A program made the position numbers and the translations under genes. The notes under the pieces were generated by a model that saw only the letters and a list, made by a program, of their open reading frames with translations, was not told the DNA's origin and searched no databases. Shown here in pieces: positions 1 through 64,000 of a DNA stretch of 64,000 nt; position 1 is the first letter of the stretch, and each line of letters begins with the position of its first letter. The stretch comes from Massilia psychrophila (GTDB lineage: Bacteria; Pseudomonadota; Gammaproteobacteria; Burkholderiales; Burkholderiaceae_D): contig NZ_PDOB01000003.1 of assembly GCF_002760665.1 (NCBI RefSeq), positions 129,434-193,433 on the forward strand, in the 5' to 3' direction.

Positions 1-3000
1 GCTGGACCGCACCACCGGCAAATTCCGTCATTATCGCCACCACCCGGCCGACCCGTCGAGCATCAGCCACGACGAGATCCATTATTTGATGGAAGACCGG
101 CGCGGCGACATCTGGGTCGGCACCGCGATGGGCCTGAACAAGATGAGCGTCGCGCCCGACGGCAGCGCGCGCTTCAAGCGCTACACCACCGCCGACGGGC
201 TGGCCGACGACGGCGTCGCGGCGATGCTGGAGGACGAGGACGGCAACCTGTGGACCAGCTCCTCGACCGGCCTATCGCGCTTTACGCCGGCGAGCGGCAA
301 GTGGCGCGTCTATAATGCCGGCGACGGCACCATCGAAGGCGCCTATTTCGACGGCTCGGCGCTGAAGGGGCGCGACGGCACCCTCTATTTTGGCGGCTTC
401 AACGGCATCACCGCCTTCAACCCGCGCACCATCAACGACAATCTGATCGCGCCGCGCGCCGTGATCACCGGCTTCCAGGTGTTTAACAAGCCGATCGAGC
501 AGGTCCATCCGGGTTTGCTCACCGGACCGATCGAACACGCTTCCGAGATCACGCTGGCGGCCGGCGATTCGGTGTTTTCGCTCGAGTTTTCGGCCTTGCA
601 CTACGCCGCGCCGCAGCGTAACCGGTTTGCCTACCAATTGGTCGGCTTCGACACCAACTGGGTAGTCACCGACGCTGCCAGGCGCTTTGCCACCTACACC
701 AATCTCGATCCGGGCAAGTACACCTTTCGCGTCAAGGCAGCCAACAAGGATGGCGTCTGGGGCGCTTCCGGTGCAACATTGGCGATCACGATCCTGCCGC
801 CGTTCTGGAAGACCTGGTGGTTGCGCGGCGGCGTGGCGCTGCTGGTGCTGGGCAGCGCGTTCGGCGCGTTCCGCTTTCGCGTGCGCGGCCTGCGCCGCCA
901 GAAGGAACTGCTGGAGCACCAGGTACGCGCGCGCACCGCCGAAATCGGCCAGCAGAACCGCATGCTCGAGAGCCAGAAGCTGGAACTCGAATCGCGCCGC
1001 ATCGAGGCCGAATTGCAGCGCGCGGAGGCCGAGCAGCGCCGCTTCGACGCCGAGCGCCAGACCGAGGAAGTCGAGCTGCAAAAAGAAAATGTCGAACTGG
1101 CGCACCGCAACATCTCGATCCTGTCCGAAATCGGCCGCGAAATGACCGCCACGCTGGACATGGAAACCATCATGGAAACGGTCTACCTGCACGTGCACCA
1201 GTTGATGGACGCGCGTATTTTCGGCATCGGCATCTACCGCGAGGACCTCGACGTGATCGAGTACCCGTTCGCCATCGACCATGGCGTGCGCAGTCCGCGC
1301 TACAGCCGCACGGTGAACCAGCCGAACCAGCTGGCAGTATGGTGCCTGACTCACCGGCGCGAGGTGTTCATCAACGATCTCGACGCCGAGTACGACAACT
1401 ACATCAGCGCCGCTACCCCCGATCCGCTGGCGGCGTTGCGGCGGGTCGACGGCAGCAGCGGCTCGGTGGTGGCCTCGACCATGTACGTGCCGCTGATCGT
1501 CAAGGAACGCGTGATGGGGGTGATCGGCGTGCAAAGCGTCGACAAGAATGCCTACCGCCGGGTCCACCTGGATATGCTGCAGACGCTGGCCGCGCATGCC
1601 GCGGTGGCGCTCGACAACGCGCGCGCCTACCGCCAGCTCGAAGAGATGGAAAAGCAGGTGCGCTTGAACACCGACGAACTGGCGCTGGCCAACCGCGCCT
1701 TACAGGACAATGACGAGCGGCTGCGCCTGGCCAAGCAGAAGGCGGAAGACGCGACGCGCCAGAAGTCCGAATTTTTGGCCAACATGAGCCACGAAATGCG
1801 CACCCCGCTGGCCGGCGTGATCGGCATGCTCGGCTTTGCGCTGCGCGACGCCAGGCTGGGCGACGGCACCCGCGAGCAGATCTTGCGCGGCCAGGCCAAC
1901 GCCGAGTCGCTGCTGTCGATCATCAACGACCTGCTCGATTTTTCCAAGATCGAGGCCGGCAAGCTGACCATCGAGAACATCGACTTCGCGCTCGCCGGCG
2001 CGCTGGAAAACGTCGCCAGCCTGTTCGAGGAGCAGGCTGGCGCCCATAGCGTCGACTTCGACATCGGCCTGGCGCCGAACCTGCCGCGTTTCGTGGTGGG
2101 CGACCCGACCCGGCTGCGCCAGGTGCTGGTCAACTTGGTCGGCAACGCCTTCAAGTTCACCAAACAGGGCAGCGTCGGCCTGCGGGTCGAAGCGCTCGAG
2201 CCCGACCCGCTTAAGCCGGGCGTACACCTGATCCGCTTCTCGGTGCGCGACACCGGCATCGGCATCGCCCCCGAGGCGCTGGGCCGATTGTTCCAGAAAT
2301 TCGAGCAGGCCGACAGCACCACCACGCGCCGCTACGGCGGCACCGGGCTGGGGCTGGCGATTTGCCGCCAGCTGGTCGAGCTGATGCAGGGCACCATCAG
2401 CGTCGACAGTACCGAGGGCGCCGGCAGCTGCTTTTCGTTCGTGCTGCCGTTGCTCGAGGGCGTGGCGCCACCGCCGGCGCTGCATGTGACGCGCTCGCCG
2501 CACAGCCACTGCCTGAGGGTGCTGTGCGCCGAAGATTTCCAGACCAACCAGATCATCGTGCGCATGATGCTGCAGGAGCTGGGCCACCAGGTCGACATCG
2601 CCGAAAATGGTTTGCTGGCGCTGGCGGCATGCGCGCGCACCCGTTACGACCTGATTTTGATGGACGGCCGCATGCCGGAGCTGGATGGCGCCGGCGCCAC
2701 CGGCATCATTCGCGCCGGCGGGCCGGCCGCCGCTCCCGTGCTCGACCGTGAGCTGATGATCGTCGCGCTGACCGCCAACGCCAGCGACGAAGACCGGGCG
2801 CGTTACCTGGCCTGCGGCATGGACGACTTCCTGACCAAGCCAATTGACGAAGCGGCGCTGCATGCGATACTTTGCCGCGCCATCGACCGCCAGCTAAGGC
2901 GCGGGGTGGCGTTGGTGTCGATGCCCCTGCCAGTGCCGCTACCGGACGGCGCGCCGCCGCCGACGGCCGCAGCACTCGATGCGATGTTCGGCGTGGCCGC

Positions 3001-3334
3001 CGGCCCGACCCCGCTGGCGCGCAAAGCCGGGCGCCGCACCACCGACCTGAAGGCACGCATGCGCAGCGAGTTCGGCGCCGATCTGCCACGCCGGCGCGCC
3101 GAGCTGGAAACGGCGATCGCCGCCGAAGACCGCGAAGCGGCTGGGCGGCTGTTGCATGGGATCAGGGGCAGCGCGGCTTACCTCGACGCCACCGAGCTGC
3201 ACCTGCTGTGCGGCGAACTCGAACTGGCCGCCGACCAGGGCCGGTGGTCGGGCGTCGAGGTGGCCATGCCGCGCCTGCAGCGCCTGCTGGCCGGCTTCGA
3301 AGGCGGCGCCGGCGTAAGCACGCAATTGGTATAA
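1..3334 (+). CDS. Hybrid sensor histidine kinase, propeller type (5' end outside window)
   Basis: The frame is already open at base 2, upstream of the first ATG at 86, and encodes a propeller repeat (LDRTTGKFRHY), so the gene starts before the window. Order of domains: two-component propeller repeats, a Y_Y_Y sensor domain, one membrane helix (nt ~805-870), a coiled coil, a GAF domain (nt ~1120-1620), a HisKA domain with H-box NMSHEMRTP (His codon 1790), a HATPase with N box (LVNLVGNAFKF), DTGIGI and GGTGLGLAI, a receiver domain with phospho-Asp in LILMDGRMP (codon 2663), and an Hpt domain with LLHGIRG (His codon 3155). All catalytic motifs look intact, so it should run a His-Asp-His relay. 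The periplasmic ligand is unknown. It is followed 69 bases later by a response regulator. Confidence 0.93.
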   Translation, partial: LDRTTGKFRHYRHHPADPSSISHDEIHYLMEDRRGDIWVGTAMGLNKMSVAPDGSARFKRYTTADGLADDGVAAMLEDEDGNLWTSSSTGLSRFTPASGKWRVYNAGDGTIEGAYFDGSALKGRDGTLYFGGFNGITAFNPRTINDNLIAPRAVITGFQVFNKPIEQVHPGLLTGPIEHASEITLAAGDSVFSLEFSALHYAAPQRNRFAYQLVGFDTNWVVTDAARRFATYTNLDPGKYTFRVKAANKDGVWGASGATLAITILPPFWKTWWLRGGVALLVLGSAFGAFRFRVRGLRRQKELLEHQVRARTAEIGQQNRMLESQKLELESRRIEAELQRAEAEQRRFDAERQTEEVELQKENVELAHRNISILSEIGREMTATLDMETIMETVYLHVHQLMDARIFGIGIYREDLDVIEYPFAIDHGVRSPRYSRTVNQPNQLAVWCLTHRREVFINDLDAEYDNYISAATPDPLAALRRVDGSSGSVVASTMYVPLIVKERVMGVIGVQSVDKNAYRRVHLDMLQTLAAHAAVALDNARAYRQLEEMEKQVRLNTDELALANRALQDNDERLRLAKQKAEDATRQKSEFLANMSHEMRTPLAGVIGMLGFALRDARLGDGTREQILRGQANAESLLSIINDLLDFSKIEAGKLTIENIDFALAGALENVASLFEEQAGAHSVDFDIGLAPNLPRFVVGDPTRLRQVLVNLVGNAFKFTKQGSVGLRVEALEPDPLKPGVHLIRFSVRDTGIGIAPEALGRLFQKFEQADSTTTRRYGGTGLGLAICRQLVELMQGTISVDSTEGAGSCFSFVLPLLEGVAPPPALHVTRSPHSHCLRVLCAEDFQTNQIIVRMMLQELGHQVDIAENGLLALAACARTRYDLILMDGRMPELDGAGATGIIRAGGPAAAPVLDRELMIVALTANASDEDRARYLACGMDDFLTKPIDEAALHAILCRAIDRQLRRGVALVSMPLPVPLPDGAPPPTAAALDAMFGVAAGPTPLARKAGRRTTDLKARMRSEFGADLPRRRAELETAIAAEDREAAGRLLHGIRGSAAYLDATELHLLCGELELAADQGRWSGVEVAMPRLQRLLAGFEGGAGVSTQLV

Positions 3335-3403
3335 TCGTGCCGTCAGCGTGACGGTCGATCAGTGAGCGCAACGGTAAACAACGGTGAACAAGGACGGCGG
3401 CCG

Positions 3404-4120
3404 ATGAAGGTTCTGGTGGTGGACGACGACGTTGTCTCGCGCATGGTGCTGATGCACCTGGTCGACAGCTGCGGCGCCTATGAAATTTACGAGGCCGAGG
3501 ACGGCCTGGACGCGTGGCAGCAGCTGCAGCAGGGATTGCGTCCGGCAATTCTCTTTTGCGACCTGCGCATGCCGCGCTGGTCCGGCATGGAGCTGCTCGC
3601 GAGCGTCAAGGCCGACCGCGCGTTCGACTCCATGCACTTCATACTCGCGTCCTCGGCCAGCGACCACGCGACGATGGCGACGGCGAACAGCCTGGGCGCC
3701 GACGGCTACCTCGCCAAGCCGTTCGAGCACGACATGGTGCGCGTCCAAATGGCCGGCCTGGCCGCCAGCGCGGACGACGTCGAGAGCCCGTTCGCCACCA
3801 TCGCGCGGCTCGGCATCGGCAGCGAGCGCCTGCTGGCCTACCTGGTCGGGTTCGAAACCCAACTTGAAGCGGCCGTGGCCGAATTCGGTGCGGCAATGGC
3901 AGCCGGGAGCGCAGGCGACGCTGGTGCCGACCTGCGCGCGCGCCTCGGGCGGCTGCATGCCGGCTGCGTCACGCTTGGCCTGGCCGGCCCGGCCGCCGGC
4001 CTCGACGCGCTGGCCTCCGGCCAGCTTGACAGCGTGCGGGTGCAGGCCGCGCTGGCCGCCGCGCTGGCAACGGTGCGCGAGCAAGGCGAGCGCGTGCGCC
4101 GGATGCCGGTGACCGAATAG
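3404..4120 (+). CDS. Response regulator with C-terminal Hpt-like helical region
   Basis: This is a 238-residue protein with an N-terminal receiver domain: acidic pocket VVDDDVV, phospho-Asp in LFCDLRMPRW and the conserved Lys in LAKPF. I chose ATG 3404 because AAGGA lies 9 bases upstream; a GTG at 3362 would add 14 residues. The C-terminal half (from about residue 125) is Ala-rich and helical, without a DNA-binding or GGDEF domain. It contains RLHAGCVTLGL, which resembles the core of an Hpt domain but has no His at the phosphorylation position. It probably acts with the hybrid kinase just upstream. The output is unknown; it may pass on or compete for phosphate in a phosphorelay. Confidence 0.82.
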   Translation: MKVLVVDDDVVSRMVLMHLVDSCGAYEIYEAEDGLDAWQQLQQGLRPAILFCDLRMPRWSGMELLASVKADRAFDSMHFILASSASDHATMATANSLGADGYLAKPFEHDMVRVQMAGLAASADDVESPFATIARLGIGSERLLAYLVGFETQLEAAVAEFGAAMAAGSAGDAGADLRARLGRLHAGCVTLGLAGPAAGLDALASGQLDSVRVQAALAAALATVREQGERVRRMPVTE

Positions 4121-4554
4121 CCCGGGACACCGGCTGAGAACGACATGGTTGGGAAACGGTGCTTAGATTCATGAGGGCTTAAACCAATACGGGCGCCGGA
4201 GTTGCCGAATGGCCGGCTTGGATTGTTTGAGCTCCGGGACTGTTTCAGGCCTTTGCGGCTGGCCGCGGCCAGGTCTGCCGCCATGACGTTGCATGAACTG
4301 ACCAGCAGTGCCAGAACGACGGAGCAAAAGCGTCTGCATCCGATTATCCCCACGTTCACTTGTGAACCAGCAATATAGGCCTATTGCTGACAGACACATG
4401 GATGCAGCGCCAACTTGCTTTATTATCGACGCAGCTTTTATGGCGCAACCTCAACCTCAACCGCACAGGCGCCACCATTATTCGGTCGCCCCGAGGGCAA
4501 GGCGTTGGCAAAAATCACCCGCCGTGGCGTTGCCGGGGCAGTAATGGAGAAAAG
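4121..4554. other. Non-coding stretch between response regulator and MBL-fold gene
   Basis: No convincing gene was found in these 434 bases. A minus-strand frame starting at GTG 4359 begins with a signal-peptide-like stretch (SVVLALLVSSCNVMAA), but it then runs into the antisense of the response regulator. It may be a decayed exported peptide or chance. Two inverted repeats at 4354-4388 are listed separately. No clear terminator follows the response regulator. Confidence 0.4.
4354..4388. repeat. Two adjacent short inverted repeats, operator-like
   Basis: GTTCAC-TT-GTGAAC (4354-4367) is followed at once by AGCAATA-TAGGCC-TATTGCT (4369-4388), whose core ATAGGCCTAT is itself a perfect palindrome. 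They lie about 165 bases upstream of the MBL-fold gene start. Their symmetry suits dimeric regulator binding, but no regulator can be named. Confidence 0.4.
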
Positions 4555-5652
4555 ATGAAACGAATGTTGGTGTTAAGCCTGGCCCTGGTATGTGCGCTTG
4601 GCGTGAGCGCGTGCGCAACCATTTATCCGGCTTTAGGCCAGTTGCACGAGAACGAAGCGTTGCAGGCATCCCCGCATTACCGCGACGGCGCGTTTCAAAA
4701 CGAAATAGCGTCACCGCCGCGCCCCGGTGGCTTTGGCTTTATTTTGGCGCTCATTCGTGGACGCTTTGAGCCGCGCGACAGGCCATCGCCGTCCGCACCG
4801 CTGCCTTCAATAAAAACCAACCTGGCGGCGTTGCCGTTGGAGCAGGACATCGTGGTCTGGCTTGGCCATTCCTCGTACTTCGTGCAAGTCGGTGGCAAGC
4901 GCTTGCTGATCGACCCGGTATTTAGCAACTACGCAGCGCCGGTGCCCGGAATGGTGCGCGCTTTTGATGGCACAAGCCCCTATACGATGGATGACTTGCC
5001 GCAGATCGACGTTGTGCTGATCACGCACGATCACTACGACCATCTCGACTACGCGACCATGAAGGGCCTCGAGTCCAAGACCCGGCTGGTCATTGCGGGG
5101 CTGGGTAACGGTGCCCATCTGCGGCACTGGGGATACGCCGAAGCGAAAATCCGCGAAATGAACTGGCACAGCAGCGTTGACATCGCACCGGGTTTGCGGG
5201 TTCATGTACTGCCGGCTCAGCATTATTCCGGCCGTTTCATGAAGCGCAACCAGAGCCTGTGGGCAAGCTATGCGCTCGAGACGCCCCAGCGGCGCCTGTA
5301 CTTCAGTGGCGATACGGGTTTCGGCCCGCACTTCGCCGACATCGCCAAACGCTTTCCTGCCTTCGACTTTGTCGCACTTGACGCCGGGCAGTACAACGAG
5401 CGCTGGGCCGACATCCACATGACGCCTGAAGAGGCCGCACGTGCGGCCGAAATGCTCAACACGCGAACACTCCTGAGCGGTCACGCCGGCCGTTTCAGCC
5501 TGGCGCGCCATGCGTGGGACGAACCCTTCGAACGCGCCGTTGCCGCCAGCGAAGGCAAGCGCTACCGACTATTAACGCCGCGGATCGGTGAACCGGTACG
5601 CCTCGACGATCCGCAGCAGTCGTTCACCCACTGGTGGAAGGGAATCATGTAG
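4555..5652 (+). CDS. Metallo-beta-lactamase-fold hydrolase, NAPE-PLD/RomA-like lipoprotein
   Basis: This is a 365-residue protein. The start at 4555 has GGAGA just upstream and gives a clean lipoprotein signal peptide with lipobox LGVSAC (Cys20); a longer frame from 4384 would bury this signal. The metal-binding motif THDHYDHLD (about residue 157) is the HxHxDH signature of the metallo-beta-lactamase fold. GHSSYFVQVGG, the later GDTGFG and the C-terminal LLSGHAGRFSLA match the N-acyl-phosphatidylethanolamine phospholipase D/RomA-like branch. It is predicted to be lipid-anchored in the cell envelope. The substrate is not known; a phospholipid-type phosphodiester is a family-based guess. It stands alone, with no obvious operon partner. 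Confidence 0.85.
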   Translation: MKRMLVLSLALVCALGVSACATIYPALGQLHENEALQASPHYRDGAFQNEIASPPRPGGFGFILALIRGRFEPRDRPSPSAPLPSIKTNLAALPLEQDIVVWLGHSSYFVQVGGKRLLIDPVFSNYAAPVPGMVRAFDGTSPYTMDDLPQIDVVLITHDHYDHLDYATMKGLESKTRLVIAGLGNGAHLRHWGYAEAKIREMNWHSSVDIAPGLRVHVLPAQHYSGRFMKRNQSLWASYALETPQRRLYFSGDTGFGPHFADIAKRFPAFDFVALDAGQYNERWADIHMTPEEAARAAEMLNTRTLLSGHAGRFSLARHAWDEPFERAVAASEGKRYRLLTPRIGEPVRLDDPQQSFTHWWKGIM

Positions 5653-5974
5653 CACAATCACAGTGGAGTGCGCAGGAGAATAATTGCAGGGGCTTGGCCT
5701 CAGGTTAAGGCGGTTCACTGCCCGCGCTGCAAGCGCGCGGGCATACAGGCCAGGTGCAGGATGGTTGCAAGGGGCGTCTTTCTGCTCGGCCGTTACGTTA
5801 TGTCGCGCTCAGCTAGCCCGCTAATTACCGCGAAACGGAGTACTTGGCCGCAGATTTGTTTCTTTTTGTACGCGGGTTCGGACATGCCGCCGGTTTCGGA
5901 GGACAAGACGGAGCGTTTTAGGCCCTTGAAATAGGATTTTTCTGGAGGATGCTGGACCGTTTGATACCAACTGT
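5653..5974. other. Non-coding stretch between MBL-fold gene and tRNA-Arg
   Basis: No supported gene was found. A 9-bp hairpin, TGCCCGCGC (5719-5727) with GCGCGGGCA (5735-5743) and a 7-base loop, has no following T run, so it is not a standard terminator. An 88-codon frame at 5668-5934 has no start context, signal or domain and is not called. Confidence 0.4.
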
Positions 5975-6049
5975 TGGTCCCCCCGACTGGAATCGAACCA
6001 GTATCCCACGCTTAGGAGGCATGTGCACTATCCATTGTGCTACGGGGAG
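5975..6049 (-). tRNA. tRNA-Arg (anticodon CCT)
   Basis: Read on the minus strand from 6049, the sequence folds as a full cloverleaf: acceptor CTCCCCG with CGGGGGG, D stem GCAC/GTGC, anticodon stem CATGC/GCGTG with loop CTCCTAA (anticodon CCT), T stem ACTGG/CCAGT with loop TTCGATT, discriminator A and an encoded CCA. It decodes AGG. The 5' end is set by the 7-bp acceptor stem ending just before T8-A9. Confidence 0.95.
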
Positions 6050-6150
6050 GACGCTTGCCTTGCCGGTTGAGCCGGCGGGCAGCGCAGGACAAGCCTGCAA
6101 TTCGGCGATCGCGACGGCGCGCAGCCGTCCGGTGTCGTGAATCGATCGCA

Positions 6151-6156
6151 ATTATA
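6151..6156 (-). promoter_or_regulatory. Possible -10 element for tRNA-Arg
   Basis: The minus strand reads GGCTATAATTGC, a perfect TATAAT about 100 bases upstream of the tRNA 5' end. No good -35 hexamer lies at 16-18 bases, so this is a weak call. Confidence 0.3.
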
Positions 6157-6278
6157 GCCGACCTTTTGGCAGGAATTACGACTCCTCGGCCCGCAGTCGG
6201 TACAATGCACGCTTCTTTCATTTTTCCGGCCACGTTTTTCTCCCGAAATTTGCCGCGGCCGGGCACTCCTTAACTATT

Positions 6279-8171
<1,893 letters not shown>

Positions 8172-8257
8172 TTCAGGGGGGCATACGGCGATGCCGCGCC
8201 CCCGGCTGCATTCGCCTGCGCGACTCGGATCCTCCCGCGCCGACCTACAGGAGCCAC

Positions 8258-8971
8258 ATGTCCGAGCATGACGCACCAGCCCCCGCCGCAACAGGCGGCG
8301 CGGCACCGATGTTCAACCGCGCCGCCTGGGCGCGGATCCTGCCTTTCCTCACCTACATGTTGTTTCTCGGCGTCGCCGAATTGCTCGGCTATCTCGGCTG
8401 GAGTGCGGCCGACCTGCGCTGGTTGTACGGCGTCAAGATCGGTGCCGTGGTGCTGGTGCTGGCCGTTTTCTGGCGCGAATATTCCGAACTGAAAACCTTT
8501 CGCCTGCCTGCGTCCGGCATGCTGCTGGCGCTGGCTGCCGGTGTGCTGGTGCTGGTGCTGTGGCTTAACCTCGGCGCCGGCTGGATGACGATCGGCACGC
8601 CGGCTGGCTTCGACCCGACCACCGCCGGGCGCATCGACTGGCCGCTGGTGGCGGTACGCATTGCCGGCGCCGCGTTGGTGGTGCCAGTCATGGAAGAATT
8701 GTTCTGGCGTTCTTTTCTGTTGCGCTGGCTTGACACCGCTGACTTCGAAATCGTTGATCCAGCTCAAGCGACCATTAAAAGCGTGCTGATTACGTCCGTG
8801 CTGTTCGGATTCGAGCATAACCTTTGGCTGGCGGGGATCGTTGCGGGGATTGCTTTTAGCGCACTTTATATGCGCCATCGCACGATCTGGTCACCCATCC
8901 TGGCCCATGCTGTTACCAACGGCCTGCTTGGTATATGGGTCGTCACGACGAGTAGCTGGTCCTATTGGTAA
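8258..8971 (+). CDS. CAAX/CPBP-family membrane protease, exosortase-associated type
   Basis: This is a 237-residue multi-pass membrane protein. Start 8258 has AGGAG a few bases upstream; the longer frame from 8135 overlaps uup and is not supported. The CPBP intramembrane protease motifs are present: EELFWR (Glu146, Glu147, Arg151), FGFEHN (His187) and HAVTN (His217). A subfamily of these proteases (TIGR03008, CAAX prenyl protease-related) is known from PEP-CTERM/exosortase gene clusters, and this gene sits directly before an EpsL-type gene, so I assign it there. The role is unknown; processing of an envelope protein is the usual suggestion. It may be the first gene of the EPS operon. Confidence 0.8.
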   Translation: MSEHDAPAPAATGGAAPMFNRAAWARILPFLTYMLFLGVAELLGYLGWSAADLRWLYGVKIGAVVLVLAVFWREYSELKTFRLPASGMLLALAAGVLVLVLWLNLGAGWMTIGTPAGFDPTTAGRIDWPLVAVRIAGAALVVPVMEELFWRSFLLRWLDTADFEIVDPAQATIKSVLITSVLFGFEHNLWLAGIVAGIAFSALYMRHRTIWSPILAHAVTNGLLGIWVVTTSSWSYW

Positions 8972-9006
8972 CGGGACGGTGACCAGCAAATTGATCATTC
9001 TTGACG

Positions 9007-10242
9007 ATGAAAAAAATGCTGAACTACTTTCCATACCCAGACAGTTACCCCTTGCGGCGCAGCGCCAGCCGACTATGCCTGTTGGGAGCCGCGCTGTGCG
9101 GTATGCCTGCACTGGCGGCGCCGGGCGACGCATTGCACGTCTACGCCGGGCTCGGTTACGGCCATGACGACAACCTGCTGCGCGTGCCCGAAGGTTTCCC
9201 CGCGTTCGGCAACCAGTTCGGCGACTCGTGGTACCAGGCCGACGCCGGTCTGCTGTTCGACCACACCTACAGCCGCCAACGCATCAGCGGCCACGCCAAG
9301 CTGTCGAAAGTAAAGTTCAACCATTTCCAGCAACTCGACTACGACGGCCATGACGTCGAGGGAACCTGGAATTGGCAAGTCGGCAACCACCTCGACGGCA
9401 AGTTTGGCGGCACATACACCCAGTCGCTGGCGTCCTACACCGATTTGCGCAGCGACCAGCGCAACCTGCGCCTGCAGCGCAGCACTTTCTTCGACGGCGG
9501 CTGGCGCTTGCACCCCAGCTACCGGCTGCGCGCCGGTGTGTCGAAAGACAAATTCAGCTACGATCTGGCCGAACAGCGCGCCAACGACCGCACCGAAGAC
9601 GCATGGGAGGCCGGCGCCGATTACCTGCCGGCCAGCGGCAGCGAGATCGGCCTGGTACTGCGCAAGGTCAAGGGCAAATACCCGAACCGGCGCCCGTTCG
9701 GCCAGCAGTTGATCAACAACGATTACGACCAGGACGAATTCAAGGCGAGGGTGCTATGGGTTGCCGGCGGCAGCACCACGGTGCAGGCGCTCGGCGGCTG
9801 GGTCAAGCGGCGCCAGCGCTCGCTGGGCGATGACACCAGCGGTTTCAACGGCCGTATCAGCGCCGCCTATAAACGTTCGGGTTCACTCAGCTACAACGCC
9901 GCGTTGTGGCGCGACTTCGCCCCGATCGAATCGACCATCCTCAATTACACCCTTAACAAGGGTGCCAGCATCGGGGTGGCATGGGACGCGAGCGCCAAGG
10001 TGAAGGTCGACGCCAGCGCCGTCTACGAGCGCCGTGCCTACAATGCGCGCTTGCTGGCGATCCCGGGCGGCGACTTGAAAGATTCGATCCGCTCAGCCAA
10101 CTTGCGCGCCACCTGGGCGCCGCGCCGATCGGTGCAGGTAAGCGCGACGTTGGCGCACCAGGCGCGCTCCGGCTCGGTCTTCCTGGGCAGCGGCAACGTA
10201 AAGTCGAACAGCATCATGCTCAATGTCAACGCACAGTTCTGA
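9007..10242 (+). CDS. epsL: EpsL-type outer-membrane beta-barrel for EPS export
   Basis: This is a 411-residue protein. ATG 9007 is chosen over TTG 9001. It has an N-terminal signal peptide ending near PALAAPGDA. The mature part is made of alternating polar and aromatic beta-strands ending in LMLNVNAQF, a C-terminal Phe signature of outer-membrane barrels. Length and pattern fit the exosortase-B-associated EpsL family from methanolan-type EPS operons. It probably lets the polymer pass or binds it at the outer membrane. The downstream transferase gene starts within 8 bases of its stop or overlaps it. Confidence 0.78.
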   Translation: MKKMLNYFPYPDSYPLRRSASRLCLLGAALCGMPALAAPGDALHVYAGLGYGHDDNLLRVPEGFPAFGNQFGDSWYQADAGLLFDHTYSRQRISGHAKLSKVKFNHFQQLDYDGHDVEGTWNWQVGNHLDGKFGGTYTQSLASYTDLRSDQRNLRLQRSTFFDGGWRLHPSYRLRAGVSKDKFSYDLAEQRANDRTEDAWEAGADYLPASGSEIGLVLRKVKGKYPNRRPFGQQLINNDYDQDEFKARVLWVAGGSTTVQALGGWVKRRQRSLGDDTSGFNGRISAAYKRSGSLSYNAALWRDFAPIESTILNYTLNKGASIGVAWDASAKVKVDASAVYERRAYNARLLAIPGGDLKDSIRSANLRATWAPRRSVQVSATLAHQARSGSVFLGSGNVKSNSIMLNVNAQF

Positions 10243-10249
10243 ACAAAAA

Positions 10250-11632
10250 ATGACGGTCAACGACATTCCATTGATTTCGTTCTTCCAGCGCGTGCTCGAT
10301 CCGCTGATCGTCATGGGGACGTTGTACCTGTGCTCGCTGCTATATCACGAGACCTTTACCGGCTATTCGCTGGTGTTGATGATTCTCGCCTTTTTCATTT
10401 CGTCGGCGGTGTACCAGCATATCGATCCCTACCGCACCTGGCGTAGCGGACGCATGCTGGCGTACGCGCGCGACACTGTCGTCGGCTGGTGCATCACCGT
10501 CGCCGTACTGCTGTTTCTCGGCTCGGCCAGCGGGCTGTCCTATTACTACGACGAACGGATGGTGCTGGCCTGGTTCATCGCCACGCCGATCATCTTGCTG
10601 GTTAGCCACATTACAGTGCGGCGCGCTTCCGGCGGGCCCAAGAGCAGTAGCGAAGTGCGCTCGGTTGTGGTGATCGGCGCCAACGACGTTGGCATCAAGT
10701 TTGCCGGCATTTGCGAGAAGCATTCGAACCTGTTCATGCACATGCACGGTTATTTCGACGACCGCACGTTGGACCGCCAACCAGCCGGGATGCACCATCC
10801 GATGCTTGGCGGGATGAACGAAATCGTCGCCTTCGTGCGCGAACACAACATCAAGATGATCTTCATCAGCCAGCCGATCTCGGCCCAGCCGCGCATCCGC
10901 AAGCTGCTCGACGAATTGCAGGACACCACCGCCTCGGTTTACTTCCTGCCTGACATCTATATCTTCGACCTGATGCAGGCGCGCTTCGACAACGTCGGCG
11001 GTATGCCGGTGATCGCTATCTGCGAAACCCCATTCATGGGCCTCAACAGCGCCATCAAGCGCGCCAGCGACATCCTGTTCGGCCTGGCGATCCTGCTGCT
11101 GTTGGTGCCGTTGATGGCGGTGGTGGCGCTGGCGGTCAAATTCAGCTCGCCGGGGCCGGTAATTTTCCGCCAGCGCCGCTATGGCCTGTATGGCGAGGAG
11201 ATCATCGTCTACAAGTTCCGTTCGATGACAGTAACGGACGACGGCAACGCCATCGTCCAGGCCAGCAAAGGCGACCGCCGGCTGACCGCGATCGGCGCTT
11301 TCCTGCGCCGCACCTCGCTCGACGAATTGCCGCAGTTCGTCAACGTGCTGCAGGGGCGCATGAGCATCGTCGGGCCGCGCCCGCACGCGGTCGCCCATAA
11401 CGAGCTGTACCGCAAGCTGATCAAGGGTTACATGCTGCGCCACAAGGTCAAGCCCGGCATCACCGGCTGGGCCCAGGTCAACGGCATGCGCGGCGAAACC
11501 GCCACCCTCGACAAGATGCAGGCACGTATCCAGTTCGACCTCGATTATCTGCGCAGCTGGTCGGTGTGGCTCGACCTGTGGATCATCCTCAAGACCGTCA
11601 AGGTAGTTCTGGCGCGCGAGAACGCTCATTAA
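10250..11632 (+). CDS. Undecaprenyl-phosphate glycosyl-1-phosphate transferase (WcaJ/EpsB type)
   Basis: It transfers a sugar-1-phosphate from a UDP-sugar to undecaprenyl phosphate and so starts the EPS repeat unit. The N-terminal half has about four to five membrane helices, followed by a CoA-binding-like Rossmann domain (VVVIGANDVGIKFA). The C-terminal catalytic domain has FRQRRYGLYGEEI, YKFRSM, TSLDELPQFVNVLQG and SIVGPRPHA. Start 10250 lies 7 bases after the epsL stop; an ATG at 10223 would overlap it. Neither has a strong ribosome site. The family is that of WcaJ, so the first sugar is probably glucose or galactose. Confidence 0.9.
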   Translation: MTVNDIPLISFFQRVLDPLIVMGTLYLCSLLYHETFTGYSLVLMILAFFISSAVYQHIDPYRTWRSGRMLAYARDTVVGWCITVAVLLFLGSASGLSYYYDERMVLAWFIATPIILLVSHITVRRASGGPKSSSEVRSVVVIGANDVGIKFAGICEKHSNLFMHMHGYFDDRTLDRQPAGMHHPMLGGMNEIVAFVREHNIKMIFISQPISAQPRIRKLLDELQDTTASVYFLPDIYIFDLMQARFDNVGGMPVIAICETPFMGLNSAIKRASDILFGLAILLLLVPLMAVVALAVKFSSPGPVIFRQRRYGLYGEEIIVYKFRSMTVTDDGNAIVQASKGDRRLTAIGAFLRRTSLDELPQFVNVLQGRMSIVGPRPHAVAHNELYRKLIKGYMLRHKVKPGITGWAQVNGMRGETATLDKMQARIQFDLDYLRSWSVWLDLWIILKTVKVVLARENAH

Positions 11633-11650
11633 CAGAGGGGATTAAACAGC

Positions 11651-12766
11651 ATGAAAAAAGCACTCATTACAGGCGTCACGGGGCAGGACGGTTCCTATCT
11701 CGCCGAGTTTTTGCTGGCCAAGGGCTATGAGGTTCACGGCCTCAAGCGGCGCGCCTCGCTGTTCAATACAGAGCGGATCGACCACATCTACCAGGACCCG
11801 CATGCGCCGGAGCCGAATTTTTTCCTCCATTACGGCGACCTGACCGATACCTCGAACCTGACCCGTATCCTGAAGCAAGTGCAGCCCGACGAGGTCTACA
11901 ACCTGGGCGCGATGAGCCATGTGGCGGTGTCGTTCGAGTCGCCCGAGTACACCGCCGACGTTGACGGCGTCGGCACCTTGCGCTTGCTCGAGGCGATCCG
12001 CTTCCTCGGCATGGAAAAGACCACGCGCTTTTACCAGGCATCGACTTCCGAACTGTTCGGCCTGGTGCAGGAAACGCCGCAACGCGAAACCACGCCGTTC
12101 TATCCGCGCAGCCCATATGCGGTGGCCAAGCTGTACGCCTATTGGATCACCATTAATTACCGCGAGGCCTACGGCATGTACGCCTGCAATGGCATCCTGT
12201 TCAATCACGAGTCGCCGCGGCGCGGTGAAACCTTCGTTACGCGCAAAATCACGCGGGCGCTGGCGAACATTGCCCAGGGCCTCGAGCGCCAGCTCTTTCT
12301 GGGTAACATGGACGCGCTGCGCGATTGGGGCCATGCGCGCGACTACGTCGAAATGCAGTGGCTGATGCTGCAGCAATCGCACGCCGAAGACTTCGTCATC
12401 GCCACCGGGCGCCAGTATTCGGTGCGCCACTTCGTCGAAGTTGCCGCACGCGAACTGGGGATGGAAATCGACTGGCAGGGCAGTGGCGTCAACGAACGTG
12501 GCATCGTTGCTTTCATGAGGGGCGAAAACTGCGACGGCGTACGGGTCGGCCAGACTATCGTCGCGGTCGACCCCAAATACTTTCGCCCGACCGAGGTCGA
12601 AACCCTGCTGGGCGACGCTACCAAGGCGCGCGAGCGGCTAGGCTGGACGCCGCAAACCGGCTTCGAGTCGATGGTGCAGGAAATGGTTGCGCACGACCTT
12701 GACGCGGCGCGCCGCCACAAGCTGCTCAAGTCGCACGGCTACCGCATTGCCATTTCGCTGGAGTAG
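11651..12766 (+). CDS. gmd: GDP-mannose 4,6-dehydratase
   Basis: This 371-residue enzyme converts GDP-D-mannose to GDP-4-keto-6-deoxymannose. It has the NAD(P)-binding motif [14 protein letters not shown] at residue 8, the typical Gmd segments QASTSELFG and [10 protein letters not shown] (YxxxK), and [23 protein letters not shown] precedes the ATG. The next gene, 4 bases later, is GDP-fucose synthase, and ManC at the far end of the locus makes the substrate. Together they supply GDP-L-fucose for the polymer. Confidence 0.95.
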
Positions 12767-12770
12767 CACG

Positions 12771-13736
12771 ATGAATAGCGCACAACCCCGTATTTTCGTC
12801 GCCGGCCACCGCGGACTGGTTGGTTCGGCCATCGTGCGCGTGCTGCAGGCGCAGGGGTTGACCAACCTTGTCACGCGCACCCGCGCCGAACTCGAGCTTA
12901 CCGACCAGGCCCAGGTGCGCGCTTTCTTCGAAAGCGAACGGGTCGACCAGGTCTACCTGGCCGCAGCCAAGGTCGGCGGCATTCACGCTAACCATACCTA
13001 TCCGGCCGAATTCATCTATGACAACATGATGGTCCAGACCAACGTGGTGCACGAGGCCTGGCGCAGCGGCGTACACCAACTGCTGTTCCTCGGCTCGTCG
13101 TGCATCTATCCGCGCATGGCGCAGCAGCCGATCCGCGAGGAATCGCTGATGAATGGCCCGCTCGAGCCGACCAACGAGCCATACGCCATGGCCAAGATCG
13201 CCGGCATCAAGCTATGCGAGAGTTACAACCGGCAGTACGGCACCGATTACCGCAGCGTGATGCCGACCAACCTGTACGGCCCGGGCGACAACTACCACCC
13301 GCAAAACAGTCATGTGATCCCGGCGCTGATCCGGCGCTTCCACGAAGCCAAGCTGATCGGTGCGGAACAAGTGGTGATCTGGGGCAGCGGCAATGCGATG
13401 CGCGAATTTCTGTATGTCGACGACATGGCCGCGGCCAGCGTCTACGTCATGCAGCTCGACCATGCCAGTTACGGCGCCAACACCGCCCCGATGCATTCGC
13501 ACTTGAACGTCGGCACTGGTGCCGATACCACGATCAGCGAATTGGCCAAACTGATCGGTAAAACCGTTAGCTTCAGCGGCAAGATCGTGTTCGACACGAG
13601 CAAACCCGACGGCACTCCGCGCAAATTACTCGACGTGTCGAAATTGCAGTCACTGGGCTGGTCGGCCCGTATGCCGCTCGACGTTGGCTTGCAGCATGCA
13701 TATCGTGCCTTTCTGGCTACCAACAAGCTACCTTGA
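12771..13736 (+). CDS. fcl: GDP-L-fucose synthase
   Basis: This 321-residue epimerase/reductase uses NADPH to turn GDP-4-keto-6-deoxymannose into GDP-L-fucose. It shows [13 protein letters not shown] at the N-terminus, the catalytic Ser region GSSCIYP and YAMAKIAG (YxxxK), and [11 protein letters not shown]. Start 12771 is chosen because the longer frame from 12687 lies inside gmd and is out of character. It is 4 bases from gmd, so the two are co-translated or nearly so. Confidence 0.94.
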
Positions 13737-13787
13737 GGTAGCGATTGGTCAAACATTGCGCCGATCACCGCAACGCATGAGGAACCT

Positions 13788-14771
13788 ATGTTTAATCAAA
13801 TCATCCTACCTGTCATGAACGCATCTATTCCTACTACGCGCGTGCTGTGCGCCGCGCTCATCTTGGCGGCGGCCGGCCTGTCGGCGTGCGACAACAAAGC
13901 CAAGCAAGCCAAGCCGGGGCAGGCACTGGCCAGTGTCAACGGCGCCGAAATCACCGTGCTGCAGCTGAACGAAGAGTTGCAGCGCGCCGGCATCGGTCCC
14001 AGCCAGCAAGAAGCGGCCAGCAAGCAACTGCTGCAGGCGCTGATCGATCGCCAGCTGTTGCAAGGCGAAGCGGCGCGCGAAAAGCTGGAGCGCGATCCCA
14101 AGGTTATGCAGTCGATCGAGCGCGCCAAAGCGTTGATTGTTGCGCAGGAGTATTTGCGCAAGCGTATTGGCAACTTGCCACGGCCAACCGCGGCCGAGGT
14201 GGAAGATTATTTTAACAAGAACCCGCAATTCTTTTCCCAGCGCAAGCAATTCCAAATGAATGAACTCGTGATCGCCACAACCGACATGACACCGGCGTTA
14301 AAAGTCGCGGCCGATAGCGCCAAGTCGCTCGAGGAGGTGGCGGCCTGGATGGATGCGCAGAAGGTCCGCTTCGCCCGCGCGCAGTTGACGCGCAGCACGG
14401 CCGACCTTAGCCCCGAAATGTCGACCCAGCTGCTGCGCATGCCGAAAGGCCAGCTGTTCATCGTCAAGGAAAACGAGCGCACGCTGTTGATTTCGATCAC
14501 TGAAATCCGCGAAGCGCCGGTGCCCCTTGAAGTTGCGTCCCAGCAGATCGAGCAGTTCCTCGTCAACAAGCGCACCAAGGAAAGCGCGGCGGCCGAACTG
14601 ACACGGTTGCGGGCCAGCGCCAAGATCGAATACCTGAACAAGTCAATGGCGGCGGACGCAAAAGCGGTGACAGGCGCTGCCGCCGCGCCGGCCAGCGGTC
14701 TCGGCGCCCCGGCTGCGCCCGCCGCCGCCGCCAAGGCTGCGCTCGAGCGCGGCGTTGCCGGCTTGAAATGA
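13788..14771 (+). CDS. epsD: EpsD-family peptidyl-prolyl cis-trans isomerase lipoprotein
   Basis: This is a 327-residue protein with a lipoprotein signal and lipobox AGLSAC (Cys34), then a SurA/PrsA-like helical N-domain (ASVNGAEITVLQLNEEL, QALIDRQLLQGEA) and a degenerate parvulin-like part. GAGGAA precedes ATG 13788. EpsD proteins are found in exosortase-associated EPS operons and are thought to help fold the outer-membrane export parts. The C-terminus is Ala/Pro-rich low complexity. It overlaps or abuts epsE. Confidence 0.85.
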   Translation: MFNQIILPVMNASIPTTRVLCAALILAAAGLSACDNKAKQAKPGQALASVNGAEITVLQLNEELQRAGIGPSQQEAASKQLLQALIDRQLLQGEAAREKLERDPKVMQSIERAKALIVAQEYLRKRIGNLPRPTAAEVEDYFNKNPQFFSQRKQFQMNELVIATTDMTPALKVAADSAKSLEEVAAWMDAQKVRFARAQLTRSTADLSPEMSTQLLRMPKGQLFIVKENERTLLISITEIREAPVPLEVASQQIEQFLVNKRTKESAAAELTRLRASAKIEYLNKSMAADAKAVTGAAAAPASGLGAPAAPAAAAKAALERGVAGLK

Positions 14772-14797
14772 TCAACTTTAACTTCAAGGGGAATACA

Positions 14798-15601
14798 ATG
14801 AAACGATTCACTCAATCGATTGTTGCGGTGCTGCTGGCATGCATGGCGTTGGTGTCCGTTGGCGCCATGGCGGCGCCGGCCGAAGTGCCGCTCGGGCCAG
14901 GCGACGTGGTGCGCCTGTCGGTCTACGGCAACCCCGACTTGAGCCTGGAGACCCGCGTCAGCGAAACCGGCGCCATCACCTTCCCGCTGGTCGGTCAAGT
15001 CGCCGTCGGCGGGCTGACGGTGGCAATGGCCGAGAAGAAAATCGGCAGCATGCTCGAGACGGGCGGCTACCTGAAAAAGGCCCAGGTCAACATCATCGTC
15101 TCGCTGCTGGCCAGCCAGCAGGTGTCGGTGCTCGGCCAGGTGAACCGCCCGGGCCGCTACCCGGTCGATGGCAAGCGCAGCGTGCTCGACGTGCTGGCGC
15201 TGGCCGGCGGCATCTCGGTCGAAGGCGGCGACGCCGTCAGCCTGGTACGCACGCGCAATGGCAAGACCAACCGCGAGACGCTCGACGTGGTGCAGATGGT
15301 GCGCTCGGGTGCGCTCGACGGCAATGTCGACGTTACCGGCGGCGACATGATTTTCGTCGAGCGCGCGCCGCGTTTTTACATCGTCGGTGAAGTGCAGCGG
15401 CCAGGCGCTTTTCGCGTCGAGCGCCAAATGACGGTGCAGCAGGCCTTGTCGGCCGGCGGCGGCCTGACCCCGCGCGGCAGCAACAACGGCCTGCGTATCA
15501 CCCGCAAGGACCCCAGCGGCAACGCCAACACGTTCGACGTCAAGTACAGCGACCTGGTCCAGGTGGACGACGTCATCACGGTGCGCGAAAGCTGGTTCTG
15601 A
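14798..15601 (+). CDS. epsE: Polysaccharide export protein EpsE (Wza family)
   Basis: This is a 267-residue protein. Start 14798 is preferred because AAGGGGA precedes it and it gives a normal signal peptide (cut near AMAAPAEV); ATG 14768 overlaps the epsD stop but has no ribosome site of its own. The poly-export domain (PLGPGDVVRLSVYGNPDL) is followed by SLBB-type repeats (VLGQVNRPGRYPV, IVGEVQRPGAFRV). No lipobox is visible, unlike classical Wza. It should form the periplasmic and outer-membrane channel for the polymer together with EpsF. Confidence 0.92.
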   Translation: MKRFTQSIVAVLLACMALVSVGAMAAPAEVPLGPGDVVRLSVYGNPDLSLETRVSETGAITFPLVGQVAVGGLTVAMAEKKIGSMLETGGYLKKAQVNIIVSLLASQQVSVLGQVNRPGRYPVDGKRSVLDVLALAGGISVEGGDAVSLVRTRNGKTNRETLDVVQMVRSGALDGNVDVTGGDMIFVERAPRFYIVGEVQRPGAFRVERQMTVQQALSAGGGLTPRGSNNGLRITRKDPSGNANTFDVKYSDLVQVDDVITVRESWF

Positions 15602-15623
15602 ATTTTTTCCTCGGGAGTTTCGC

Positions 15624-17033
15624 ATGAACCTGCATCAGTTCCTGTTAATTATGCTGGCCAAGAAGAAGGTCATCCTGGCCACGCTGGCGGTCACCGTGCT
15701 GCTGACGCTCGGCTTCAGCCTGGTGCAGCAGAAAACCTACAAGGCGACCGCTTCGGTCCTGCTGAACTACAAGGGGGTCGATCCGCTGACCGGCCTGACC
15801 ATGCCTGGCCAGCTGCTGCCCGGCTATATGGCGACTCAGATAGACATTATCACCAGCAAGAACGTCGCGCTGCGCGTGGTTGATGCGCTCAGGCTGGCCA
15901 GCAGCAGCGTCATCCTGGCGCAGTTCAACGCCAGCACCGAGGGGCGCGGCAACGTGCGCGACTGGCTTGCCGAGCTGCTGCTGAAAAAGCTCGAAATCCT
16001 GCCCTCGCGCGAGAGCAGCGTCGTTGAAATCAGCTTCAAGGGTTCCGATCCGCAATTCGCCGCGGCGGTGGCGAATGCCTTCGCCGACGAATACCAGCGC
16101 ATCAGCGTCCAGCTCAAGACCGAACCGATGAAAAAAGCGTCGACCTATTTCAACGAACAAACCAAGCTATTGCGCGACAACGTTGAAAACGCCCAGGCGC
16201 GGCTATCGAAATACCAGCAGGAAAAAGGCATCGTCAGCCTTGACTTCAACCGTGCCGACGTCGAACTGGCGCGGCTCAATGAATTGTCGCAGCAGCTGGT
16301 GGCAGTTCAGGGCCAGGAGATCGAGGCAAACTCGCGCGGTCGGATGGCGAGCCGCGGGGCGGCCGACTCACCTGACGTCGTCAACAACGGCCTGATCCAG
16401 AGCCTGCGGATCGGCCTCGCCACCGCCGAGGCCAAATTCTCAGAAACGTCGCAGCGGCTGGCACCGAACCACCCGCAATACCGTGCCAACAAGGCCGAGC
16501 TCGACAAGATGCGCGCCGATCTGGCCAGCGCGCTCGGCTCTGTCGCCCGCAGCGTCGGCAACAACGCCGTGGTGCAGCGCCAGCGCGAAGGCGAACTGCG
16601 CAGCGCGCTGGCCGCGCAAAAGGACAAGGTACTCGAACTGAACCGCGCGCGCGACGAGCTCGGCGTGCTGCTGAAAGACATGGACAGCGCCCAGCGCGCC
16701 TTCGACGCCGCCTCGCAGCGGCTGTCGCAGACCCGCATCGAGGCCTCGTCCGAGCAGTCCGACATCTCGATCTTGAACCCGGCCGTGGCGCCGATCGAGG
16801 CGTTCGGCCCGCGTGTGCTGCTCAACACGCTGGTATCGGTGTTGCTCGGCACCGTGCTTGGCGTCGGCATCAGCCTGCTGATCGAAATGATGAACCGGCC
16901 GATCCGTTCCGCCGCCGACATGAAGGAGTTGCTTGGCCTGCCCGTGCTGGGAACGGTCGAGTGGCGTCATCCGCACCCGCGCGCGCGCGGCCTGCGCTCG
17001 CTGATGGGGCCGCGCCGCTTGCGGCTGAACTAA
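15624..17033 (+). CDS. epsF: Chain-length determinant protein EpsF (Wzz family)
   Basis: This 469-residue inner-membrane protein has one membrane helix near the N-terminus (residues ~16-36) and one near the C-terminus (LLNTLVSVLLGTVLGVGISL), with a long periplasmic coiled-coil region between. This is the layout of polysaccharide co-polymerases. It lacks a fused kinase domain; the separate epsG follows 3 bases downstream. GGGAG precedes the start. It controls polymer length and connects Wzy polymerisation to EpsE export. Confidence 0.92.
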   Translation: MNLHQFLLIMLAKKKVILATLAVTVLLTLGFSLVQQKTYKATASVLLNYKGVDPLTGLTMPGQLLPGYMATQIDIITSKNVALRVVDALRLASSSVILAQFNASTEGRGNVRDWLAELLLKKLEILPSRESSVVEISFKGSDPQFAAAVANAFADEYQRISVQLKTEPMKKASTYFNEQTKLLRDNVENAQARLSKYQQEKGIVSLDFNRADVELARLNELSQQLVAVQGQEIEANSRGRMASRGAADSPDVVNNGLIQSLRIGLATAEAKFSETSQRLAPNHPQYRANKAELDKMRADLASALGSVARSVGNNAVVQRQREGELRSALAAQKDKVLELNRARDELGVLLKDMDSAQRAFDAASQRLSQTRIEASSEQSDISILNPAVAPIEAFGPRVLLNTLVSVLLGTVLGVGISLLIEMMNRPIRSAADMKELLGLPVLGTVEWRHPHPRARGLRSLMGPRRLRLN

Positions 17034-17036
17034 CTC

Positions 17037-17924
17037 ATGGACAATGCGATGAATTTTCCGGCAGTCACTGAAGCCTTCGGGGCCAATTCCACCGCGCCCG
17101 AATCGTGTATCGGCGTGATGTTGCTCGACTCGGGCAAGCTCACGCCGGAAGGCGCCGAACGGGTGTTGCGGATGCAAAAAGAGCTCGGCATCCGCTTCGG
17201 CGAAGCGGCCATTCGACTCGGCCTGATCAGTGAAGCCGACGTCCAGCAAGTGCTGGCGCGCCAGTTCGCCTATCCCTACCTGCTCAAGGGCGAGTCGGCG
17301 CTGTCGCCCAAGCTGGTCGCCGCGTTCGAGCCGTTCAGCGTGCAGGTCGAATCGCTGCGTGCAATCCGCAGCCAGCTGATGCTGCGCTGGTTCGCGCGCG
17401 GGCGGCGCGCTCTCGCTATTGTCGGCGCTGACGCCGAAGACGGCGCCAGCATTCTCGCGTCTAACCTGGCGGTGGTGTTTTCCCAATTGGGGGAACAGAC
17501 GCTGCTGGTCGACGCCAACCTACGTGGCCCGCGCCAGCAGGAAGTGTTCGCGTTCAAGCCCGGCCTGGGCCTGTCCGACGTACTGGCCGGGCGCGCCGAC
17601 CTTGACGTGATCGCCAGAATAGGCGCTCTGGTCGACCTGTCGGTGATGCCGTCGGGTACCTTGCCGCCGAATCCGCAGGAGTTGCTCAGCCGTGAAGGCT
17701 TCCGCAACCTCAACGCCCAGCTCGAGAGCCGCTACGACATCGTGCTGTACGACGTGCCGCCGTTTGCGAGCGGGGTCGACGCAATGGCGGTGGCCAGCCG
17801 CGCCGGTGGCGTATTATTGGTAGCGCGCAAGGACCATACCCGGATGGCGGCTCTCTCCCATATGGCCGACCAGCTGGGCGAAGCCGGTGCCGAAGTGGTC
17901 GGCTCGGTCGTGGTGGATTTCTGA
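17037..17924 (+). CDS. epsG: EpsG-family polysaccharide tyrosine-kinase-like protein with degenerate P-loop
   Basis: This is a 295-residue cytoplasmic protein. The N-terminal region (LLDSGKLTPEGAERVLRMQ, IRFGEAAIRLGLI) is the type II secretion ATPase-like domain usual in EpsG. The C-terminal BY-kinase/ParA-like fold keeps SNLAVVFSQLGE, the Walker A' box LLVDANLR (156-163) and the Walker B-like IVLYDVPP (235-242). At the Walker A site, however, the sequence is ADAEDGAS (131-138), with no Lys or Arg and no GxGxS pattern. No Tyr cluster is seen at the C-terminus. It may bind EpsF without normal kinase activity. The stop overlaps the next start (TGATG). Confidence 0.85.
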   Translation: MDNAMNFPAVTEAFGANSTAPESCIGVMLLDSGKLTPEGAERVLRMQKELGIRFGEAAIRLGLISEADVQQVLARQFAYPYLLKGESALSPKLVAAFEPFSVQVESLRAIRSQLMLRWFARGRRALAIVGADAEDGASILASNLAVVFSQLGEQTLLVDANLRGPRQQEVFAFKPGLGLSDVLAGRADLDVIARIGALVDLSVMPSGTLPPNPQELLSREGFRNLNAQLESRYDIVLYDVPPFASGVDAMAVASRAGGVLLVARKDHTRMAALSHMADQLGEAGAEVVGSVVVDF

Positions 17925-18826
17925 TGATTTCCCCCGCGCGCGCCGGCCTGGTTCACAACGCCGCACAGGCGCGCGCCGTGCTGCCCGAGTGGTGGCCGGT
18001 GCTGGCAGGAATGGCGCTGCTGTTCGGGCCGACGTTTTACGACCTGTTCACCGGCGCCTGGATCGGCGAAGAGCAGGGCCACGGGCCGATCATCTTTGCC
18101 CTGGCGCTGTGGCTGATCGCGCGCAAGTGGCCCGCCACGCTGGCGCCGCCGCACCCACACCTGCAGTCGCAGTCAGCAGGATCCTGGGCCGGCTGGCCGC
18201 TGCTGGCCGTTGGGCTCGGGCTTCACCTGCTGGGGCGTTCACAGCACATTCTGATGTTCCAGATCAGCGCAATCATCTGCGTGATGGCGGCGGTACTGCT
18301 GGTCAAGCGCGGCGCGGCAGTGGTCAGGATGCTGTGGTTCCCGTTTTTCTTCATGCTGTTCATGGTGCCGTTGCCGAGCGAATTAGTGGCGACCTTGACG
18401 TTGCCGATGAAGATGGCGGTGTCGTACGCCACCGAGCAGCTGCTGTTTTTGGCCGGCTACCCGATCAGCCGTTCCGGCGTGGTGCTGCAGATCGGCCAGT
18501 ACCAGTTGCTGGTGGCCGACGCCTGCGCTGGCCTGCAAACCTTACTGACGCTCGAAGCGCTCGGCCTGTTCTACCTGAACGTGGTCCAACATACATCGGC
18601 GGTACGCAACGTCGCACTGGCGCTGCTGATCATCCCGATCTCGTTTTTTGCCAACATCATCCGCGTCATCACGCTGACCCTGATTACCTATCATTACGGC
18701 GACGCTGCCGGCCAGGGCTTTCTGCACGGCTTTGCCGGCATGGTGCTGTTCCTGACCGCGCTGTCGCTGATTGTGTTTGTCGATTCGGCGTTGCAATGGG
18801 GCGTGCGCCTCAAGGGGGCGCGGTGA
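17924..18826 (+). CDS. xrtB: Exosortase B (XrtB, EpsH family)
   Basis: This is a 300-residue membrane protein with about eight helices. The exosortase catalytic triad is visible: Cys201 in VADACAGLQTL, Arg247 in FFANIIRVI and His268 in FLHGFAGMV. The DACAGLQ form of the Cys motif and the operon context (epsD-E-F-G before, epsI after) identify the B class. Exosortases are thought to cleave the C-terminal PEP-CTERM signal of exported proteins and transfer them to an envelope or matrix acceptor. Two VPEP-type proteins are encoded 20-27 kb downstream. Start overlaps the epsG stop as TGATG. Confidence 0.93.
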   Translation: MISPARAGLVHNAAQARAVLPEWWPVLAGMALLFGPTFYDLFTGAWIGEEQGHGPIIFALALWLIARKWPATLAPPHPHLQSQSAGSWAGWPLLAVGLGLHLLGRSQHILMFQISAIICVMAAVLLVKRGAAVVRMLWFPFFFMLFMVPLPSELVATLTLPMKMAVSYATEQLLFLAGYPISRSGVVLQIGQYQLLVADACAGLQTLLTLEALGLFYLNVVQHTSAVRNVALALLIIPISFFANIIRVITLTLITYHYGDAAGQGFLHGFAGMVLFLTALSLIVFVDSALQWGVRLKGAR

Positions 18827-19515
18827 CGCGCGGCCTGGCCGCCAGCGTGATGCTGGGGTTGGCAATGGCGGCCACCTCGGCGCTGACGGGCGCGCTGACG
18901 CCGACAGTAAAGCTGTCGCAAATGCAGGCCCAGTTCAAGCTCGAGACCATGATCCCAGCCGCATTTTCCGACTGGACGGTCGACGCCACCGTCGTGCCTG
19001 TGCAAGTCGATCCGGAGCGCCAGTCGGTGCTGGAGAAAATCTACGACCAGACGCTGTCGCGCACCTACATCAACAAGGCTGGCGACCGGGTGATGCTGTC
19101 GATTGCGTATGGCGGCGACCAGAGCCGCGCGCTGCAGTTGCACCTGCCGGAAGTGTGCTACGCGGCGCAGGGATTCGACATGCTCAAGTCAGGCGAGGGC
19201 GCGCTGGCGACCCGTTTCGGCGCACTGCCGGTCAGGCGCCTGGTGGCGAAGCAGAACAGCCGCGTCGAGCCGATCACCTACTGGATCACGGTCGGCGACA
19301 AGGCCGTCAAGTCGAGTTTTGAACGCAAGCTGCAGCGGCTGGCGTACGGCCTGTCAGGAAAGATTCCCGACGGAATGCTGGTGCGTGTGTCGTCGATCCA
19401 GGCCGACGAAGAGAGCGCCTATCGCCTGCAGGACCGCTTCGTCGGCCAGATGCTCGACGTACTCGACGGCAAAGACCGCGTCCGCCTGCTCGGTTCGCCC
19501 GGGCAGGGCGGCTAG
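18823..19515 (+). CDS. epsI: EpsI-family exosortase partner protein
   Basis: This is a 230-residue protein starting at GTG 18823 in a GTGA overlap with the exosortase stop, preceded by AGGGGG. A single N-terminal hydrophobic segment should place the rest in the periplasm. The EpsI signature LHLPEVCYAAQGF (His107, Cys112) is present. EpsI is encoded next to, or fused to, exosortases in many genomes; its exact job is not established. An ATG at 18850 is an alternative start. Confidence 0.9.
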   Translation: MTRGLAASVMLGLAMAATSALTGALTPTVKLSQMQAQFKLETMIPAAFSDWTVDATVVPVQVDPERQSVLEKIYDQTLSRTYINKAGDRVMLSIAYGGDQSRALQLHLPEVCYAAQGFDMLKSGEGALATRFGALPVRRLVAKQNSRVEPITYWITVGDKAVKSSFERKLQRLAYGLSGKIPDGMLVRVSSIQADEESAYRLQDRFVGQMLDVLDGKDRVRLLGSPGQGG

Positions 19516-19565
19516 CGGCCCGATGTCGATGCCAATGCCGACGACGGCGTAACCGGAGCTGGGCG

Positions 19566-21032
19566 ATGGACGAACTTCTGATCTATTTTTACACCTCGCT
19601 GCCCTTCGTCGTGGTGCTGGCGCTCGCCGCGCTGTCGGTGGCCGGCATCGGCATCGGGATGGTGGCGCCGCGGCTGCTGGTGTATCCCTACCTGGCGATT
19701 TTCTTCCTGATCAACTCGACCAACTATGGCAACCTTGCCATCGTTTCTTACGGCAGCGGCATCTACAGCCGCGGCTCCGGCCTGCTGTATTTTTCGTTGC
19801 TGCTGTGGTACGTACTGGGCGCCTGGTGCTGCGCCCGTGCCAGCGCCAGCTTCAGGGGCCTGGACAGCGCGCCATGCAACCTGCGGCCGTGGTTTCTTGG
19901 CTGGACGCTACTGCTGCTCGGCCACGTCGTCGTCGCCATCTTCGTTGGCAAAAAATTGTCCGAAGCGCTGGCGCCCAGCGGGTTTTCCAACATCATCTGG
20001 ATGGCGCCGCTGGTGTCGCTGATGTTGCTGGCGTTTCGCACCCGCGAACACGCGGTCGAACTGGCCCGCTTCATCATGCTGGCCGGTCTTGGCCGCGCGC
20101 TGTTCGGGCTGGCGCGCTGGGCCGTGGGCGGTGGCGACCCGAACAATGTGTACGCCAACATGAACGCCATTAAGATCAAGCTGACCTTTTTCGACATCAA
20201 CGACAGCCTGCTGTGTGTGCTGGCGTTCTCGATTGCCGCCGTGCAGCTGTTCCAGGCCGCCAAGGTGGCGCGCCCACGTATCTGGACCGCGTTCGAATCG
20301 ATGACCCTGGCGACGACGGCGCTGTGCATCGTGCTGTCCTACCGGCGCACCGCGTGGATCGGGCTGGTGCTGGCGCTGCTGGTGGTGATATGGCGTTTTC
20401 CGCTGCGCCGGCGCCTGCAGCTGATCGCGCTCGGCCTGCCGTTCGTCGCTCCCGCGCTCGGCTACGTCGCGCTCAAGCGGCTGTCGCAGACCAAGGGCGC
20501 CGGCGGCGGCCTGGGCAGCCTGGCCTATGACATGCAGCCGCGCCGCTTCGGCGCCGAGAGCGAACGGGTGGTCGAACTGAAGCTGGCGCTGGCCGATTTC
20601 CTGTCCAATCCGCTGACCGGCATAGGCTCCTGGGGCCGCTACAGCGGCCATCAACGCATTTCATGGCAGGCCGGGCCCGAGGGCGGCCAGTTCATTCACA
20701 GCGGCGTCCTGCATATTGGCCTCAAGACCGGGCTGATCGGCCTGGTGCTGTTTGCCGGCACCGTGTGGGCTTTCGTCCACTTTTCACGCCGCGCCCTGCG
20801 CGAACTGCCGCCGGAGTTGCTGGGCCTGGGTACGGCCGGGGTGGCCGGGCTCGCCTTCATGCTGCCAGATCTCCTGGTCGGCACGCCATTCCCGCAGGTG
20901 CGCACCAGCCAGATGCTGGCGGTCTGCTTGGCGCTGCCTTACCTGGCGATGGCAGCGACCAACGCCGCACTGGCGGCGCGGCCGGCCGTCGTTACCGCTA
21001 CGGCATCGCGCAACCAGCCGGCGCCGGCCTGA
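19566..21032 (+). CDS. Wzy-like O-antigen ligase/polymerase family membrane protein
   Basis: This is a 488-residue protein with around eleven or twelve hydrophobic helices and a large periplasmic loop before the last group. The loop contains NPLTGIGSWGRY and QFIHSGVLHIGLKTGLIG, the GxG...HS/N...GxxG pattern of the O-antigen ligase/Wzy superfamily (Wzy_C). Because a Wzx-like flippase follows directly (TGATG overlap), it probably polymerises the EPS repeat units on the periplasmic side. Confidence 0.85.
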   Translation: MDELLIYFYTSLPFVVVLALAALSVAGIGIGMVAPRLLVYPYLAIFFLINSTNYGNLAIVSYGSGIYSRGSGLLYFSLLLWYVLGAWCCARASASFRGLDSAPCNLRPWFLGWTLLLLGHVVVAIFVGKKLSEALAPSGFSNIIWMAPLVSLMLLAFRTREHAVELARFIMLAGLGRALFGLARWAVGGGDPNNVYANMNAIKIKLTFFDINDSLLCVLAFSIAAVQLFQAAKVARPRIWTAFESMTLATTALCIVLSYRRTAWIGLVLALLVVIWRFPLRRRLQLIALGLPFVAPALGYVALKRLSQTKGAGGGLGSLAYDMQPRRFGAESERVVELKLALADFLSNPLTGIGSWGRYSGHQRISWQAGPEGGQFIHSGVLHIGLKTGLIGLVLFAGTVWAFVHFSRRALRELPPELLGLGTAGVAGLAFMLPDLLVGTPFPQVRTSQMLAVCLALPYLAMAATNAALAARPAVVTATASRNQPAPA

Positions 21033-22552
21033 TGAAGCTGCGGCTGGCCAGCAATGCATTGGCGAATCTGCTCGGCGCACTGGTGCCGTCGCTGGTGGCG
21101 CTGGGCACCGTGCCGCTGGTGGTGCGCGAACTGGGCGACGCCAGCTACGGCGTGTATTCGCTGGTGACGGCGATCGTCGGCTATTTCGCGGTGATCGACA
21201 TCAACGTGACGGCCGGCTCGGTCAAGTTCATTGCCGGATTCAGCGCGCGCAAGGAATATACAAAAATCGGCGAAACAGTTTTTTTTGGCATCATGGTCTA
21301 CGCACTGATTGGCGTAGTTGGCGCGCTTGGCCTGTACGCCGGCGCGCATTTTTTTGTCACCGAGGTGTTTAGCGTGCCGGCCGCGCTGGCGGTCGAAGCG
21401 ACCGCCACACTCCAGCTCGCCGCTCTCGGTTTTTTTCTCGGCCAGCTGCAGAACTACCTGCAAAGCGTGCCCCAGGCGCTGATGCGCTACGATGTGTCGA
21501 GCCGGCTCGAGATGCTGTTCGGCATCGCCGTGCCGCTGCTGACGGTGCTGGTGCTGATTGCCGGCCACGGCCTGTTCGAGGTGGTGCTGGTGCGGGTCGC
21601 CTCCAGCGCGCTGCATTGCCTGGTGCTGTGGCGCGCGATCCGCCGGCTGCTGCCCGTCCTTGCGCTATGTTGGCCGGGCCGCTCGACTAGGCGCGGCCTG
21701 CTCGGTTTCAGCGCCTGGTCCGTCCTCAGCCGCTTCGCCTCGCTGTCCTACGCGCATGCCGACAAGCTGATCATCGGCGCGTTGGCCGGTGTCACCGCGC
21801 TGACGTATTTCACCATCGCTGCGACCCTGGCCAATCGCGTGCTCGGGCTGACGTACCGGCTGTCCAGCGTCTTGTTCCCGGCCGCCAGCGCGCTGGCGGC
21901 CAATGGCGAACTGGCGCGGCTCGACCGGCTGTACCTGAAGGCGACCCGCTACGTGGTGTTCTTCAACGCCGCAATGCTGGTGCTGGTGGCGGTGTTCGCC
22001 CACCAGATCCTGCTGTACTGGATGAATGCGCAGTTCGCCCGCCAGGGCGCACTGGTGCTGGCGGTGATGGCGGGGTCGCAATTCGTCGACTCGCTCACCA
22101 GCCTGCCGTCCCTGGTCAACGACGGCATGGGCCACCCGCGCGTGTCGGGTCTGTTCGCCCTGGTGCGCGCGTGCGCGGGCGTGCTGATGGTCTGGCTCGG
22201 CGTGGCGTGCTGGGGCATCGATGGCGCCGCCTGGGGCCACCTGGCCGCGTCGCTGTTGCTTTCGACCGCCTTCATCGTCTACGTGCACGGACGCACCGTG
22301 CCAACCGACTTGCGCCGACTGCTGCTGCGCGGGTATGCGCCGACCTTGTATAGCGTGCTGGGCGTCGCTTTGTTCGCGGCGCTGGCCGAGCACCTGTTCG
22401 CCCGCACCGCGTTCGATTTTGTCTTCCTGCTGGCGGTCACGGTGGCGCTGTTGTTCATGGTCGGCATGCTGTTCGTCATCGACAAGGACGATCGCCTTGT
22501 TGCCTGGACCCGCGTCAAGGCTTGCCTGGGACAACTGGCGTGGAGATCCTGA
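21032..22552 (+). CDS. Wzx-like polysaccharide flippase
   Basis: This is a 506-residue protein with 12-14 predicted membrane helices. The start LASNALANLLGALVPSLV and GDASYGVYSLVTAI are typical of the polysaccharide-synthesis/MATE flippase family. ATG 21032 overlaps the previous stop (TGATG), so I use it instead of the longer upstream frame, which only shadows the previous gene. It should flip lipid-linked repeat units across the inner membrane for the polymerase. Its own stop again overlaps a start as TGATG, the start of a truncated glycosyltransferase. Confidence 0.88.
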   Translation: MKLRLASNALANLLGALVPSLVALGTVPLVVRELGDASYGVYSLVTAIVGYFAVIDINVTAGSVKFIAGFSARKEYTKIGETVFFGIMVYALIGVVGALGLYAGAHFFVTEVFSVPAALAVEATATLQLAALGFFLGQLQNYLQSVPQALMRYDVSSRLEMLFGIAVPLLTVLVLIAGHGLFEVVLVRVASSALHCLVLWRAIRRLLPVLALCWPGRSTRRGLLGFSAWSVLSRFASLSYAHADKLIIGALAGVTALTYFTIAATLANRVLGLTYRLSSVLFPAASALAANGELARLDRLYLKATRYVVFFNAAMLVLVAVFAHQILLYWMNAQFARQGALVLAVMAGSQFVDSLTSLPSLVNDGMGHPRVSGLFALVRACAGVLMVWLGVACWGIDGAAWGHLAASLLLSTAFIVYVHGRTVPTDLRRLLLRGYAPTLYSVLGVALFAALAEHLFARTAFDFVFLLAVTVALLFMVGMLFVIDKDDRLVAWTRVKACLGQLAWRS

Positions 22553-22806
22553 TGGCGTCCGAAGACCTGTCCGGCGTCCACACCGGCGGCCTCGGCAAGC
22601 ACGTCGTCAATCTGGGAAACGCCTTGCGGGCGTTGGGCCGCGACGTTGCAAACCTCGGCCGCAACGGCGGTGGCGCTCAATACTGCGCCGCGCAGATCGG
22701 TTTCCAGGGGCGCTTCATTGCGTGTTTCGACTGGCGCCGGCCCGGCTGGAAGGAAGCGCAACTGGGCTTGCCGAAACTACTGGAATGCCATGCCGAACCC
22801 GCCTAA
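22552..22806 (+). pseudogene. Truncated family 4 glycosyltransferase (N-terminal remnant)
   Basis: ATG 22552 sits in a TGATG overlap with the flippase stop; a GTG at 22540 would give the more usual N-terminus VEILMASEDLSG. The 84 codons read as the donor of a GT4/starch-synthase-like glycosyltransferase: the nucleotide-binding GGLGKHVVNLGNALRALGRDV, then IGFQGRFIACFDW and PGWKEAQLG, and then the frame stops. Such enzymes are normally about 350-450 residues, so the C-terminal two thirds are missing. The start of the next glycosyltransferase overlaps its end. An internal deletion is the simplest explanation. A short functional protein is unlikely. Confidence 0.7.
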
Positions 22807-23542
22807 GTTTTCGATCGTGACCTGTACGTGGAACAGCGCCGCCACCCTGGCCGACACGCTGGCGTCGACCCGCACCCAGAGTTGCCAGGACATCGAACAC
22901 ATCTTCGTCGACGCCGGCTCGACCGACGCCACGCTCGACATGATCGACGCCTATCCCGGCAACAAGCTGCTGCTGCGAGGCGTCAGGGGCGGCATCAGCC
23001 GCGCCATGAACCATGGCATCGAAGCGGCCAGCGGCGAATTCGTCGCCCACCTGCATTCGGACGACTATTTTGCCAATGCCGCCGTACTGGCCGGCGTCGC
23101 CTTAAATCTCGCCGCCAGCCGCCGCGACTGGCTGTTCGGCGCCGTCGAAGTTCTGAAAGACGGCGCCCTGATCGCGCCGTTTCCAGTGCGCCAGTTCAGC
23201 TACTTTGCGCTGGCGTCGGGCGCCGTCTTCATACCGCACCCGGCAGTGTTCGTGCGCAGGTCGCTGTTCGCGCGCGCCGGCATGTTCGACGAGCGGCTCA
23301 AGTTTGCAATGGACATCGACCTGTGGCTGCGGCTGGCCGCCCTGAGCCCGCCGGCCGCTCTCGACCGGACGCTGGCGGTGTTCCGCGATCACGCCGGCAG
23401 CGTTTCTTCGGCCAACCGGATCCGCGCGCGTCAGGAAGAATTTTGCGTGCGCCGCCGCTACATGGGCAAGGCACCGCTGGCCTTCGGTATCTACTGCTTG
23501 CGTTACTTCAAGCGCATGCGCGCGCTGCGCCGCATGGCCTGA
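22790..23542 (+). CDS. Family 2 glycosyltransferase
   Basis: This is a 250-residue soluble enzyme with the GT-A fold. The N-terminus FSIVTCTWNSA, the IEHIFVDAGSTDAT segment and the metal-site region HLHSDDYF are typical of GT2. The downstream FIPHPAVFVRRSLF and FAMDIDLWLRLA fit the acceptor part. Start 22790 (MPNPPKF) is used; the longer frame from 22646 lies within the truncated glycosyltransferase. It adds one sugar to the lipid-linked repeat unit; donor and linkage cannot be told from sequence. Confidence 0.9.
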   Translation: MPNPPKFSIVTCTWNSAATLADTLASTRTQSCQDIEHIFVDAGSTDATLDMIDAYPGNKLLLRGVRGGISRAMNHGIEAASGEFVAHLHSDDYFANAAVLAGVALNLAASRRDWLFGAVEVLKDGALIAPFPVRQFSYFALASGAVFIPHPAVFVRRSLFARAGMFDERLKFAMDIDLWLRLAALSPPAALDRTLAVFRDHAGSVSSANRIRARQEEFCVRRRYMGKAPLAFGIYCLRYFKRMRALRRMA

Positions 23543-23826
23543 ACAGCGCTGTGTTGGCACGCTTGCTATTACTGTTTCCTTTCGATAATTGTTACATTTG
23601 TCCGGATTTTTTGCGGAGAAAGACGTTCATTATTTACTTGATTTCTTTGTGTTGGATTATTGCATTGCACAGTGGAAAATCTTCGTATTCGACATTAAAT
23701 TGCCGTACGGAAATGTGAGTTGCGGTAACATAAAACCGTGTTCAGCAGCGGCCCGTCAGGAACTCGGGGTCCTGCGCCGCCCTTAGCCACGCAAGCAGTT
23801 CTGTTCAACATCATCGGAGTCATGTC
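23543..23826. other. AT-rich spacer upstream of the exported lyase gene
   Basis: These 284 bases are clearly more AT-rich than the surrounding locus, especially 23570-23720, and hold no gene. They break the tight packing of the operon and probably carry a separate promoter for the lyase gene. No hexamer pair is good enough to call. Confidence 0.4.
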
Positions 23827-26055
23827 ATGAAATTCCCCCGTCAAGAGATCAGGCGCATGCTGGCCATTTCCGCGCTTTTGTTGTGCTCGAGCGCGCGCGC
23901 CGACTGGGCCCAGTCGTCCGATGTACTGGTGGTCAAGCCGGCCCCCGAGCTGGGCCAGGTGCAGGCACAAAATCCTCCTGGATTCACGTGGGCGCGCCAT
24001 CCGACCGGCGCCGCCCAGTACGAAATCGAGATCACGCTGGACGGCGCCACGCCCGAGAGCGCCATTGTCGAGCGCAACTGGTACCTGCCGGCCAAGGCCA
24101 TGGCCAACGGCACCTACAACTGGCGGGTGCGTCCGCTCGGTTCGACCGACTGGTCGGCCGCGCGCCGCTTCGTCATCGCCGCCCGTTCAAGCATCTTCGA
24201 AGTACCGGACAACGCCACCCTGCGCGCCCGCATCATCGCCCGCGGCCATCCGCGCTCACTGCCGCCGTCGTTCGTGCCGATGACGCAGTGGAGCGCTGCG
24301 CGCATGCTCGCGCTCGAGCCCTTCACCAGCCGCATGACGAACGAAATCAAGCTGCAGATCAACGCGCTGCCGCTGCTGTCGGACGCGCGCTGGCCGGTGA
24401 TTATCTCGGCGCCGCTGACGGCGTCGATGAACGTCCAGCAGACCGACATCCGCAACCGCATCAACGAAACGAGCCGCCAACTGCAGGCGGCAGCGGTGAT
24501 GTGGCGCCTCAAGGGCGATCCGATGTACCTGGCCGAAGCGCTGCGCAAGGGCGACGCCATCGCCTCGCTCGATACGGCGGGACCGACCAGCTTCGCCAAT
24601 CAGGACCAGGCCACGCGCGAAATCGCGGTGGCGCTGGCCAAGGGGCTCGACGTGCTGGCGGGCGGCCTCGATGCGGCCCGCAGGGCGGCCTGGCTGGCTG
24701 CGATCACCACCCGTACCGATGAAATATACGCCAACCTGGCCGGCGCCAATGGCCGCCTCGACCAGTTCCCGTTCGACTCGCACGCCAACACCAGCCTGGT
24801 GTACCTGGTGCTGATCTCGAGCCTGACCCTGGGCGACATCCCGCAGGCGCAGAAGTGGTTCGACTTCTCGTTTCGCGCCTACGCCAGCAGCACGACGCCA
24901 TGGAGCGGCCCGGAAGGCGGCTATGCCAACGGCACCGCTTACGCCGAATATACCGCCGGCTACCTGGTGGCGCTGTGGGACCCGCTGTCGCAGGCCACCG
25001 GCATCAACTTCTACGCCAAGCCATGGGCCTCGGGTTTTCTGGAATTCGCTGCCCAGTTCACACCACCCGGCGCCCGCACCCACGTGTTCGGCGACGCCTC
25101 CGATACCAAACCCGACACCCGGGTCTTCCACGCCTTTGCCTCGCGCCTGTGGTCGCCCCGCGCCGCCTGGTACGTGAAAAACCTCGGCGGCACCGAGGAC
25201 ACGCTGTCGCTGCTGCAGGCGCCGTACCCGCTGCCGGTAGCTTCCACCACGTACGTGTCGGCGCCGTCGAATTCGGCTTTCTTTCCGAGCATCGGCTGGA
25301 CCGCGATGCACAGCGACCTGAACTCGCTGAACCGCACCTCGGTGTACTTCAAGTCCAGTCCGTACGGCTCGTTCAATCACAGCCACGGCGACCAGAACGC
25401 CTTCGTGCTGTCGGTGGCCGGCCAGCCGCTGCTGGTCAAGGCTGGCTGGTACGACTGGTACGGCTCGCCGAACTGGCTCACCTGGTACCGTCAGACCCGC
25501 TCGGCCAACGCAGTCACCTTCGACGGCGGCAAGGGCCAGTTGATCGACGGCTACCGCGAGACGCTGCAGCGTAACGGCAAGATCACCGCCTTCTCCGCCC
25601 AGCCGACCTACGACTATGCCGAAGGCGACGCGCTGGCCGCGTACGGCGCCGCGCTCACGAGCGCCAAGCGCCAGCTGTGGTACCTGCGCAACGTCAACGC
25701 CGTGCTGATCCGCGACAAGCTGGCGTCGAGCGTGCCGCGCGATTTCGAGTTCAACCTGCACGCGCTGACCGCGTTTACGGTCGAGAGTCCAAACGCCGTC
25801 AAGGTCGCCATCAATGGCCAGTCGGTGTGCGTGCGTTCGCTCGGCGCCGGCGCCTGGGCGCCACGCGCCGGCGGCGCGCCGAAGCCTGGCCAGGTCGAAG
25901 AGCATGGCGCGTTCACCTTGCAGACCGCCGCCGCCGCACCGGCCGAATTCCTGGTGCTGCTCGACGTCGGCTGCAAGCGTCCGGTAGTGACCATCACCAC
26001 CTTCGGCGGCATTCGCACGGTTAACGTTGGAGGCCAGGCAGTTACGCTGAACTGA
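23827..26055 (+). CDS. Exported heparinase II/III-like polysaccharide lyase
   Basis: This is a 742-residue protein with a signal peptide (LAISALLLCSSARA, cut near residue 25). A beta-sandwich/fibronectin-like N-terminal part (NPPGFTWARHP, YNWRVRPLGS) resembles DUF4962. An all-alpha toroid follows, with GGYANGTAYAEYTAGY. The C-terminal beta-sheet domain contains FNHSHGDQNAFVLSVAG and WYDWYGSPNW, the heparinase II/III metal and catalytic region (His/Asp-rich). It is predicted to act in the periplasm or outside, cutting uronic-acid polymers or trimming the EPS made by this locus. The true substrate is unknown. It has its own AT-rich upstream spacer. Confidence 0.82.
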   Translation: MKFPRQEIRRMLAISALLLCSSARADWAQSSDVLVVKPAPELGQVQAQNPPGFTWARHPTGAAQYEIEITLDGATPESAIVERNWYLPAKAMANGTYNWRVRPLGSTDWSAARRFVIAARSSIFEVPDNATLRARIIARGHPRSLPPSFVPMTQWSAARMLALEPFTSRMTNEIKLQINALPLLSDARWPVIISAPLTASMNVQQTDIRNRINETSRQLQAAAVMWRLKGDPMYLAEALRKGDAIASLDTAGPTSFANQDQATREIAVALAKGLDVLAGGLDAARRAAWLAAITTRTDEIYANLAGANGRLDQFPFDSHANTSLVYLVLISSLTLGDIPQAQKWFDFSFRAYASSTTPWSGPEGGYANGTAYAEYTAGYLVALWDPLSQATGINFYAKPWASGFLEFAAQFTPPGARTHVFGDASDTKPDTRVFHAFASRLWSPRAAWYVKNLGGTEDTLSLLQAPYPLPVASTTYVSAPSNSAFFPSIGWTAMHSDLNSLNRTSVYFKSSPYGSFNHSHGDQNAFVLSVAGQPLLVKAGWYDWYGSPNWLTWYRQTRSANAVTFDGGKGQLIDGYRETLQRNGKITAFSAQPTYDYAEGDALAAYGAALTSAKRQLWYLRNVNAVLIRDKLASSVPRDFEFNLHALTAFTVESPNAVKVAINGQSVCVRSLGAGAWAPRAGGAPKPGQVEEHGAFTLQTAAAAPAEFLVLLDVGCKRPVVTITTFGGIRTVNVGGQAVTLN

Positions 26056-26098
26056 TCAACACCACCCCGCGCTCCCGGTGCTACACTCGGCGCGACGA

Positions 26099-26129
26099 TG
26101 TCCTTCGTCACTTGCCGTGGCGAAGGACA
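26099..26129 (+). terminator. Strong hairpin inside the EPS locus, terminator- or attenuator-like
   Basis: TGTCCTTCGTCAC (26099-26111) pairs with GTGGCGAAGGACA (26117-26129) over 13 positions with one G-T pair and a 5-base loop. The following bases, ATTTCGTTT, are only moderately T-rich. It lies between the lyase stop (26055) and the next start (26169). It could end the upstream transcript in part, or protect mRNA ends. Confidence 0.5.
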
Positions 26130-26168
26130 ATTTCGTTTCCGCTCCCTCCACAAGCACGAGACGCGTCC

Positions 26169-27020
26169 ATGCAGCAGGTCATCCTGATCCACGCTCATAA
26201 AGATCTTGGGCAACTCAACACACTGGTCAGCCAGCTGCTGGATGACGACTTTCTGATCTACGTCAACGTCGATGCCAAGTCGGCGATCGACGTCAACGGC
26301 CTGCATCCGGCGGCGCGCCTTGTGCTGCCGCGCATCGCCATCTACTGGGGCCAGTTCAGCCAGGTCGAGGCCACACTCAATTCGATGCGCCAGATCCTGA
26401 TTGAGGTGGGCGCCTTCGACAAGCTGGTATTCATCAGCGCCCAGGATGCGCCGCTGCTGCCGAACCGGCGCCTCAAGATGGAACTGGCGGCGCTGGCCGG
26501 GCGTGAGCTGCTCGACTGTGTCGCGGTCGGCCCGCACGGCTGGGCATGCGCCGAGCGCTACCAGTATTTCCACGCTAGCGGCGCAGTCAAGGCGCTGGTC
26601 TGCCGCGCCGCCAACCACGTCATGCGCGTTGGCGGCCTGCGCCGCGCCATGGTCAACGGCTGGCAGCCGTGGGGCGGCTCGTCCTGGTGGTCGCTGTCGC
26701 GCGCGTGCGTCGAGGCGATCCTCAAACGGGTGGGCACCGACCCGGCGATCGTGCGCTTTTTTCGCAGCGTGACCTGTCCCGACGAACTGTTCTTCCAGAC
26801 CTTGGTGATGAATTCTCCGTTCCGGGGTAGCGTGGTGCTTGAAAATTTTCGCCACATCGACTGGGACGGTGCCAAAGCGCGCCACCCGAAGGTGCTCGAC
26901 GAACGCGACTTTGCCGCCATCAGCGCCTCGCGCGCGCATTTCTGCCGCAAGATCGAGGCGCCTGCCAGCGCCGCACTGCTGCCGCTGCTGAGCCGGCTGC
27001 GCGAAAGCCGCGAACCATGA
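26169..27020 (+). CDS. Core-2/I-branching (GT14-like) beta-glycosyltransferase
   Basis: This is a 283-residue protein starting MQQVILIHAHKD; the longer frame from 26112 runs through the hairpin and is rejected. Segments such as YVNVDAKS, YWGQFSQVEATLNSM, ISAQDAPLLP, WQPWGGSSWWSLS and CPDELFFQTL match the bacterial branch of the core-2/I-branching N-acetylglucosaminyltransferase family (PF02485). It has no signal peptide, so it works on the cytoplasmic side. It may add a branch sugar. The stop overlaps the next start (ATGA). Confidence 0.88.
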   Translation: MQQVILIHAHKDLGQLNTLVSQLLDDDFLIYVNVDAKSAIDVNGLHPAARLVLPRIAIYWGQFSQVEATLNSMRQILIEVGAFDKLVFISAQDAPLLPNRRLKMELAALAGRELLDCVAVGPHGWACAERYQYFHASGAVKALVCRAANHVMRVGGLRRAMVNGWQPWGGSSWWSLSRACVEAILKRVGTDPAIVRFFRSVTCPDELFFQTLVMNSPFRGSVVLENFRHIDWDGAKARHPKVLDERDFAAISASRAHFCRKIEAPASAALLPLLSRLRESREP

Positions 27021-28237
27021 CGCCGCTGCGCCGGGTTCGCGGGGTGCGTCTGTTTCCGCTGTCGATCGCCTTTGTCGTGCGCGACCCGCTGCCGCCCACC
27101 CGCGCCGACGTGCTGACCCTGTTCGGCGCCGAATTGCCGCGCTACGGCATCGGCGCCGTGTGGATCGGGCAAGGCACTCACCAGCAGGGCGCATTATCCG
27201 GCGCTTTTAGCCCATTCTTCGACGCACTCGGCCTGTGGCGCGCGTGGCGCACCGGCCCGATCGATTGCGTCCAGGTGCGCGACAAGATCGCCGCCGCGCT
27301 GGTCGGGCGGCTTGCCGCCGCCATGCTCGGCGTGCCGTTCTTTTACTGGATGTCGTTCCCGATGGCCGAAGGGTATGCCGTGCGCCGCGACCAGATCGGG
27401 CAACAGCGGCGCGGCCTGAAGTGGGCCGCCCATGCGCTGCGCGCGGCGCTCGCGCGTGCGCTGGTCTACCGGCTGGTGCTGCCCGCCGCCCGCCACGTGT
27501 TCGTCCAGAGCGACGCGATGGCCGACGCCTTGGCGCACCGCGGCGTGGATCGCGCGCGCATGACGGCGGTGCCGATGGGCGTCGACGCCGCCCTGTTCGA
27601 CCGCAATGCGATAACGCCGGCCCAGGATGCGCGCCTCGACGCTCGCCGCGTCATTGTCTACCTCGGGCGCATTGCGCAGTCGCGCCGCTCCGATTTTTTG
27701 CTCGACGTTGTCGAACTGCTGCGCCCGGGCGTGCCGGACGTCCTGCTGGTGATCGCCGGCGACGCCGCCTCGGCAGACGAGATGGCGTGGATGCGGCGCC
27801 AGATCGCCACGCGCGCCCTGCAAGAGCACGTGCTGCTGACCGGCTGGCTGCCGCAGCGCGCCGCCCTCGGCTACGCGGTGCGCGCCGAGGTCGGCCTGTC
27901 GCCGATTCCGCGCGGCGCCCTGTTCGACGTGTCGTCGCCGACCAAGCTGGTGGAGTACCTCGCGCTGGGTATCGCCAGCGTCGCCAACGACATCCCCGAC
28001 CAGCAACTGGTGATCGAGCAGAGCGGGGCGGGCCTGTCGGCGCCGATGCAGGCCGGCCCGTTCAGCGCGGCGGTGCGCGCGCTGCTCGATGATCCGGCTT
28101 TGCGCTGCCGCCTTGCCGAGCGCGGCCCCGCGTGGGTCAGGCGCCATCGCAGTTACGACATCCTCGGCCGCCAGGTCGCCGAAGCCTACGACCGGCTGCT
28201 GCCGCTGCATGGCGTGCACGCCGCCGCGCCGCGTTGA
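27017..28237 (+). CDS. Family 4 glycosyltransferase
   Basis: This is a 406-residue GT-B enzyme. The C-terminal donor-binding domain shows VIVYLGRIAQSRRSDF, LLVIAGDAAS and the Glu-x7-Glu-like region SSPTKLVEYLALGIASVAND. The N-terminal acceptor domain contains YWMSFPMAEGYA. It is translationally coupled to the GT14-like gene by an ATGA overlap. It transfers an unidentified sugar during assembly of the repeat unit. Confidence 0.88.
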   Translation: MTPLRRVRGVRLFPLSIAFVVRDPLPPTRADVLTLFGAELPRYGIGAVWIGQGTHQQGALSGAFSPFFDALGLWRAWRTGPIDCVQVRDKIAAALVGRLAAAMLGVPFFYWMSFPMAEGYAVRRDQIGQQRRGLKWAAHALRAALARALVYRLVLPAARHVFVQSDAMADALAHRGVDRARMTAVPMGVDAALFDRNAITPAQDARLDARRVIVYLGRIAQSRRSDFLLDVVELLRPGVPDVLLVIAGDAASADEMAWMRRQIATRALQEHVLLTGWLPQRAALGYAVRAEVGLSPIPRGALFDVSSPTKLVEYLALGIASVANDIPDQQLVIEQSGAGLSAPMQAGPFSAAVRALLDDPALRCRLAERGPAWVRRHRSYDILGRQVAEAYDRLLPLHGVHAAAPR

Positions 28238-28305
28238 ATCATGCCGTATTCTTATTGTGAAACCGGAGGCCGAATGCAAGCGAAGCCGATGTCGATGTCG
28301 AAAGC

Positions 28306-29409
28306 ATGCGCATGAATCAGCAGAAGCGGCCACCGCCGCCGCGGGTACTGATGATCGGCACGGCGCCGGGCGGGCAGGGTGGCGTGGCGTCGGTAATCGA
28401 AGTGCTGCGCCAGGGCGGCCTGTTCGAGCGCGAGTCGGTGCGCTATCTGAGTTCGCACCGTGAAGGCTCGCGTGGCGCCAAGGCCGGCGCCGCCTTCAAT
28501 GCGCTCTGGCGGACAAGCCTGGCTTGCCTGCGCGAGCGGCCCGCCGTGGTGCATGCCCATGCAGCCTCGCGCGCCAGTTTTGTCCGCAAGTCGCTGCTGC
28601 TCTTGATCGCGCGCTCAAGCGGCTGCCGCACCATATTCCACCTGCACGGCGCCGAATTCGACCGGTTCGCCGGCGCTGAATCGGGCGCAGCGCAGCGCTG
28701 GTGGATCCGCCACACTCTCGAACGCAGCTCGGTGGTGATCGCGCTGTCGGACAGCTGGGCCGCTTTCCTGCGCGGCTTCGCGCCCGCCGCGCGCATCGTG
28801 GTGGTGCCCAATTCGGTGCCGCTACCGCCCGCAATTGAGCTCGATCGCACCAAAGAACAGCCGGGACGCATCCTGTTCCTTGGCCGCGTCGACGCCGGCA
28901 AAGGCGTCTTTGAACTGCTCGAAGCGGTAGCGGCACTGGCGCTGTCGTTCCCCCAGGTTCACTTGGTGATCGGCGGCGCCGGCCAACTCGATCAGGTGCG
29001 CCGGCGCGCCGTTGACCTTGGCATCGGCGAGCGCGTCTCCTTGCCCGGCTGGGTGCAAGGCGCCGACAAACAGCGCGAACTGGCGCTGTCCCAGGTGTTC
29101 TGCCTGCCGTCGCATGCCGAAGGCTTGCCGATGGCGCTGCTCGAGGCGATGGCGGCGGCCAAGGCGGTGGTGGCCAGCACGGTCGGCGGCATCCCCGAGG
29201 CGGTCGCCGACGGCGCCAACGGGCGCTTGGTGGCGCCGGGCGATGCCGAAGCGCTGGCCGGCGCGATCAAAGCGCTGCTGGGCGACGCCGCGCTGCGCGC
29301 ACGCCTGGGCGACGCCGCGCGCGCCACCGTGCAAGAGCGCTTCAGCACCGAGGCCGCGCTCGGCCAGTTGTCAACGCTGTACCGTGAGCTGGCCGAAGGT
29401 GGCCAATGA
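28306..29409 (+). CDS. Family 4 glycosyltransferase
   Basis: This is a 367-residue GT-B enzyme with an acceptor-side glycine-rich loop (IGTAPGGQGGVASVIEVL) and the donor site GRILFLGRVDAGKGVFELLEA. The conserved PSHAEGLPMALLEAMAAAK carries the Glu-x7-Glu motif of retaining GT4 enzymes. ATG 28306 or 28312 could start it; neither has a strong ribosome site. It ends in an ATGA overlap with the following heparinase-type gene. Role: addition of a sugar to the EPS repeat unit. Confidence 0.9.
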   Translation: MRMNQQKRPPPPRVLMIGTAPGGQGGVASVIEVLRQGGLFERESVRYLSSHREGSRGAKAGAAFNALWRTSLACLRERPAVVHAHAASRASFVRKSLLLLIARSSGCRTIFHLHGAEFDRFAGAESGAAQRWWIRHTLERSSVVIALSDSWAAFLRGFAPAARIVVVPNSVPLPPAIELDRTKEQPGRILFLGRVDAGKGVFELLEAVAALALSFPQVHLVIGGAGQLDQVRRRAVDLGIGERVSLPGWVQGADKQRELALSQVFCLPSHAEGLPMALLEAMAAAKAVVASTVGGIPEAVADGANGRLVAPGDAEALAGAIKALLGDAALRARLGDAARATVQERFSTEAALGQLSTLYRELAEGGQ

Positions 29410-31439
29410 GGTCGTCCATCGGGATGCCGCGGGCGTTGTGGCTGCTCAACCGGCTGCGCTGCATGCGGCCCGCTGAAGTTGCGTACCGGCTGCGCCAGGC
29501 CGGCATCAACCTGCTCGAAAAACGCGGCTGGCTCGACACGGTTAACGGCGGCGCCATTCAAGCAAGTCCGCGCCAGCCCGGCGTCCTCAAACTGTTGCCG
29601 CTGGCCGACGGCGAACGCGACGCGCTGCTGCTGGCGGCCGACCGCATCTGCGCCGGTCACGTCACGCTGTTCGCCGGCCGCAGCTTCAACGTCGGCGCGC
29701 TGCCCGAGTGGAACCGCGACCCGGCCAGCGGCATCCTCGGCCCGGCCGTGTATGCGGGCGGCATCGACGTGCTCGACCACGCGCTGGTCGGCGACATCAA
29801 ATATGTGTGGGAGCTGAACCGCCACCTGCACCTGGTGCGGCTGGCGCAGGCGTCGCTCGCCAGCGTTGATCCGGTCTACCTGCGCACCCTGGCGGCGCAA
29901 CTGCGCGGCTGGCTCGACCAGTGCCCGCCGCTACGCGGGCCGAACTGGACCAGCGGCCTGGAAATCGGCATCCGCCTGCTCAACTGGAGCCTGCTGTGGC
30001 AACTGATCCAAGGCGACGCCAGCGCGCTGTTCGCCGGTGCCTCAGGCCAGCGCCTGCGCACAGATTGGCTACACAGCATTCAGGCCCACTGCCGCCATAT
30101 CGAGCGTCACCTGTCGCGCCATTCGTCGGCCAACAACCACCTGATCGGCGAACTGGCCGGGCTGTTCGTCGGCGCCGCCACCTGGCCGTGCTGGAGCGCA
30201 TCGAAGCGCTGGCGTGCGCTGGCCGCGGCCGGACTCGAAGACGAGGCCGTGCGCCAGTATTCGCGCGACGGCGTCAACCGCGAGCAGGCGTTTTCCTACC
30301 ACGTGTTCAGCGCCGAATTCCTGTTCGCCGCCGGCCTCGCCGGCCACGCCTGGGGCCAGCCGTTCTCGTCTCGATACTGGCAAATCCTGGGGCGCGCCGT
30401 GCGCTTCCTGCGCTCGGTGCGCGATATCGAAGGCCACGTGCCGATGATCGGCGACGCCGACGACGGCGCCGCCTTCCGCCTCGGCGTTGACGACGACGAC
30501 CGCGCCGCCCAGCTGCTGGCGCTGGGCGCGGCCGTGTTCGACACCGTGTTGGACAATTCGCCGCCAGGCAGCGCCGGCGCCCGCTGGCTGCTGCATGCCT
30601 TGCCCGGCGCGCGGCCCGCAACCGGCTGCGCTGCGTCGGAAAGCGCCCCCGGCTGGGCGTTCTCCGAAGGCGGCTACCTGCTGTTCGGCAGCCGCTTCGG
30701 TGCGCCCGACGAAATCAAGGGCATGCTCGACTGCGGCCCGCTCGGCTACCTCGGCATCGCCGCGCATGGCCACGCCGACGCGCTGGCCATCACGCTGTCG
30801 GTGGCGGGCGAAGAGTGCCTGGTCGACCCTGGCACCTATTCTTACTGGCAGGAGCAGAAGTGGCGCGACTATTTTCGCGGCACGTCGGCCCACAACACCG
30901 TGCGCATCGACGGCCTCGACCAGTCCGTCAGCGGCGGGCGCTTCATGTGGCTCAAGAAAGCTGCCGCCAGCATCGAGCGCATGCCGCTGGCGCCCGGCCA
31001 GTTCGACTTTTGCGGCTCGCACGACGGTTACCTGCGCCTGCCTGACCCGGCCCGCCACCGGCGCCGCGTGCGCTTCGACGAGGCAAGCTCGACCCTGGTG
31101 GTGATCGACGAAGTGGCGGCCAGGGGAGAGCACCGGCTCGAACAGTTCTGGCATTTCGCGCCCGGGCTGGCGCTGTCGCTGGCTGGCGACGGCTTGCACG
31201 TGCGTGGCCGCCGCTTCGCGCTGCATATTGAAGTAAGCGGCGTGAACCTGGTTTTGGAACTTGTCAGCGGCTGTGAGAATCCACCACTAGGGTGGTACTC
31301 GCGCAGTTATGAATCGAAGCAGGCGTGCGACGTGTTCAGAATAACAAGCTTGTCGGGCGCTGTTCCGGTAGAGTGCCGGTTTACAATATCGTTTGCAGGG
31401 CACGGCAGGCAGTTGCAGCATGCGCCGGGCCCGACCTGA
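29406..31439 (+). CDS. Heparinase II/III family protein without signal peptide
   Basis: This is a 677-residue protein with an N-terminal alpha-toroid (WLLNRLRCMRPAEVAYRLRQ, NHLIGELAGLFVGAATW) and a C-terminal beta-sandwich with HGHADALAITLSVAGEE and VDPGTYSYW, the heparinase II/III signature. In contrast to the first lyase of this locus it has no signal peptide at the N-terminus, so it is either cytoplasmic or exported some other way. Proteins of this kind are common in EPS operons; whether they cleave, modify or help assemble polymer is unclear. It is coupled to its neighbours on both sides (ATGA, TGATG). Confidence 0.85.
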   Translation: MRSSIGMPRALWLLNRLRCMRPAEVAYRLRQAGINLLEKRGWLDTVNGGAIQASPRQPGVLKLLPLADGERDALLLAADRICAGHVTLFAGRSFNVGALPEWNRDPASGILGPAVYAGGIDVLDHALVGDIKYVWELNRHLHLVRLAQASLASVDPVYLRTLAAQLRGWLDQCPPLRGPNWTSGLEIGIRLLNWSLLWQLIQGDASALFAGASGQRLRTDWLHSIQAHCRHIERHLSRHSSANNHLIGELAGLFVGAATWPCWSASKRWRALAAAGLEDEAVRQYSRDGVNREQAFSYHVFSAEFLFAAGLAGHAWGQPFSSRYWQILGRAVRFLRSVRDIEGHVPMIGDADDGAAFRLGVDDDDRAAQLLALGAAVFDTVLDNSPPGSAGARWLLHALPGARPATGCAASESAPGWAFSEGGYLLFGSRFGAPDEIKGMLDCGPLGYLGIAAHGHADALAITLSVAGEECLVDPGTYSYWQEQKWRDYFRGTSAHNTVRIDGLDQSVSGGRFMWLKKAAASIERMPLAPGQFDFCGSHDGYLRLPDPARHRRRVRFDEASSTLVVIDEVAARGEHRLEQFWHFAPGLALSLAGDGLHVRGRRFALHIEVSGVNLVLELVSGCENPPLGWYSRSYESKQACDVFRITSLSGAVPVECRFTISFAGHGRQLQHAPGPT

Positions 31440-32191
31440 TGAAGGCGGCAATCATGCAACGCATCACGTTGATGGGATGTCAGATCGATAATTTGTCAAT
31501 GGAAGACACCCTCGTGAAAGTAGAGGGCTTCGTCCAGTCCGGCCAACCGCACCAGCACGTGGTGGTTAATGTCGACAAGCTGGTCAAGGCCAGCCGCGAC
31601 GAGTCGCTGCGCCGCGTCATTAACGATTGCGCGCTGGTCAACGCCGACGGCATGCCGGTGGTGTGGGCGTCGCGCCTGCTGGGCACGCCGCTGAAGGAAA
31701 GAGTGGCCGGGGTCGACCTGTTCGAGGCGCTGATGGAGCGCGCCGCCGACAGGGGCTGGCGCGTGTTCCTGCTCGGCGCGCGCGAGGACGTGGTACTGGC
31801 GGTGCGTGACGCCTATCTGCGCAAGTATCCGCACCTGCTGGTCGCCGGCTGGCGCAACGGTTACTGGGACGGCGAGCAGGAAGAGGCCGAAGTGGTCGAG
31901 CAGATCCGCGCCAGCCGGGCCGACCTGCTGTTCGTGGCCATCAGCTCGCCAAAAAAAGAGATTTTCCTGGGGCGTCACCAGGCGGCCATGCGAATTCCGT
32001 TCGCAATGGGCGTGGGCGGCACCTTCGACGTCGCCATCGGGCGTATCCGGCGGGCGCCGCGCTGGATGCAGCAGTGCGGCCTCGAATGGCTGTTCCGGTT
32101 CATGCAGGAACCGCGGCGCTTGTTTCGCCGTTATTTTATCGACGACATGGCATTCATCTGGCTGTTTATCAAGGAAGCGGCGCGGCGCTAG
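31439..32191 (+). CDS. WecG/TagA/CpsF family glycosyltransferase
   Basis: This is a 250-residue protein starting at ATG 31439 in a TGATG overlap with the heparinase-type gene. Motifs of the GT26 family are present: VVNVDKLVKASRD, NADGMPVVWASRLLG, RVAGVDLFEAL, FLLGARED and FVAISSPKKEIFL, ending with a basic amphipathic tail that associates with the membrane. Family members transfer N-acetylmannosamine(uronate) or glucose-type sugars to lipid-linked acceptors. Here it probably adds an early or second sugar to the priming sugar. Confidence 0.9.
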   Translation: MKAAIMQRITLMGCQIDNLSMEDTLVKVEGFVQSGQPHQHVVVNVDKLVKASRDESLRRVINDCALVNADGMPVVWASRLLGTPLKERVAGVDLFEALMERAADRGWRVFLLGAREDVVLAVRDAYLRKYPHLLVAGWRNGYWDGEQEEAEVVEQIRASRADLLFVAISSPKKEIFLGRHQAAMRIPFAMGVGGTFDVAIGRIRRAPRWMQQCGLEWLFRFMQEPRRLFRRYFIDDMAFIWLFIKEAARR

Positions 32192-32232
32192 GCCCGCGCG
32201 ACATTTTTACTATTTTTTAGGTGAACACGACA

Positions 32233-33240
32233 ATGAATATTCTGGTTACTGGCGGCATGGGCTACATCGGCTCGCACACCTGCGTCGAGTTGTTGAACGC
32301 AGGCCACCAGGTGGTCATCCTCGACAACCTGACCAACAGCGAGCCTGGCGTGCAGCGGCGCATCGAGCAGATCGCCGGCAAGGCGGTATCGTTCGTCGAA
32401 GCCGACATCCGCGACCGCACTGCCGTCGAAGCGGCGTTCGGGGCGCACAAGGTCGATGCGGTGATCCATTTCGCCGGCCTGAAGGCGGTCGGCGAATCGG
32501 TGCAGCAGCCGCTGCGCTACTACGACAACAACGTCACCGGCAGTATCGTGCTGTTCGAAACGATGGCCAAATTCGGCGTCAAGACGCTAGTGTTCAGCTC
32601 GTCGGCGACGGTGTACGGTGACCCTGCATCGGTGCCGATCACCGAGGATTTTCCGTTATCGGCCACCAACGCCTACGGCCGCAGCAAGCTGATGATCGAG
32701 GAAATGCTGCGCGACGTCGCCGTCGCCGATCCAGGCTGGCGCATCGCCTTGCTGCGCTACTTCAATCCGGTCGGCGCTCACGAGAGCGGCCTGATCGGCG
32801 AAACCCCGAACGGCATTCCGAACAACCTGTTGCCCTACATCGCCCAAGTGGCCGCCGGCCAGCGTGAGCAACTGTCGGTCTACGGCGGTGACTGGCCAAC
32901 CCCCGACGGCACCGGCATGCGCGACTACATTCACGTCGTCGACCTTGCGCTTGGTCATGTCAAGACGCTCGACAAGCTGGCGACGTCGCCGGGGGTAGTT
33001 ACGTACAATCTTGGTACCGGGCGCGGCAATAGCGTGCTCGAGATGGTGCGCGCCTTCGAGCAAGCCTGCGGCAAGAAGATTGCCTACCAAGTGGTGGCAC
33101 GCCGTCCCGGCGATATCGCCAAATGCTATGCCGACCCGACCCGGGCGCGCACCGAACTGGGCTGGACCGCCACGCGCGACGTCGCGCAAATGTGCGCCGA
33201 TTCCTGGCGCTATCAGACAATGCAGGCACTTCAGGGGTAA
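32233..33240 (+). CDS. galE: UDP-glucose 4-epimerase
   Basis: This 335-residue enzyme interconverts UDP-glucose and UDP-galactose. It has the NAD-binding motif GGMGYIGSHTCVEL, the catalytic Ser region FSSSATVYGD and YGRSKLMIEE (YxxxK), plus NPVGAHESGLIGE. ATG 32233 is used, with AGGTGA upstream; a GTG at 32221 is in frame but lies within that ribosome site. It provides UDP-galactose for the polymer and probably for general metabolism. Confidence 0.95.
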   Translation: MNILVTGGMGYIGSHTCVELLNAGHQVVILDNLTNSEPGVQRRIEQIAGKAVSFVEADIRDRTAVEAAFGAHKVDAVIHFAGLKAVGESVQQPLRYYDNNVTGSIVLFETMAKFGVKTLVFSSSATVYGDPASVPITEDFPLSATNAYGRSKLMIEEMLRDVAVADPGWRIALLRYFNPVGAHESGLIGETPNGIPNNLLPYIAQVAAGQREQLSVYGGDWPTPDGTGMRDYIHVVDLALGHVKTLDKLATSPGVVTYNLGTGRGNSVLEMVRAFEQACGKKIAYQVVARRPGDIAKCYADPTRARTELGWTATRDVAQMCADSWRYQTMQALQG

Positions 33241-33253
33241 GAGAGGACAGACC

Positions 33254-34402
33254 ATGAAAGCGATGATTTTGGCGGCAGGCAAGGGCACCCGGGTGCGGCC
33301 GTTGACTTACGATTTACCCAAGCCGATGATTCCGCTGCTGGGCAAGCCGGTGATGGCTTACCTGGTCGAGCACCTGGCCAAGTATGGCGTGACCGACATC
33401 ATGGTCAACGTCAGCTACCTGCACGAAAAAATCGAAGAGTATTTCGGCGAAGGCGACCAGTTCGGCGTACAGATCGGCTACTCGTTCGAAGGTTACACCA
33501 AGGACGACGGCGAAGTGGTGCCGATGCCGATCGGGTCCGCCGGCGGCATGAAGAAAATCCAGGAATTCGGCGGCTTTTTCGACCAGACCACGATCGTGCT
33601 GTGCGGCGATGCGCTGATCGACCTCGACCTGAAGTCGGCGTTGTTCGAGCACCGCCGCAAGGGCGCGATGGCCTCGGTCGTCACCCGCGAAGTGCCGTGG
33701 GACAAGGTGTCGAGCTACGGCGTGGTGGTCGCCGACGCCGCCGGCCGCATCACCGAGTTCCAGGAAAAGCCGAGCCAGGAAGAGGCGCGCTCGAACTTTA
33801 TCAGCACCGGCATCTACATTTTCGAACCTGAAGTACTCGACCTGATTCCGTCCGGCGTGTCGTTCGACATCGGTTCCGAGCTGTTTCCGCTGCTGGTCGA
33901 GCGCGGCCTGCCGTTCTACGCCCAGCGCCGCCCGTTCAACTGGCTTGACATCGGCACCATGTCCGATTATTGGGAAGTGTTACAGACCGTGCTGACGGGC
34001 GAAGTCGCCCACTTGGACGTGCCCGGCACACAGATTGAAGACGGCCTGTGGGTCGGCCTCAACACCCACATCGACTGGAACGGCACCACCATCGAGGGAC
34101 CGGTGTACATCGGCTCCGGCAGCCGGATCGAGGCCGGCGTGCATATCGTCGGACCGACCTGGATCGGTCACGGCAGCCATATCTGTGCAGGCGCGGAACT
34201 GGTGCGCAGCGTATTGTTCGAATATACTCGTGTGTTAGCCGACGTCAGTTTGTACGAAACAATCGTATTCAAGGATTACAGCGTCGATCGCCAGGGCGAA
34301 ATGCGGCACGTGTCCGAATATTCGTCCGAAGAGTGGGTCAATGCGCGCGACCGCCGTAGTCACCGGCGCACGCAAGGCGAACCAATTACGAGCAAACCAT
34401 GA
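33254..34402 (+). CDS. Sugar-phosphate nucleotidyltransferase (mannose-1-P guanylyltransferase-like)
   Basis: This is a 382-residue protein with an N-terminal nucleotidyltransferase domain (MILAAGKGTRVRPLTYDLPKP; catalytic loop with Lys and Arg) and a C-terminal left-handed beta-helix (IEGPVYIGSGSRIEAGVHIV, TWIGHGSHIC). This two-domain form occurs in GDP-mannose pyrophosphorylases and in glucose-1-phosphate transferases. The substrate is uncertain; GDP-mannose or a dTDP/UDP-sugar is possible. AGAGGA precedes the start. A second, ManC-type enzyme follows, so the two may make different sugar nucleotides. Confidence 0.82.
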   Translation: MKAMILAAGKGTRVRPLTYDLPKPMIPLLGKPVMAYLVEHLAKYGVTDIMVNVSYLHEKIEEYFGEGDQFGVQIGYSFEGYTKDDGEVVPMPIGSAGGMKKIQEFGGFFDQTTIVLCGDALIDLDLKSALFEHRRKGAMASVVTREVPWDKVSSYGVVVADAAGRITEFQEKPSQEEARSNFISTGIYIFEPEVLDLIPSGVSFDIGSELFPLLVERGLPFYAQRRPFNWLDIGTMSDYWEVLQTVLTGEVAHLDVPGTQIEDGLWVGLNTHIDWNGTTIEGPVYIGSGSRIEAGVHIVGPTWIGHGSHICAGAELVRSVLFEYTRVLADVSLYETIVFKDYSVDRQGEMRHVSEYSSEEWVNARDRRSHRRTQGEPITSKP

Positions 34403-34412
34403 AAGAATGACC

Positions 34413-35843
34413 ATGAAAATCTATCCTGTCATCCTGTCCGGCGGCGCCGGCACGCGCCTGTGGCCGTTGTCGCGCGCGGTGTTGCCCAAGCAGTTGCTGC
34501 CGCTGGTGACGGACAAGACAATGCTGCAGGAAACCGCGTTGCGGGTGGCCGACTGGCCTGAGCTGATGGCGCCGGTGGTGGTGTGCGGCAACGATCATCG
34601 CTTCCTGGTGGCGGAACAACTGCGCGAGATCGGCGTCGCGCCGCTCGGTATTTTGCTCGAGCCGAGCGGGCGCAACACGGCGCCGGCGGTGGCCGCGGCG
34701 GCCCATTTCCTGGCCGCCATCGATCCCGGCGCGGTCATGCTGGTGCTGCCGGCCGACCATGTCATCGAACGGCCCGACATGTTCGCCGCCGCCGTCAGGC
34801 GCGCCGCCCTGATGGTCGAAGAAGGCGCGCTGGCCACCTTCGGCATCGTGCCGACCGGGCCGGAAACCGGTTACGGCTACATCCACCGCGGCGCTGCAGT
34901 GGGCAGCAGCGTGGATGGCACGGACGGCTGCTACCGGGTCGACCGTTTCGTCGAAAAACCGGACCGCGCCACCGCCCAGGATTTTCTGCGCGACGGCAGC
35001 TATTACTGGAACAGCGGTATGTTCCTGTTCCGCGCCGAGCGCTTCCTGGCCGAATTGACCCGCTTGCGCCCGGAAATTGCCACCGCCACGGAAGCGGCGG
35101 TGCGGCTCGGCTACAGCGACCTTGATTTTTGCCGCCTGCACGAAGACTCGTTCAATGCCTGCCCGTCCGACTCGATCGATTACGCCGTGATGGAGCACAC
35201 CGAGCGCGCCGTGGTGGTGCCGGCCGACATCGGCTGGAGCGACGTCGGTTCCTGGTCGGCGCTGTGGGAAGTGCAGCAGCGCGACGCCAACGGCAACAGC
35301 CAGCGCGGCGACGTCTACCTCGACGGCGTGGCCAATTCGCTGGTGCGCGCCGAAAGCCGCATCGTCGCCGTGATCGGTGTACAAGACCTCGTCATCGTCG
35401 AAACGCGCGACGCCGTGCTGATCGCCCACAAGGACCAGGTGCAGCGGGTCAAGCAGGTCGTCGAACACCTGAAGTCGACAGCGCGCACCGAGCACCTTCA
35501 CCACACCAAGGTCTACCGGCCGTGGGGCCACTACGAAGGCATCGACGCGGGCGAGCGTTTCCAGGTCAAGCGCATCACCGTCAAACCGGGCGAAAAACTG
35601 TCGCTGCAGATGCACCATCACCGCGCCGAGCATTGGGTGGTGGTCAGCGGCACCGCCCGCGTCACCTGCGGCGAGACGGTCAAGCTGCTGTCCGAAAACG
35701 AGTCGACCTACATCCCGATCGGCATGAACCACCGGCTGGAAAATCCCGGCAAGATGCCGCTGCACATCATCGAAGTGCAGTCCGGCAGCTACCTGGGCGA
35801 AGACGATATCGTGCGTTTCGAGGATATCTACCAGCGTGCCTAG
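34413..35843 (+). CDS. manC: Mannose-1-phosphate guanylyltransferase / mannose-6-phosphate isomerase
   Basis: This is a 476-residue bifunctional enzyme of the ManC/AlgA type. The N-terminal guanylyltransferase has VILSGGAGTRLWPLSR and FVEKPDRATA. The C-terminal cupin isomerase has RPWGHYEGIDAGERFQVKR, MHHHRAEHWVVVSGTA and PIGMNHRLENPG with its metal-binding His residues. It makes GDP-mannose, the substrate for Gmd. No phosphomannomutase gene is in the window, so that step must be encoded elsewhere. Start 34413 is used; the longer frame from 34341 overlaps the previous gene. It is the last gene before the terminator. Confidence 0.94.
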   Translation: MKIYPVILSGGAGTRLWPLSRAVLPKQLLPLVTDKTMLQETALRVADWPELMAPVVVCGNDHRFLVAEQLREIGVAPLGILLEPSGRNTAPAVAAAAHFLAAIDPGAVMLVLPADHVIERPDMFAAAVRRAALMVEEGALATFGIVPTGPETGYGYIHRGAAVGSSVDGTDGCYRVDRFVEKPDRATAQDFLRDGSYYWNSGMFLFRAERFLAELTRLRPEIATATEAAVRLGYSDLDFCRLHEDSFNACPSDSIDYAVMEHTERAVVVPADIGWSDVGSWSALWEVQQRDANGNSQRGDVYLDGVANSLVRAESRIVAVIGVQDLVIVETRDAVLIAHKDQVQRVKQVVEHLKSTARTEHLHHTKVYRPWGHYEGIDAGERFQVKRITVKPGEKLSLQMHHHRAEHWVVVSGTARVTCGETVKLLSENESTYIPIGMNHRLENPGKMPLHIIEVQSGSYLGEDDIVRFEDIYQRA

Positions 35844-35864
35844 CCTGGTTGGCGCCCTCAACGG

Positions 35865-35892
35865 AACGGAAGCTGCGGCTTCCGTTTTTTTT
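35865..35892 (+). terminator. Intrinsic terminator of the EPS locus
   Basis: AACGGAAGC and GCTTCCGTT form a perfect 9-bp stem with a 4-base loop (TGCG), followed by an eight-T run. It lies 22 bases after the manC stop. Confidence 0.9.
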
Positions 35893-36051
35893 CGTCTTTT
35901 TTTGCTCAATTGCCGCGCGCGCCTGCCGCCAACCGGCGCTGACAGCACATCGCCTTCGCTTTGGCTCGAAATTAGTCCGAACGGATCATTGTTTAGTCAT
36001 CAACATGTCATTGCGACCTAGTAATATAATCTTTCTTAATAATAAATACTT

Positions 36052-36085
36052 TTTGGCAATACACTGTATTATCCGAACTGCCAAA
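36052..36085. repeat. Nested inverted repeats upstream of the nuclease gene
   Basis: TTTGGCA (36052-36058) and TGCCAAA (36079-36085) enclose a smaller perfect repeat ATACA-C-TGTAT (36059-36069). The block lies in an AT-rich spacer about 45-78 bases before the nuclease start and could be an operator or an mRNA leader hairpin. Confidence 0.4.
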
Positions 36086-36129
36086 TTAGCAACACGACGA
36101 TTCGACACTTCACCGATCAGGACAGCTCA

Positions 36130-39100
36130 ATGAAAAAGCCCGTTGCTCCGATATATTTTCCCGGCCGCATGACCATGCTTGCCGCACTGTGCGCCAGCCT
36201 GGCGCTGCCGGCACTTGCCGCGCCCGGCAACGTGGTCGTCAGCCAGGTGTATGGCGCGGGCGGCAACACCGGCGCTTCCAGGAACCGGGACTACATCGAG
36301 CTGTTCAATCGGAGTGCTTCGCCGGTTAGCCTGGCCGGCATGAGCGTGCAGTATCAGTCGGCCACCGGCACCGCTTGGCAGTCGACGGCCTTGCCGAATG
36401 TTAGCTTGGCCGCGGGGCAGTATTTCCTGGTGACGGGAGCCGGTGGCGCAAACGGGTCGGAGGTCGGTACCGCCGACCAGACCGGCAGCCTGAATTTGTC
36501 GGGAACGACCGGCAAAGTCGCCCTGTCGAAGATTGCTGAATCGATGACGCCGGCAAACCAGGCCGCCAACATCGTCGACCTGGTCGGTTTCGGCACCGCC
36601 AACTCGTTCGAAGGCAAGGTAGCGCCGGCGCCGTCGGCCACGATGGCAATCTTTCGGGCAGCCAACGGCTGCACCGACACCGATAACAATGCCGATGACT
36701 TCTCCGCCGGCATCCCTGCTGCGCGCAGTACCTCGGCCGGCGCCAACGTCTGCGGCGGCGGCACCCCGGCCGTCAAGCCGATCGTGCTTAAGACGTCATG
36801 CCCGGCCAGTGTGTCATTCGCTGCCGGCAGCGGCGGGGCAATCACCCTGGTCGCCACCGACCTGGACAGCAACATCACCTCCGCATCGATCAGCGCCGGC
36901 GCGCGCGCCGGCGTATCGCTCGGTTCGTTCGTGGCTTCGGGTGCCGGTGCCGAAGCCAGCGCCACGCTCAGCGTCGACGCCAGCGTGCCTGTCGGCGCTT
37001 TCGTCGTCGACGTGACCTTTGCCAACGACACCAACGCGAGCGAAAGCGCCACCTGCAAGGTGACCCTGATGGCCTCCGGCACCAGCACCATCTCGCAGAT
37101 CCAGGGTTCCGGCGCCAAGTCGCCGGTCGCCGACATGGTACAGACCACCGAAGGCGTGATCACCTTCAAGACGAGCAGCAGCTTTTACATCCAGCACCTG
37201 GCCGGCGATGGCGATCCCAGCACCTCCGACGGCATCTTCGTGTTCGGCGGCGTCACCCCGGCCGTGGTTGGCGAGCTGGTGCGCGTGACCGGCACCGTCA
37301 CCGAATTTACGCCGGGCAGCGCGCCGGCCAGCATCACCCAGTTCAAGGACACTACCTCGATTGTCAGGCTCGGCGGCGGCTACACGGTCACCCCGACCAA
37401 TGTGTCCATGCCGGCCGACCTCGAGCGCTATGAGGGCATGCTGGTGCGCTTTACCGGCTCGCTGATCGTCAACGCGGTCGATTCGCTGGGCGAGCGCGGC
37501 GAGCTGACCTTGGCGTCGGTGCGCCGCGAAGTGCCGACCAGCCGCTATCGTCCCGGTAGCGCGGAAGCGCTCAACCTGGCCGCGCGTAACGCGGCCGACC
37601 AGATCGTGCTCGACGACCTGATCTTCACCCAGTCGGCCACCATCCCGTATATTGCCGCCGACAACACAGTACGCGCTGGCGACAGCGTGGACAACCTCAT
37701 CGGCATAGTGGACTACGGTTCCATCGGCAATAGCAAGTACGGCTACAAGCTGCAACCGTTGTCGGTCGGATCGGTGTCCATCGTCCGCAGCAACCCGCGC
37801 ACGGCGGGCCCAGAATTGCCAATTGGCAACATCAAGGTTGCCAGCGCCAACGTGCTCAACTTCTTCACGACCTTTACCAATGGCGCCTCGACCGAGAACA
37901 CCAGCACCAGTAATGGCTGCACCATCGGCACCCGGCCAGCGCTCCCGGCCAACTGCCGCGGTGCCGACAACAGGGAAGAATTCCTGCGCCAGCGTGCCAA
38001 GATCGTCCACGAGCTGAAGGCAATCGACGCCGACGTGGTCGGCCTGATGGAGATCCAAAATAATGGCAATATTGCGGTCGATCATCTGGTCGGCGCGCTC
38101 AACGCGGCCATGGGGCCGAACACCTACGCGGCCGTGCCAGTGCCATCGTTCACCGGTACCGACGCGATCCGGGTAGCGATGATCTACAAGCCGGCCAAGG
38201 TAGCCGCGTCCGGCTCGCCGATCGCCGATGACGACCGCGACATCAACAACCGCGCGACCCTGGCCCAGACTTTCAAGGCCGGCAATGGCGCGAAGTTTTC
38301 GGTCGTCGTCAACCATTTGAAGTCGAAGCGCTGCGGTTCGGCCAGCGGCGCCAATGCCGACAAGCTCGACGGCCAGGGCTGCTGGAATGCCGACCGCCTG
38401 GGCCAGGCCAACCGCCTCAAGGATTACTTCATCCCGCGCGTGATCCAGGAATCGGGCGACCCTGACGTACTGGTCATCGGCGACATGAACGCCCACGGCT
38501 TCGAAGACCCGATCCGCGCCCTGACCGACGCCGGCATGGTCAACCAGCTCGAGCGTTTCGTGCGCCCACGCGAGATGGTCTACTCGTACGTGTTCGACGG
38601 CCTCGCCGGCTACCTCGACCATGCGCTTGCAACCGCGTCGCTCGACGCCCAGATGGCAGGCGCGACCGAATGGCATAACAACGCCGACGAGCCAGAAGTG
38701 ATCGACTACAACTTTAATCTTGGCACCACCAAGACCGCCAAGCCGCAGGACCTGTACGAAAACAACGCTTACCGCGCTTCGGACCACGACCCGGTCGTCG
38801 TCAGCCTGAATTTGGCCGCGACCTTCTTCAACGTCACGTCCAGCTTCACGGTGCAGCGTTCCGGTTACACCCAGAACCGGGCAACCGGCCAGTACACCGG
38901 TACCTATCGCTTCACCAACAATAGCGGCGCGGCGATCAACGGTCCGTTCCAGCTGGAACTAGCTGGCCTGCCGGCCGGCGTAACCCTCGTCAACGCGACA
39001 GGCGCGCATAACGGCCTGCCGTACATCAGCGCCGGCGGCGCCTCGATTGCCCCGGGCGCCACCGTGACGGTGACAACCACGTTCGCCAATCCGAACAAGG

Positions 39101-39144
39101 TCGCGATCACCTATACCGCATCGATTTACTCTGGAACATTTTAA
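36130..39144 (+). CDS. ExeM/NucH-family extracellular endonuclease
   Basis: This is a 1004-residue exported protein. Its signal peptide (MLAALCASLALPALAA) follows a slightly long N-region. A lamin-tail domain comes first (VVVSQVYGAGGNTG, RDYIELFNRSASPVSLAG). An OB-fold-like region follows (ISQIQGSGAKSPVADM, VRVTGTVTEF). The endonuclease/exonuclease/phosphatase domain covers the region from about residue 560: ASANVLNFFTTF, VVGLMEIQNNG, VVNHLKSKRCG, VIGDMNAHG and SDHDPVVVSLN, with the metal-binding Glu, Asp and His. A C-terminal beta-sandwich ends without a PEP-CTERM signal. It should degrade extracellular DNA. The next gene, a PEP-CTERM protein, starts 12 bases later. Confidence 0.9.
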   Translation: MKKPVAPIYFPGRMTMLAALCASLALPALAAPGNVVVSQVYGAGGNTGASRNRDYIELFNRSASPVSLAGMSVQYQSATGTAWQSTALPNVSLAAGQYFLVTGAGGANGSEVGTADQTGSLNLSGTTGKVALSKIAESMTPANQAANIVDLVGFGTANSFEGKVAPAPSATMAIFRAANGCTDTDNNADDFSAGIPAARSTSAGANVCGGGTPAVKPIVLKTSCPASVSFAAGSGGAITLVATDLDSNITSASISAGARAGVSLGSFVASGAGAEASATLSVDASVPVGAFVVDVTFANDTNASESATCKVTLMASGTSTISQIQGSGAKSPVADMVQTTEGVITFKTSSSFYIQHLAGDGDPSTSDGIFVFGGVTPAVVGELVRVTGTVTEFTPGSAPASITQFKDTTSIVRLGGGYTVTPTNVSMPADLERYEGMLVRFTGSLIVNAVDSLGERGELTLASVRREVPTSRYRPGSAEALNLAARNAADQIVLDDLIFTQSATIPYIAADNTVRAGDSVDNLIGIVDYGSIGNSKYGYKLQPLSVGSVSIVRSNPRTAGPELPIGNIKVASANVLNFFTTFTNGASTENTSTSNGCTIGTRPALPANCRGADNREEFLRQRAKIVHELKAIDADVVGLMEIQNNGNIAVDHLVGALNAAMGPNTYAAVPVPSFTGTDAIRVAMIYKPAKVAASGSPIADDDRDINNRATLAQTFKAGNGAKFSVVVNHLKSKRCGSASGANADKLDGQGCWNADRLGQANRLKDYFIPRVIQESGDPDVLVIGDMNAHGFEDPIRALTDAGMVNQLERFVRPREMVYSYVFDGLAGYLDHALATASLDAQMAGATEWHNNADEPEVIDYNFNLGTTKTAKPQDLYENNAYRASDHDPVVVSLNLAATFFNVTSSFTVQRSGYTQNRATGQYTGTYRFTNNSGAAINGPFQLELAGLPAGVTLVNATGAHNGLPYISAGGASIAPGATVTVTTTFANPNKVAITYTASIYSGTF

Positions 39145-39156
39145 GGAAAACCTGCC

Positions 39157-39903
39157 ATGATCAATGCTAAAACATTCCTGCGGCAGTGCCTGCTGGCGCT
39201 CACCCTGGCGGCTACGGCTCTCGGCGCGCTGGCCGGCCCGACCAGCTTTCACGTCAACCTGAACACCAGCGCTCTGGCGAAACCGACATACATCGACCTG
39301 TTCTTCTCGGCCGCCAGCAATGCCGCGCCGGCCTCGGCAACCGTATCGAATTTCACTGGTGCGTTCGGCACCGTCGATTACGCCGACGGCGCGGTCGTCT
39401 TCAATGCCGATGGCAGCATCACCATCGGCAATAGCCCTTTTTCGAACATGGTCGGCTTCAATGTCTTGTTCGGCGATACATTCGGCTTCGACGTGTCGTT
39501 CAATTCCGACTTCTTAAACGGCAATAGCATCGATGGCAGCACTTTTTCAGTGTCCGCCCTCGACGCCGGTCTCAATCCGATCGGTGGCCCGCTGGTCACC
39601 TTCGATCTATTCGGCGGCGCCGGGATCGCCGTCGGCGCCGATGGCCAATTCGCCAGCGTTACCGCGGTGCCGGAACCGTCCGAACTGCTGCTGATGATGA
39701 CCGGCCTGGGCCTGATCGGCTTCGTGCACCGCCGCCGCAAGCAGCGCGCCGTTGCCGCACCGGCGACGCCATGCTGTCGCATTTGCGCCGCGAGCTGCAG
39801 CTGGCCGGCGTCGAACACATGGTGGTGCACGCTGGCGGGCGGCTCGACCCTGTTAACGGAAATTTTGGGCGGCGCCTCGCGTCTTACTGTGGCGCTAAGA
39901 TAG
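39157..39903 (+). CDS. PEP-CTERM protein with unusual C-terminal extension
   Basis: This is a 248-residue exported protein with AAGGA before the start and a signal peptide ending near residue 27. The mature part (SFHVNLNTSALAKPTYIDLF) resembles a family of small PEP-CTERM matrix proteins. A complete sorting signal is present: VPEP at 171-174, a hydrophobic helix and the basic cluster HRRRKQR (191-197). Such proteins normally end there, but this frame runs on for 51 residues, Cys/Trp-rich and without homology I recognise. A lost stop codon or a frameshift is likely. The stop overlaps a minus-strand lipoprotein gene by 20 bases. Confidence 0.82.
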   Translation: MINAKTFLRQCLLALTLAATALGALAGPTSFHVNLNTSALAKPTYIDLFFSAASNAAPASATVSNFTGAFGTVDYADGAVVFNADGSITIGNSPFSNMVGFNVLFGDTFGFDVSFNSDFLNGNSIDGSTFSVSALDAGLNPIGGPLVTFDLFGGAGIAVGADGQFASVTAVPEPSELLLMMTGLGLIGFVHRRRKQRAVAAPATPCCRICAASCSWPASNTWWCTLAGGSTLLTEILGGASRLTVALR

Positions 39904-40216
39904 CTGGAGCTGCACCGGGTGTGGCTTGGTTAGTGGTCAGTATCGGCCCGCTTGCCTGCATCGGCTCGCCCGCTTGTGCCGGCTCGGCCGGCGGCGCGGC
40001 GATGGCGCTGGCGCGGAACTGCTCGGCCAGCCCATCGACCACGCGCGGCCGGTTGCAACCCTCCGCTTCGCAGTCGGCCACCGGCGCGTTAATGTGTGCC
40101 ATCGGCGTGGCCAGGCTGGCCTGGTCCACGGCGGGGTAACTGGTGCCGCCACCGCAGGCAGTCAGCAAGGCGAACGCGGCGCCGGCGAACATGACGCAGA
40201 AGTTAAAAGTTTTCAT
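39884..40216 (-). CDS. Small lipoprotein of unknown function
   Basis: This is a 110-residue product with a clear lipoprotein signal: a charged N-terminus, a hydrophobic core and the lipobox ALLTAC followed by GGG. The mature part is short, Ala/Pro-rich, with two Cys (VADCEAEGC). I recognise no domain. A plausible sigma-70 promoter lies 34 bases upstream at 40250-40278, which supports a real gene. It converges with the PEP-CTERM gene and diverges from a second lipoprotein gene. Confidence 0.6.
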   Translation of the reverse strand: MKTFNFCVMFAGAAFALLTACGGGTSYPAVDQASLATPMAHINAPVADCEAEGCNRPRVVDGLAEQFRASAIAAPPAEPAQAGEPMQASGPILTTNQATPGAAPAILAPQ

Positions 40217-40528
40217 CTAGTGTATGCAAGCTGATTCGTAACACAAACTATTGTATTAGGGAATTTTCTCCAAGGCAATAACAGAATGCCGGCGGTAAGG
40301 TTTATAAGATTTTGAACAGATAATAACAGCGCATTGATAGACAATGAATGATGATGAGATATTTTCGATTGCCGCTGATGGGTGGTTGCGTTGCAATAAA
40401 TAGTGCTTGTGGTTACAGTCGACCCAGACCAGTCCAGCGAGGGCGCATGCTCTGACAAGCAAGCCGTGCCATGGCTGAACAATCGAATCAGGCTTGACCC
40501 TGGCGCGCTGGCACGCGATCATGTGCCC
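40217..40528. other. AT-rich divergent spacer between two small lipoprotein genes
   Basis: These 312 bases are AT-rich and hold no gene. On the minus strand there is a good promoter candidate (listed separately). On the plus strand TTGATA (40334-40339) and GATATT (40358-40363), 18 bases apart, could serve the rightward lipoprotein gene with a leader of about 160 bases. In-frame codons extend upstream of its start to 40403 but look non-coding. Confidence 0.4.
40250..40278 (-). promoter_or_regulatory. Sigma-70-type promoter of minus-strand lipoprotein gene
   Basis: Read on the minus strand: TTGCCT (40278-40273), a 17-base spacer, then TACAAT (40255-40250), five of six matches to the -10 consensus. 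The expected transcript start leaves a leader of about 27 bases to the ATG at 40216. Confidence 0.5.
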
Positions 40529-40990
40529 ATGAGACAACTTTCGCTGATCCTCCTACTTGCCTGCGCCGGCTGCAGCGCTGGCCGCCCCGATTCCAGGCCG
40601 ACGCCAGACGCCGCGCTGCCGATTGCCCATGTCGTCGATCGGGAAAGTAAAACCGTCGTTGGCATCGCCAGTGCTGAACTGCTGACGCAAATCCAGGTCG
40701 AGCTTGGCGACGCTGCCTGCGACGGGCCACAGCAATGCCACAGCATTGCCATAGGCGCCAAGCCGTGCGGTGGGCCGGACGGCTATCTTGCCTGGTCGAG
40801 CAAGCGCACCGACCTGAAAAAGCTGCGCCCGTTGATCGAGCGACACGCGTCGGCACGCAAGCAAGAGAACCTGCGCAACGGCATGATGTCCACGTGCGTT
40901 TTCGAGACCAACCCGGGCGCGACCTGCGAGGCCGCGCGCTGCACCTTGCGCCCGCGCGGGAGCGGCAGCCTGCCCGACGACGACACCTGA
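40529..40990 (+). CDS. Small lipoprotein of unknown function
   Basis: This is a 153-residue product from ATG 40529 (MRQLSLILLL), which gives a lipoprotein signal with lipobox LACAGC; the frame from 40403 would add 42 non-signal residues. The mature part has several Cys residues (ACDGPQQCHS, KPCGGPDGY, STCVFETNPGATCEAARC), suggesting disulfides in the envelope. The text GPQQCHSIAIGAKPCGGP is reminiscent of small secreted Cys-rich proteins, but I cannot name a family. No partner gene is evident. Confidence 0.6.
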   Translation: MRQLSLILLLACAGCSAGRPDSRPTPDAALPIAHVVDRESKTVVGIASAELLTQIQVELGDAACDGPQQCHSIAIGAKPCGGPDGYLAWSSKRTDLKKLRPLIERHASARKQENLRNGMMSTCVFETNPGATCEAARCTLRPRGSGSLPDDDT

Positions 40991-41081
40991 GAAGGCATCG
41001 GCGCCAAAACACCGTTCGGCGTGGCCTGAGCCGCTCGATGCAGTTGCCAGCCGCTTGCCGGACACCCGCCGATCTATAATG

Positions 41082-41115
41082 AAAAAGGCCGCGCCACCTT
41101 GCGGTGCACGCGGCC
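41082..41115 (-). terminator. Intrinsic terminator of the S8 protease gene
   Basis: GGCCGCG (41087-41093) pairs with CGCGGCC (41109-41115), with an inner CACC/GGTG stem and a TTGC loop. On the minus strand the hairpin is followed by five T. It begins 46 bases beyond the protease stop codon. Confidence 0.8.
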
Positions 41116-41160
41116 CGGTAACGCGACGCCCTTGCGGGCGCCCGTGCCGACATCAGGCAT

Positions 41161-44100
41161 TTATTCGGCGCCGACCTCGAGCGGCTTCGAATTGAGCGCC
41201 AGCGGCACTGGATCGTTGGTCTGCACGTCGACCAGCGTGGTGCCGGCGACTACGCCATCGACCTTGAACGACGCCGCGCCCAGGTAGCGCTGGCCGGCGG
41301 CCAGGCTGGACCAGCTCATGCCCACCGAGGCGGTGCCACCAATGTAGGCGGTGGCAGGAGCGAGCACCTTGAAGTTGCCGCCGACGTCCGTTGACGACAC
41401 GATCCATGACGACAGGGTGGCCGTGGTCGACGGACGCGCTTGCAGGCTATACGCGATCACGCAGACCTTGTAAGTGCCCGCCGCCGGGTTCATCAGCGTT
41501 ACCGCCTCGTTCGAACCGTCGTTGCCGCTGGCGCCAACGATGGTGCTGGTCGAGTTCAGGACGACCAGATCGAGATCGTCTTCCGCGCCCGGTATTGCAG
41601 CAGCGGTGGTATCGGCGTTATACAGCGAGAAGCGCGCCACCTGTGTGCCTGCCGGAACAACGACGTTCGTCACCCGGACCGCCGGCGAGGTGCCGGCAGC
41701 GCACAAGCCCTGCTGCGCGGCGTTGCTGACGGCCGAAATAGTGAACGTGTTGCGGGTTGCCGGCTTCAGGCCAGCCTTGTCGACGGTCATCGGGCCGGCG
41801 AAGCCGGTGCCGACGGTGATGATCTTGCTGCCGCTGGCGGCTTCGCTGTAGACCAGCGACGGCGCCGACAGCGCGGTGCCGCGGGCGCTGACGGGGATGC
41901 GCACCTTGTGGCCGATTCCGTCTTCCCAGGTCAGGTTGCCGAAGCCCCAGGCGTTGAGCGGCTTGTTGGTACGGGTCAGCTTGACGCTGTAGGTCTGGCT
42001 GGCGCCGGGCGCGATGGTGAAGCTCGCCGGCGTGACAACGCCGCTGTAGCCATCGATGGCAACCGTCGCCGTGTAGGTGGACGAGACGTCGCTGACGTTG
42101 GTGACGGTACGCGTGATGGTCTGCGAACCGAGCACTGCGCCGGCCGTTATCGACGGCAGGTTCAATGCCACGCCCTTGATCGAGCCGAACGCGGCGCAGG
42201 TTGCGGGCGTGTAGATCGGCACGTTGGGGGCGGTGAAGCCGCAGCCCAGGCGCACATAGTCGGCCAGGCCTGCGTTGTACACGAGACCCGGATCGCTGGC
42301 GCCGTTCGGCGTCACGTGGCCTGCGCCTTGTCCGAACGGCTTGTTGCCGGCCGCGGTGGCACCTTTCGTCCATGGCAGTGCGGCCGACACGCCGTCGTTG
42401 AGTGTGTCGGTCGCCGTGGTCATCAGCGCCGATTTGATCATCGCCGGCGTCCAGGTCGGGTACTGCTGTTTCAGCAATGCGGCCAGGCCGGCGATGTGCG
42501 GGCTGGCCATCGATGTGCCGGAGATGATGCTCAAGCCAGTCTTGCTGGTGGCGCCACCGGCTTTCAGCGTGCTCACTTCGTCGGCGGTCGTCGACGGCGT
42601 GTAGGCTGCGGCGATATCGACGCCCGGCGCCGAGATGTCCGGCTTGAGCATGTTGTTGTCGGCCACGTTCGGGCCGCGCGAGGAAAAACCGGCGACAAAC
42701 GGCGCCGGCTTGTCGAGAAATACCAGGGCTTTCGTCAGCGCAGCCGTTGGCATGGCATTGGCGGCGGCATAGGCCTTGAGCAGGTTGCCATCGCCCGCGC
42801 TGATATGCACCGTCGGTACCGAGTGCACTTCGCTCACCAGGCCGGCCCCATTGTCGGCCAGCACCATGCCGGCGCCGCTAGCGGCGAGCACGGCGGCGCT
42901 CTTGTTGGTGCGGGCGTTGTTGCCGCGGTCGCAGATGACGATCTTGCCCGCTACCAGGTCCGGGTCGAGCGCCCCCATCGACGAGGCGGTAGTGCCTGCG
43001 GGCATGCCCGGGAAGCTGGCGGCCGCGGTGCGGTCAGCGGCGGTGTAGCACAGGCGGCGCGCCAGCTGGTCGGCCGGGGTGAGTGCGGCATAGGCGACGG
43101 TGCCGGCATTGCGGGCGCTGATCACTGCAGCGCTTGGCAGCGCGACCTGGTTGAGCGAGGCGCCGCGATAGATCGCGCCGTTCCCTGCGACCACGTTGGC
43201 GCCGATAGCGCGATTGTGGGTCGATGCCGCCACCGTCGCGTTCCATGGCCCCAGGTTGGCGGCCGGACCCGTGACCGGACCGGCGTTGCCGGCCGAAGCG
43301 GCAACGAAAATACCGGCGTTGGACGCGTTCAAAAACGCCACCGCTGTCGGGTCGGACATCAAACCGCCGCCGGCGGTCGGGCCGATCGAGTAGTTGATGA
43401 CGTCGACGCCATCCTTGATCGCCTGATTGACGGCGGCCACGGTGCTGCTGCCTGCGCAGCCGCCGCCGGTGAAGCACACCTTGTACATTGCCAGCCGCGC
43501 ACGCGGCGCCATGCCCGACAGAGAGCCGAGATCGATGCCGTTGATGGTGACCGGCACGCCGGCGTTGCCGCCCGCGGTCGACAGGGTGTGCGAGCCGTGA
43601 CCGCCGCTGCCTTCAGCCGTAGCGTCGCGGCCGGACGGGAAATCGGCGGCGGCGATAGTCAAGTTGGCGGGGGCGTACGAGCGGATGCCGATCAGCTTGT
43701 TATTGCAGCTGGCGGCCGTGATGCCGGGCTTGAGTTCGCAACCGTTGGGCAAATCCGACGCGCCGGCGTAATTGCGCCACTTGGCCGGTGGCGGTCCGTA
43801 TGCCAGGGTGCCGCTGGCATCGTGGGTGGGCGTGCCGTTGGCGTCGACGCGGTCAGCGAAACTGGCGTTCTCCGGCCACACACCGCTGTCGAGCATGGCG
43901 ATGATCATGCCTTCGCCAGCGCTGCCTTTGCCGCCGACCTTGCTCCACAGGCCGTTGGCCTGATCGAGGCCGAGGAAAGCCGGGGTGCTGCTGGTGTGCA
44001 ATTGCTGCATGCTGTCGGCATGGATGCTCAGCACGCCCGCGTTCTTCTTGAGCGCGCGCACTTCGGTGTCGGTCAGCATGGCGGCGAAGCCATTGAGGGC

Positions 44101-44394
44101 AACATCGTAGCGGGCGGTGACGTTGGCCGGGTCGATACCGGCGAGCACGTCATTCTGTTTTCTTTCGAGGTAGGCGATGTAGTTCTGCACGTCGGTCGCC
44201 GAAATGTCAAGGTGACTACCCGGCGCCGGTTTGGTGGCGGGCAGGCCGGCGATGCCGCCTTCATATGAGGCGGCGGCGGTGGCGGGCAGCTGGACGATGT
44301 AGGAGCGGCGTACTTCCTGGGCATTCGCGGTAAAGGCGATACTGGCCAGCAGCGTCATGACTGCCAGCGAAATAGGACGGAGTTTCTGGTTCAT
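41161..44394 (-). CDS. Secreted S8 (subtilisin-like) serine protease
   Basis: This is a 1077-residue exported protein from ATG 44394 (MNQKLRPIS; signal peptide cut near FTANAQE). An inhibitor-I9-type propeptide comes first (RSYIVQLPAT). The catalytic triad is visible: Asp169 in IAMLDSGVWPENASF, His266 in GGHGSHT and Ser628 in GTSMASPHIAG. A protease-associated (PA) domain is inserted at ~residues 460-560, and fibronectin-like and pre-peptidase-type beta domains follow. No PEP-CTERM signal ends it. It should degrade extracellular proteins; export could be through the adjacent type II-like system. A PEP-CTERM gene lies just upstream, 43 bases away on the same strand. Confidence 0.93.
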   Translation of the reverse strand: MNQKLRPISLAVMTLLASIAFTANAQEVRRSYIVQLPATAAASYEGGIAGLPATKPAPGSHLDISATDVQNYIAYLERKQNDVLAGIDPANVTARYDVALNGFAAMLTDTEVRALKKNAGVLSIHADSMQQLHTSSTPAFLGLDQANGLWSKVGGKGSAGEGMIIAMLDSGVWPENASFADRVDANGTPTHDASGTLAYGPPPAKWRNYAGASDLPNGCELKPGITAASCNNKLIGIRSYAPANLTIAAADFPSGRDATAEGSGGHGSHTLSTAGGNAGVPVTINGIDLGSLSGMAPRARLAMYKVCFTGGGCAGSSTVAAVNQAIKDGVDVINYSIGPTAGGGLMSDPTAVAFLNASNAGIFVAASAGNAGPVTGPAANLGPWNATVAASTHNRAIGANVVAGNGAIYRGASLNQVALPSAAVISARNAGTVAYAALTPADQLARRLCYTAADRTAAASFPGMPAGTTASSMGALDPDLVAGKIVICDRGNNARTNKSAAVLAASGAGMVLADNGAGLVSEVHSVPTVHISAGDGNLLKAYAAANAMPTAALTKALVFLDKPAPFVAGFSSRGPNVADNNMLKPDISAPGVDIAAAYTPSTTADEVSTLKAGGATSKTGLSIISGTSMASPHIAGLAALLKQQYPTWTPAMIKSALMTTATDTLNDGVSAALPWTKGATAAGNKPFGQGAGHVTPNGASDPGLVYNAGLADYVRLGCGFTAPNVPIYTPATCAAFGSIKGVALNLPSITAGAVLGSQTITRTVTNVSDVSSTYTATVAIDGYSGVVTPASFTIAPGASQTYSVKLTRTNKPLNAWGFGNLTWEDGIGHKVRIPVSARGTALSAPSLVYSEAASGSKIITVGTGFAGPMTVDKAGLKPATRNTFTISAVSNAAQQGLCAAGTSPAVRVTNVVVPAGTQVARFSLYNADTTAAAIPGAEDDLDLVVLNSTSTIVGASGNDGSNEAVTLMNPAAGTYKVCVIAYSLQARPSTTATLSSWIVSSTDVGGNFKVLAPATAYIGGTASVGMSWSSLAAGQRYLGAASFKVDGVVAGTTLVDVQTNDPVPLALNSKPLEVGAE

Positions 44395-44437
44395 TGTTGT
44401 GATCCCGGTCTTATTGAGATTGTTGGAGGGAGATGAA

Positions 44438-45109
44438 TCAAGCACACTTGCGGCGGCGATAGGCGGCCAGCATGGCCGCCAGGCTCAGCGCGACCAATGG
44501 CAGGCTGGCCGGCTCCGGCACGTAAGCGATATTGTCGAGGCCGAACTGAGCCTGATTGCCGGCCGGGCTGACGCAAGCGCCAGCGGTGTTGTACAGGCAG
44601 GCGTTGAACGTCACCTCGGTGAAGCGGGTCTGGCTGAAGGGGCCGTCGAAATCCCAATGCGCAAACCCGTAGTCGCCATTCAGGTCCTGCAGCGCAAAGT
44701 CCTTCGAGGCAGAGCTGCCGTCATTGCCGGTGACGACTAACTGGCCGACCGTAAAGTTGATCAGAGCGTCGAGCGGCAAGAGGAACCCGAAGTCCACGCC
44801 GGTCAGGTTGAACAGGCTGCCGCTGAGACCGAAGCTGACGCCGCCATCGTTTACGCCAGCGTAATATTTGCTCGAATTGCCAGCCGGGCATACCGCGATG
44901 TCGCAGCTGGTCGGGTCGCTGCCGTTGATGATTGCGCCGTCAAAACCGTTCGTACCGCGGACAGTGATTGTCTGCATCCCATCGGTAAGGACCTCGCCGC
45001 CGGAATAGATGGCGGGACCAAAATTATCGAACGTCACAACGCCGGCAGACGCCGACGAACATACGCTGGCAATTGCCATCGCCACTGCAAAGCTGACACT
45101 CTTTTTCAT
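44438..45109 (-). CDS. PEP-CTERM sorting-domain protein
   Basis: This is a 223-residue exported protein with a signal peptide (MAIASVCSSASAG) and a mature region starting VVTFDNFGPAIYSGGE. It has a few Cys and the C-terminal sorting signal VPEP (197-200), a hydrophobic helix and YRRRKCA at the very end, the normal layout. It is a predicted exosortase substrate for the cell surface or EPS matrix. It is encoded just upstream of the S8 protease on the same strand and may share its transcript. Its long upstream spacer also serves the divergent secretion operon. Confidence 0.88.
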   Translation of the reverse strand: MKKSVSFAVAMAIASVCSSASAGVVTFDNFGPAIYSGGEVLTDGMQTITVRGTNGFDGAIINGSDPTSCDIAVCPAGNSSKYYAGVNDGGVSFGLSGSLFNLTGVDFGFLLPLDALINFTVGQLVVTGNDGSSASKDFALQDLNGDYGFAHWDFDGPFSQTRFTEVTFNACLYNTAGACVSPAGNQAQFGLDNIAYVPEPASLPLVALSLAAMLAAYRRRKCA

Positions 45110-45600
45110 TTTTATCTCTTATATTTTCTTGGCATTCCGGTATTCGGTCGCGGCGCCGCAGGCGTAAGGCGGTTCCCCTCCCGGGCAATTTGTTGATTTC
45201 CTTAAATGTTTCAGGATGCAATAAAATATAGCAAATAGAATAATTTTGATGTTAAAAAAGTTAACAACTAATATTTTTGATTTCCAACTTGTTGCAATAT
45301 TTAATTCTGTTTGCACTAGGGAAATGTATTTTCATGCGGACATTTATTTCGCAAATATGCAACGATTTTGCGACACGGGGGAAAAGTTCAGTTTCTTTTC
45401 TCGACGGACCGTGATAGGCGGAAGAGGAAGAATGCGTTGAGAACGCGTCAACCTTCCTGATAGAAAAGATAAATTTGGCAAGGATACTTGCGCTGTGGTA
45501 GCATTTTGGGCCGGCTTGCCTAAATTGCATCGCTTGCATCGCTTGCACGCGTCGCGGCAGTGTAGTTTGGTTAAAAATGATTGATTGAGGGAGTACGCGA
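45110..45600. other. AT-rich divergent regulatory spacer (PEP-CTERM gene / secretion operon)
   Basis: These 491 bases contain no gene. Rightward, TTGATT (45277-45282) and TTTAAT (45300-45305) with a 17-base spacer are a possible sigma-70 promoter. TTTGGCAAGG...TTGC at 45474-45491 looks like a -24/-12 promoter but has 11 instead of 10 bases between GG and GC. A tandem 9-mer at 45525-45548 is listed separately. Just upstream of the leftward PEP-CTERM gene is a GC-rich block (45130-45190) that contrasts with its AT-rich surroundings and may fold in the leader RNA. Confidence 0.45.
45525..45548. repeat. Short tandem 9-mer repeat upstream of gspG
   Basis: TTGCATCGC occurs twice in tandem (45525-45542) and is followed by a partial third copy TTGCAC. 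It ends about 50 bases before the gspG start, a position suited to a regulator-binding site. Confidence 0.5.
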
Positions 45601-46044
45601 ATGGTCGAGCGAATTTTCCGGAACTACATTACAGTCCCACGCGCCCAGCGCGGCTTCACCTTGCTCGAACTGTTGGTCGTCATCGTCATCATTGGCCTGC
45701 TCGCCGCCTACGTCGGCCCGAAATACTTTTCGCAGCTGGGCAAGTCGGAAGTGACCATCGCCAAAGCCCAGATCGGCGCCTTCGAAAAGTCGCTCGACAC
45801 CTACCGGCTCGACATCGGCCGTTACCCGAACACCGAGGAAGGACTGGCTGCCTTGCTGGCGGCGCCGGCCAGCGCCGCCGGCAAATGGAACGGCCCTTAC
45901 CTCAAAAAAGCCGTGCCGCCCGATCCCTGGGGCCATCCGTTCCAGTACCGTGCGCCGGGTCCGAAGGGCGAGTTCGACATTCTCTCGCTCGGGCGCGACG
46001 GCCAGCCCGGCGGCAGCGGCGAAGACGCCGACATCACCAATTAG
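45601..46044 (+). CDS. gspG: Type II secretion major pseudopilin GspG
   Basis: This is a 147-residue prepilin. The prepilin peptidase site QRGFTLLELLVV has Gly before Phe+1 and Glu+5, followed by the hydrophobic helix. The C-terminal globular part with RYPNTEEGLAALL, PYLKKAVPPDPWG and FDILSLGRDG is the classical GspG Ca-binding layout. GspG forms the pseudopilus that pushes exoproteins through the secretin. It is the first gene of the secretion operon; gspF follows after 17 bases. Confidence 0.94.
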   Translation: MVERIFRNYITVPRAQRGFTLLELLVVIVIIGLLAAYVGPKYFSQLGKSEVTIAKAQIGAFEKSLDTYRLDIGRYPNTEEGLAALLAAPASAAGKWNGPYLKKAVPPDPWGHPFQYRAPGPKGEFDILSLGRDGQPGGSGEDADITN

Positions 46045-46061
46045 CCGGGACCGGAAACAGC

Positions 46062-47237
46062 ATGCAGTACGAGGTGCGCGCCCTGTCGCCCGATTCCATG
46101 GTTGAACAGCTGAGCATCGACGCGCTCGACGAAGCCGATGCCCGCCGCCAGGTCGAAGCGCGCGGCCTGTTCGTCTCCACCATCAAGCGGCGCGGCGGCG
46201 CGCGCGCCACCGGCGGCATTTCGCTGGTGCTGTTCAGTCAGGAACTGCTGGCGCTGCTATCGGCCGGTCTCGGCGTCGTCGAGGCGCTCGAAGCGCTGCT
46301 CGAAAAGGAAGCCAACCCGGCACTGGCCAACGTGCTCGGACGCCTGCTCGCCGGCCTGCGCGAAGGCAAGCGCTTTTCCAGCGTGCTGGCCGAGCAGGGC
46401 GAGCGTTTTCCGCCGCTCTACATCGGCATCGTCAAGGCGGCCGAAGGCACCAGCGACCTGCCGCGCTCCCTCTCCCGCTACATCGACTACCAGCAGCGCA
46501 TCGACGCGGTGCGCGCAAAAATCGTCAGCGCGGCGATCTACCCGATGATCCTGTTGACGGTCGGCGGCGGCGTCAGCGCTTTCCTGATTACCTATGTGGT
46601 GCCGCGCTTCGCCGAGGTCTACCAGGGTGCCGGGCGCAACCTGCCGTTCATGTCGCGCCTGCTGCTGTCGTGGGGCCAGTTCGCCGCCAACCATACCGCC
46701 TGGCTGCTGGCCGCTGCCTGCGCGCTGGCCGCGCTACTGGTGTTCGCAGCGCGCCGCCTGATGCGCGGTGGCGGTATTGCCGGCCTGCTGGCGCGCCTTC
46801 CCGGCATCGGCGAGCGGGTGCGCATCTATGAACTATCCAGGCTGTACCTGACGCTCGGCATGCTGGCCGAAGGCGGCATCCCGATCGTGCAGGCGATCGA
46901 CACGGTGCGCTCGATGGTGTCGCCGGCGGTGCAGGGAAAATTGCAGAACGCAAGACTGGCGGTCGAATCGGGCTTGCCGCTGTCGAGCGCTTTTGCCGCC
47001 AACGGCCTGACCACGCCGATTTCGCTGCGCATGCTGCGCGTCGGTGAGCGCACCGGCGACATGGGACCGATGCTGACCCAGTCGGCGGCTTTTTACGACG
47101 GCGAAATCAGCCGCTGGATCGACCGTTTTACCCGCACCTTCGAGCCGCTGTTAATGGCCGCTATCGGGCTGGTGGTGGGCGCCATCGTGGTGCTGCTGTA
47201 CATGCCGATCTTCGACCTCGCCGGGGACATGTCGTGA
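46062..47237 (+). CDS. gspF: Type II secretion inner-membrane platform protein GspF
   Basis: This is a 391-residue protein from ATG 46062 (MQYEVRAL). It has two GspF cytoplasmic domains (FSQELLALLSAGLGVVEALEAL and ELSRLYLTLGMLAEGGIPIVQA), each followed by membrane helices, with the last helix VVGAIVVLLYMPIF at the C-terminus. The KAAEGTSDLP and RVGERTGDMGPML repeats are typical of this family. It forms the platform that the GspE ATPase works against. The stop overlaps the gspE start (GTGA). Confidence 0.93.
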   Translation: MQYEVRALSPDSMVEQLSIDALDEADARRQVEARGLFVSTIKRRGGARATGGISLVLFSQELLALLSAGLGVVEALEALLEKEANPALANVLGRLLAGLREGKRFSSVLAEQGERFPPLYIGIVKAAEGTSDLPRSLSRYIDYQQRIDAVRAKIVSAAIYPMILLTVGGGVSAFLITYVVPRFAEVYQGAGRNLPFMSRLLLSWGQFAANHTAWLLAAACALAALLVFAARRLMRGGGIAGLLARLPGIGERVRIYELSRLYLTLGMLAEGGIPIVQAIDTVRSMVSPAVQGKLQNARLAVESGLPLSSAFAANGLTTPISLRMLRVGERTGDMGPMLTQSAAFYDGEISRWIDRFTRTFEPLLMAAIGLVVGAIVVLLYMPIFDLAGDMS

Positions 47238-48940
47238 CGGCGCTGCCCGCCCAGTTGCCGGGGCTTTTACTCGACCCGGCGCTGCTGGCGCGCGCGCGCG
47301 CGCAAAGCGCGCAGTCGCGGCGCTCGCTGGTCGACGAAATCGAAGCCGAGAGCGGCTTCGATCCGCGCCTGATCGTGTGCGCGCTGGCCGCGCCGTTCGG
47401 CCTGGCCGTGCTCGAGACGGCCGACATGCTGGCGTTCACGCCGGCGTTCGACCTGCTGCCGCTGGCGCAGGCGCTGGCGCGCCGCTGCGTGTTGCTGCGC
47501 AGTGCCTCGAAAGAGCTGATCGGCGTGATGGCCGACCCGTTCGACCTTGACCTGCAGACCTGGCTGGGGGCGCGCGCGCAGGCGACGCCGCACAAGATGC
47601 TGCACACCCGTCTTGCGCTAGCCTCCGACATCCAGGCCTACCTCGGCAAGCACGAGGAATCGGCGCGCGCGGTCGACAGCCTGGCGCCAGGCGTGGCCGA
47701 CGGCAAACGTGACGGCAAGGCGGCTGCGGTGCTGTCGTTCGCTTCCGTCAGCGAAGCGGCCAGCCCGGCGGTCCGGCTGGTCAATTCGACCCTGTACGAC
47801 GCCTTGAAAGCGGGCGCCTCCGACATTCACCTCGAAAGCACCGCGTTCGGCCTGGCCGTCAAGTACCGCATCGACGGCGTGCTCGATCACGCCACTTCCG
47901 TCAACGGCATCGAAGTGGCCGAGCAGGTCGTCTCGCGCCTGAAAGTGCTGGCCGAACTCGATATTTCGGAGCGGCGCATCCCGCAGGACGGCAGTTTCCG
48001 GGTCGAGTCGGGCGGGCGCGAGATCGACCTGCGGGTGTCGATCATGCCGAGCATCCACGGCGAAGACGCGGTGATCCGGATCCTCGACAAGCGCGCCATG
48101 ATCGAAGCCTACGGCGCCCTGACGCTCGAGGCGCTCGGCTTCGATGCGCCGTCGCTGGTGTCGCTGCGTTCGCTGGCACAGGAAGCCTACGGCATGCTGC
48201 TGGTGACCGGCCCGACCGGCTCCGGCAAGACCACCACGCTGTACGCGGCGCTGACCGAAATTAACAACGGCCGCGAAAAGATCATCACCATCGAAGACCC
48301 GGTCGAATACCAGTTGCCCGGCATCCTTCAAATCCCGGTCAACGAAAAAAAGGGCCTGACCTTCGCCAAGGGTTTGCGCTCGATCCTGCGCCACGACCCG
48401 GACAAGATCATGGTCGGCGAAATCCGCGACCGCGAAACCGCCGAAATCGCCGTGCAGTCGGCCCTGACCGGCCACCTGGTACTCACCACCGTGCACGCCA
48501 ATAACGTATTCGACGTGTTCGGCCGCTTCACCCATATGGGCATCGACCCGTACGCGTTTGTGTCGGCCCTGAACGGCATTTGGGCCCAGCGCCTGGTGCG
48601 CACCAACTGCCCGCACTGCGCTGTCGCCTACCGTCCCGACGACGCCGAACTTGCCGCCGTCAACCTCGCGCGCGCCGACGTCCACGATTACCTGTTCATG
48701 CAGGGCAAGGGCTGCGGCGACTGCCGCGGCACCGGCTACAAGGGACGCCGTTCGATTGCCGAAATCCTTACCCTGAACGACGAGATCCGCGAACTGATCG
48801 TCGACAAGCGGCCGATCCGCCAGATCAAGGCGGCCGCCTACGACAACGGCACCCGCAGCCTGCGCCTGGCCGCGCTCGACCTGGTGCGGCGTGGCGCCAC
48901 CACGCTGGCCGAGATCAGGCGGGTGACCTTGCATGCGTAG
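47234..48940 (+). CDS. gspE: Type II secretion/pilus assembly ATPase GspE
   Basis: This is a 568-residue cytoplasmic ATPase starting at GTG 47234. It has an N-terminal MshEN-like domain, a degenerate N2 domain, then GPTGSGKTTTLYAAL (Walker A), the Asp box ITIEDPVEYQLPG, Walker B IMVGEIRDRETAE, the His box LTTVHANN and a Cys4 zinc site (NCPHC...GCGDC). It powers pseudopilus assembly. The next gene begins 8 bases before its stop. Confidence 0.93.
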   Translation: MTALPAQLPGLLLDPALLARARAQSAQSRRSLVDEIEAESGFDPRLIVCALAAPFGLAVLETADMLAFTPAFDLLPLAQALARRCVLLRSASKELIGVMADPFDLDLQTWLGARAQATPHKMLHTRLALASDIQAYLGKHEESARAVDSLAPGVADGKRDGKAAAVLSFASVSEAASPAVRLVNSTLYDALKAGASDIHLESTAFGLAVKYRIDGVLDHATSVNGIEVAEQVVSRLKVLAELDISERRIPQDGSFRVESGGREIDLRVSIMPSIHGEDAVIRILDKRAMIEAYGALTLEALGFDAPSLVSLRSLAQEAYGMLLVTGPTGSGKTTTLYAALTEINNGREKIITIEDPVEYQLPGILQIPVNEKKGLTFAKGLRSILRHDPDKIMVGEIRDRETAEIAVQSALTGHLVLTTVHANNVFDVFGRFTHMGIDPYAFVSALNGIWAQRLVRTNCPHCAVAYRPDDAELAAVNLARADVHDYLFMQGKGCGDCRGTGYKGRRSIAEILTLNDEIRELIVDKRPIRQIKAAAYDNGTRSLRLAALDLVRRGATTLAEIRRVTLHA

Positions 48941-49721
48941 GCGCTTCGGACAGGGCTTGCGGCTCGGCGTCGCCGCGAGCGCGCTGGCACTGGTGCAAAC
49001 GCGCCGCTGGGGCGGGCCGGCGGAACTGCTCGCCGAGCAGCCGTATGCGAGCGTTGGCGCGCTGCCCGATGCGCTGGCGGCGCTGCTCGGCGGCGGATAC
49101 GCCGGCTGGCCGTTGACGATCGTGCTGAGCGACGAACTGGTGCGCATGTGGCAGGTGACGCCGCCTGCGCAAACCACGCGCCTGGCCGACCTCGAAGCTG
49201 CCGCCGCGCTGCGCTTCCAGCGGCTGTACGGCGAACCGGCGGCCGACTGGATCGTGCGCGCCGGCTGGGACGCGGGCCAACCCTTCCTGGCGGCGGCGAT
49301 GCCGCGTGCTTTGCTCGCCGCACTCGGGCAGGGCGCCGCCATGCAGCACATGAAGCTGGTCGAAATCGTGCCGCAGTTTGTCGCGCTGCTGAACCGTTGC
49401 CGCGGCGAGCTGGCGGCGGGCGCCTGGTTCGGCACCCTGCACGACAAGGTGCTGACCCTGGGCGCGCGCGAAGGTGGCCTGCTGGTGGCGGTGCGCGCAC
49501 AAGCGCTGCCGGCGGCACCAGGCCCGCTCTGGCTGGCCGAACACCTGGCGCGCGAAGCACTGCGCCTGAACCTGGCCGCGCCGAATCGCCTGCAACTGTG
49601 GGGTGCGCCGCCGACGTGGCTTGGCGCGGGCACGACCACGACCACGACCACGCTCGGCTCGCCTGGTGCCGCCGGCTGGACCCAGGCAGCGGTGCTGGCC
49701 GCCAGCGGGAGCGCCGCATGA
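48933..49721 (+). CDS. PilM/GspL-cytoplasmic-domain-like platform protein
   Basis: This is a 262-residue protein with no membrane segment. Family similarity is weak, but its place, between gspE and a PilN-like gene, and its mixed alpha/beta sequence (WPLTIVLSDELVRMWQV, ADLEAAAALRFQRLYG, VEIVPQFVALLNRC) point to an actin-like PilM or GspL-type cytoplasmic domain. A low-complexity Thr run (from ACGACC repeats) lies near the C-terminus. The ATGA overlap with the next gene suggests a fixed ratio. The assignment is by context. Confidence 0.65.
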   Translation: MRRRFGQGLRLGVAASALALVQTRRWGGPAELLAEQPYASVGALPDALAALLGGGYAGWPLTIVLSDELVRMWQVTPPAQTTRLADLEAAAALRFQRLYGEPAADWIVRAGWDAGQPFLAAAMPRALLAALGQGAAMQHMKLVEIVPQFVALLNRCRGELAAGAWFGTLHDKVLTLGAREGGLLVAVRAQALPAAPGPLWLAEHLAREALRLNLAAPNRLQLWGAPPTWLGAGTTTTTTTLGSPGAAGWTQAAVLAASGSAA

Positions 49722-50281
49722 AGCGCGTGCGCATCGATTTCGCGCCGCCTGGCCTGGCGCGCACCGTTTATCGCACCGGGCCGCTGGGCTGGAGCCTGGC
49801 GCTGCTGGCAGTGCTGCTGTGCTCTGCTGCCGTCGCCATTGGCTGGCAGATGCTGGCGCGCCAGCGCGTGCTCGATACCCAGCTCGCGCTGGTGCGCGCC
49901 CATGCTGCGCCGGTGGCGGTGGCCGTGGTGGCGCCTGTGCAGATCGGCGAGCCGCAGGCGCAAGCGGTCAACGCCGCGGTGCTGCAACTGAACCTGCCGT
50001 GGCGCGCGCTGCATGACGCCGTCGAGCAGGCCACGCCAAAGCAGATTGCCCTCATCGCGCTCGAGCCGGATCCGCGCCGGCGCAGCATGAAAATCACCGC
50101 CGAGGCGAAAAACAGCGATGACATGATCGCCTACGTCGAACAGCTCAAGCAGCAGGAGCTGTTCGGCCTGGGCGCTGGTACCGTCGTCGGAGGAGTTACG
50201 CTGCTGCGCCACGAGACGGTCGAGCTCGATCCGAACCGGCCAATCCGCTTCCAGCTCGATGCACAGTGGAGCGCGCCATGA
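49718..50281 (+). CDS. PilN-like inner-membrane platform protein
   Basis: This is a 187-residue bitopic protein: a short cytoplasmic N-terminus (MKRVRIDFAPPG), one membrane helix (SLALLAVLLCSAAVAIGW), a coiled-coil-like stretch and a small periplasmic domain (KITAEAKNSDDMIAYVEQLK). This is the PilN or GspL periplasmic layout. It is flanked by PilM-like and PilO-like genes with ATGA overlaps on both sides. Confidence 0.7.
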   Translation: MKRVRIDFAPPGLARTVYRTGPLGWSLALLAVLLCSAAVAIGWQMLARQRVLDTQLALVRAHAAPVAVAVVAPVQIGEPQAQAVNAAVLQLNLPWRALHDAVEQATPKQIALIALEPDPRRRSMKITAEAKNSDDMIAYVEQLKQQELFGLGAGTVVGGVTLLRHETVELDPNRPIRFQLDAQWSAP

Positions 50282-50886
50282 ACGGCCCGGCGTTTTCCGC
50301 CGGCGCGTTGCGGCGCATGTTGCACCTCATGTTGCGGCTCATGTTGCGCCTGCGGCTGGCGTGGTCGAGCCTCGGTCCGGTCGCCGCCGGCGCCGCTGTG
50401 CTGATGATCTCCGGCGCGCTGGCACTGGCCTGGCTGCTGCCCGAGCGCGCCTTGCAGGGCCAGCGCCGCGCCGTCGCGCTCGGCCCGGCGGCGGTGCCAG
50501 TCGTCGCACCGCCGCCAAGCCCGGATGCCAACCTGGCGCTGTTCTACGACACCCTCGGCGAACGCCGCTATGCCGAGCAGCAGGTCAAGACCTTGTTTGC
50601 GCTGGCCGCCAAGACCGGCCTGGTACTGAGCCAGGGCGAGTACAAGAGCGCGTTCGAGCAGAACGGCCGTTTCCATACTTACCAGCTCAACCTGCCGGTC
50701 AAAGGCAGCTACGCCGCCATCTGGCAGTTCGCCATGCTGGCGCTGCGGGCGATCCCGTTCGCCTCGTTAGATGAAATCAGCTTTCGCCGCGACACCATCG
50801 GCGCGCCGGCGGTCGAAGCGCGGCTGCGCCTGACCTTGTATTTGGCCCACCCGCTCGCCGGCCAGCCGCCCGGAGCGACGCCATGA
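50278..50886 (+). CDS. PilO/GspM-like inner-membrane platform protein
   Basis: This is a 202-residue bitopic protein with one membrane helix (VAAGAAVLMISGALALAWLL) after a basic, repetitive N-terminus (MLHLMLRLMLRL, encoded by a 12-base tandem repeat). Its periplasmic part has a ferredoxin-like pattern (TYQLNLPVKGSYAAIWQF). This matches PilO or GspM. ATG 50278 overlaps the previous stop (ATGA); GTG 50266 would add four residues. Confidence 0.68.
   Translation: MNGPAFSAGALRRMLHLMLRLMLRLRLAWSSLGPVAAGAAVLMISGALALAWLLPERALQGQRRAVALGPAAVPVVAPPPSPDANLALFYDTLGERRYAEQQVKTLFALAAKTGLVLSQGEYKSAFEQNGRFHTYQLNLPVKGSYAAIWQFAMLALRAIPFASLDEISFRRDTIGAPAVEARLRLTLYLAHPLAGQPPGATP
50317..50352 (+). repeat. Three-copy 12-base tandem repeat within the PilO-like gene
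   Basis: ATGTTGCACCTC, ATGTTGCGGCTC and ATGTTGCGCCTG stand in tandem and encode MLHL-MLRL-MLRL at the cytoplasmic N-terminus. Copy number could vary without a frameshift. Confidence 0.7.
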
Positions 50887-51419
50887 TGGCGCGCCACCTG
50901 CTGCTGGGCGCCGCGCTGCTGGTAGCCGCCGGCTTCGCGCTGTTTGGCGACAACAGTCCGAGTGGCGCCGTGGTGGAGCCGGCGCTGCGTGCCAATGCGG
51001 CCAATGCGGCCAATGCGGCCGCCGTCCCCGCGCGCGCCGCGCAGAAAGCCGCCGCCGTCACCATCCTGCGCCTGGAAGAGCGCACCGCGCTGGTCGTGGC
51101 TGGCGAAGGCAGCGCCGGCCGCGACGCCTTCGCCAGCCACGACTGGACGCCGCCGCCGCCAAAACCGCCGCCGCCATCGCCGCCGCCGCCACCGCCGCCG
51201 CCAAGTGCGCCGCCGCTGCCGTTCACCTTCCTCGGCAAGGCCGTTTCGAACGGCCAGTGGGAAGTGTTCCTCGCGCGCGGCAGCGAGACCTTGATTGTTC
51301 GCGACAAGATGGTACTCGACGGCGTCTACCGCATCGACGCCATCGCGCCACCCGGCATGACGATGACCTATCTGCCCCTGAACCAGGTTCAACAGCTTAA
51401 TATTGGAGTACTCGACTGA
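50883..51419 (+). CDS. PilP/GspC-like periplasmic connector protein with Pro-rich linker
   Basis: This is a 178-residue protein with an N-terminal membrane anchor (LLLGAALLVAAGFALF). A repetitive ANAANAANAA segment follows (three 9-base GCCAATGCG copies at 50991-51017), then a long polyproline linker and a small C-terminal beta domain (LPFTFLGKAVSNGQWEVFLARG) that looks like the homology region of PilP/GspC. It should connect the inner-membrane platform with the secretin encoded next. ATGA overlap before, TGATG overlap after. Confidence 0.7.
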   Translation: MMARHLLLGAALLVAAGFALFGDNSPSGAVVEPALRANAANAANAAAVPARAAQKAAAVTILRLEERTALVVAGEGSAGRDAFASHDWTPPPPKPPPPSPPPPPPPPSAPPLPFTFLGKAVSNGQWEVFLARGSETLIVRDKMVLDGVYRIDAIAPPGMTMTYLPLNQVQQLNIGVLD

Positions 51420-53305
51420 TGGCAAGTCACCTGAACCGCATATGTCGTGCGCTGGTCATTCGTCTGCTGGTCATGGGCGCCGCGCTGGCGCTGGCCGGCT
51501 GCGCGGCGCAAACCGCTTACCGCGACGCTGAAAAACTGGTGGCCGGCGACAAGGTCGAAGCGGGCCTGGTCAAGTACCGGGAAGCCATCGCGCTCGACCC
51601 TGGCAACGCACTGTACCGCACCGCCTTTTTGGCCGCGCGCGACCGCAGCACCACCGGCCTGCTCGAGCAGGCCGAGCGCGAACTGGCGGCCGGCAAGAGC
51701 GACCTGGCGGCACGCAGCTACCAGCGCGCGCTGGCGATCGACCCGGCCAACGAGCGCGCCCGCGCCGGCGTGCGCCTGCTCGAGGCCGACGCACGCCACG
51801 CGATCCTGGTCGGCGACGCCGGCGCCGCCTTCGCCAGGGCAGACCATGAACTGGCGCGCCAGAAGCTGACGGCAGTGCTGGCGGAGCGGCCGAACCATGA
51901 GCCGGCACGCGTGCTGCTGGCCCAGGTAGTCGAAAAAACGGCGCTGCCGGCGTTGGATGCCGGCCTTGGCGCCGCTTATAAACTGCCGATCAGCATCGAG
52001 TTCCGCGACGCCTCGCTGAAACAGGTGTTCGAGGTTATCTCGCGCCGCTCCGGGCTGAACTTCCTGTTCGACAAGGACGTCAAGACCGACCAGCGCACCT
52101 CGATCTTCCTGAAGAACAGTACGGTGGAAGCTGCCATTTATTATTTGCTGGTGAGCAACCAGCTGGAACAGCAGATCATGGACGGCAACACGATCTTGGT
52201 CTACCAAAACATTCCGGCCAAGCTCAAGGAATACCAGGAGATGACGGTCAAGACCTATTTCCTGGCCAACGCCGAAGCGAAGAACGTCGCCAACACGCTT
52301 AAAACCATCCTCAAGTCGCGCGACGTCGTCGTCGACGAGAAGCTTAACTTGCTGATCGTGCGCGACAGCCCGGAGGCGATCAAGCTGGCCACACGGTTGG
52401 TGGCTTTGCAGGACGTGGCCGAGCCGGAAGTGATGTTAGATGTCGAGATCCTCGAAATCAAGCGCAGCCGGCTGATGGACCTCGGCATCGCCTGGCCGTC
52501 CAGCGTCGGCTTCGCGCCGCTGCAGTCGAGCGGCGCGGGGCCGCTGACGATCGACGTGCTGCGCCAACTGAACGGCGGCAGCATCGGCGTGACCGGCATC
52601 GCTGCCACCATCAACGCTAACAAGACCGACGGCGACTCTAACACGCTGGCCAACCCGCGCATCCGCGTGCGCAACAAGGAAAAGGCCAAGGTCGTCATCG
52701 GCGACAAGGTGCCGGTCATCACCACCATCATCACCCCCGGCAGCAGCGGCGGCTTTGCTTCGGAAGCGGTCAGTTACGTCAACGTCGGCCTGACCCTGGG
52801 CGTCGAGCCGACCATTTACCTCAACAACGAGGTGGCGATCCGCATCGAACTGGAGGTGTCGAACCTGGTCGACACCCTTACCACCAAGTCCGGCTCGGTA
52901 GCCTACCGCATCGGCACCCGTTCGGCCAGCACCATGCTGCAATTGAAAGATGGCGAAAACCAGGTGCTGGCCGGCCTGATCAGCAATGAAGACCGTACTA
53001 GTGGCAGCAAGGTGCCTGGCTTTGGCAGTTTGCCGATCCTCGGCCGCCTGTTCGGCAGCACGCGCGACTCGAACGACAAGAACGAGATCGTGCTGTCGAT
53101 CACGCCGCACCTGGTGCGCACTGTGCAGCGCCCGGCGCTCGGCGCGTCCGAATTTGCGGCCGGCACCGAAACCAGTTTCCGCCGCCGTCCCGACCCCGTG
53201 CCCAGGGCGCCGGCGCAGTTGCCAGCGCAGTTGCCGGCGTCGCCTGACGGCGTGACTGTCACGCCGGTGCCGTCTCCTTCGCTGTTGCCCACCCCGGCGC
53301 AATGA
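51419..53305 (+). CDS. gspD: Type II secretion secretin GspD (lipoprotein with TPR region)
   Basis: This is a 628-residue outer-membrane channel protein. The signal peptide carries a lipobox (LALAGC, Cys28). TPR-like repeats come first ([32 protein letters not shown]), then STN and N1-type domains ([35 protein letters not shown]) and the secretin domain ending [16 protein letters not shown] and [14 protein letters not shown] Pro-rich tail follows. The TPR head and lipid anchor resemble type IV pilus or MSHA-type secretins more than classical GspD. It overlaps its neighbours (TGATG, ATGA). Confidence 0.92.
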
Positions 53306-53772
53306 CCGCGCGCGGCTTCACGCTGATCGAGTTGCTGGTCACGCTGGCGATCCTGGCGCTGCTCGGCACGATCGTAGCGCCCGCCGTCCAGGTCACGGTC
53401 CAGCGCCGCAACGAACTGGAATTGCGCCGCGCGCTGCGCGAAATCCGGCTCGGCATCGACGCCTACAAGAAGGCCAGCGACGAAGGGCGCATCGCCAAAA
53501 ACGCCGGCGCCACCGGCTACCCGCCCAAGCTCAACGTGCTGGTCGACGGCGTGCGCGATTTGCGCCACCCGAAACGCGCCAAGCTATTTTTTCTGCGCCG
53601 CCTGCCGCGCGACCCATTGAATGTCGAACCCGAGCAGCCGGAAGCGCAAACCTGGGGCAAGCGCAGCTACGCCAGCGAAGCGGCCGACCCGCGCGAAGGC
53701 GACGATGTGTACGACGTGTATTCGACCTCGGAGCGGCTCGGCCTGAACGGCGTGCCGTATAAAAGATGGTAA
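53302..53772 (+). CDS. Type II secretion prepilin-like protein
   Basis: This is a 156-residue prepilin with the cleavage motif [13 protein letters not shown] (Gly before Phe, Glu at +5) and a hydrophobic helix. The globular part is short and basic ([20 protein letters not shown]) and close to the GspG type. It is probably a minor or additional pseudopilin. ATGA overlap with gspD. Confidence 0.85.
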
Positions 53773-54164
53773 CCCGGGTGATTATTTCGCGCCGAACGCG
53801 CGCCGGCTTCACGCTGATCGAGTTGCTGGTGGTGCTCGGCATCGTCGCGCTGCTGCTGACCCTGGCCGTGCCGCGGTTTTTCCCCGGCATCGACAGCGCG
53901 AAAGAGACCATCCTCGCCGACAACCTGCGCAACACCCGCAGCGTGATCGAGCAGTATTACAGCGACACCGGGCGCTATCCCGACTCGCTCGACCAGCTGG
54001 TCGAAAAAAAATATCTGCGCCAGTTGCCGCTCGACCCGATCTGCGGCAGCAGCGCCAGCTGGATCGTGGTGGCTCCGGAAGAGGGCGCAAGAGGCGCTGT
54101 TGCCGGTGTCAAGAGCGGCGCGCCCGGCAATGACCGCAGCGGCAAGCCGTACCTCGACTGGTAG
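53766..54164 (+). CDS. Type II secretion prepilin-like protein
   Basis: This is a 132-residue prepilin with [15 protein letters not shown] as cleavage and helix motif and a GspG-like head ([30 protein letters not shown]). Its start lies 7 bases inside the preceding gene. It probably forms part of the pseudopilus. Confidence 0.85.
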
Positions 54165-54168
54165 GCCG

Positions 54169-54789
54169 ATGGCGCCGAACGAATCCTCGAACTCATCTTG
54201 TCTATTACGTCGCCCCTCTCAGGGCGGCTTTACCTACCTCGGCCTGATCATCCTGGTCAGCGTGATCGGCATGATCGGCGCCGCCACCCTCAAGATCGGC
54301 GCGCTGATGCAGCGCGCCCAGGCCGAAGAAGAGTTGCTCGACATTGGCGCCGGCTTCAGCGCCGCGCTGCAAAGCTACGCGGCAGCGACGCCAAAAGGCC
54401 AGCCGCTGCAGCCGCCCAGTTTGCAGGAGTTGCTCAAAGACCCGCGCTCGCCGGCGCTGCGCCGCCACTTGCGCAAGATTTTCGTCGATCCCGCCACCGG
54501 CAGCACCGAGTGGGGCATTGCCTACCAGGCCGACAAGGTGGGCGTCGTGGCGGTGTACAGCCTGTCGCAGGCCAAGCCCCTAAAAATCGGCAACTTCGAC
54601 GCGCGCTTCGTCGGCTTCGACGGCAAGCAGCGTTTGTCGGACTGGAAATTTACCGCTGGCGCGTTTGCGCCGGTGCTGTTATCGACGGCGCCGGTGGACG
54701 CGGCGGCGCCGGAAACACCGCCCGCGGAGCCGGAAGAGCAGGTCGAAGACACGACAGCGCTACCGGCCGGGCAGGACAACACGCGTTGA
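54169..54789 (+). CDS. Prepilin-like protein with a Pro/Glu-rich tail
   Basis: This is a 206-residue protein from ATG 54169. QGGFTYLGLIILVSVIG resembles a prepilin motif, with Gly before Phe but Leu instead of Glu at +5. Glu+5 is normally needed for methylation or assembly, except in GspK-type tip pseudopilins. It may therefore be the tip pseudopilin. The C-terminal AAPETPPAEPEEQVEDTT is acidic and disordered. It is the last gene of the operon; murJ converges 8 bases later. Confidence 0.78.
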   Translation: MAPNESSNSSCLLRRPSQGGFTYLGLIILVSVIGMIGAATLKIGALMQRAQAEEELLDIGAGFSAALQSYAAATPKGQPLQPPSLQELLKDPRSPALRRHLRKIFVDPATGSTEWGIAYQADKVGVVAVYSLSQAKPLKIGNFDARFVGFDGKQRLSDWKFTAGAFAPVLLSTAPVDAAAPETPPAEPEEQVEDTTALPAGQDNTR

Positions 54790-54796
54790 TTGGCGA

Positions 54797-56347
54797 TCAG
54801 CGCGCGCGCCGCCTGAAGTCGCCGGGCCGAAAACCGAGCGCGAACAGCACCGCGAAATAGAGCACCGCGCTGGCGCTGATGATGGCCAGCAGCGCGCCGC
54901 CGCGCAGCCATGGGTGCGCTTGCATCGCGGCCCAGTCGACCAGGCCTTGGGCATACCACGACAGCGCACCCATCGCGCACACCGCCACGACCAGCCGGAC
55001 GAAAAATCCGCTCCAGCCGGGCTGCGCGACGAAAATCTTGCGCTTGCGCAGGCTCGTGTACAGGAGCAGGGCATTGATGCACGCCCCCAGGCCGATCGAC
55101 AACGCCAGTCCCGCCACGGCGAGGTGCGGCACGAACACCAGGTTCATCAATTGCGTCGCCACCAGCACGCCCAGCGCGATGCGTACCGGCGTACGGATGT
55201 CCTGGCGCGCATAAAACGCTGGCGCCAGCGTCTTGACCAAAATGATGCCGATCAGGCCGGCGCTGTAAGCCATCAACGGCAGTGCCGAGGTGGTGATCGC
55301 CTGCGCGCTGAATGCCCCGTAGTGAAAGAGGGTGGCGATCAGCGGCTCGGCCAGGGTGGCCATGCCGACCGCCGCCGGCAGCGCCAGCAGGAACGTCAGG
55401 CGCAGGCCCCAGTTCAGTAGCGCCGAGTATTCGTCGTTGTCGCGTTCGGCGCTCGCTTTCGACAGGCTCGGCAGCAAGATGGTGCCCAGCGCGACGCCCA
55501 GCATCGCCGTCGGAAATTCCATCAGGCGATCGGCGTATGACAACGCCGACACGCTGCCGGTTGCCAGCCGCGAGGCGATATTCGTGTTGATCATCAGGCT
55601 GATCTGGGCGGCCGACACGGCAAACACGGCCGGCCCCATTTTTTTCAGCATGCGCCGCACGCCGGCGTCGCGCAGTCCCGTGAGCGGATTGAAGGACAGG
55701 CGCGGCAACATGCCGATTTTGCGTAGTGCGGGAATCTGGATCGCCACCTGCAGCATGCCGCCGACAAACACGGCGATCGCCATCGCATAGATCGGCTGCG
55801 CCAAGTGGCGGGTAAGGAACAGCGAGGCAAGGATGAACGACACGTTCAGCAGGACCGGCGTGAAGGCCGGTATCTTGAACTGGCTCCATGTGTTGAGTAC
55901 GCCGCCCGACAGCGCGACGAAAGACATGAAGGCAATGTAGGGAAACATCAGCCGCGTCATCCAGACCGAGGCGTCGAAGGCGTCCGGGGTCTTGTCGAGT
56001 CCGCCGGCAATCACCATCACCAGCAGCGGACTGCCGATGATGCCGATCATGCTGGTGAGTACAGTTGCCCACACCAGCGTGGTGGCGACGTGGTCGACCA
56101 GGGTTTTGGTCGCCTCCGGGCCATGCTGGTTTTTGTATTCGGACAAAATCGGTACGAAGGCCTGCGAGAAAGCGCCTTCGGCGAACAGGCGGCGCAGCAG
56201 GTTGGGAATGCGGAAGGCGACGATGAACGCATCGGAGTAGGCCGAGGCGCCAAAGGCGCGCGCGAACAAGCTTTCCCGCAGCAATCCAGTGACTCGGGAC
56301 AGCATGGTCATGCTGGAAATGGCGGCGAGGGTTTTGAGCAAGTTCAT
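54797..56347 (-). CDS. murJ: Lipid II flippase MurJ
   Basis: This is a 516-residue protein with 13-14 membrane helices, the normal MurJ size. The N-terminus LSRVTGLLRESLFARAFGASAYSDAF is strongly conserved in MurJ, as are FRIPNLLRRLFAEGAFSQAF and the YADRLMEFPTAMLGVALGT segment. It flips lipid II across the inner membrane during cell wall synthesis. The divergent neighbour is rpsT, an arrangement common in betaproteobacteria. Confidence 0.95.
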   Translation of the reverse strand: MNLLKTLAAISSMTMLSRVTGLLRESLFARAFGASAYSDAFIVAFRIPNLLRRLFAEGAFSQAFVPILSEYKNQHGPEATKTLVDHVATTLVWATVLTSMIGIIGSPLLVMVIAGGLDKTPDAFDASVWMTRLMFPYIAFMSFVALSGGVLNTWSQFKIPAFTPVLLNVSFILASLFLTRHLAQPIYAMAIAVFVGGMLQVAIQIPALRKIGMLPRLSFNPLTGLRDAGVRRMLKKMGPAVFAVSAAQISLMINTNIASRLATGSVSALSYADRLMEFPTAMLGVALGTILLPSLSKASAERDNDEYSALLNWGLRLTFLLALPAAVGMATLAEPLIATLFHYGAFSAQAITTSALPLMAYSAGLIGIILVKTLAPAFYARQDIRTPVRIALGVLVATQLMNLVFVPHLAVAGLALSIGLGACINALLLYTSLRKRKIFVAQPGWSGFFVRLVVAVCAMGALSWYAQGLVDWAAMQAHPWLRGGALLAIISASAVLYFAVLFALGFRPGDFRRRAR

Positions 56348-56413
56348 GGCGCCAGATTATAGCTCGGCAGCAGCGCCGCGAGCGAGCAGCCCCGACGATT
56401 GTTGATTTTTGAA

Positions 56414-56442
56414 TTGCTTGGAAACGAATATTTCGCTATAAT
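56414..56442 (+). promoter_or_regulatory. Sigma-70 promoter of rpsT
   Basis: TTGCTT (56414-56419), a 17-base spacer and a perfect TATAAT (56437-56442) precede rpsT with a leader of about 140 bases. Confidence 0.75.
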
Positions 56443-56588
56443 CGAAGGCTGTACAGAATTCTGTTACGCAGACACACTTGTTTGACAGGCACTGGTTTGA
56501 CAACAAGGTCGTTCAGAACGTATGGACTTACCGGTTTGCCAGACGCTTGTGTTTGCAAACGCAACTTGACCCCGTTTTAGGAAATTCC

Positions 56589-56855
56589 ATGGCAAATACC
56601 GCGCAAACGCGCTCGTCAAGCAGTCAAGCAGTTAAGCAGAACGCGCACAATTCGTCGCAGCGTTCGACCCTGCGTACAGCAATCAAGGCTGTGCGTAAAG
56701 CGATCCAGGCTGGCGACAAGGCCGCTGCGACCACGATCTTCCAAGCATCGGTGTCGAAGATCGACAGCATCGCTGACAAGAAAATCATCCACAAGAACAA
56801 GGCTGCTCGCCACAAGAGCCGCTTGGCTGCTGCCCTGAAAGCACTGTCGGCTTAA
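56589..56855 (+). CDS. rpsT: 30S ribosomal protein S20
   Basis: This 88-residue, Lys/Arg/Ala-rich ribosomal protein starts [18 protein letters not shown]. The family signatures [15 protein letters not shown] and [14 protein letters not shown] are complete. TAGGAAA precedes the ATG. It binds 16S rRNA early in 30S assembly. Confidence 0.97.
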
Positions 56856-56907
56856 TTTTTTGTCGCCAAGGCGCCGCCTTGGTACAGACAATACTGCCTG
56901 TGGTTAA

Positions 56908-56938
56908 AAAACCCGCCTGACCTGGTCCGGCGGGTTTT
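56908..56938. terminator. Bidirectional terminator between rpsT and the pseudouridine synthase gene
   Basis: AAAACCCGCC (56908-56917) and GGCGGGTTTT (56929-56938) form a 10-bp stem with an A run before and T run after, so it can end rpsT rightward and the convergent minus-strand gene leftward. Confidence 0.88.
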
Positions 56939-57018
56939 TGTCATTGGCGCGCGAAGTGGATGCGGGAGCGGTGTTGCCGGCAAGTTCGAGGGCGGCAACA
57001 GCGCAATAACGGTGCAAG

Positions 57019-57582
57019 CTAGATTTTTTTCAAGCCGGCTGCCGCCACGGTCGCCGATTCGCCCGGCAGCAAGGGGTTGGTGGCCAGCGAAAACGGCCCG
57101 ATACTGCTGCGCACCAGCCGCAAGGTCGGGAAGCCGACCGCGGCCGTCATGCGCCGCACCTGGCGGTTTTTTCCCTCCTGTAAAGTAATCGCCACCCAGC
57201 TCGTAGGTTTGCCGGCGCGCACCCGGATCGGCGGCTCGCGCGGCCACAGCCAGTCCGGCTCGGCGATCCTGACGGCGCGGCACGGCTTGGTAGTGAAGTC
57301 GCCCAGGTCGAGCGGTGCCTGCAGCCGCGCCAGCGCGGCGTCATCGATGTCGCCTTCCACCTGTACCAGGTAGGTCTTCGCTTCCTTGTGGTCGGGATGG
57401 GCAATGCTGTGCTGCAGCCGGCCGTCGTCGGTCAGCAGCATCAACCCTTCGCTGTCGGCGTCGAGCCGCCCGGCTGGATAGATGTTCGGCGTGGTAAGGT
57501 AATCGGCCAGCGACTTGCGTCCTTCTTGCGGCGTAAACTGGCACAGTACATTAAATGGTTTATTAAAAAGAATCAGGGGCAT
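57019..57582 (-). CDS. rluE: 23S rRNA pseudouridine synthase (RluE-like)
   Basis: This is a 187-residue enzyme of the RsuA/RluE family. ATG 57582 (MPLILFNKPFNVLCQF) is used; an upstream GTG/ATG at 57660 would add 26 non-conserved residues. The catalytic Asp lies in GRLDADSEGL. WLWPREPPIRVR and TSWVAITLQEGKNRQVRRMTA are characteristic of RluE, which modifies U2457 of 23S rRNA in E. coli. No S4 domain is present, also as in RluE. Confidence 0.92.
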   Translation of the reverse strand: MPLILFNKPFNVLCQFTPQEGRKSLADYLTTPNIYPAGRLDADSEGLMLLTDDGRLQHSIAHPDHKEAKTYLVQVEGDIDDAALARLQAPLDLGDFTTKPCRAVRIAEPDWLWPREPPIRVRAGKPTSWVAITLQEGKNRQVRRMTAAVGFPTLRLVRSSIGPFSLATNPLLPGESATVAAAGLKKI

Positions 57583-57798
57583 GGTGTTGGGGTGGTGTGG
57601 TGTGGCTCGAAAGCCATCGGTTAGTCGTAAAACGTAGCGTCTGGCAAAATACTGGTGCATAATAGGTAACGCGCGCTCTTATGTCTTATAGAAGACTGGG
57701 GCCACTTATTGTTTTTGTAAGCAAATGCAGATTCCAGACCTTGCCTGACAGACGCAACCCGGTTGCAGCTGCCATGCGTCCACTTCGGAGATCACACG

Positions 57799-59052
57799 AT
57801 GTTTCAACATATCAAAGTACCTGCTGACGGCCAAAAAATTTCGGTCAACGCCGATTTTTCGCTGAATGTACCAGACAATCCGATCATTCCCTACATCGAA
57901 GGTGATGGCACCGGCGTCGACATCAGCCCGGTGATGATCAAGGTCGTGGATGCGGCGGTGGCCAAGGCCTACGGCGGCAAGCGTAAGATCAGCTGGATGG
58001 AAATTTTCGCCGGCGAAAAGTCGACCGCCGTGTACGGTCCGGACGTCTGGCTGCCGGAAGAAACCCTGGCCGCCGTGAAGGACTATGTCGTCTCGATCAA
58101 GGGTCCTTTGACGACGCCTGTCGGCGGCGGCATTCGTTCGCTCAACGTCGCACTGCGCCAGCAGCTCGACCTGTACGTCTGCCTGCGCCCGGTGCGCTAC
58201 TTTACCGGCGTTCCTTCGCCCGTAAAAGCGCCGGAGAAGACCGACATGGTCATCTTCCGCGAAAACTCGGAAGACATCTACGCCGGGATCGAATGGCAAC
58301 AGGGTTCCGAAGGCGCCAAAAAGCTGATGGACTTCCTGGTCAAGGAAATGGGCGTCACCAAGATCCGCTTTCCTGAAACATCGGGCCTGGGCATCAAGCC
58401 GGTATCGATCGAAGGCACCGAGCGCCTGGTGCGCAAGGCGCTCCAGTACGCCGTCGACAACGACAAGCCGTCGGTGACGATCGTCCACAAGGGCAACATC
58501 ATGAAGTACACCGAAGGCGGTTTCCGCGACTGGGCGTACGCGCTGGCGCAGAAGGAATTCGGCGCCGAGCTGATCGATGGCGGCCCATGGATGAAATTCA
58601 ACAACCCGAAGACCGGCCGCGACATCATCGTCAAGGACTCGATCGCCGACGCCTTCCTGCAGCAGATCCTGCTGCGTCCGAACGAGTACAGCGTGATCGC
58701 CACGCTGAACCTGAACGGCGACTACATATCGGACGCGCTGGCGGCCCAGGTCGGCGGTATCGGCATCGCGCCGGGTGCCAACCTGTCGGACTCGGTGGCG
58801 ATGTTCGAAGCGACCCATGGCACCGCGCCGAAGTACGCCGGCAAGGACTACGTCAACCCGGGTTCCTTGATCCTGTCGGCCGAAATGATGCTGCGCCACA
58901 TGGGTTGGCTTGAGGCGGCCGACCTGATTATTTCGTCGATGCAAAAATCGATCGGGTCCAAGAAAGTCACCTACGACTTCGCCCGCCTGATGGAAGGCGC
59001 AACCCAGGTGTCGTGCTCGGGCTTTGGCGATGTCATGATCGAGCAGATGTAA
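57799..59052 (+). CDS. icd: NADP-dependent isocitrate dehydrogenase
   Basis: This 417-residue TCA-cycle enzyme oxidises isocitrate to 2-oxoglutarate with NADP. ATG 57799 is preceded by [33 protein letters not shown] (the Ser that is phosphorylated by AceK in E. coli), [14 protein letters not shown] and [19 protein letters not shown] are typical and intact. It is a single-gene unit with its own terminator. Confidence 0.96.
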
Positions 59053-59100
59053 GCAGGCATGTAACCGGTGTCACGGATTCGTCCTGCCGCGCCAACCGGA

Positions 59101-59134
59101 AAGCCCCGCTGTCCTCGTGAAGCGGGGCTTTTTT
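59101..59134 (+). terminator. Intrinsic terminator of icd
   Basis: AAGCCCCGCT (59101-59110) and AGCGGGGCTT (59121-59130) form a perfect 10-bp stem, with six T at 59129-59134. It lies 48 bases after icd. Confidence 0.92.
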
Positions 59135-59274
59135 GCGTCCGCGGGGGTTTCTCTTGCGATTTTTTCAGGCAAGCGATTTATTGTTGGAGTACAACGCGCA
59201 ACAGGCGAACCAAGCCTATTGACACTCAATCGTGTGGTCCATGTGATTTTCATATTAAAAAGAAATTTTTTCTT

Positions 59275-60243
59275 ATGAAGACACTTGATCTTATCCTCAA
59301 GATCTATTCCCGCCAGGGACCGTGGCGGCGGCCCTGATGGTCTTTAGCGCCTTGCATATCCACCAGGCCGCCGGCATCAACGAACTTCACTTTGGCATTT
59401 TTGTGCTGCTGGCCTTCCTGTTGTGCTACCGCGACTGGTTCGTCATCGTCGTCGCCGCCGCCGTGATCGCTGTGCATCACCTCTTATTTAATTACCTGCA
59501 GGAACTCGGCTACGGCGTGCGCTGCCTGGCCGAGCCGGGCTTCGGCCGGGTGGTGGTGCATGCCGCTTATGTGGTTGTCGAGGCCGGCGTGCTGCGGCGC
59601 GAAGCGGTCCAGGCCGGCGAACTTGCCTTGGGCGTGGCTGCGTTGTCGGGGGCCGCCGCCGGCACCATTGACCTGCGCCGATCGCACCATGCGGCGACCA
59701 GCAAGACCGGCCAGGCGCTGCAGCAGATGGTGGGCACGCTGCATGGCGCGCTCGACCGGGTGCGGCAAGGTGTGGGCGCCATCGCCGGCACCTCGCGCGA
59801 CATTGCCTCGGGCAATCTCGACCTGTCGGTCCGCACCGCGGTGGTGGCGCAAGTGATCGATACGATGGGCGCGATCAACCCGTCGTCGCGGCAGATCGTC
59901 GACATCATTTCGGTCATTGATGGTATTGCCTTCCAGGCCAATATCCTCGCGCTGAATGCGGCGGTCGAGGCGGCCCGCGCGGGCGAGCAGGGGCGCGGCT
60001 TCGCCGTGGTGGCGTCCGAGGTGCGCAACCTGGCCCAGCGCGGAGCAGGAAGCCGACATCGGCCACATCAACGGCGCCATTGCTGAGGCCGACGCAGTGA
60101 CCCGGCAAAATGCGGCGCTAATCGAACAGGCCGCGGCAGCCGCCCAATCGTTGCAGGACCAGGCCGACAAGCTGGCCGGGGTGGTGGCCGCTTTCACTGT
60201 CGACATCGCGGCGCGCCCGCGCGCAGGAAGGCTGCTCGCCTGA
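59275..60243 (+). pseudogene. Decayed methyl-accepting chemotaxis protein
   Basis: ATG 59275 opens [14 protein letters not shown] and stops at 59337. The chemoreceptor membrane domain continues in another frame from about 59322 ([48 protein letters not shown]). The periplasmic/HAMP part is mostly gone. The signalling tip is still there ([32 protein letters not shown]). A second shift then leads to the normal C-terminal end in a third frame ([36 protein letters not shown]), ending at 60243. At least two frameshifts and one or more deletions make it non-functional. Confidence 0.85.
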
Positions 60244-60344
60244 TTCGCCTTGCCACAGTTGAGTTGACTCAACAGCAGGCGCCGCCCGCCGCCGCAACCG
60301 TGCGCATCCACGTCCTGAAAACAAGGTAAAGTTTGACCGGGGCG

Positions 60345-60373
60345 AAAAAAAACCCCGCCGAAGCGGGGTTTTT
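60345..60373. terminator. Intrinsic terminator of cspA (works in both directions)
   Basis: AACCCCGC (60351-60358) and GCGGGGTT (60363-60370) with a CGAA loop, flanked by an A run on the left and a T run on the right. On the minus strand it ends cspA, 14 bases after its stop. Confidence 0.88.
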
Positions 60374-60386
60374 ACATCGCGTTTGC

Positions 60387-60590
60387 TTAAGCAGCTTGGA
60401 TGTTGGAAGCTTGCTTGCCTTTAGGGCCTTGCGTGACTTCGAATTGAACTTTTTGACCTTCTTTGAGGGTCTTAAAACCGTTCATGTTGATTGCGGAGAA
60501 GTGCGCGAACAAGTCCTCGCCGCCGTCATCTGGAGTGATGAAGCCAAAACCTTTGGAATCATTGAACCACTTAACTGTACCTGTTGCCAT
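60387..60590 (-). CDS. cspA: Cold-shock protein CspA family
   Basis: This 67-residue single cold-shock domain has both RNA-binding motifs, KGFGFI (RNP1) and DLFAHFS (RNP2), and starts [12 protein letters not shown]. It is an RNA chaperone. Codons upstream to 60620 are in frame but lie in the leader; ATG 60590 is the right start. A long AT-rich leader lies upstream, as is usual in cold-shock genes. Confidence 0.95.
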
Positions 60591-60912
60591 AAAAAGAACT
60601 TTCAAATAAAAACCAATCACACGAGCTATAAAGGCAAGGAGAATTTCAGCCGTCTCCCTAGCCTGCTCACTTCATCAACAAGTACAATAAGTACTAGTCA
60701 ATATCTTCATTGTTGGCGGAATGACTATTGAAGTCAAGTGGTTTCAAACGCGAATTGCCTTTTTTGCCACGTTAGGCCCGAAAGCAACTCTTGTTATTCC
60801 AAATCGGGTCGCCATGTGTGCTTTAGGCGGAAACCGCGTAAGATGGAAAACAAATGTGAATGCCCTGATGTTTACGTATAGCATCACTTCTGAAAGCATT
60901 AGAATAAAGCGT
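60591..60912. other. Divergent spacer between cspA and clpS
   Basis: These 322 bases contain no gene. They probably carry the cspA promoter and its long leader (leftward) and the clpS promoter (rightward). A small inverted repeat AGTAC-AATAA-GTACT lies at 60681-60695. An open frame upstream of clpS from 60721 is an extension without family similarity. I could not fix any promoter. Confidence 0.4.
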
Positions 60913-61211
60913 ATGGCAACCAAGCAAGATACCGAACAACTTTTGGAGCGGCAGACCGTCAAGCCGCCGCCACTGTACCAGGTGGCACTGCTCAACGACG
61001 ACTACACTCCGATGGAGTTCGTCGTCGCCGTCATCCAGGAGTACTTCAACAAGGATCGGGAAACGGCTACGCAAATCATGCTTTCGGTTCACCGTCACGG
61101 CAAAGGGGTGTGTGGTGTGTTTTCCAAAGATATAGCGTGTACCAAAGTCGAATTTGTCTTAACGCATGCACGCAAGGCGGGGCATCCCCTACAATGTGTG
61201 ATGGAGGAAGT

Positions 61212-61215
<4 letters not shown>
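60913..61215 (+). CDS. clpS: ATP-dependent Clp protease adaptor ClpS
   Basis: This 100-residue adaptor delivers N-degron substrates to ClpAP. The start [14 protein letters not shown] is chosen over in-frame codons from 60721. The core [17 protein letters not shown], the [11 protein letters not shown] segment and the end [17 protein letters not shown] are typical; the substrate-binding Asn-Asp-Asp is present. The stop overlaps the clpA start (ATGA). Confidence 0.96.
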
Positions 61216-63512
<2,297 letters not shown>

Positions 63513-63543
63513 TCCGGGCACTCACAAGGGTCGTCGAACACTT

Positions 63544-63577
63544 AAAACCCGCGCACGCAAGTGCCGCGGGTTTTTTT
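63544..63577 (+). terminator. Intrinsic terminator of clpSA
   Basis: AAAACCCGC and GCGGGTTTT with an inner GCAC-GCAA-GTGC stem and one unpaired C form a long hairpin, followed by seven T. The A run in front lets it work for the convergent minus-strand gene too. Confidence 0.9.
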
Positions 63578-63636
63578 CGGTGTTTTAGGAAAGCTGACGT
63601 TTCACGCGTTCAGCCGCGCCGCCGCGTCAAGATCAA

Positions 63637-64000
<364 letters not shown>

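Follow-up and report, generated by a model that had tools for sequence, protein, structure and literature searches.

Positions 45601-54789 of the analyzed Massilia psychrophila DNA hold a tightly coupled operon of 11 genes that probably (at roughly 0.7) encodes an endopilus secretion system of the type IV filament superfamily, one that would export folded exoenzymes and possibly, in exosortase-positive species, PEP-CTERM proteins. The operon's composition, the M- and P-like folds of its platform proteins, a conserved gene order, a separate clade, co-occurrence with exosortase, and recurrent exoenzyme and PEP-CTERM neighbors are the observations behind this reading, and from them we infer that the operon secretes and which cargo it may carry. 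All coordinates are positions in the window, the whole 64,000-nt stretch that was analyzed (GCF_002760665.1, NZ_PDOB01000003.1:129,434-193,433), whose host belongs to the Massilia/Telluria group of the Burkholderiales.

Composition of the operon and its platform

All 11 of 11 ORFs are present (Table 1): GspG, F, and E, a PilM/PilN/PilO-like trio, a PilP/GspC-type HR protein, a TPR lipoprotein secretin, and three more prepilins. A sequence-only reading had described all internal junctions between gspF and the first extra prepilin as overlapping, and all seven do so by ORF coordinates, by 4, 8, 4, 4-16, 4, 1, and 4 bases in order (computed with the gspF start at 46062 and the PilN-like gene start at 49718).

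Table 1. Genes of the operon and selected neighbors in the window
Feature	Position	Strand	Evidence
Exosortase B (XrtB), in EPS cluster with EpsD/E/F/G	17924..18826	+	TIGR03113, 373 bits vs. cut-off 275
ExeM/NucH extracellular endonuclease, candidate cargo	36130..39144	+	NF033681 E 1e-157
NF038129-family PEP-CTERM protein, odd C-terminal tail	39157..39903	+	Family match
Secreted S8 protease (I9, S8, PA, fn3_6, PPC), candidate cargo	41161..44445	-	Domains
NF038120-family PEP-CTERM protein, divergent neighbor, candidate cargo	44438..45109	-	E 2e-60; PEP-CTERM motif
gspG, major pseudopilin (GFTLLEL, Glu at +5)	45601..46044	+	TIGR01710; Pfam T2SSG E 1e-41
gspF-like platform protein, start ATG 46062	46062..47237	+	Pfam T2SSF E 5e-48; separate clade
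gspE-like assembly ATPase, MshEN N-terminal domain	47234..48940	+	Pfam T2SSE E 1e-120, MshEN E 3e-7; tree
PilM-like actin-fold cytoplasmic protein, 262 aa	48933..49721	+	AlphaFold2, VIA structure match
PilN-like protein, 187 aa	49718..50281	+	PF05137 in homologs
PilO/GspM-like protein, start GTG 50266 or ATG 50278	50266..50886	+	Profile matches
PilP/GspC-type protein: TM helix, Pro-rich linker, HR domain	50883..51419	+	AlphaFold2, VIA Z
Secretin: lipoprotein signal (Cys28), TPR region, STN, Secretin_N, Secretin	51419..53305	+	Pfam
Prepilin A (GFTLIEL)	53302..53772	+	N_methyl E 7e-7; position conserved
Prepilin B (GFTLIEL)	53766..54164	+	TIGR02532 above cut-off
Prepilin C (GGFTYLGLIIL), without Glu at +5, a GspK-like trait	54169..54789	+	+5 residues in homologs

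Family matches (Pfam, TIGR01710) bear out the earlier identification of GspG, F, E, and D. The major pseudopilin of canonical T2SS is present, GspG reaching 173 bits against the TIGR01710 equivalog cut-off of 88.85; GspF, GspE, and the secretin give strong family matches, yet each falls below all NCBIfam equivalog cut-offs (GspF scores 247 bits with TIGR02120, below its cut-off of 424). The secretin matches Pfam Secretin (E 3e-37), Secretin_N, STN, and TPR, and its N-terminal lipobox Cys and TPRs are kept in homologs, in agreement with its description as a TPR-bearing lipoprotein. The three extra prepilins proposed downstream are all present as ORFs; however, the Leu claimed at +5 of the last one was wrong, as GG/FTYLGLIIL places Gly at +5 and Leu at +4. 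Absence of Glu at this site is conserved (Gly in 69, Ser in 28, Ala in 8, and Glu in 1 of 123 homologs). Prepilin C matched no Pfam family, and prepilins A and B, the two scanned, gave no GspH/I/J/K equivalog above the NCBIfam cut-off. As had been noted, no prepilin peptidase gene lies in the operon region; the genome's three A24 prepilin peptidases are all on other contigs.

Canonical GspL joins a cytoplasmic actin-like and a periplasmic ferredoxin-like domain in one chain. Here this fused protein is absent and two genes, PilM-like and PilN-like, are found. The PilM-like protein, modeled by AlphaFold2 at a mean pLDDT of 93 and without a Pfam match, is closest in fold to PilM (VIA Z 17.9 for 2ych, and 17.1), with the GspL cytoplasmic domain (EpsL 1yf5) at Z 14.9. 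PF05137 was found in 19/24 PilN-like homologs (best E 4e-9); the N-terminus reads IDFAP where INLLP is expected, and the homolog consensus is LDFAP. The PilO-like protein has a profile match to Myxococcus xanthus PilO (3jc8, E 1e-8), and its family is about equally close to T2SSM_b (9/27 members) and PilO (7/27). In the fourth protein, AlphaFold2 places the HR domain at residues 110-175, and the VIA comparison does not separate GspC from PilP (C-terminal domain Z 8.8 and 7.8 against the GspC HR domain, 7.7 against PilP); its layout of TM helix, Pro-rich linker, and HR domain, with no N-terminal lipobox Cys, is GspC-like. Structure and profile searches thus support the PilM, PilN, and PilO identities, while "PilP" is equally GspC-like. 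The sequence-only view of the four proteins at 48933-51419 as PilMNOP and not GspC/L/M therefore holds for three separate PilM-, PilN-, and PilO-like proteins, with PilM the closest structural match, but drew the opposition too sharply, since GspL, T2SSM_b, and GspC are matched as well.

Clade placement, gene order, and related systems

In quick trees (SH-aLRT support), the operon GspF sequences form a single clade (99), and the operon GspE sequences are set apart by a branch with support of 100; both lie outside the T2SS clade and likewise outside those of T4aP and MSHA. The genome also encodes T4aP (pilMNOPQ), MSHA, and a canonical T2SS at separate loci, which argues that the operon is none of these. 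A T4aP or MSHA cluster is ruled out on both grounds, as the sequence-only reading had supposed.

The gene order recurs in another 26 loci, drawn from 22 genomes, and in 80 loci with named organisms. Its recurrence within the bacterial family and across the order Burkholderiales argues for more than chance; the operon is widespread, which rules out an oddity unique to one genome. PilO-profile matches weaker than E 1e-10 were left out of the operon counts because they are probably T4aP PilO. The Cupriavidus metallidurans CH34 megaplasmid carries the same operon. Its distribution beyond Burkholderiales is drawn from one Aliiroseovarius plasmid and a literature table.

The layout is already known and is not new. 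An "unorthodox T2SS" of Ralstonia solanacearum, reported in GMI1000 (Genin & Boucher, 2004, as cited in PMC5080846), is described as a set of seven core gsp genes in which four hypothetical genes separate gspE from gspD (PMC5080846). The present operon likewise has gspG/F/E/D, extra pseudopilins, and four genes between gspE and gspD, matching that description in gene count and layout. Unlike the present analysis, the passages of PMC5080846 describing that system leave its four proteins hypothetical, assign no platform, and draw no link to exosortase. The earlier claim that the operon is no standard T2SS type therefore stands for its platform and clades, but not for its layout, which is on record. 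The Geobacteraceae Pul/Oxp "atypical T2SS," needed to secrete a multicopper oxidase (Mehta, 2006, cited in PMC3543383), is a possible parallel by literature description, being an additional T2SS with a small set of pseudopilins (PulG, OxpG, TklG). GSU1783 (Geobacter PulE) is listed in a table of PMC1569441 among homologs of NE1609, a T2SS E protein ranked 34 for fit to the PEP-CTERM profile (PMC1569441).

Exosortase co-occurrence and flanking genes

In a set of 250 Burkholderiales genomes, the operon and exosortase tend to be found together (OR 6.8, p=1e-11), and the association persists when each family is represented by a single genome (OR 24, p=2e-5). The canonical T2SS, as a control, is more weakly associated (OR 2.1; p 0.06 with one per family). 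Strict co-occurrence fails, with 35 operon-only and 31 exosortase-only genomes. The operon lies within 45 kb of exosortase in 8 genomes, against about 2.4 expected (a figure calculated from approximate values for mean copy number and genome size), and directly adjoins an XrtB/EpsE cluster in three (G071, G115, and G083). In the window, EpsE, EpsF, and EpsG near XrtB score above cut-off. Because the operon occurs with, and sometimes beside, exosortase and PEP-CTERM genes, it is a candidate exit route for PEP-CTERM proteins; lifestyle or shared ancestry may be the source of the co-occurrence and synteny. This partnership seems to have gone unrecognized before. The exosortase/PEP-CTERM, GlyGly-CTERM/rhombosortase, and MYXO-CTERM systems are alike in that their proteins bear C-terminal tags and are predicted to pass through the outer membrane, and GlyGly-CTERM species generally have a T2SS; however, no T2SS subclass marked by rhombosortase was found (PMC3237569), whereas here one T2SS-like subclass is statistically linked to exosortase.

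The operon is back-to-back with a PEP-CTERM gene and near genes for a secreted protease and nuclease, as had been recognized, and comparative data strengthen the suggestion that all three products are candidate cargo. The gspG-proximal slot holds an S8 protease in 26/70 loci and an ExeM nuclease in 23/70; the two never occur together within about 4 kb and have switched at least nine times on the secretin tree. In a Janthinobacterium lividum plasmid copy, an M4 metallopeptidase takes this slot. Neither the S8 protease nor the ExeM protein of the window carries a PEP-CTERM tag. A PEP-CTERM gene follows prepilin C in 21/81 loci. No PEP-CTERM gene was found near the Accumulibacter, Pandoraea, Collimonas, Herbaspirillum, and Undibacterium (one exception) loci. 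Since several genera's loci are without such genes and 35 of the 94 operon-positive genomes are without exosortase, PEP-CTERM export cannot be the operon's sole job. PEP-CTERM neighbors are mostly confined to one family, Oxalobacteraceae.

RpoN-type promoters are linked to PEP-CTERM genes. No RpoN-type (-24/-12) promoter was found upstream of gspG in the window, and 68 loci showed no excess over shuffles, so such a promoter was rejected as a sign of co-regulation with PEP-CTERM genes. A sigma-70 site at 45475-45504 scores no better than shuffles.

The operon could instead be an additional T2SS of the ordinary kind, one whose GspC/L/M proteins have diverged and that secretes general exoenzymes, its exosortase link reflecting a shared environmental lifestyle only; we consider this quite possible, at somewhat less than even odds. 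The GspG equivalog match, the GspC-like HR domain, the T2SSM_b matches, the common platform/ATPase/secretin logic, and a tip-type prepilin without Glu at +5 all liken it to the canonical T2SS (GspC-O), with which exosortase is also weakly correlated, and a third of operon-positive genomes have no exosortase. However, PilM and PilN are separate genes in place of fused GspL, the secretin is a TPR lipoprotein, the trees set GspF and GspE apart from the T2SS clade, prepilins A and B give no GspH/I/J/K equivalog above cut-off, and the exosortase link is far stronger than that of GspL, holding also in GspL-negative genomes (OR 10, p 6e-10). A surface pilus, that is, a T4aP- or MSHA-like adhesin in place of a secretion endopilus, is very improbable. 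The operon does share with type IVa PilMNOPQ a PilM fold, homologs of PilN and PilO (the latter equally near T2SSM_b), and the order M-N-O-P-secretin; its ATPase has an MshEN-type N-domain, and the ATPase profile gives the genome's MshE 461 bits versus 416 for the canonical GspE. Against this, its major subunit is a GspG equivalog, its "PilP" has no N-terminal lipobox Cys, it contains no retraction ATPase (PilT) and no PilY1-like or large adhesin gene, and both T4aP and MSHA have loci of their own in this genome and branch apart from it in the trees.

It is unlikely that the exoenzyme and PEP-CTERM genes of the flanks are there by chance, as occupants of a variable island beside a stable murJ-rpsT region. 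murJ is a conserved neighbor in 58/80 loci, and the neighbors turn over fast, with a signal coming mainly from one bacterial family. Yet the genes exchanged are repeatedly those of two secreted-enzyme families, with at least nine S8/ExeM exchanges, and of several PEP-CTERM families; PEP-CTERM genes number about 46 in 870 kb of operon flank versus about 15 in the 4,730 kb of the window's genome; and adjacency to exosortase extends to other families, where the murJ context was not seen.

Proposed mechanism and significance

As an endopilus secretion system, the machine would be complete except for a prepilin peptidase, which is encoded elsewhere in the genome and presumably shared. ATPase E and platform protein F would polymerize GspG, prepilins A and B, and the tip-type prepilin C into a short periplasmic endopilus. 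The split GspL (PilM plus PilN) and the PilO/GspM protein would form the inner-membrane platform, with the HR protein as a bridge to the secretin, whose lipid anchor may make a separate pilotin unnecessary. Such a piston could export folded periplasmic exoenzymes, the neighboring S8 proteases and ExeM nucleases being the best candidates, and PEP-CTERM proteins are plausible extra cargo in exosortase-positive species. No secretion phenotype was found for the operon's clade in Burkholderiales. A broader proposal, that this T2SS-like subclass is a main outer-membrane exit, after exosortase processing, for PEP-CTERM proteins and co-encoded exoenzymes in many Burkholderiales, is rather doubtful.

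Environmental bacteria that form biofilms and flocs are rich in PEP-CTERM proteins. An outer-membrane crossing has been proposed for these proteins (PMC1569441), with no route named in the literature found. A subclass that tracks exosortase, lies near XrtB clusters in several families, and is bordered by PEP-CTERM and exoenzyme genes offers a concrete, testable machine; if true, the main-exit proposal would answer how PEP-CTERM proteins reach the matrix. That one conserved clade combines a PilM/PilN/PilO-type platform and a pseudopilin of the GspG type also helps to show where T2SS and type IV pili belong in the superfamily's evolution.

Composition of the operon and its platform

The source genome is a 4.7 Mb draft whose closest named relatives are Massilia and Telluria. 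In a Pfam and NCBIfam scan, GspG of the operon scores above its equivalog cut-off; for GspF, GspE, and the secretin the scores are good, yet fall under all equivalog cut-offs, which suggests that the system is no standard type II secretion system (T2SS) or pilus but a divergent relative. As the sequence-only reading had noted, all junctions from gspF through the first extra prepilin overlap (by 1-16 bases); short gaps separate gspG from gspF (17 bases) and the second extra prepilin from the third (4 bases). The Leu which that reading placed at +5 of the last prepilin is in fact Gly; among 123 homologues, this residue is Gly in 69, Ser in 28, Ala in 8, and Glu in 1. GspK likewise lacks Glu at +5.

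Features of the window and of related loci
Feature	Sequence	Coordinates	Strand	Description
Operon, eleven ORFs	window	45601-54789	+	gspG, gspF, and gspE; four genes that lack firm family matches; secretin; three prepilins
XrtB exosortase	window	17924-18826		within EpsD/E/F/G cluster
EPS island (large)	window	10223-35843		WcaJ-type transferase, EpsD/E/F/G, XrtB, Wzy_C protein, heparinase-like protein, ManC; stops just short of ExeM nuclease gene
NF038129 PEP-CTERM protein	window	39157-39903		runs on for ~50 residues beyond PEP motif, helix, and basic cluster
Divergent second GspE-like ATPase	L065 (genome G054)	2286-3734		adjoins operon; long branch among hybrid ATPases
Janthinobacterium lividum plasmid copy	L072	857-3424, 12294-12737		M4 metallopeptidase directly 5' of operon; gspG shifted to end
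Aliiroseovarius crassostreae plasmid copy	L073	3164-3646		more distant alphaproteobacterial form; A24 family peptidase is first gene; gspG behind prepilins

The four proteins encoded between gspE and the secretin gene, previously read as PilM, PilN, PilO, and PilP, were aligned with their homologues (23-27 members each). No Pfam family of the PilM kind was found in any of 23 PilM-like members; the confident AlphaFold2 model (mean pLDDT 93) best matches T. thermophilus PilM (Z 17.9) and M. xanthus PilM (17.1), followed by the GspL/EpsL cytoplasmic domain (14.9) and FtsA (14.8). PF05137 was found in 19 of 24 PilN-like members (best E 4e-9), and the N-terminus reads IDFAP in the window protein (consensus LDFAP) at the position where PilN carries INLLP. 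The PilO-like profile matches M. xanthus PilO (E 1e-8), with single members matching T2SSM_b (9/27) or PilO (7/27). In the PilP-like protein, which has no N-terminal cysteine, a TM helix and a proline-rich linker precede a C-terminal beta domain about equally near GspC HR (Z 8.8, 7.8) and PilP (7.7). These family, profile, and model matches give a platform in PilM-PilN-PilO arrangement, as first proposed; the HR protein is GspC-like in topology.

Relation to other systems, distribution, and precedents

The genome holds six secretin genes. Labels for the other five loci, taken from gene order and protein starts rather than a per-gene family scan, are a pilMNOPQ T4aP, a canonical T2SS, MSHA, and two read as Tad-type. 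The latter (on contigs C19 and C31) each have an A24 peptidase match nearby. Prepilin peptidase genes sit on three contigs other than the window's, in agreement with their reported absence from the window. In the GspF tree (IQ-TREE), 25 hybrid homologues lie on one side of a branch (SH-aLRT 99), with T2SS, T4aP, and MSHA on the other; the GspE tree gives the same separation, and there one divergent paralogue and the protein from Aliiroseovarius also fall on the hybrid side. The separate loci and these trees rule out the operon being one of the genome's T4aP, MSHA, or T2SS systems.

The complete gene order, for which a search in related genomes had been suggested, recurs in 23 of 60 relatives, twice in some. 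By the PilO-like profile (E <= 1e-10), the operon is present in ~94 of 250 Burkholderiales genomes; 80 loci fall in named genomes, including Massilia, Duganella, Janthinobacterium, Rugamonas, Undibacterium, Accumulibacter, Pandoraea, Collimonas, Herbaspirillum, and Chitinimonas. Plasmid or megaplasmid copies occur in J. lividum, Paraburkholderia, and C. metallidurans CH34.

As a layout, the operon has precedent. The genome paper of R. solanacearum EP1 describes a pair of "unorthodox T2SS"; one of them has seven core genes, with gspE and gspD separated by four hypothetical genes (PMC5080846), a likeness to the window operon by published description. The Geobacteraceae Pul/Oxp T2SS is required to secrete a multicopper oxidase (PMC3543383); published descriptions give a possible link to the operon. 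Nitrosomonas NE1609, a T2SS E protein, ranks 34th for PEP-CTERM profile fit, with RSp0148 and GSU1783 among its given homologues (PMC1569441); GSU1783 is elsewhere named a PulE (PMC8557921). Beyond that table row in PMC1569441, no tie between the subclass and exosortases was found in the open-licence papers searched; rhombosortase is reported to mark no T2SS subclass (PMC3237569).

Exosortases, flanking genes, and putative cargo

With exosortases called at E < 1e-20, the 250 genomes divide into 59 with both operon and exosortase, 35 with operon only, 31 with exosortase only, and 125 with neither (OR 6.8, p 1e-11). When each of 50 families is represented by its first sampled genome, the counts are 16/8/2/24 (OR 24, p 2e-5). 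GspL (PF05134), the control marker of canonical T2SS, is associated with exosortases at OR 2.1 (p 0.009; p 0.06 at one genome per family) and is unrelated to the operon at one genome per family (OR 1.1); restricting the operon-exosortase comparison to GspL-negative genomes gives an OR of 10. Both XrtB, called by curated cut-off, and XrtA-type exosortases, a rough assignment because frame length was the sole criterion, add to the link. Of the 59 double-positive genomes, 8 have the operon within 45 kb of an exosortase, where rough assumptions would predict ~2.4 (p 0.0035), and an EpsE-XrtB cluster immediately adjoins the operon in three genomes of two families.

Neighbour counts are not independent, as the loci, mostly from Oxalobacteraceae, are related to one another. 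Across 70 loci with sufficient sequence 5' of gspG, the preceding slot holds an S8 protease in 26 and an ExeM nuclease in 23, with both within ~4 kb in none; their exchange needs at least nine changes on the secretin tree. In the window, the S8 protease adjoins gspG and ExeM is more distant. Several PEP-CTERM families are represented upstream, and 21 of 81 loci, chiefly in Janthinobacterium, Duganella, and Rugamonas, have a PEP-CTERM gene 3' of the last prepilin. In operon flanks, the density of true PEP-CTERM genes is ~46 per 870 kb (three short false matches removed) versus ~15 per 4,730 kb in the source genome, by differing detection methods. The NF038129 gene may carry a frameshift or lost stop, since PEP-CTERM tags normally form the extreme C-terminus.

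No shared RpoN promoter was found upstream of gspG: the window has none, and across 68 loci such sites are no commoner than in shuffled sequence. The operon cannot be dedicated to PEP-CTERM export, because exosortases are absent from one third of the genomes that carry it and in several operon-bearing genera no PEP-CTERM gene was found close to the loci. The best reading is a putative endopilus machine that would export folded exoenzymes and, in exosortase-bearing species, plausibly PEP-CTERM proteins as a candidate second cargo class.
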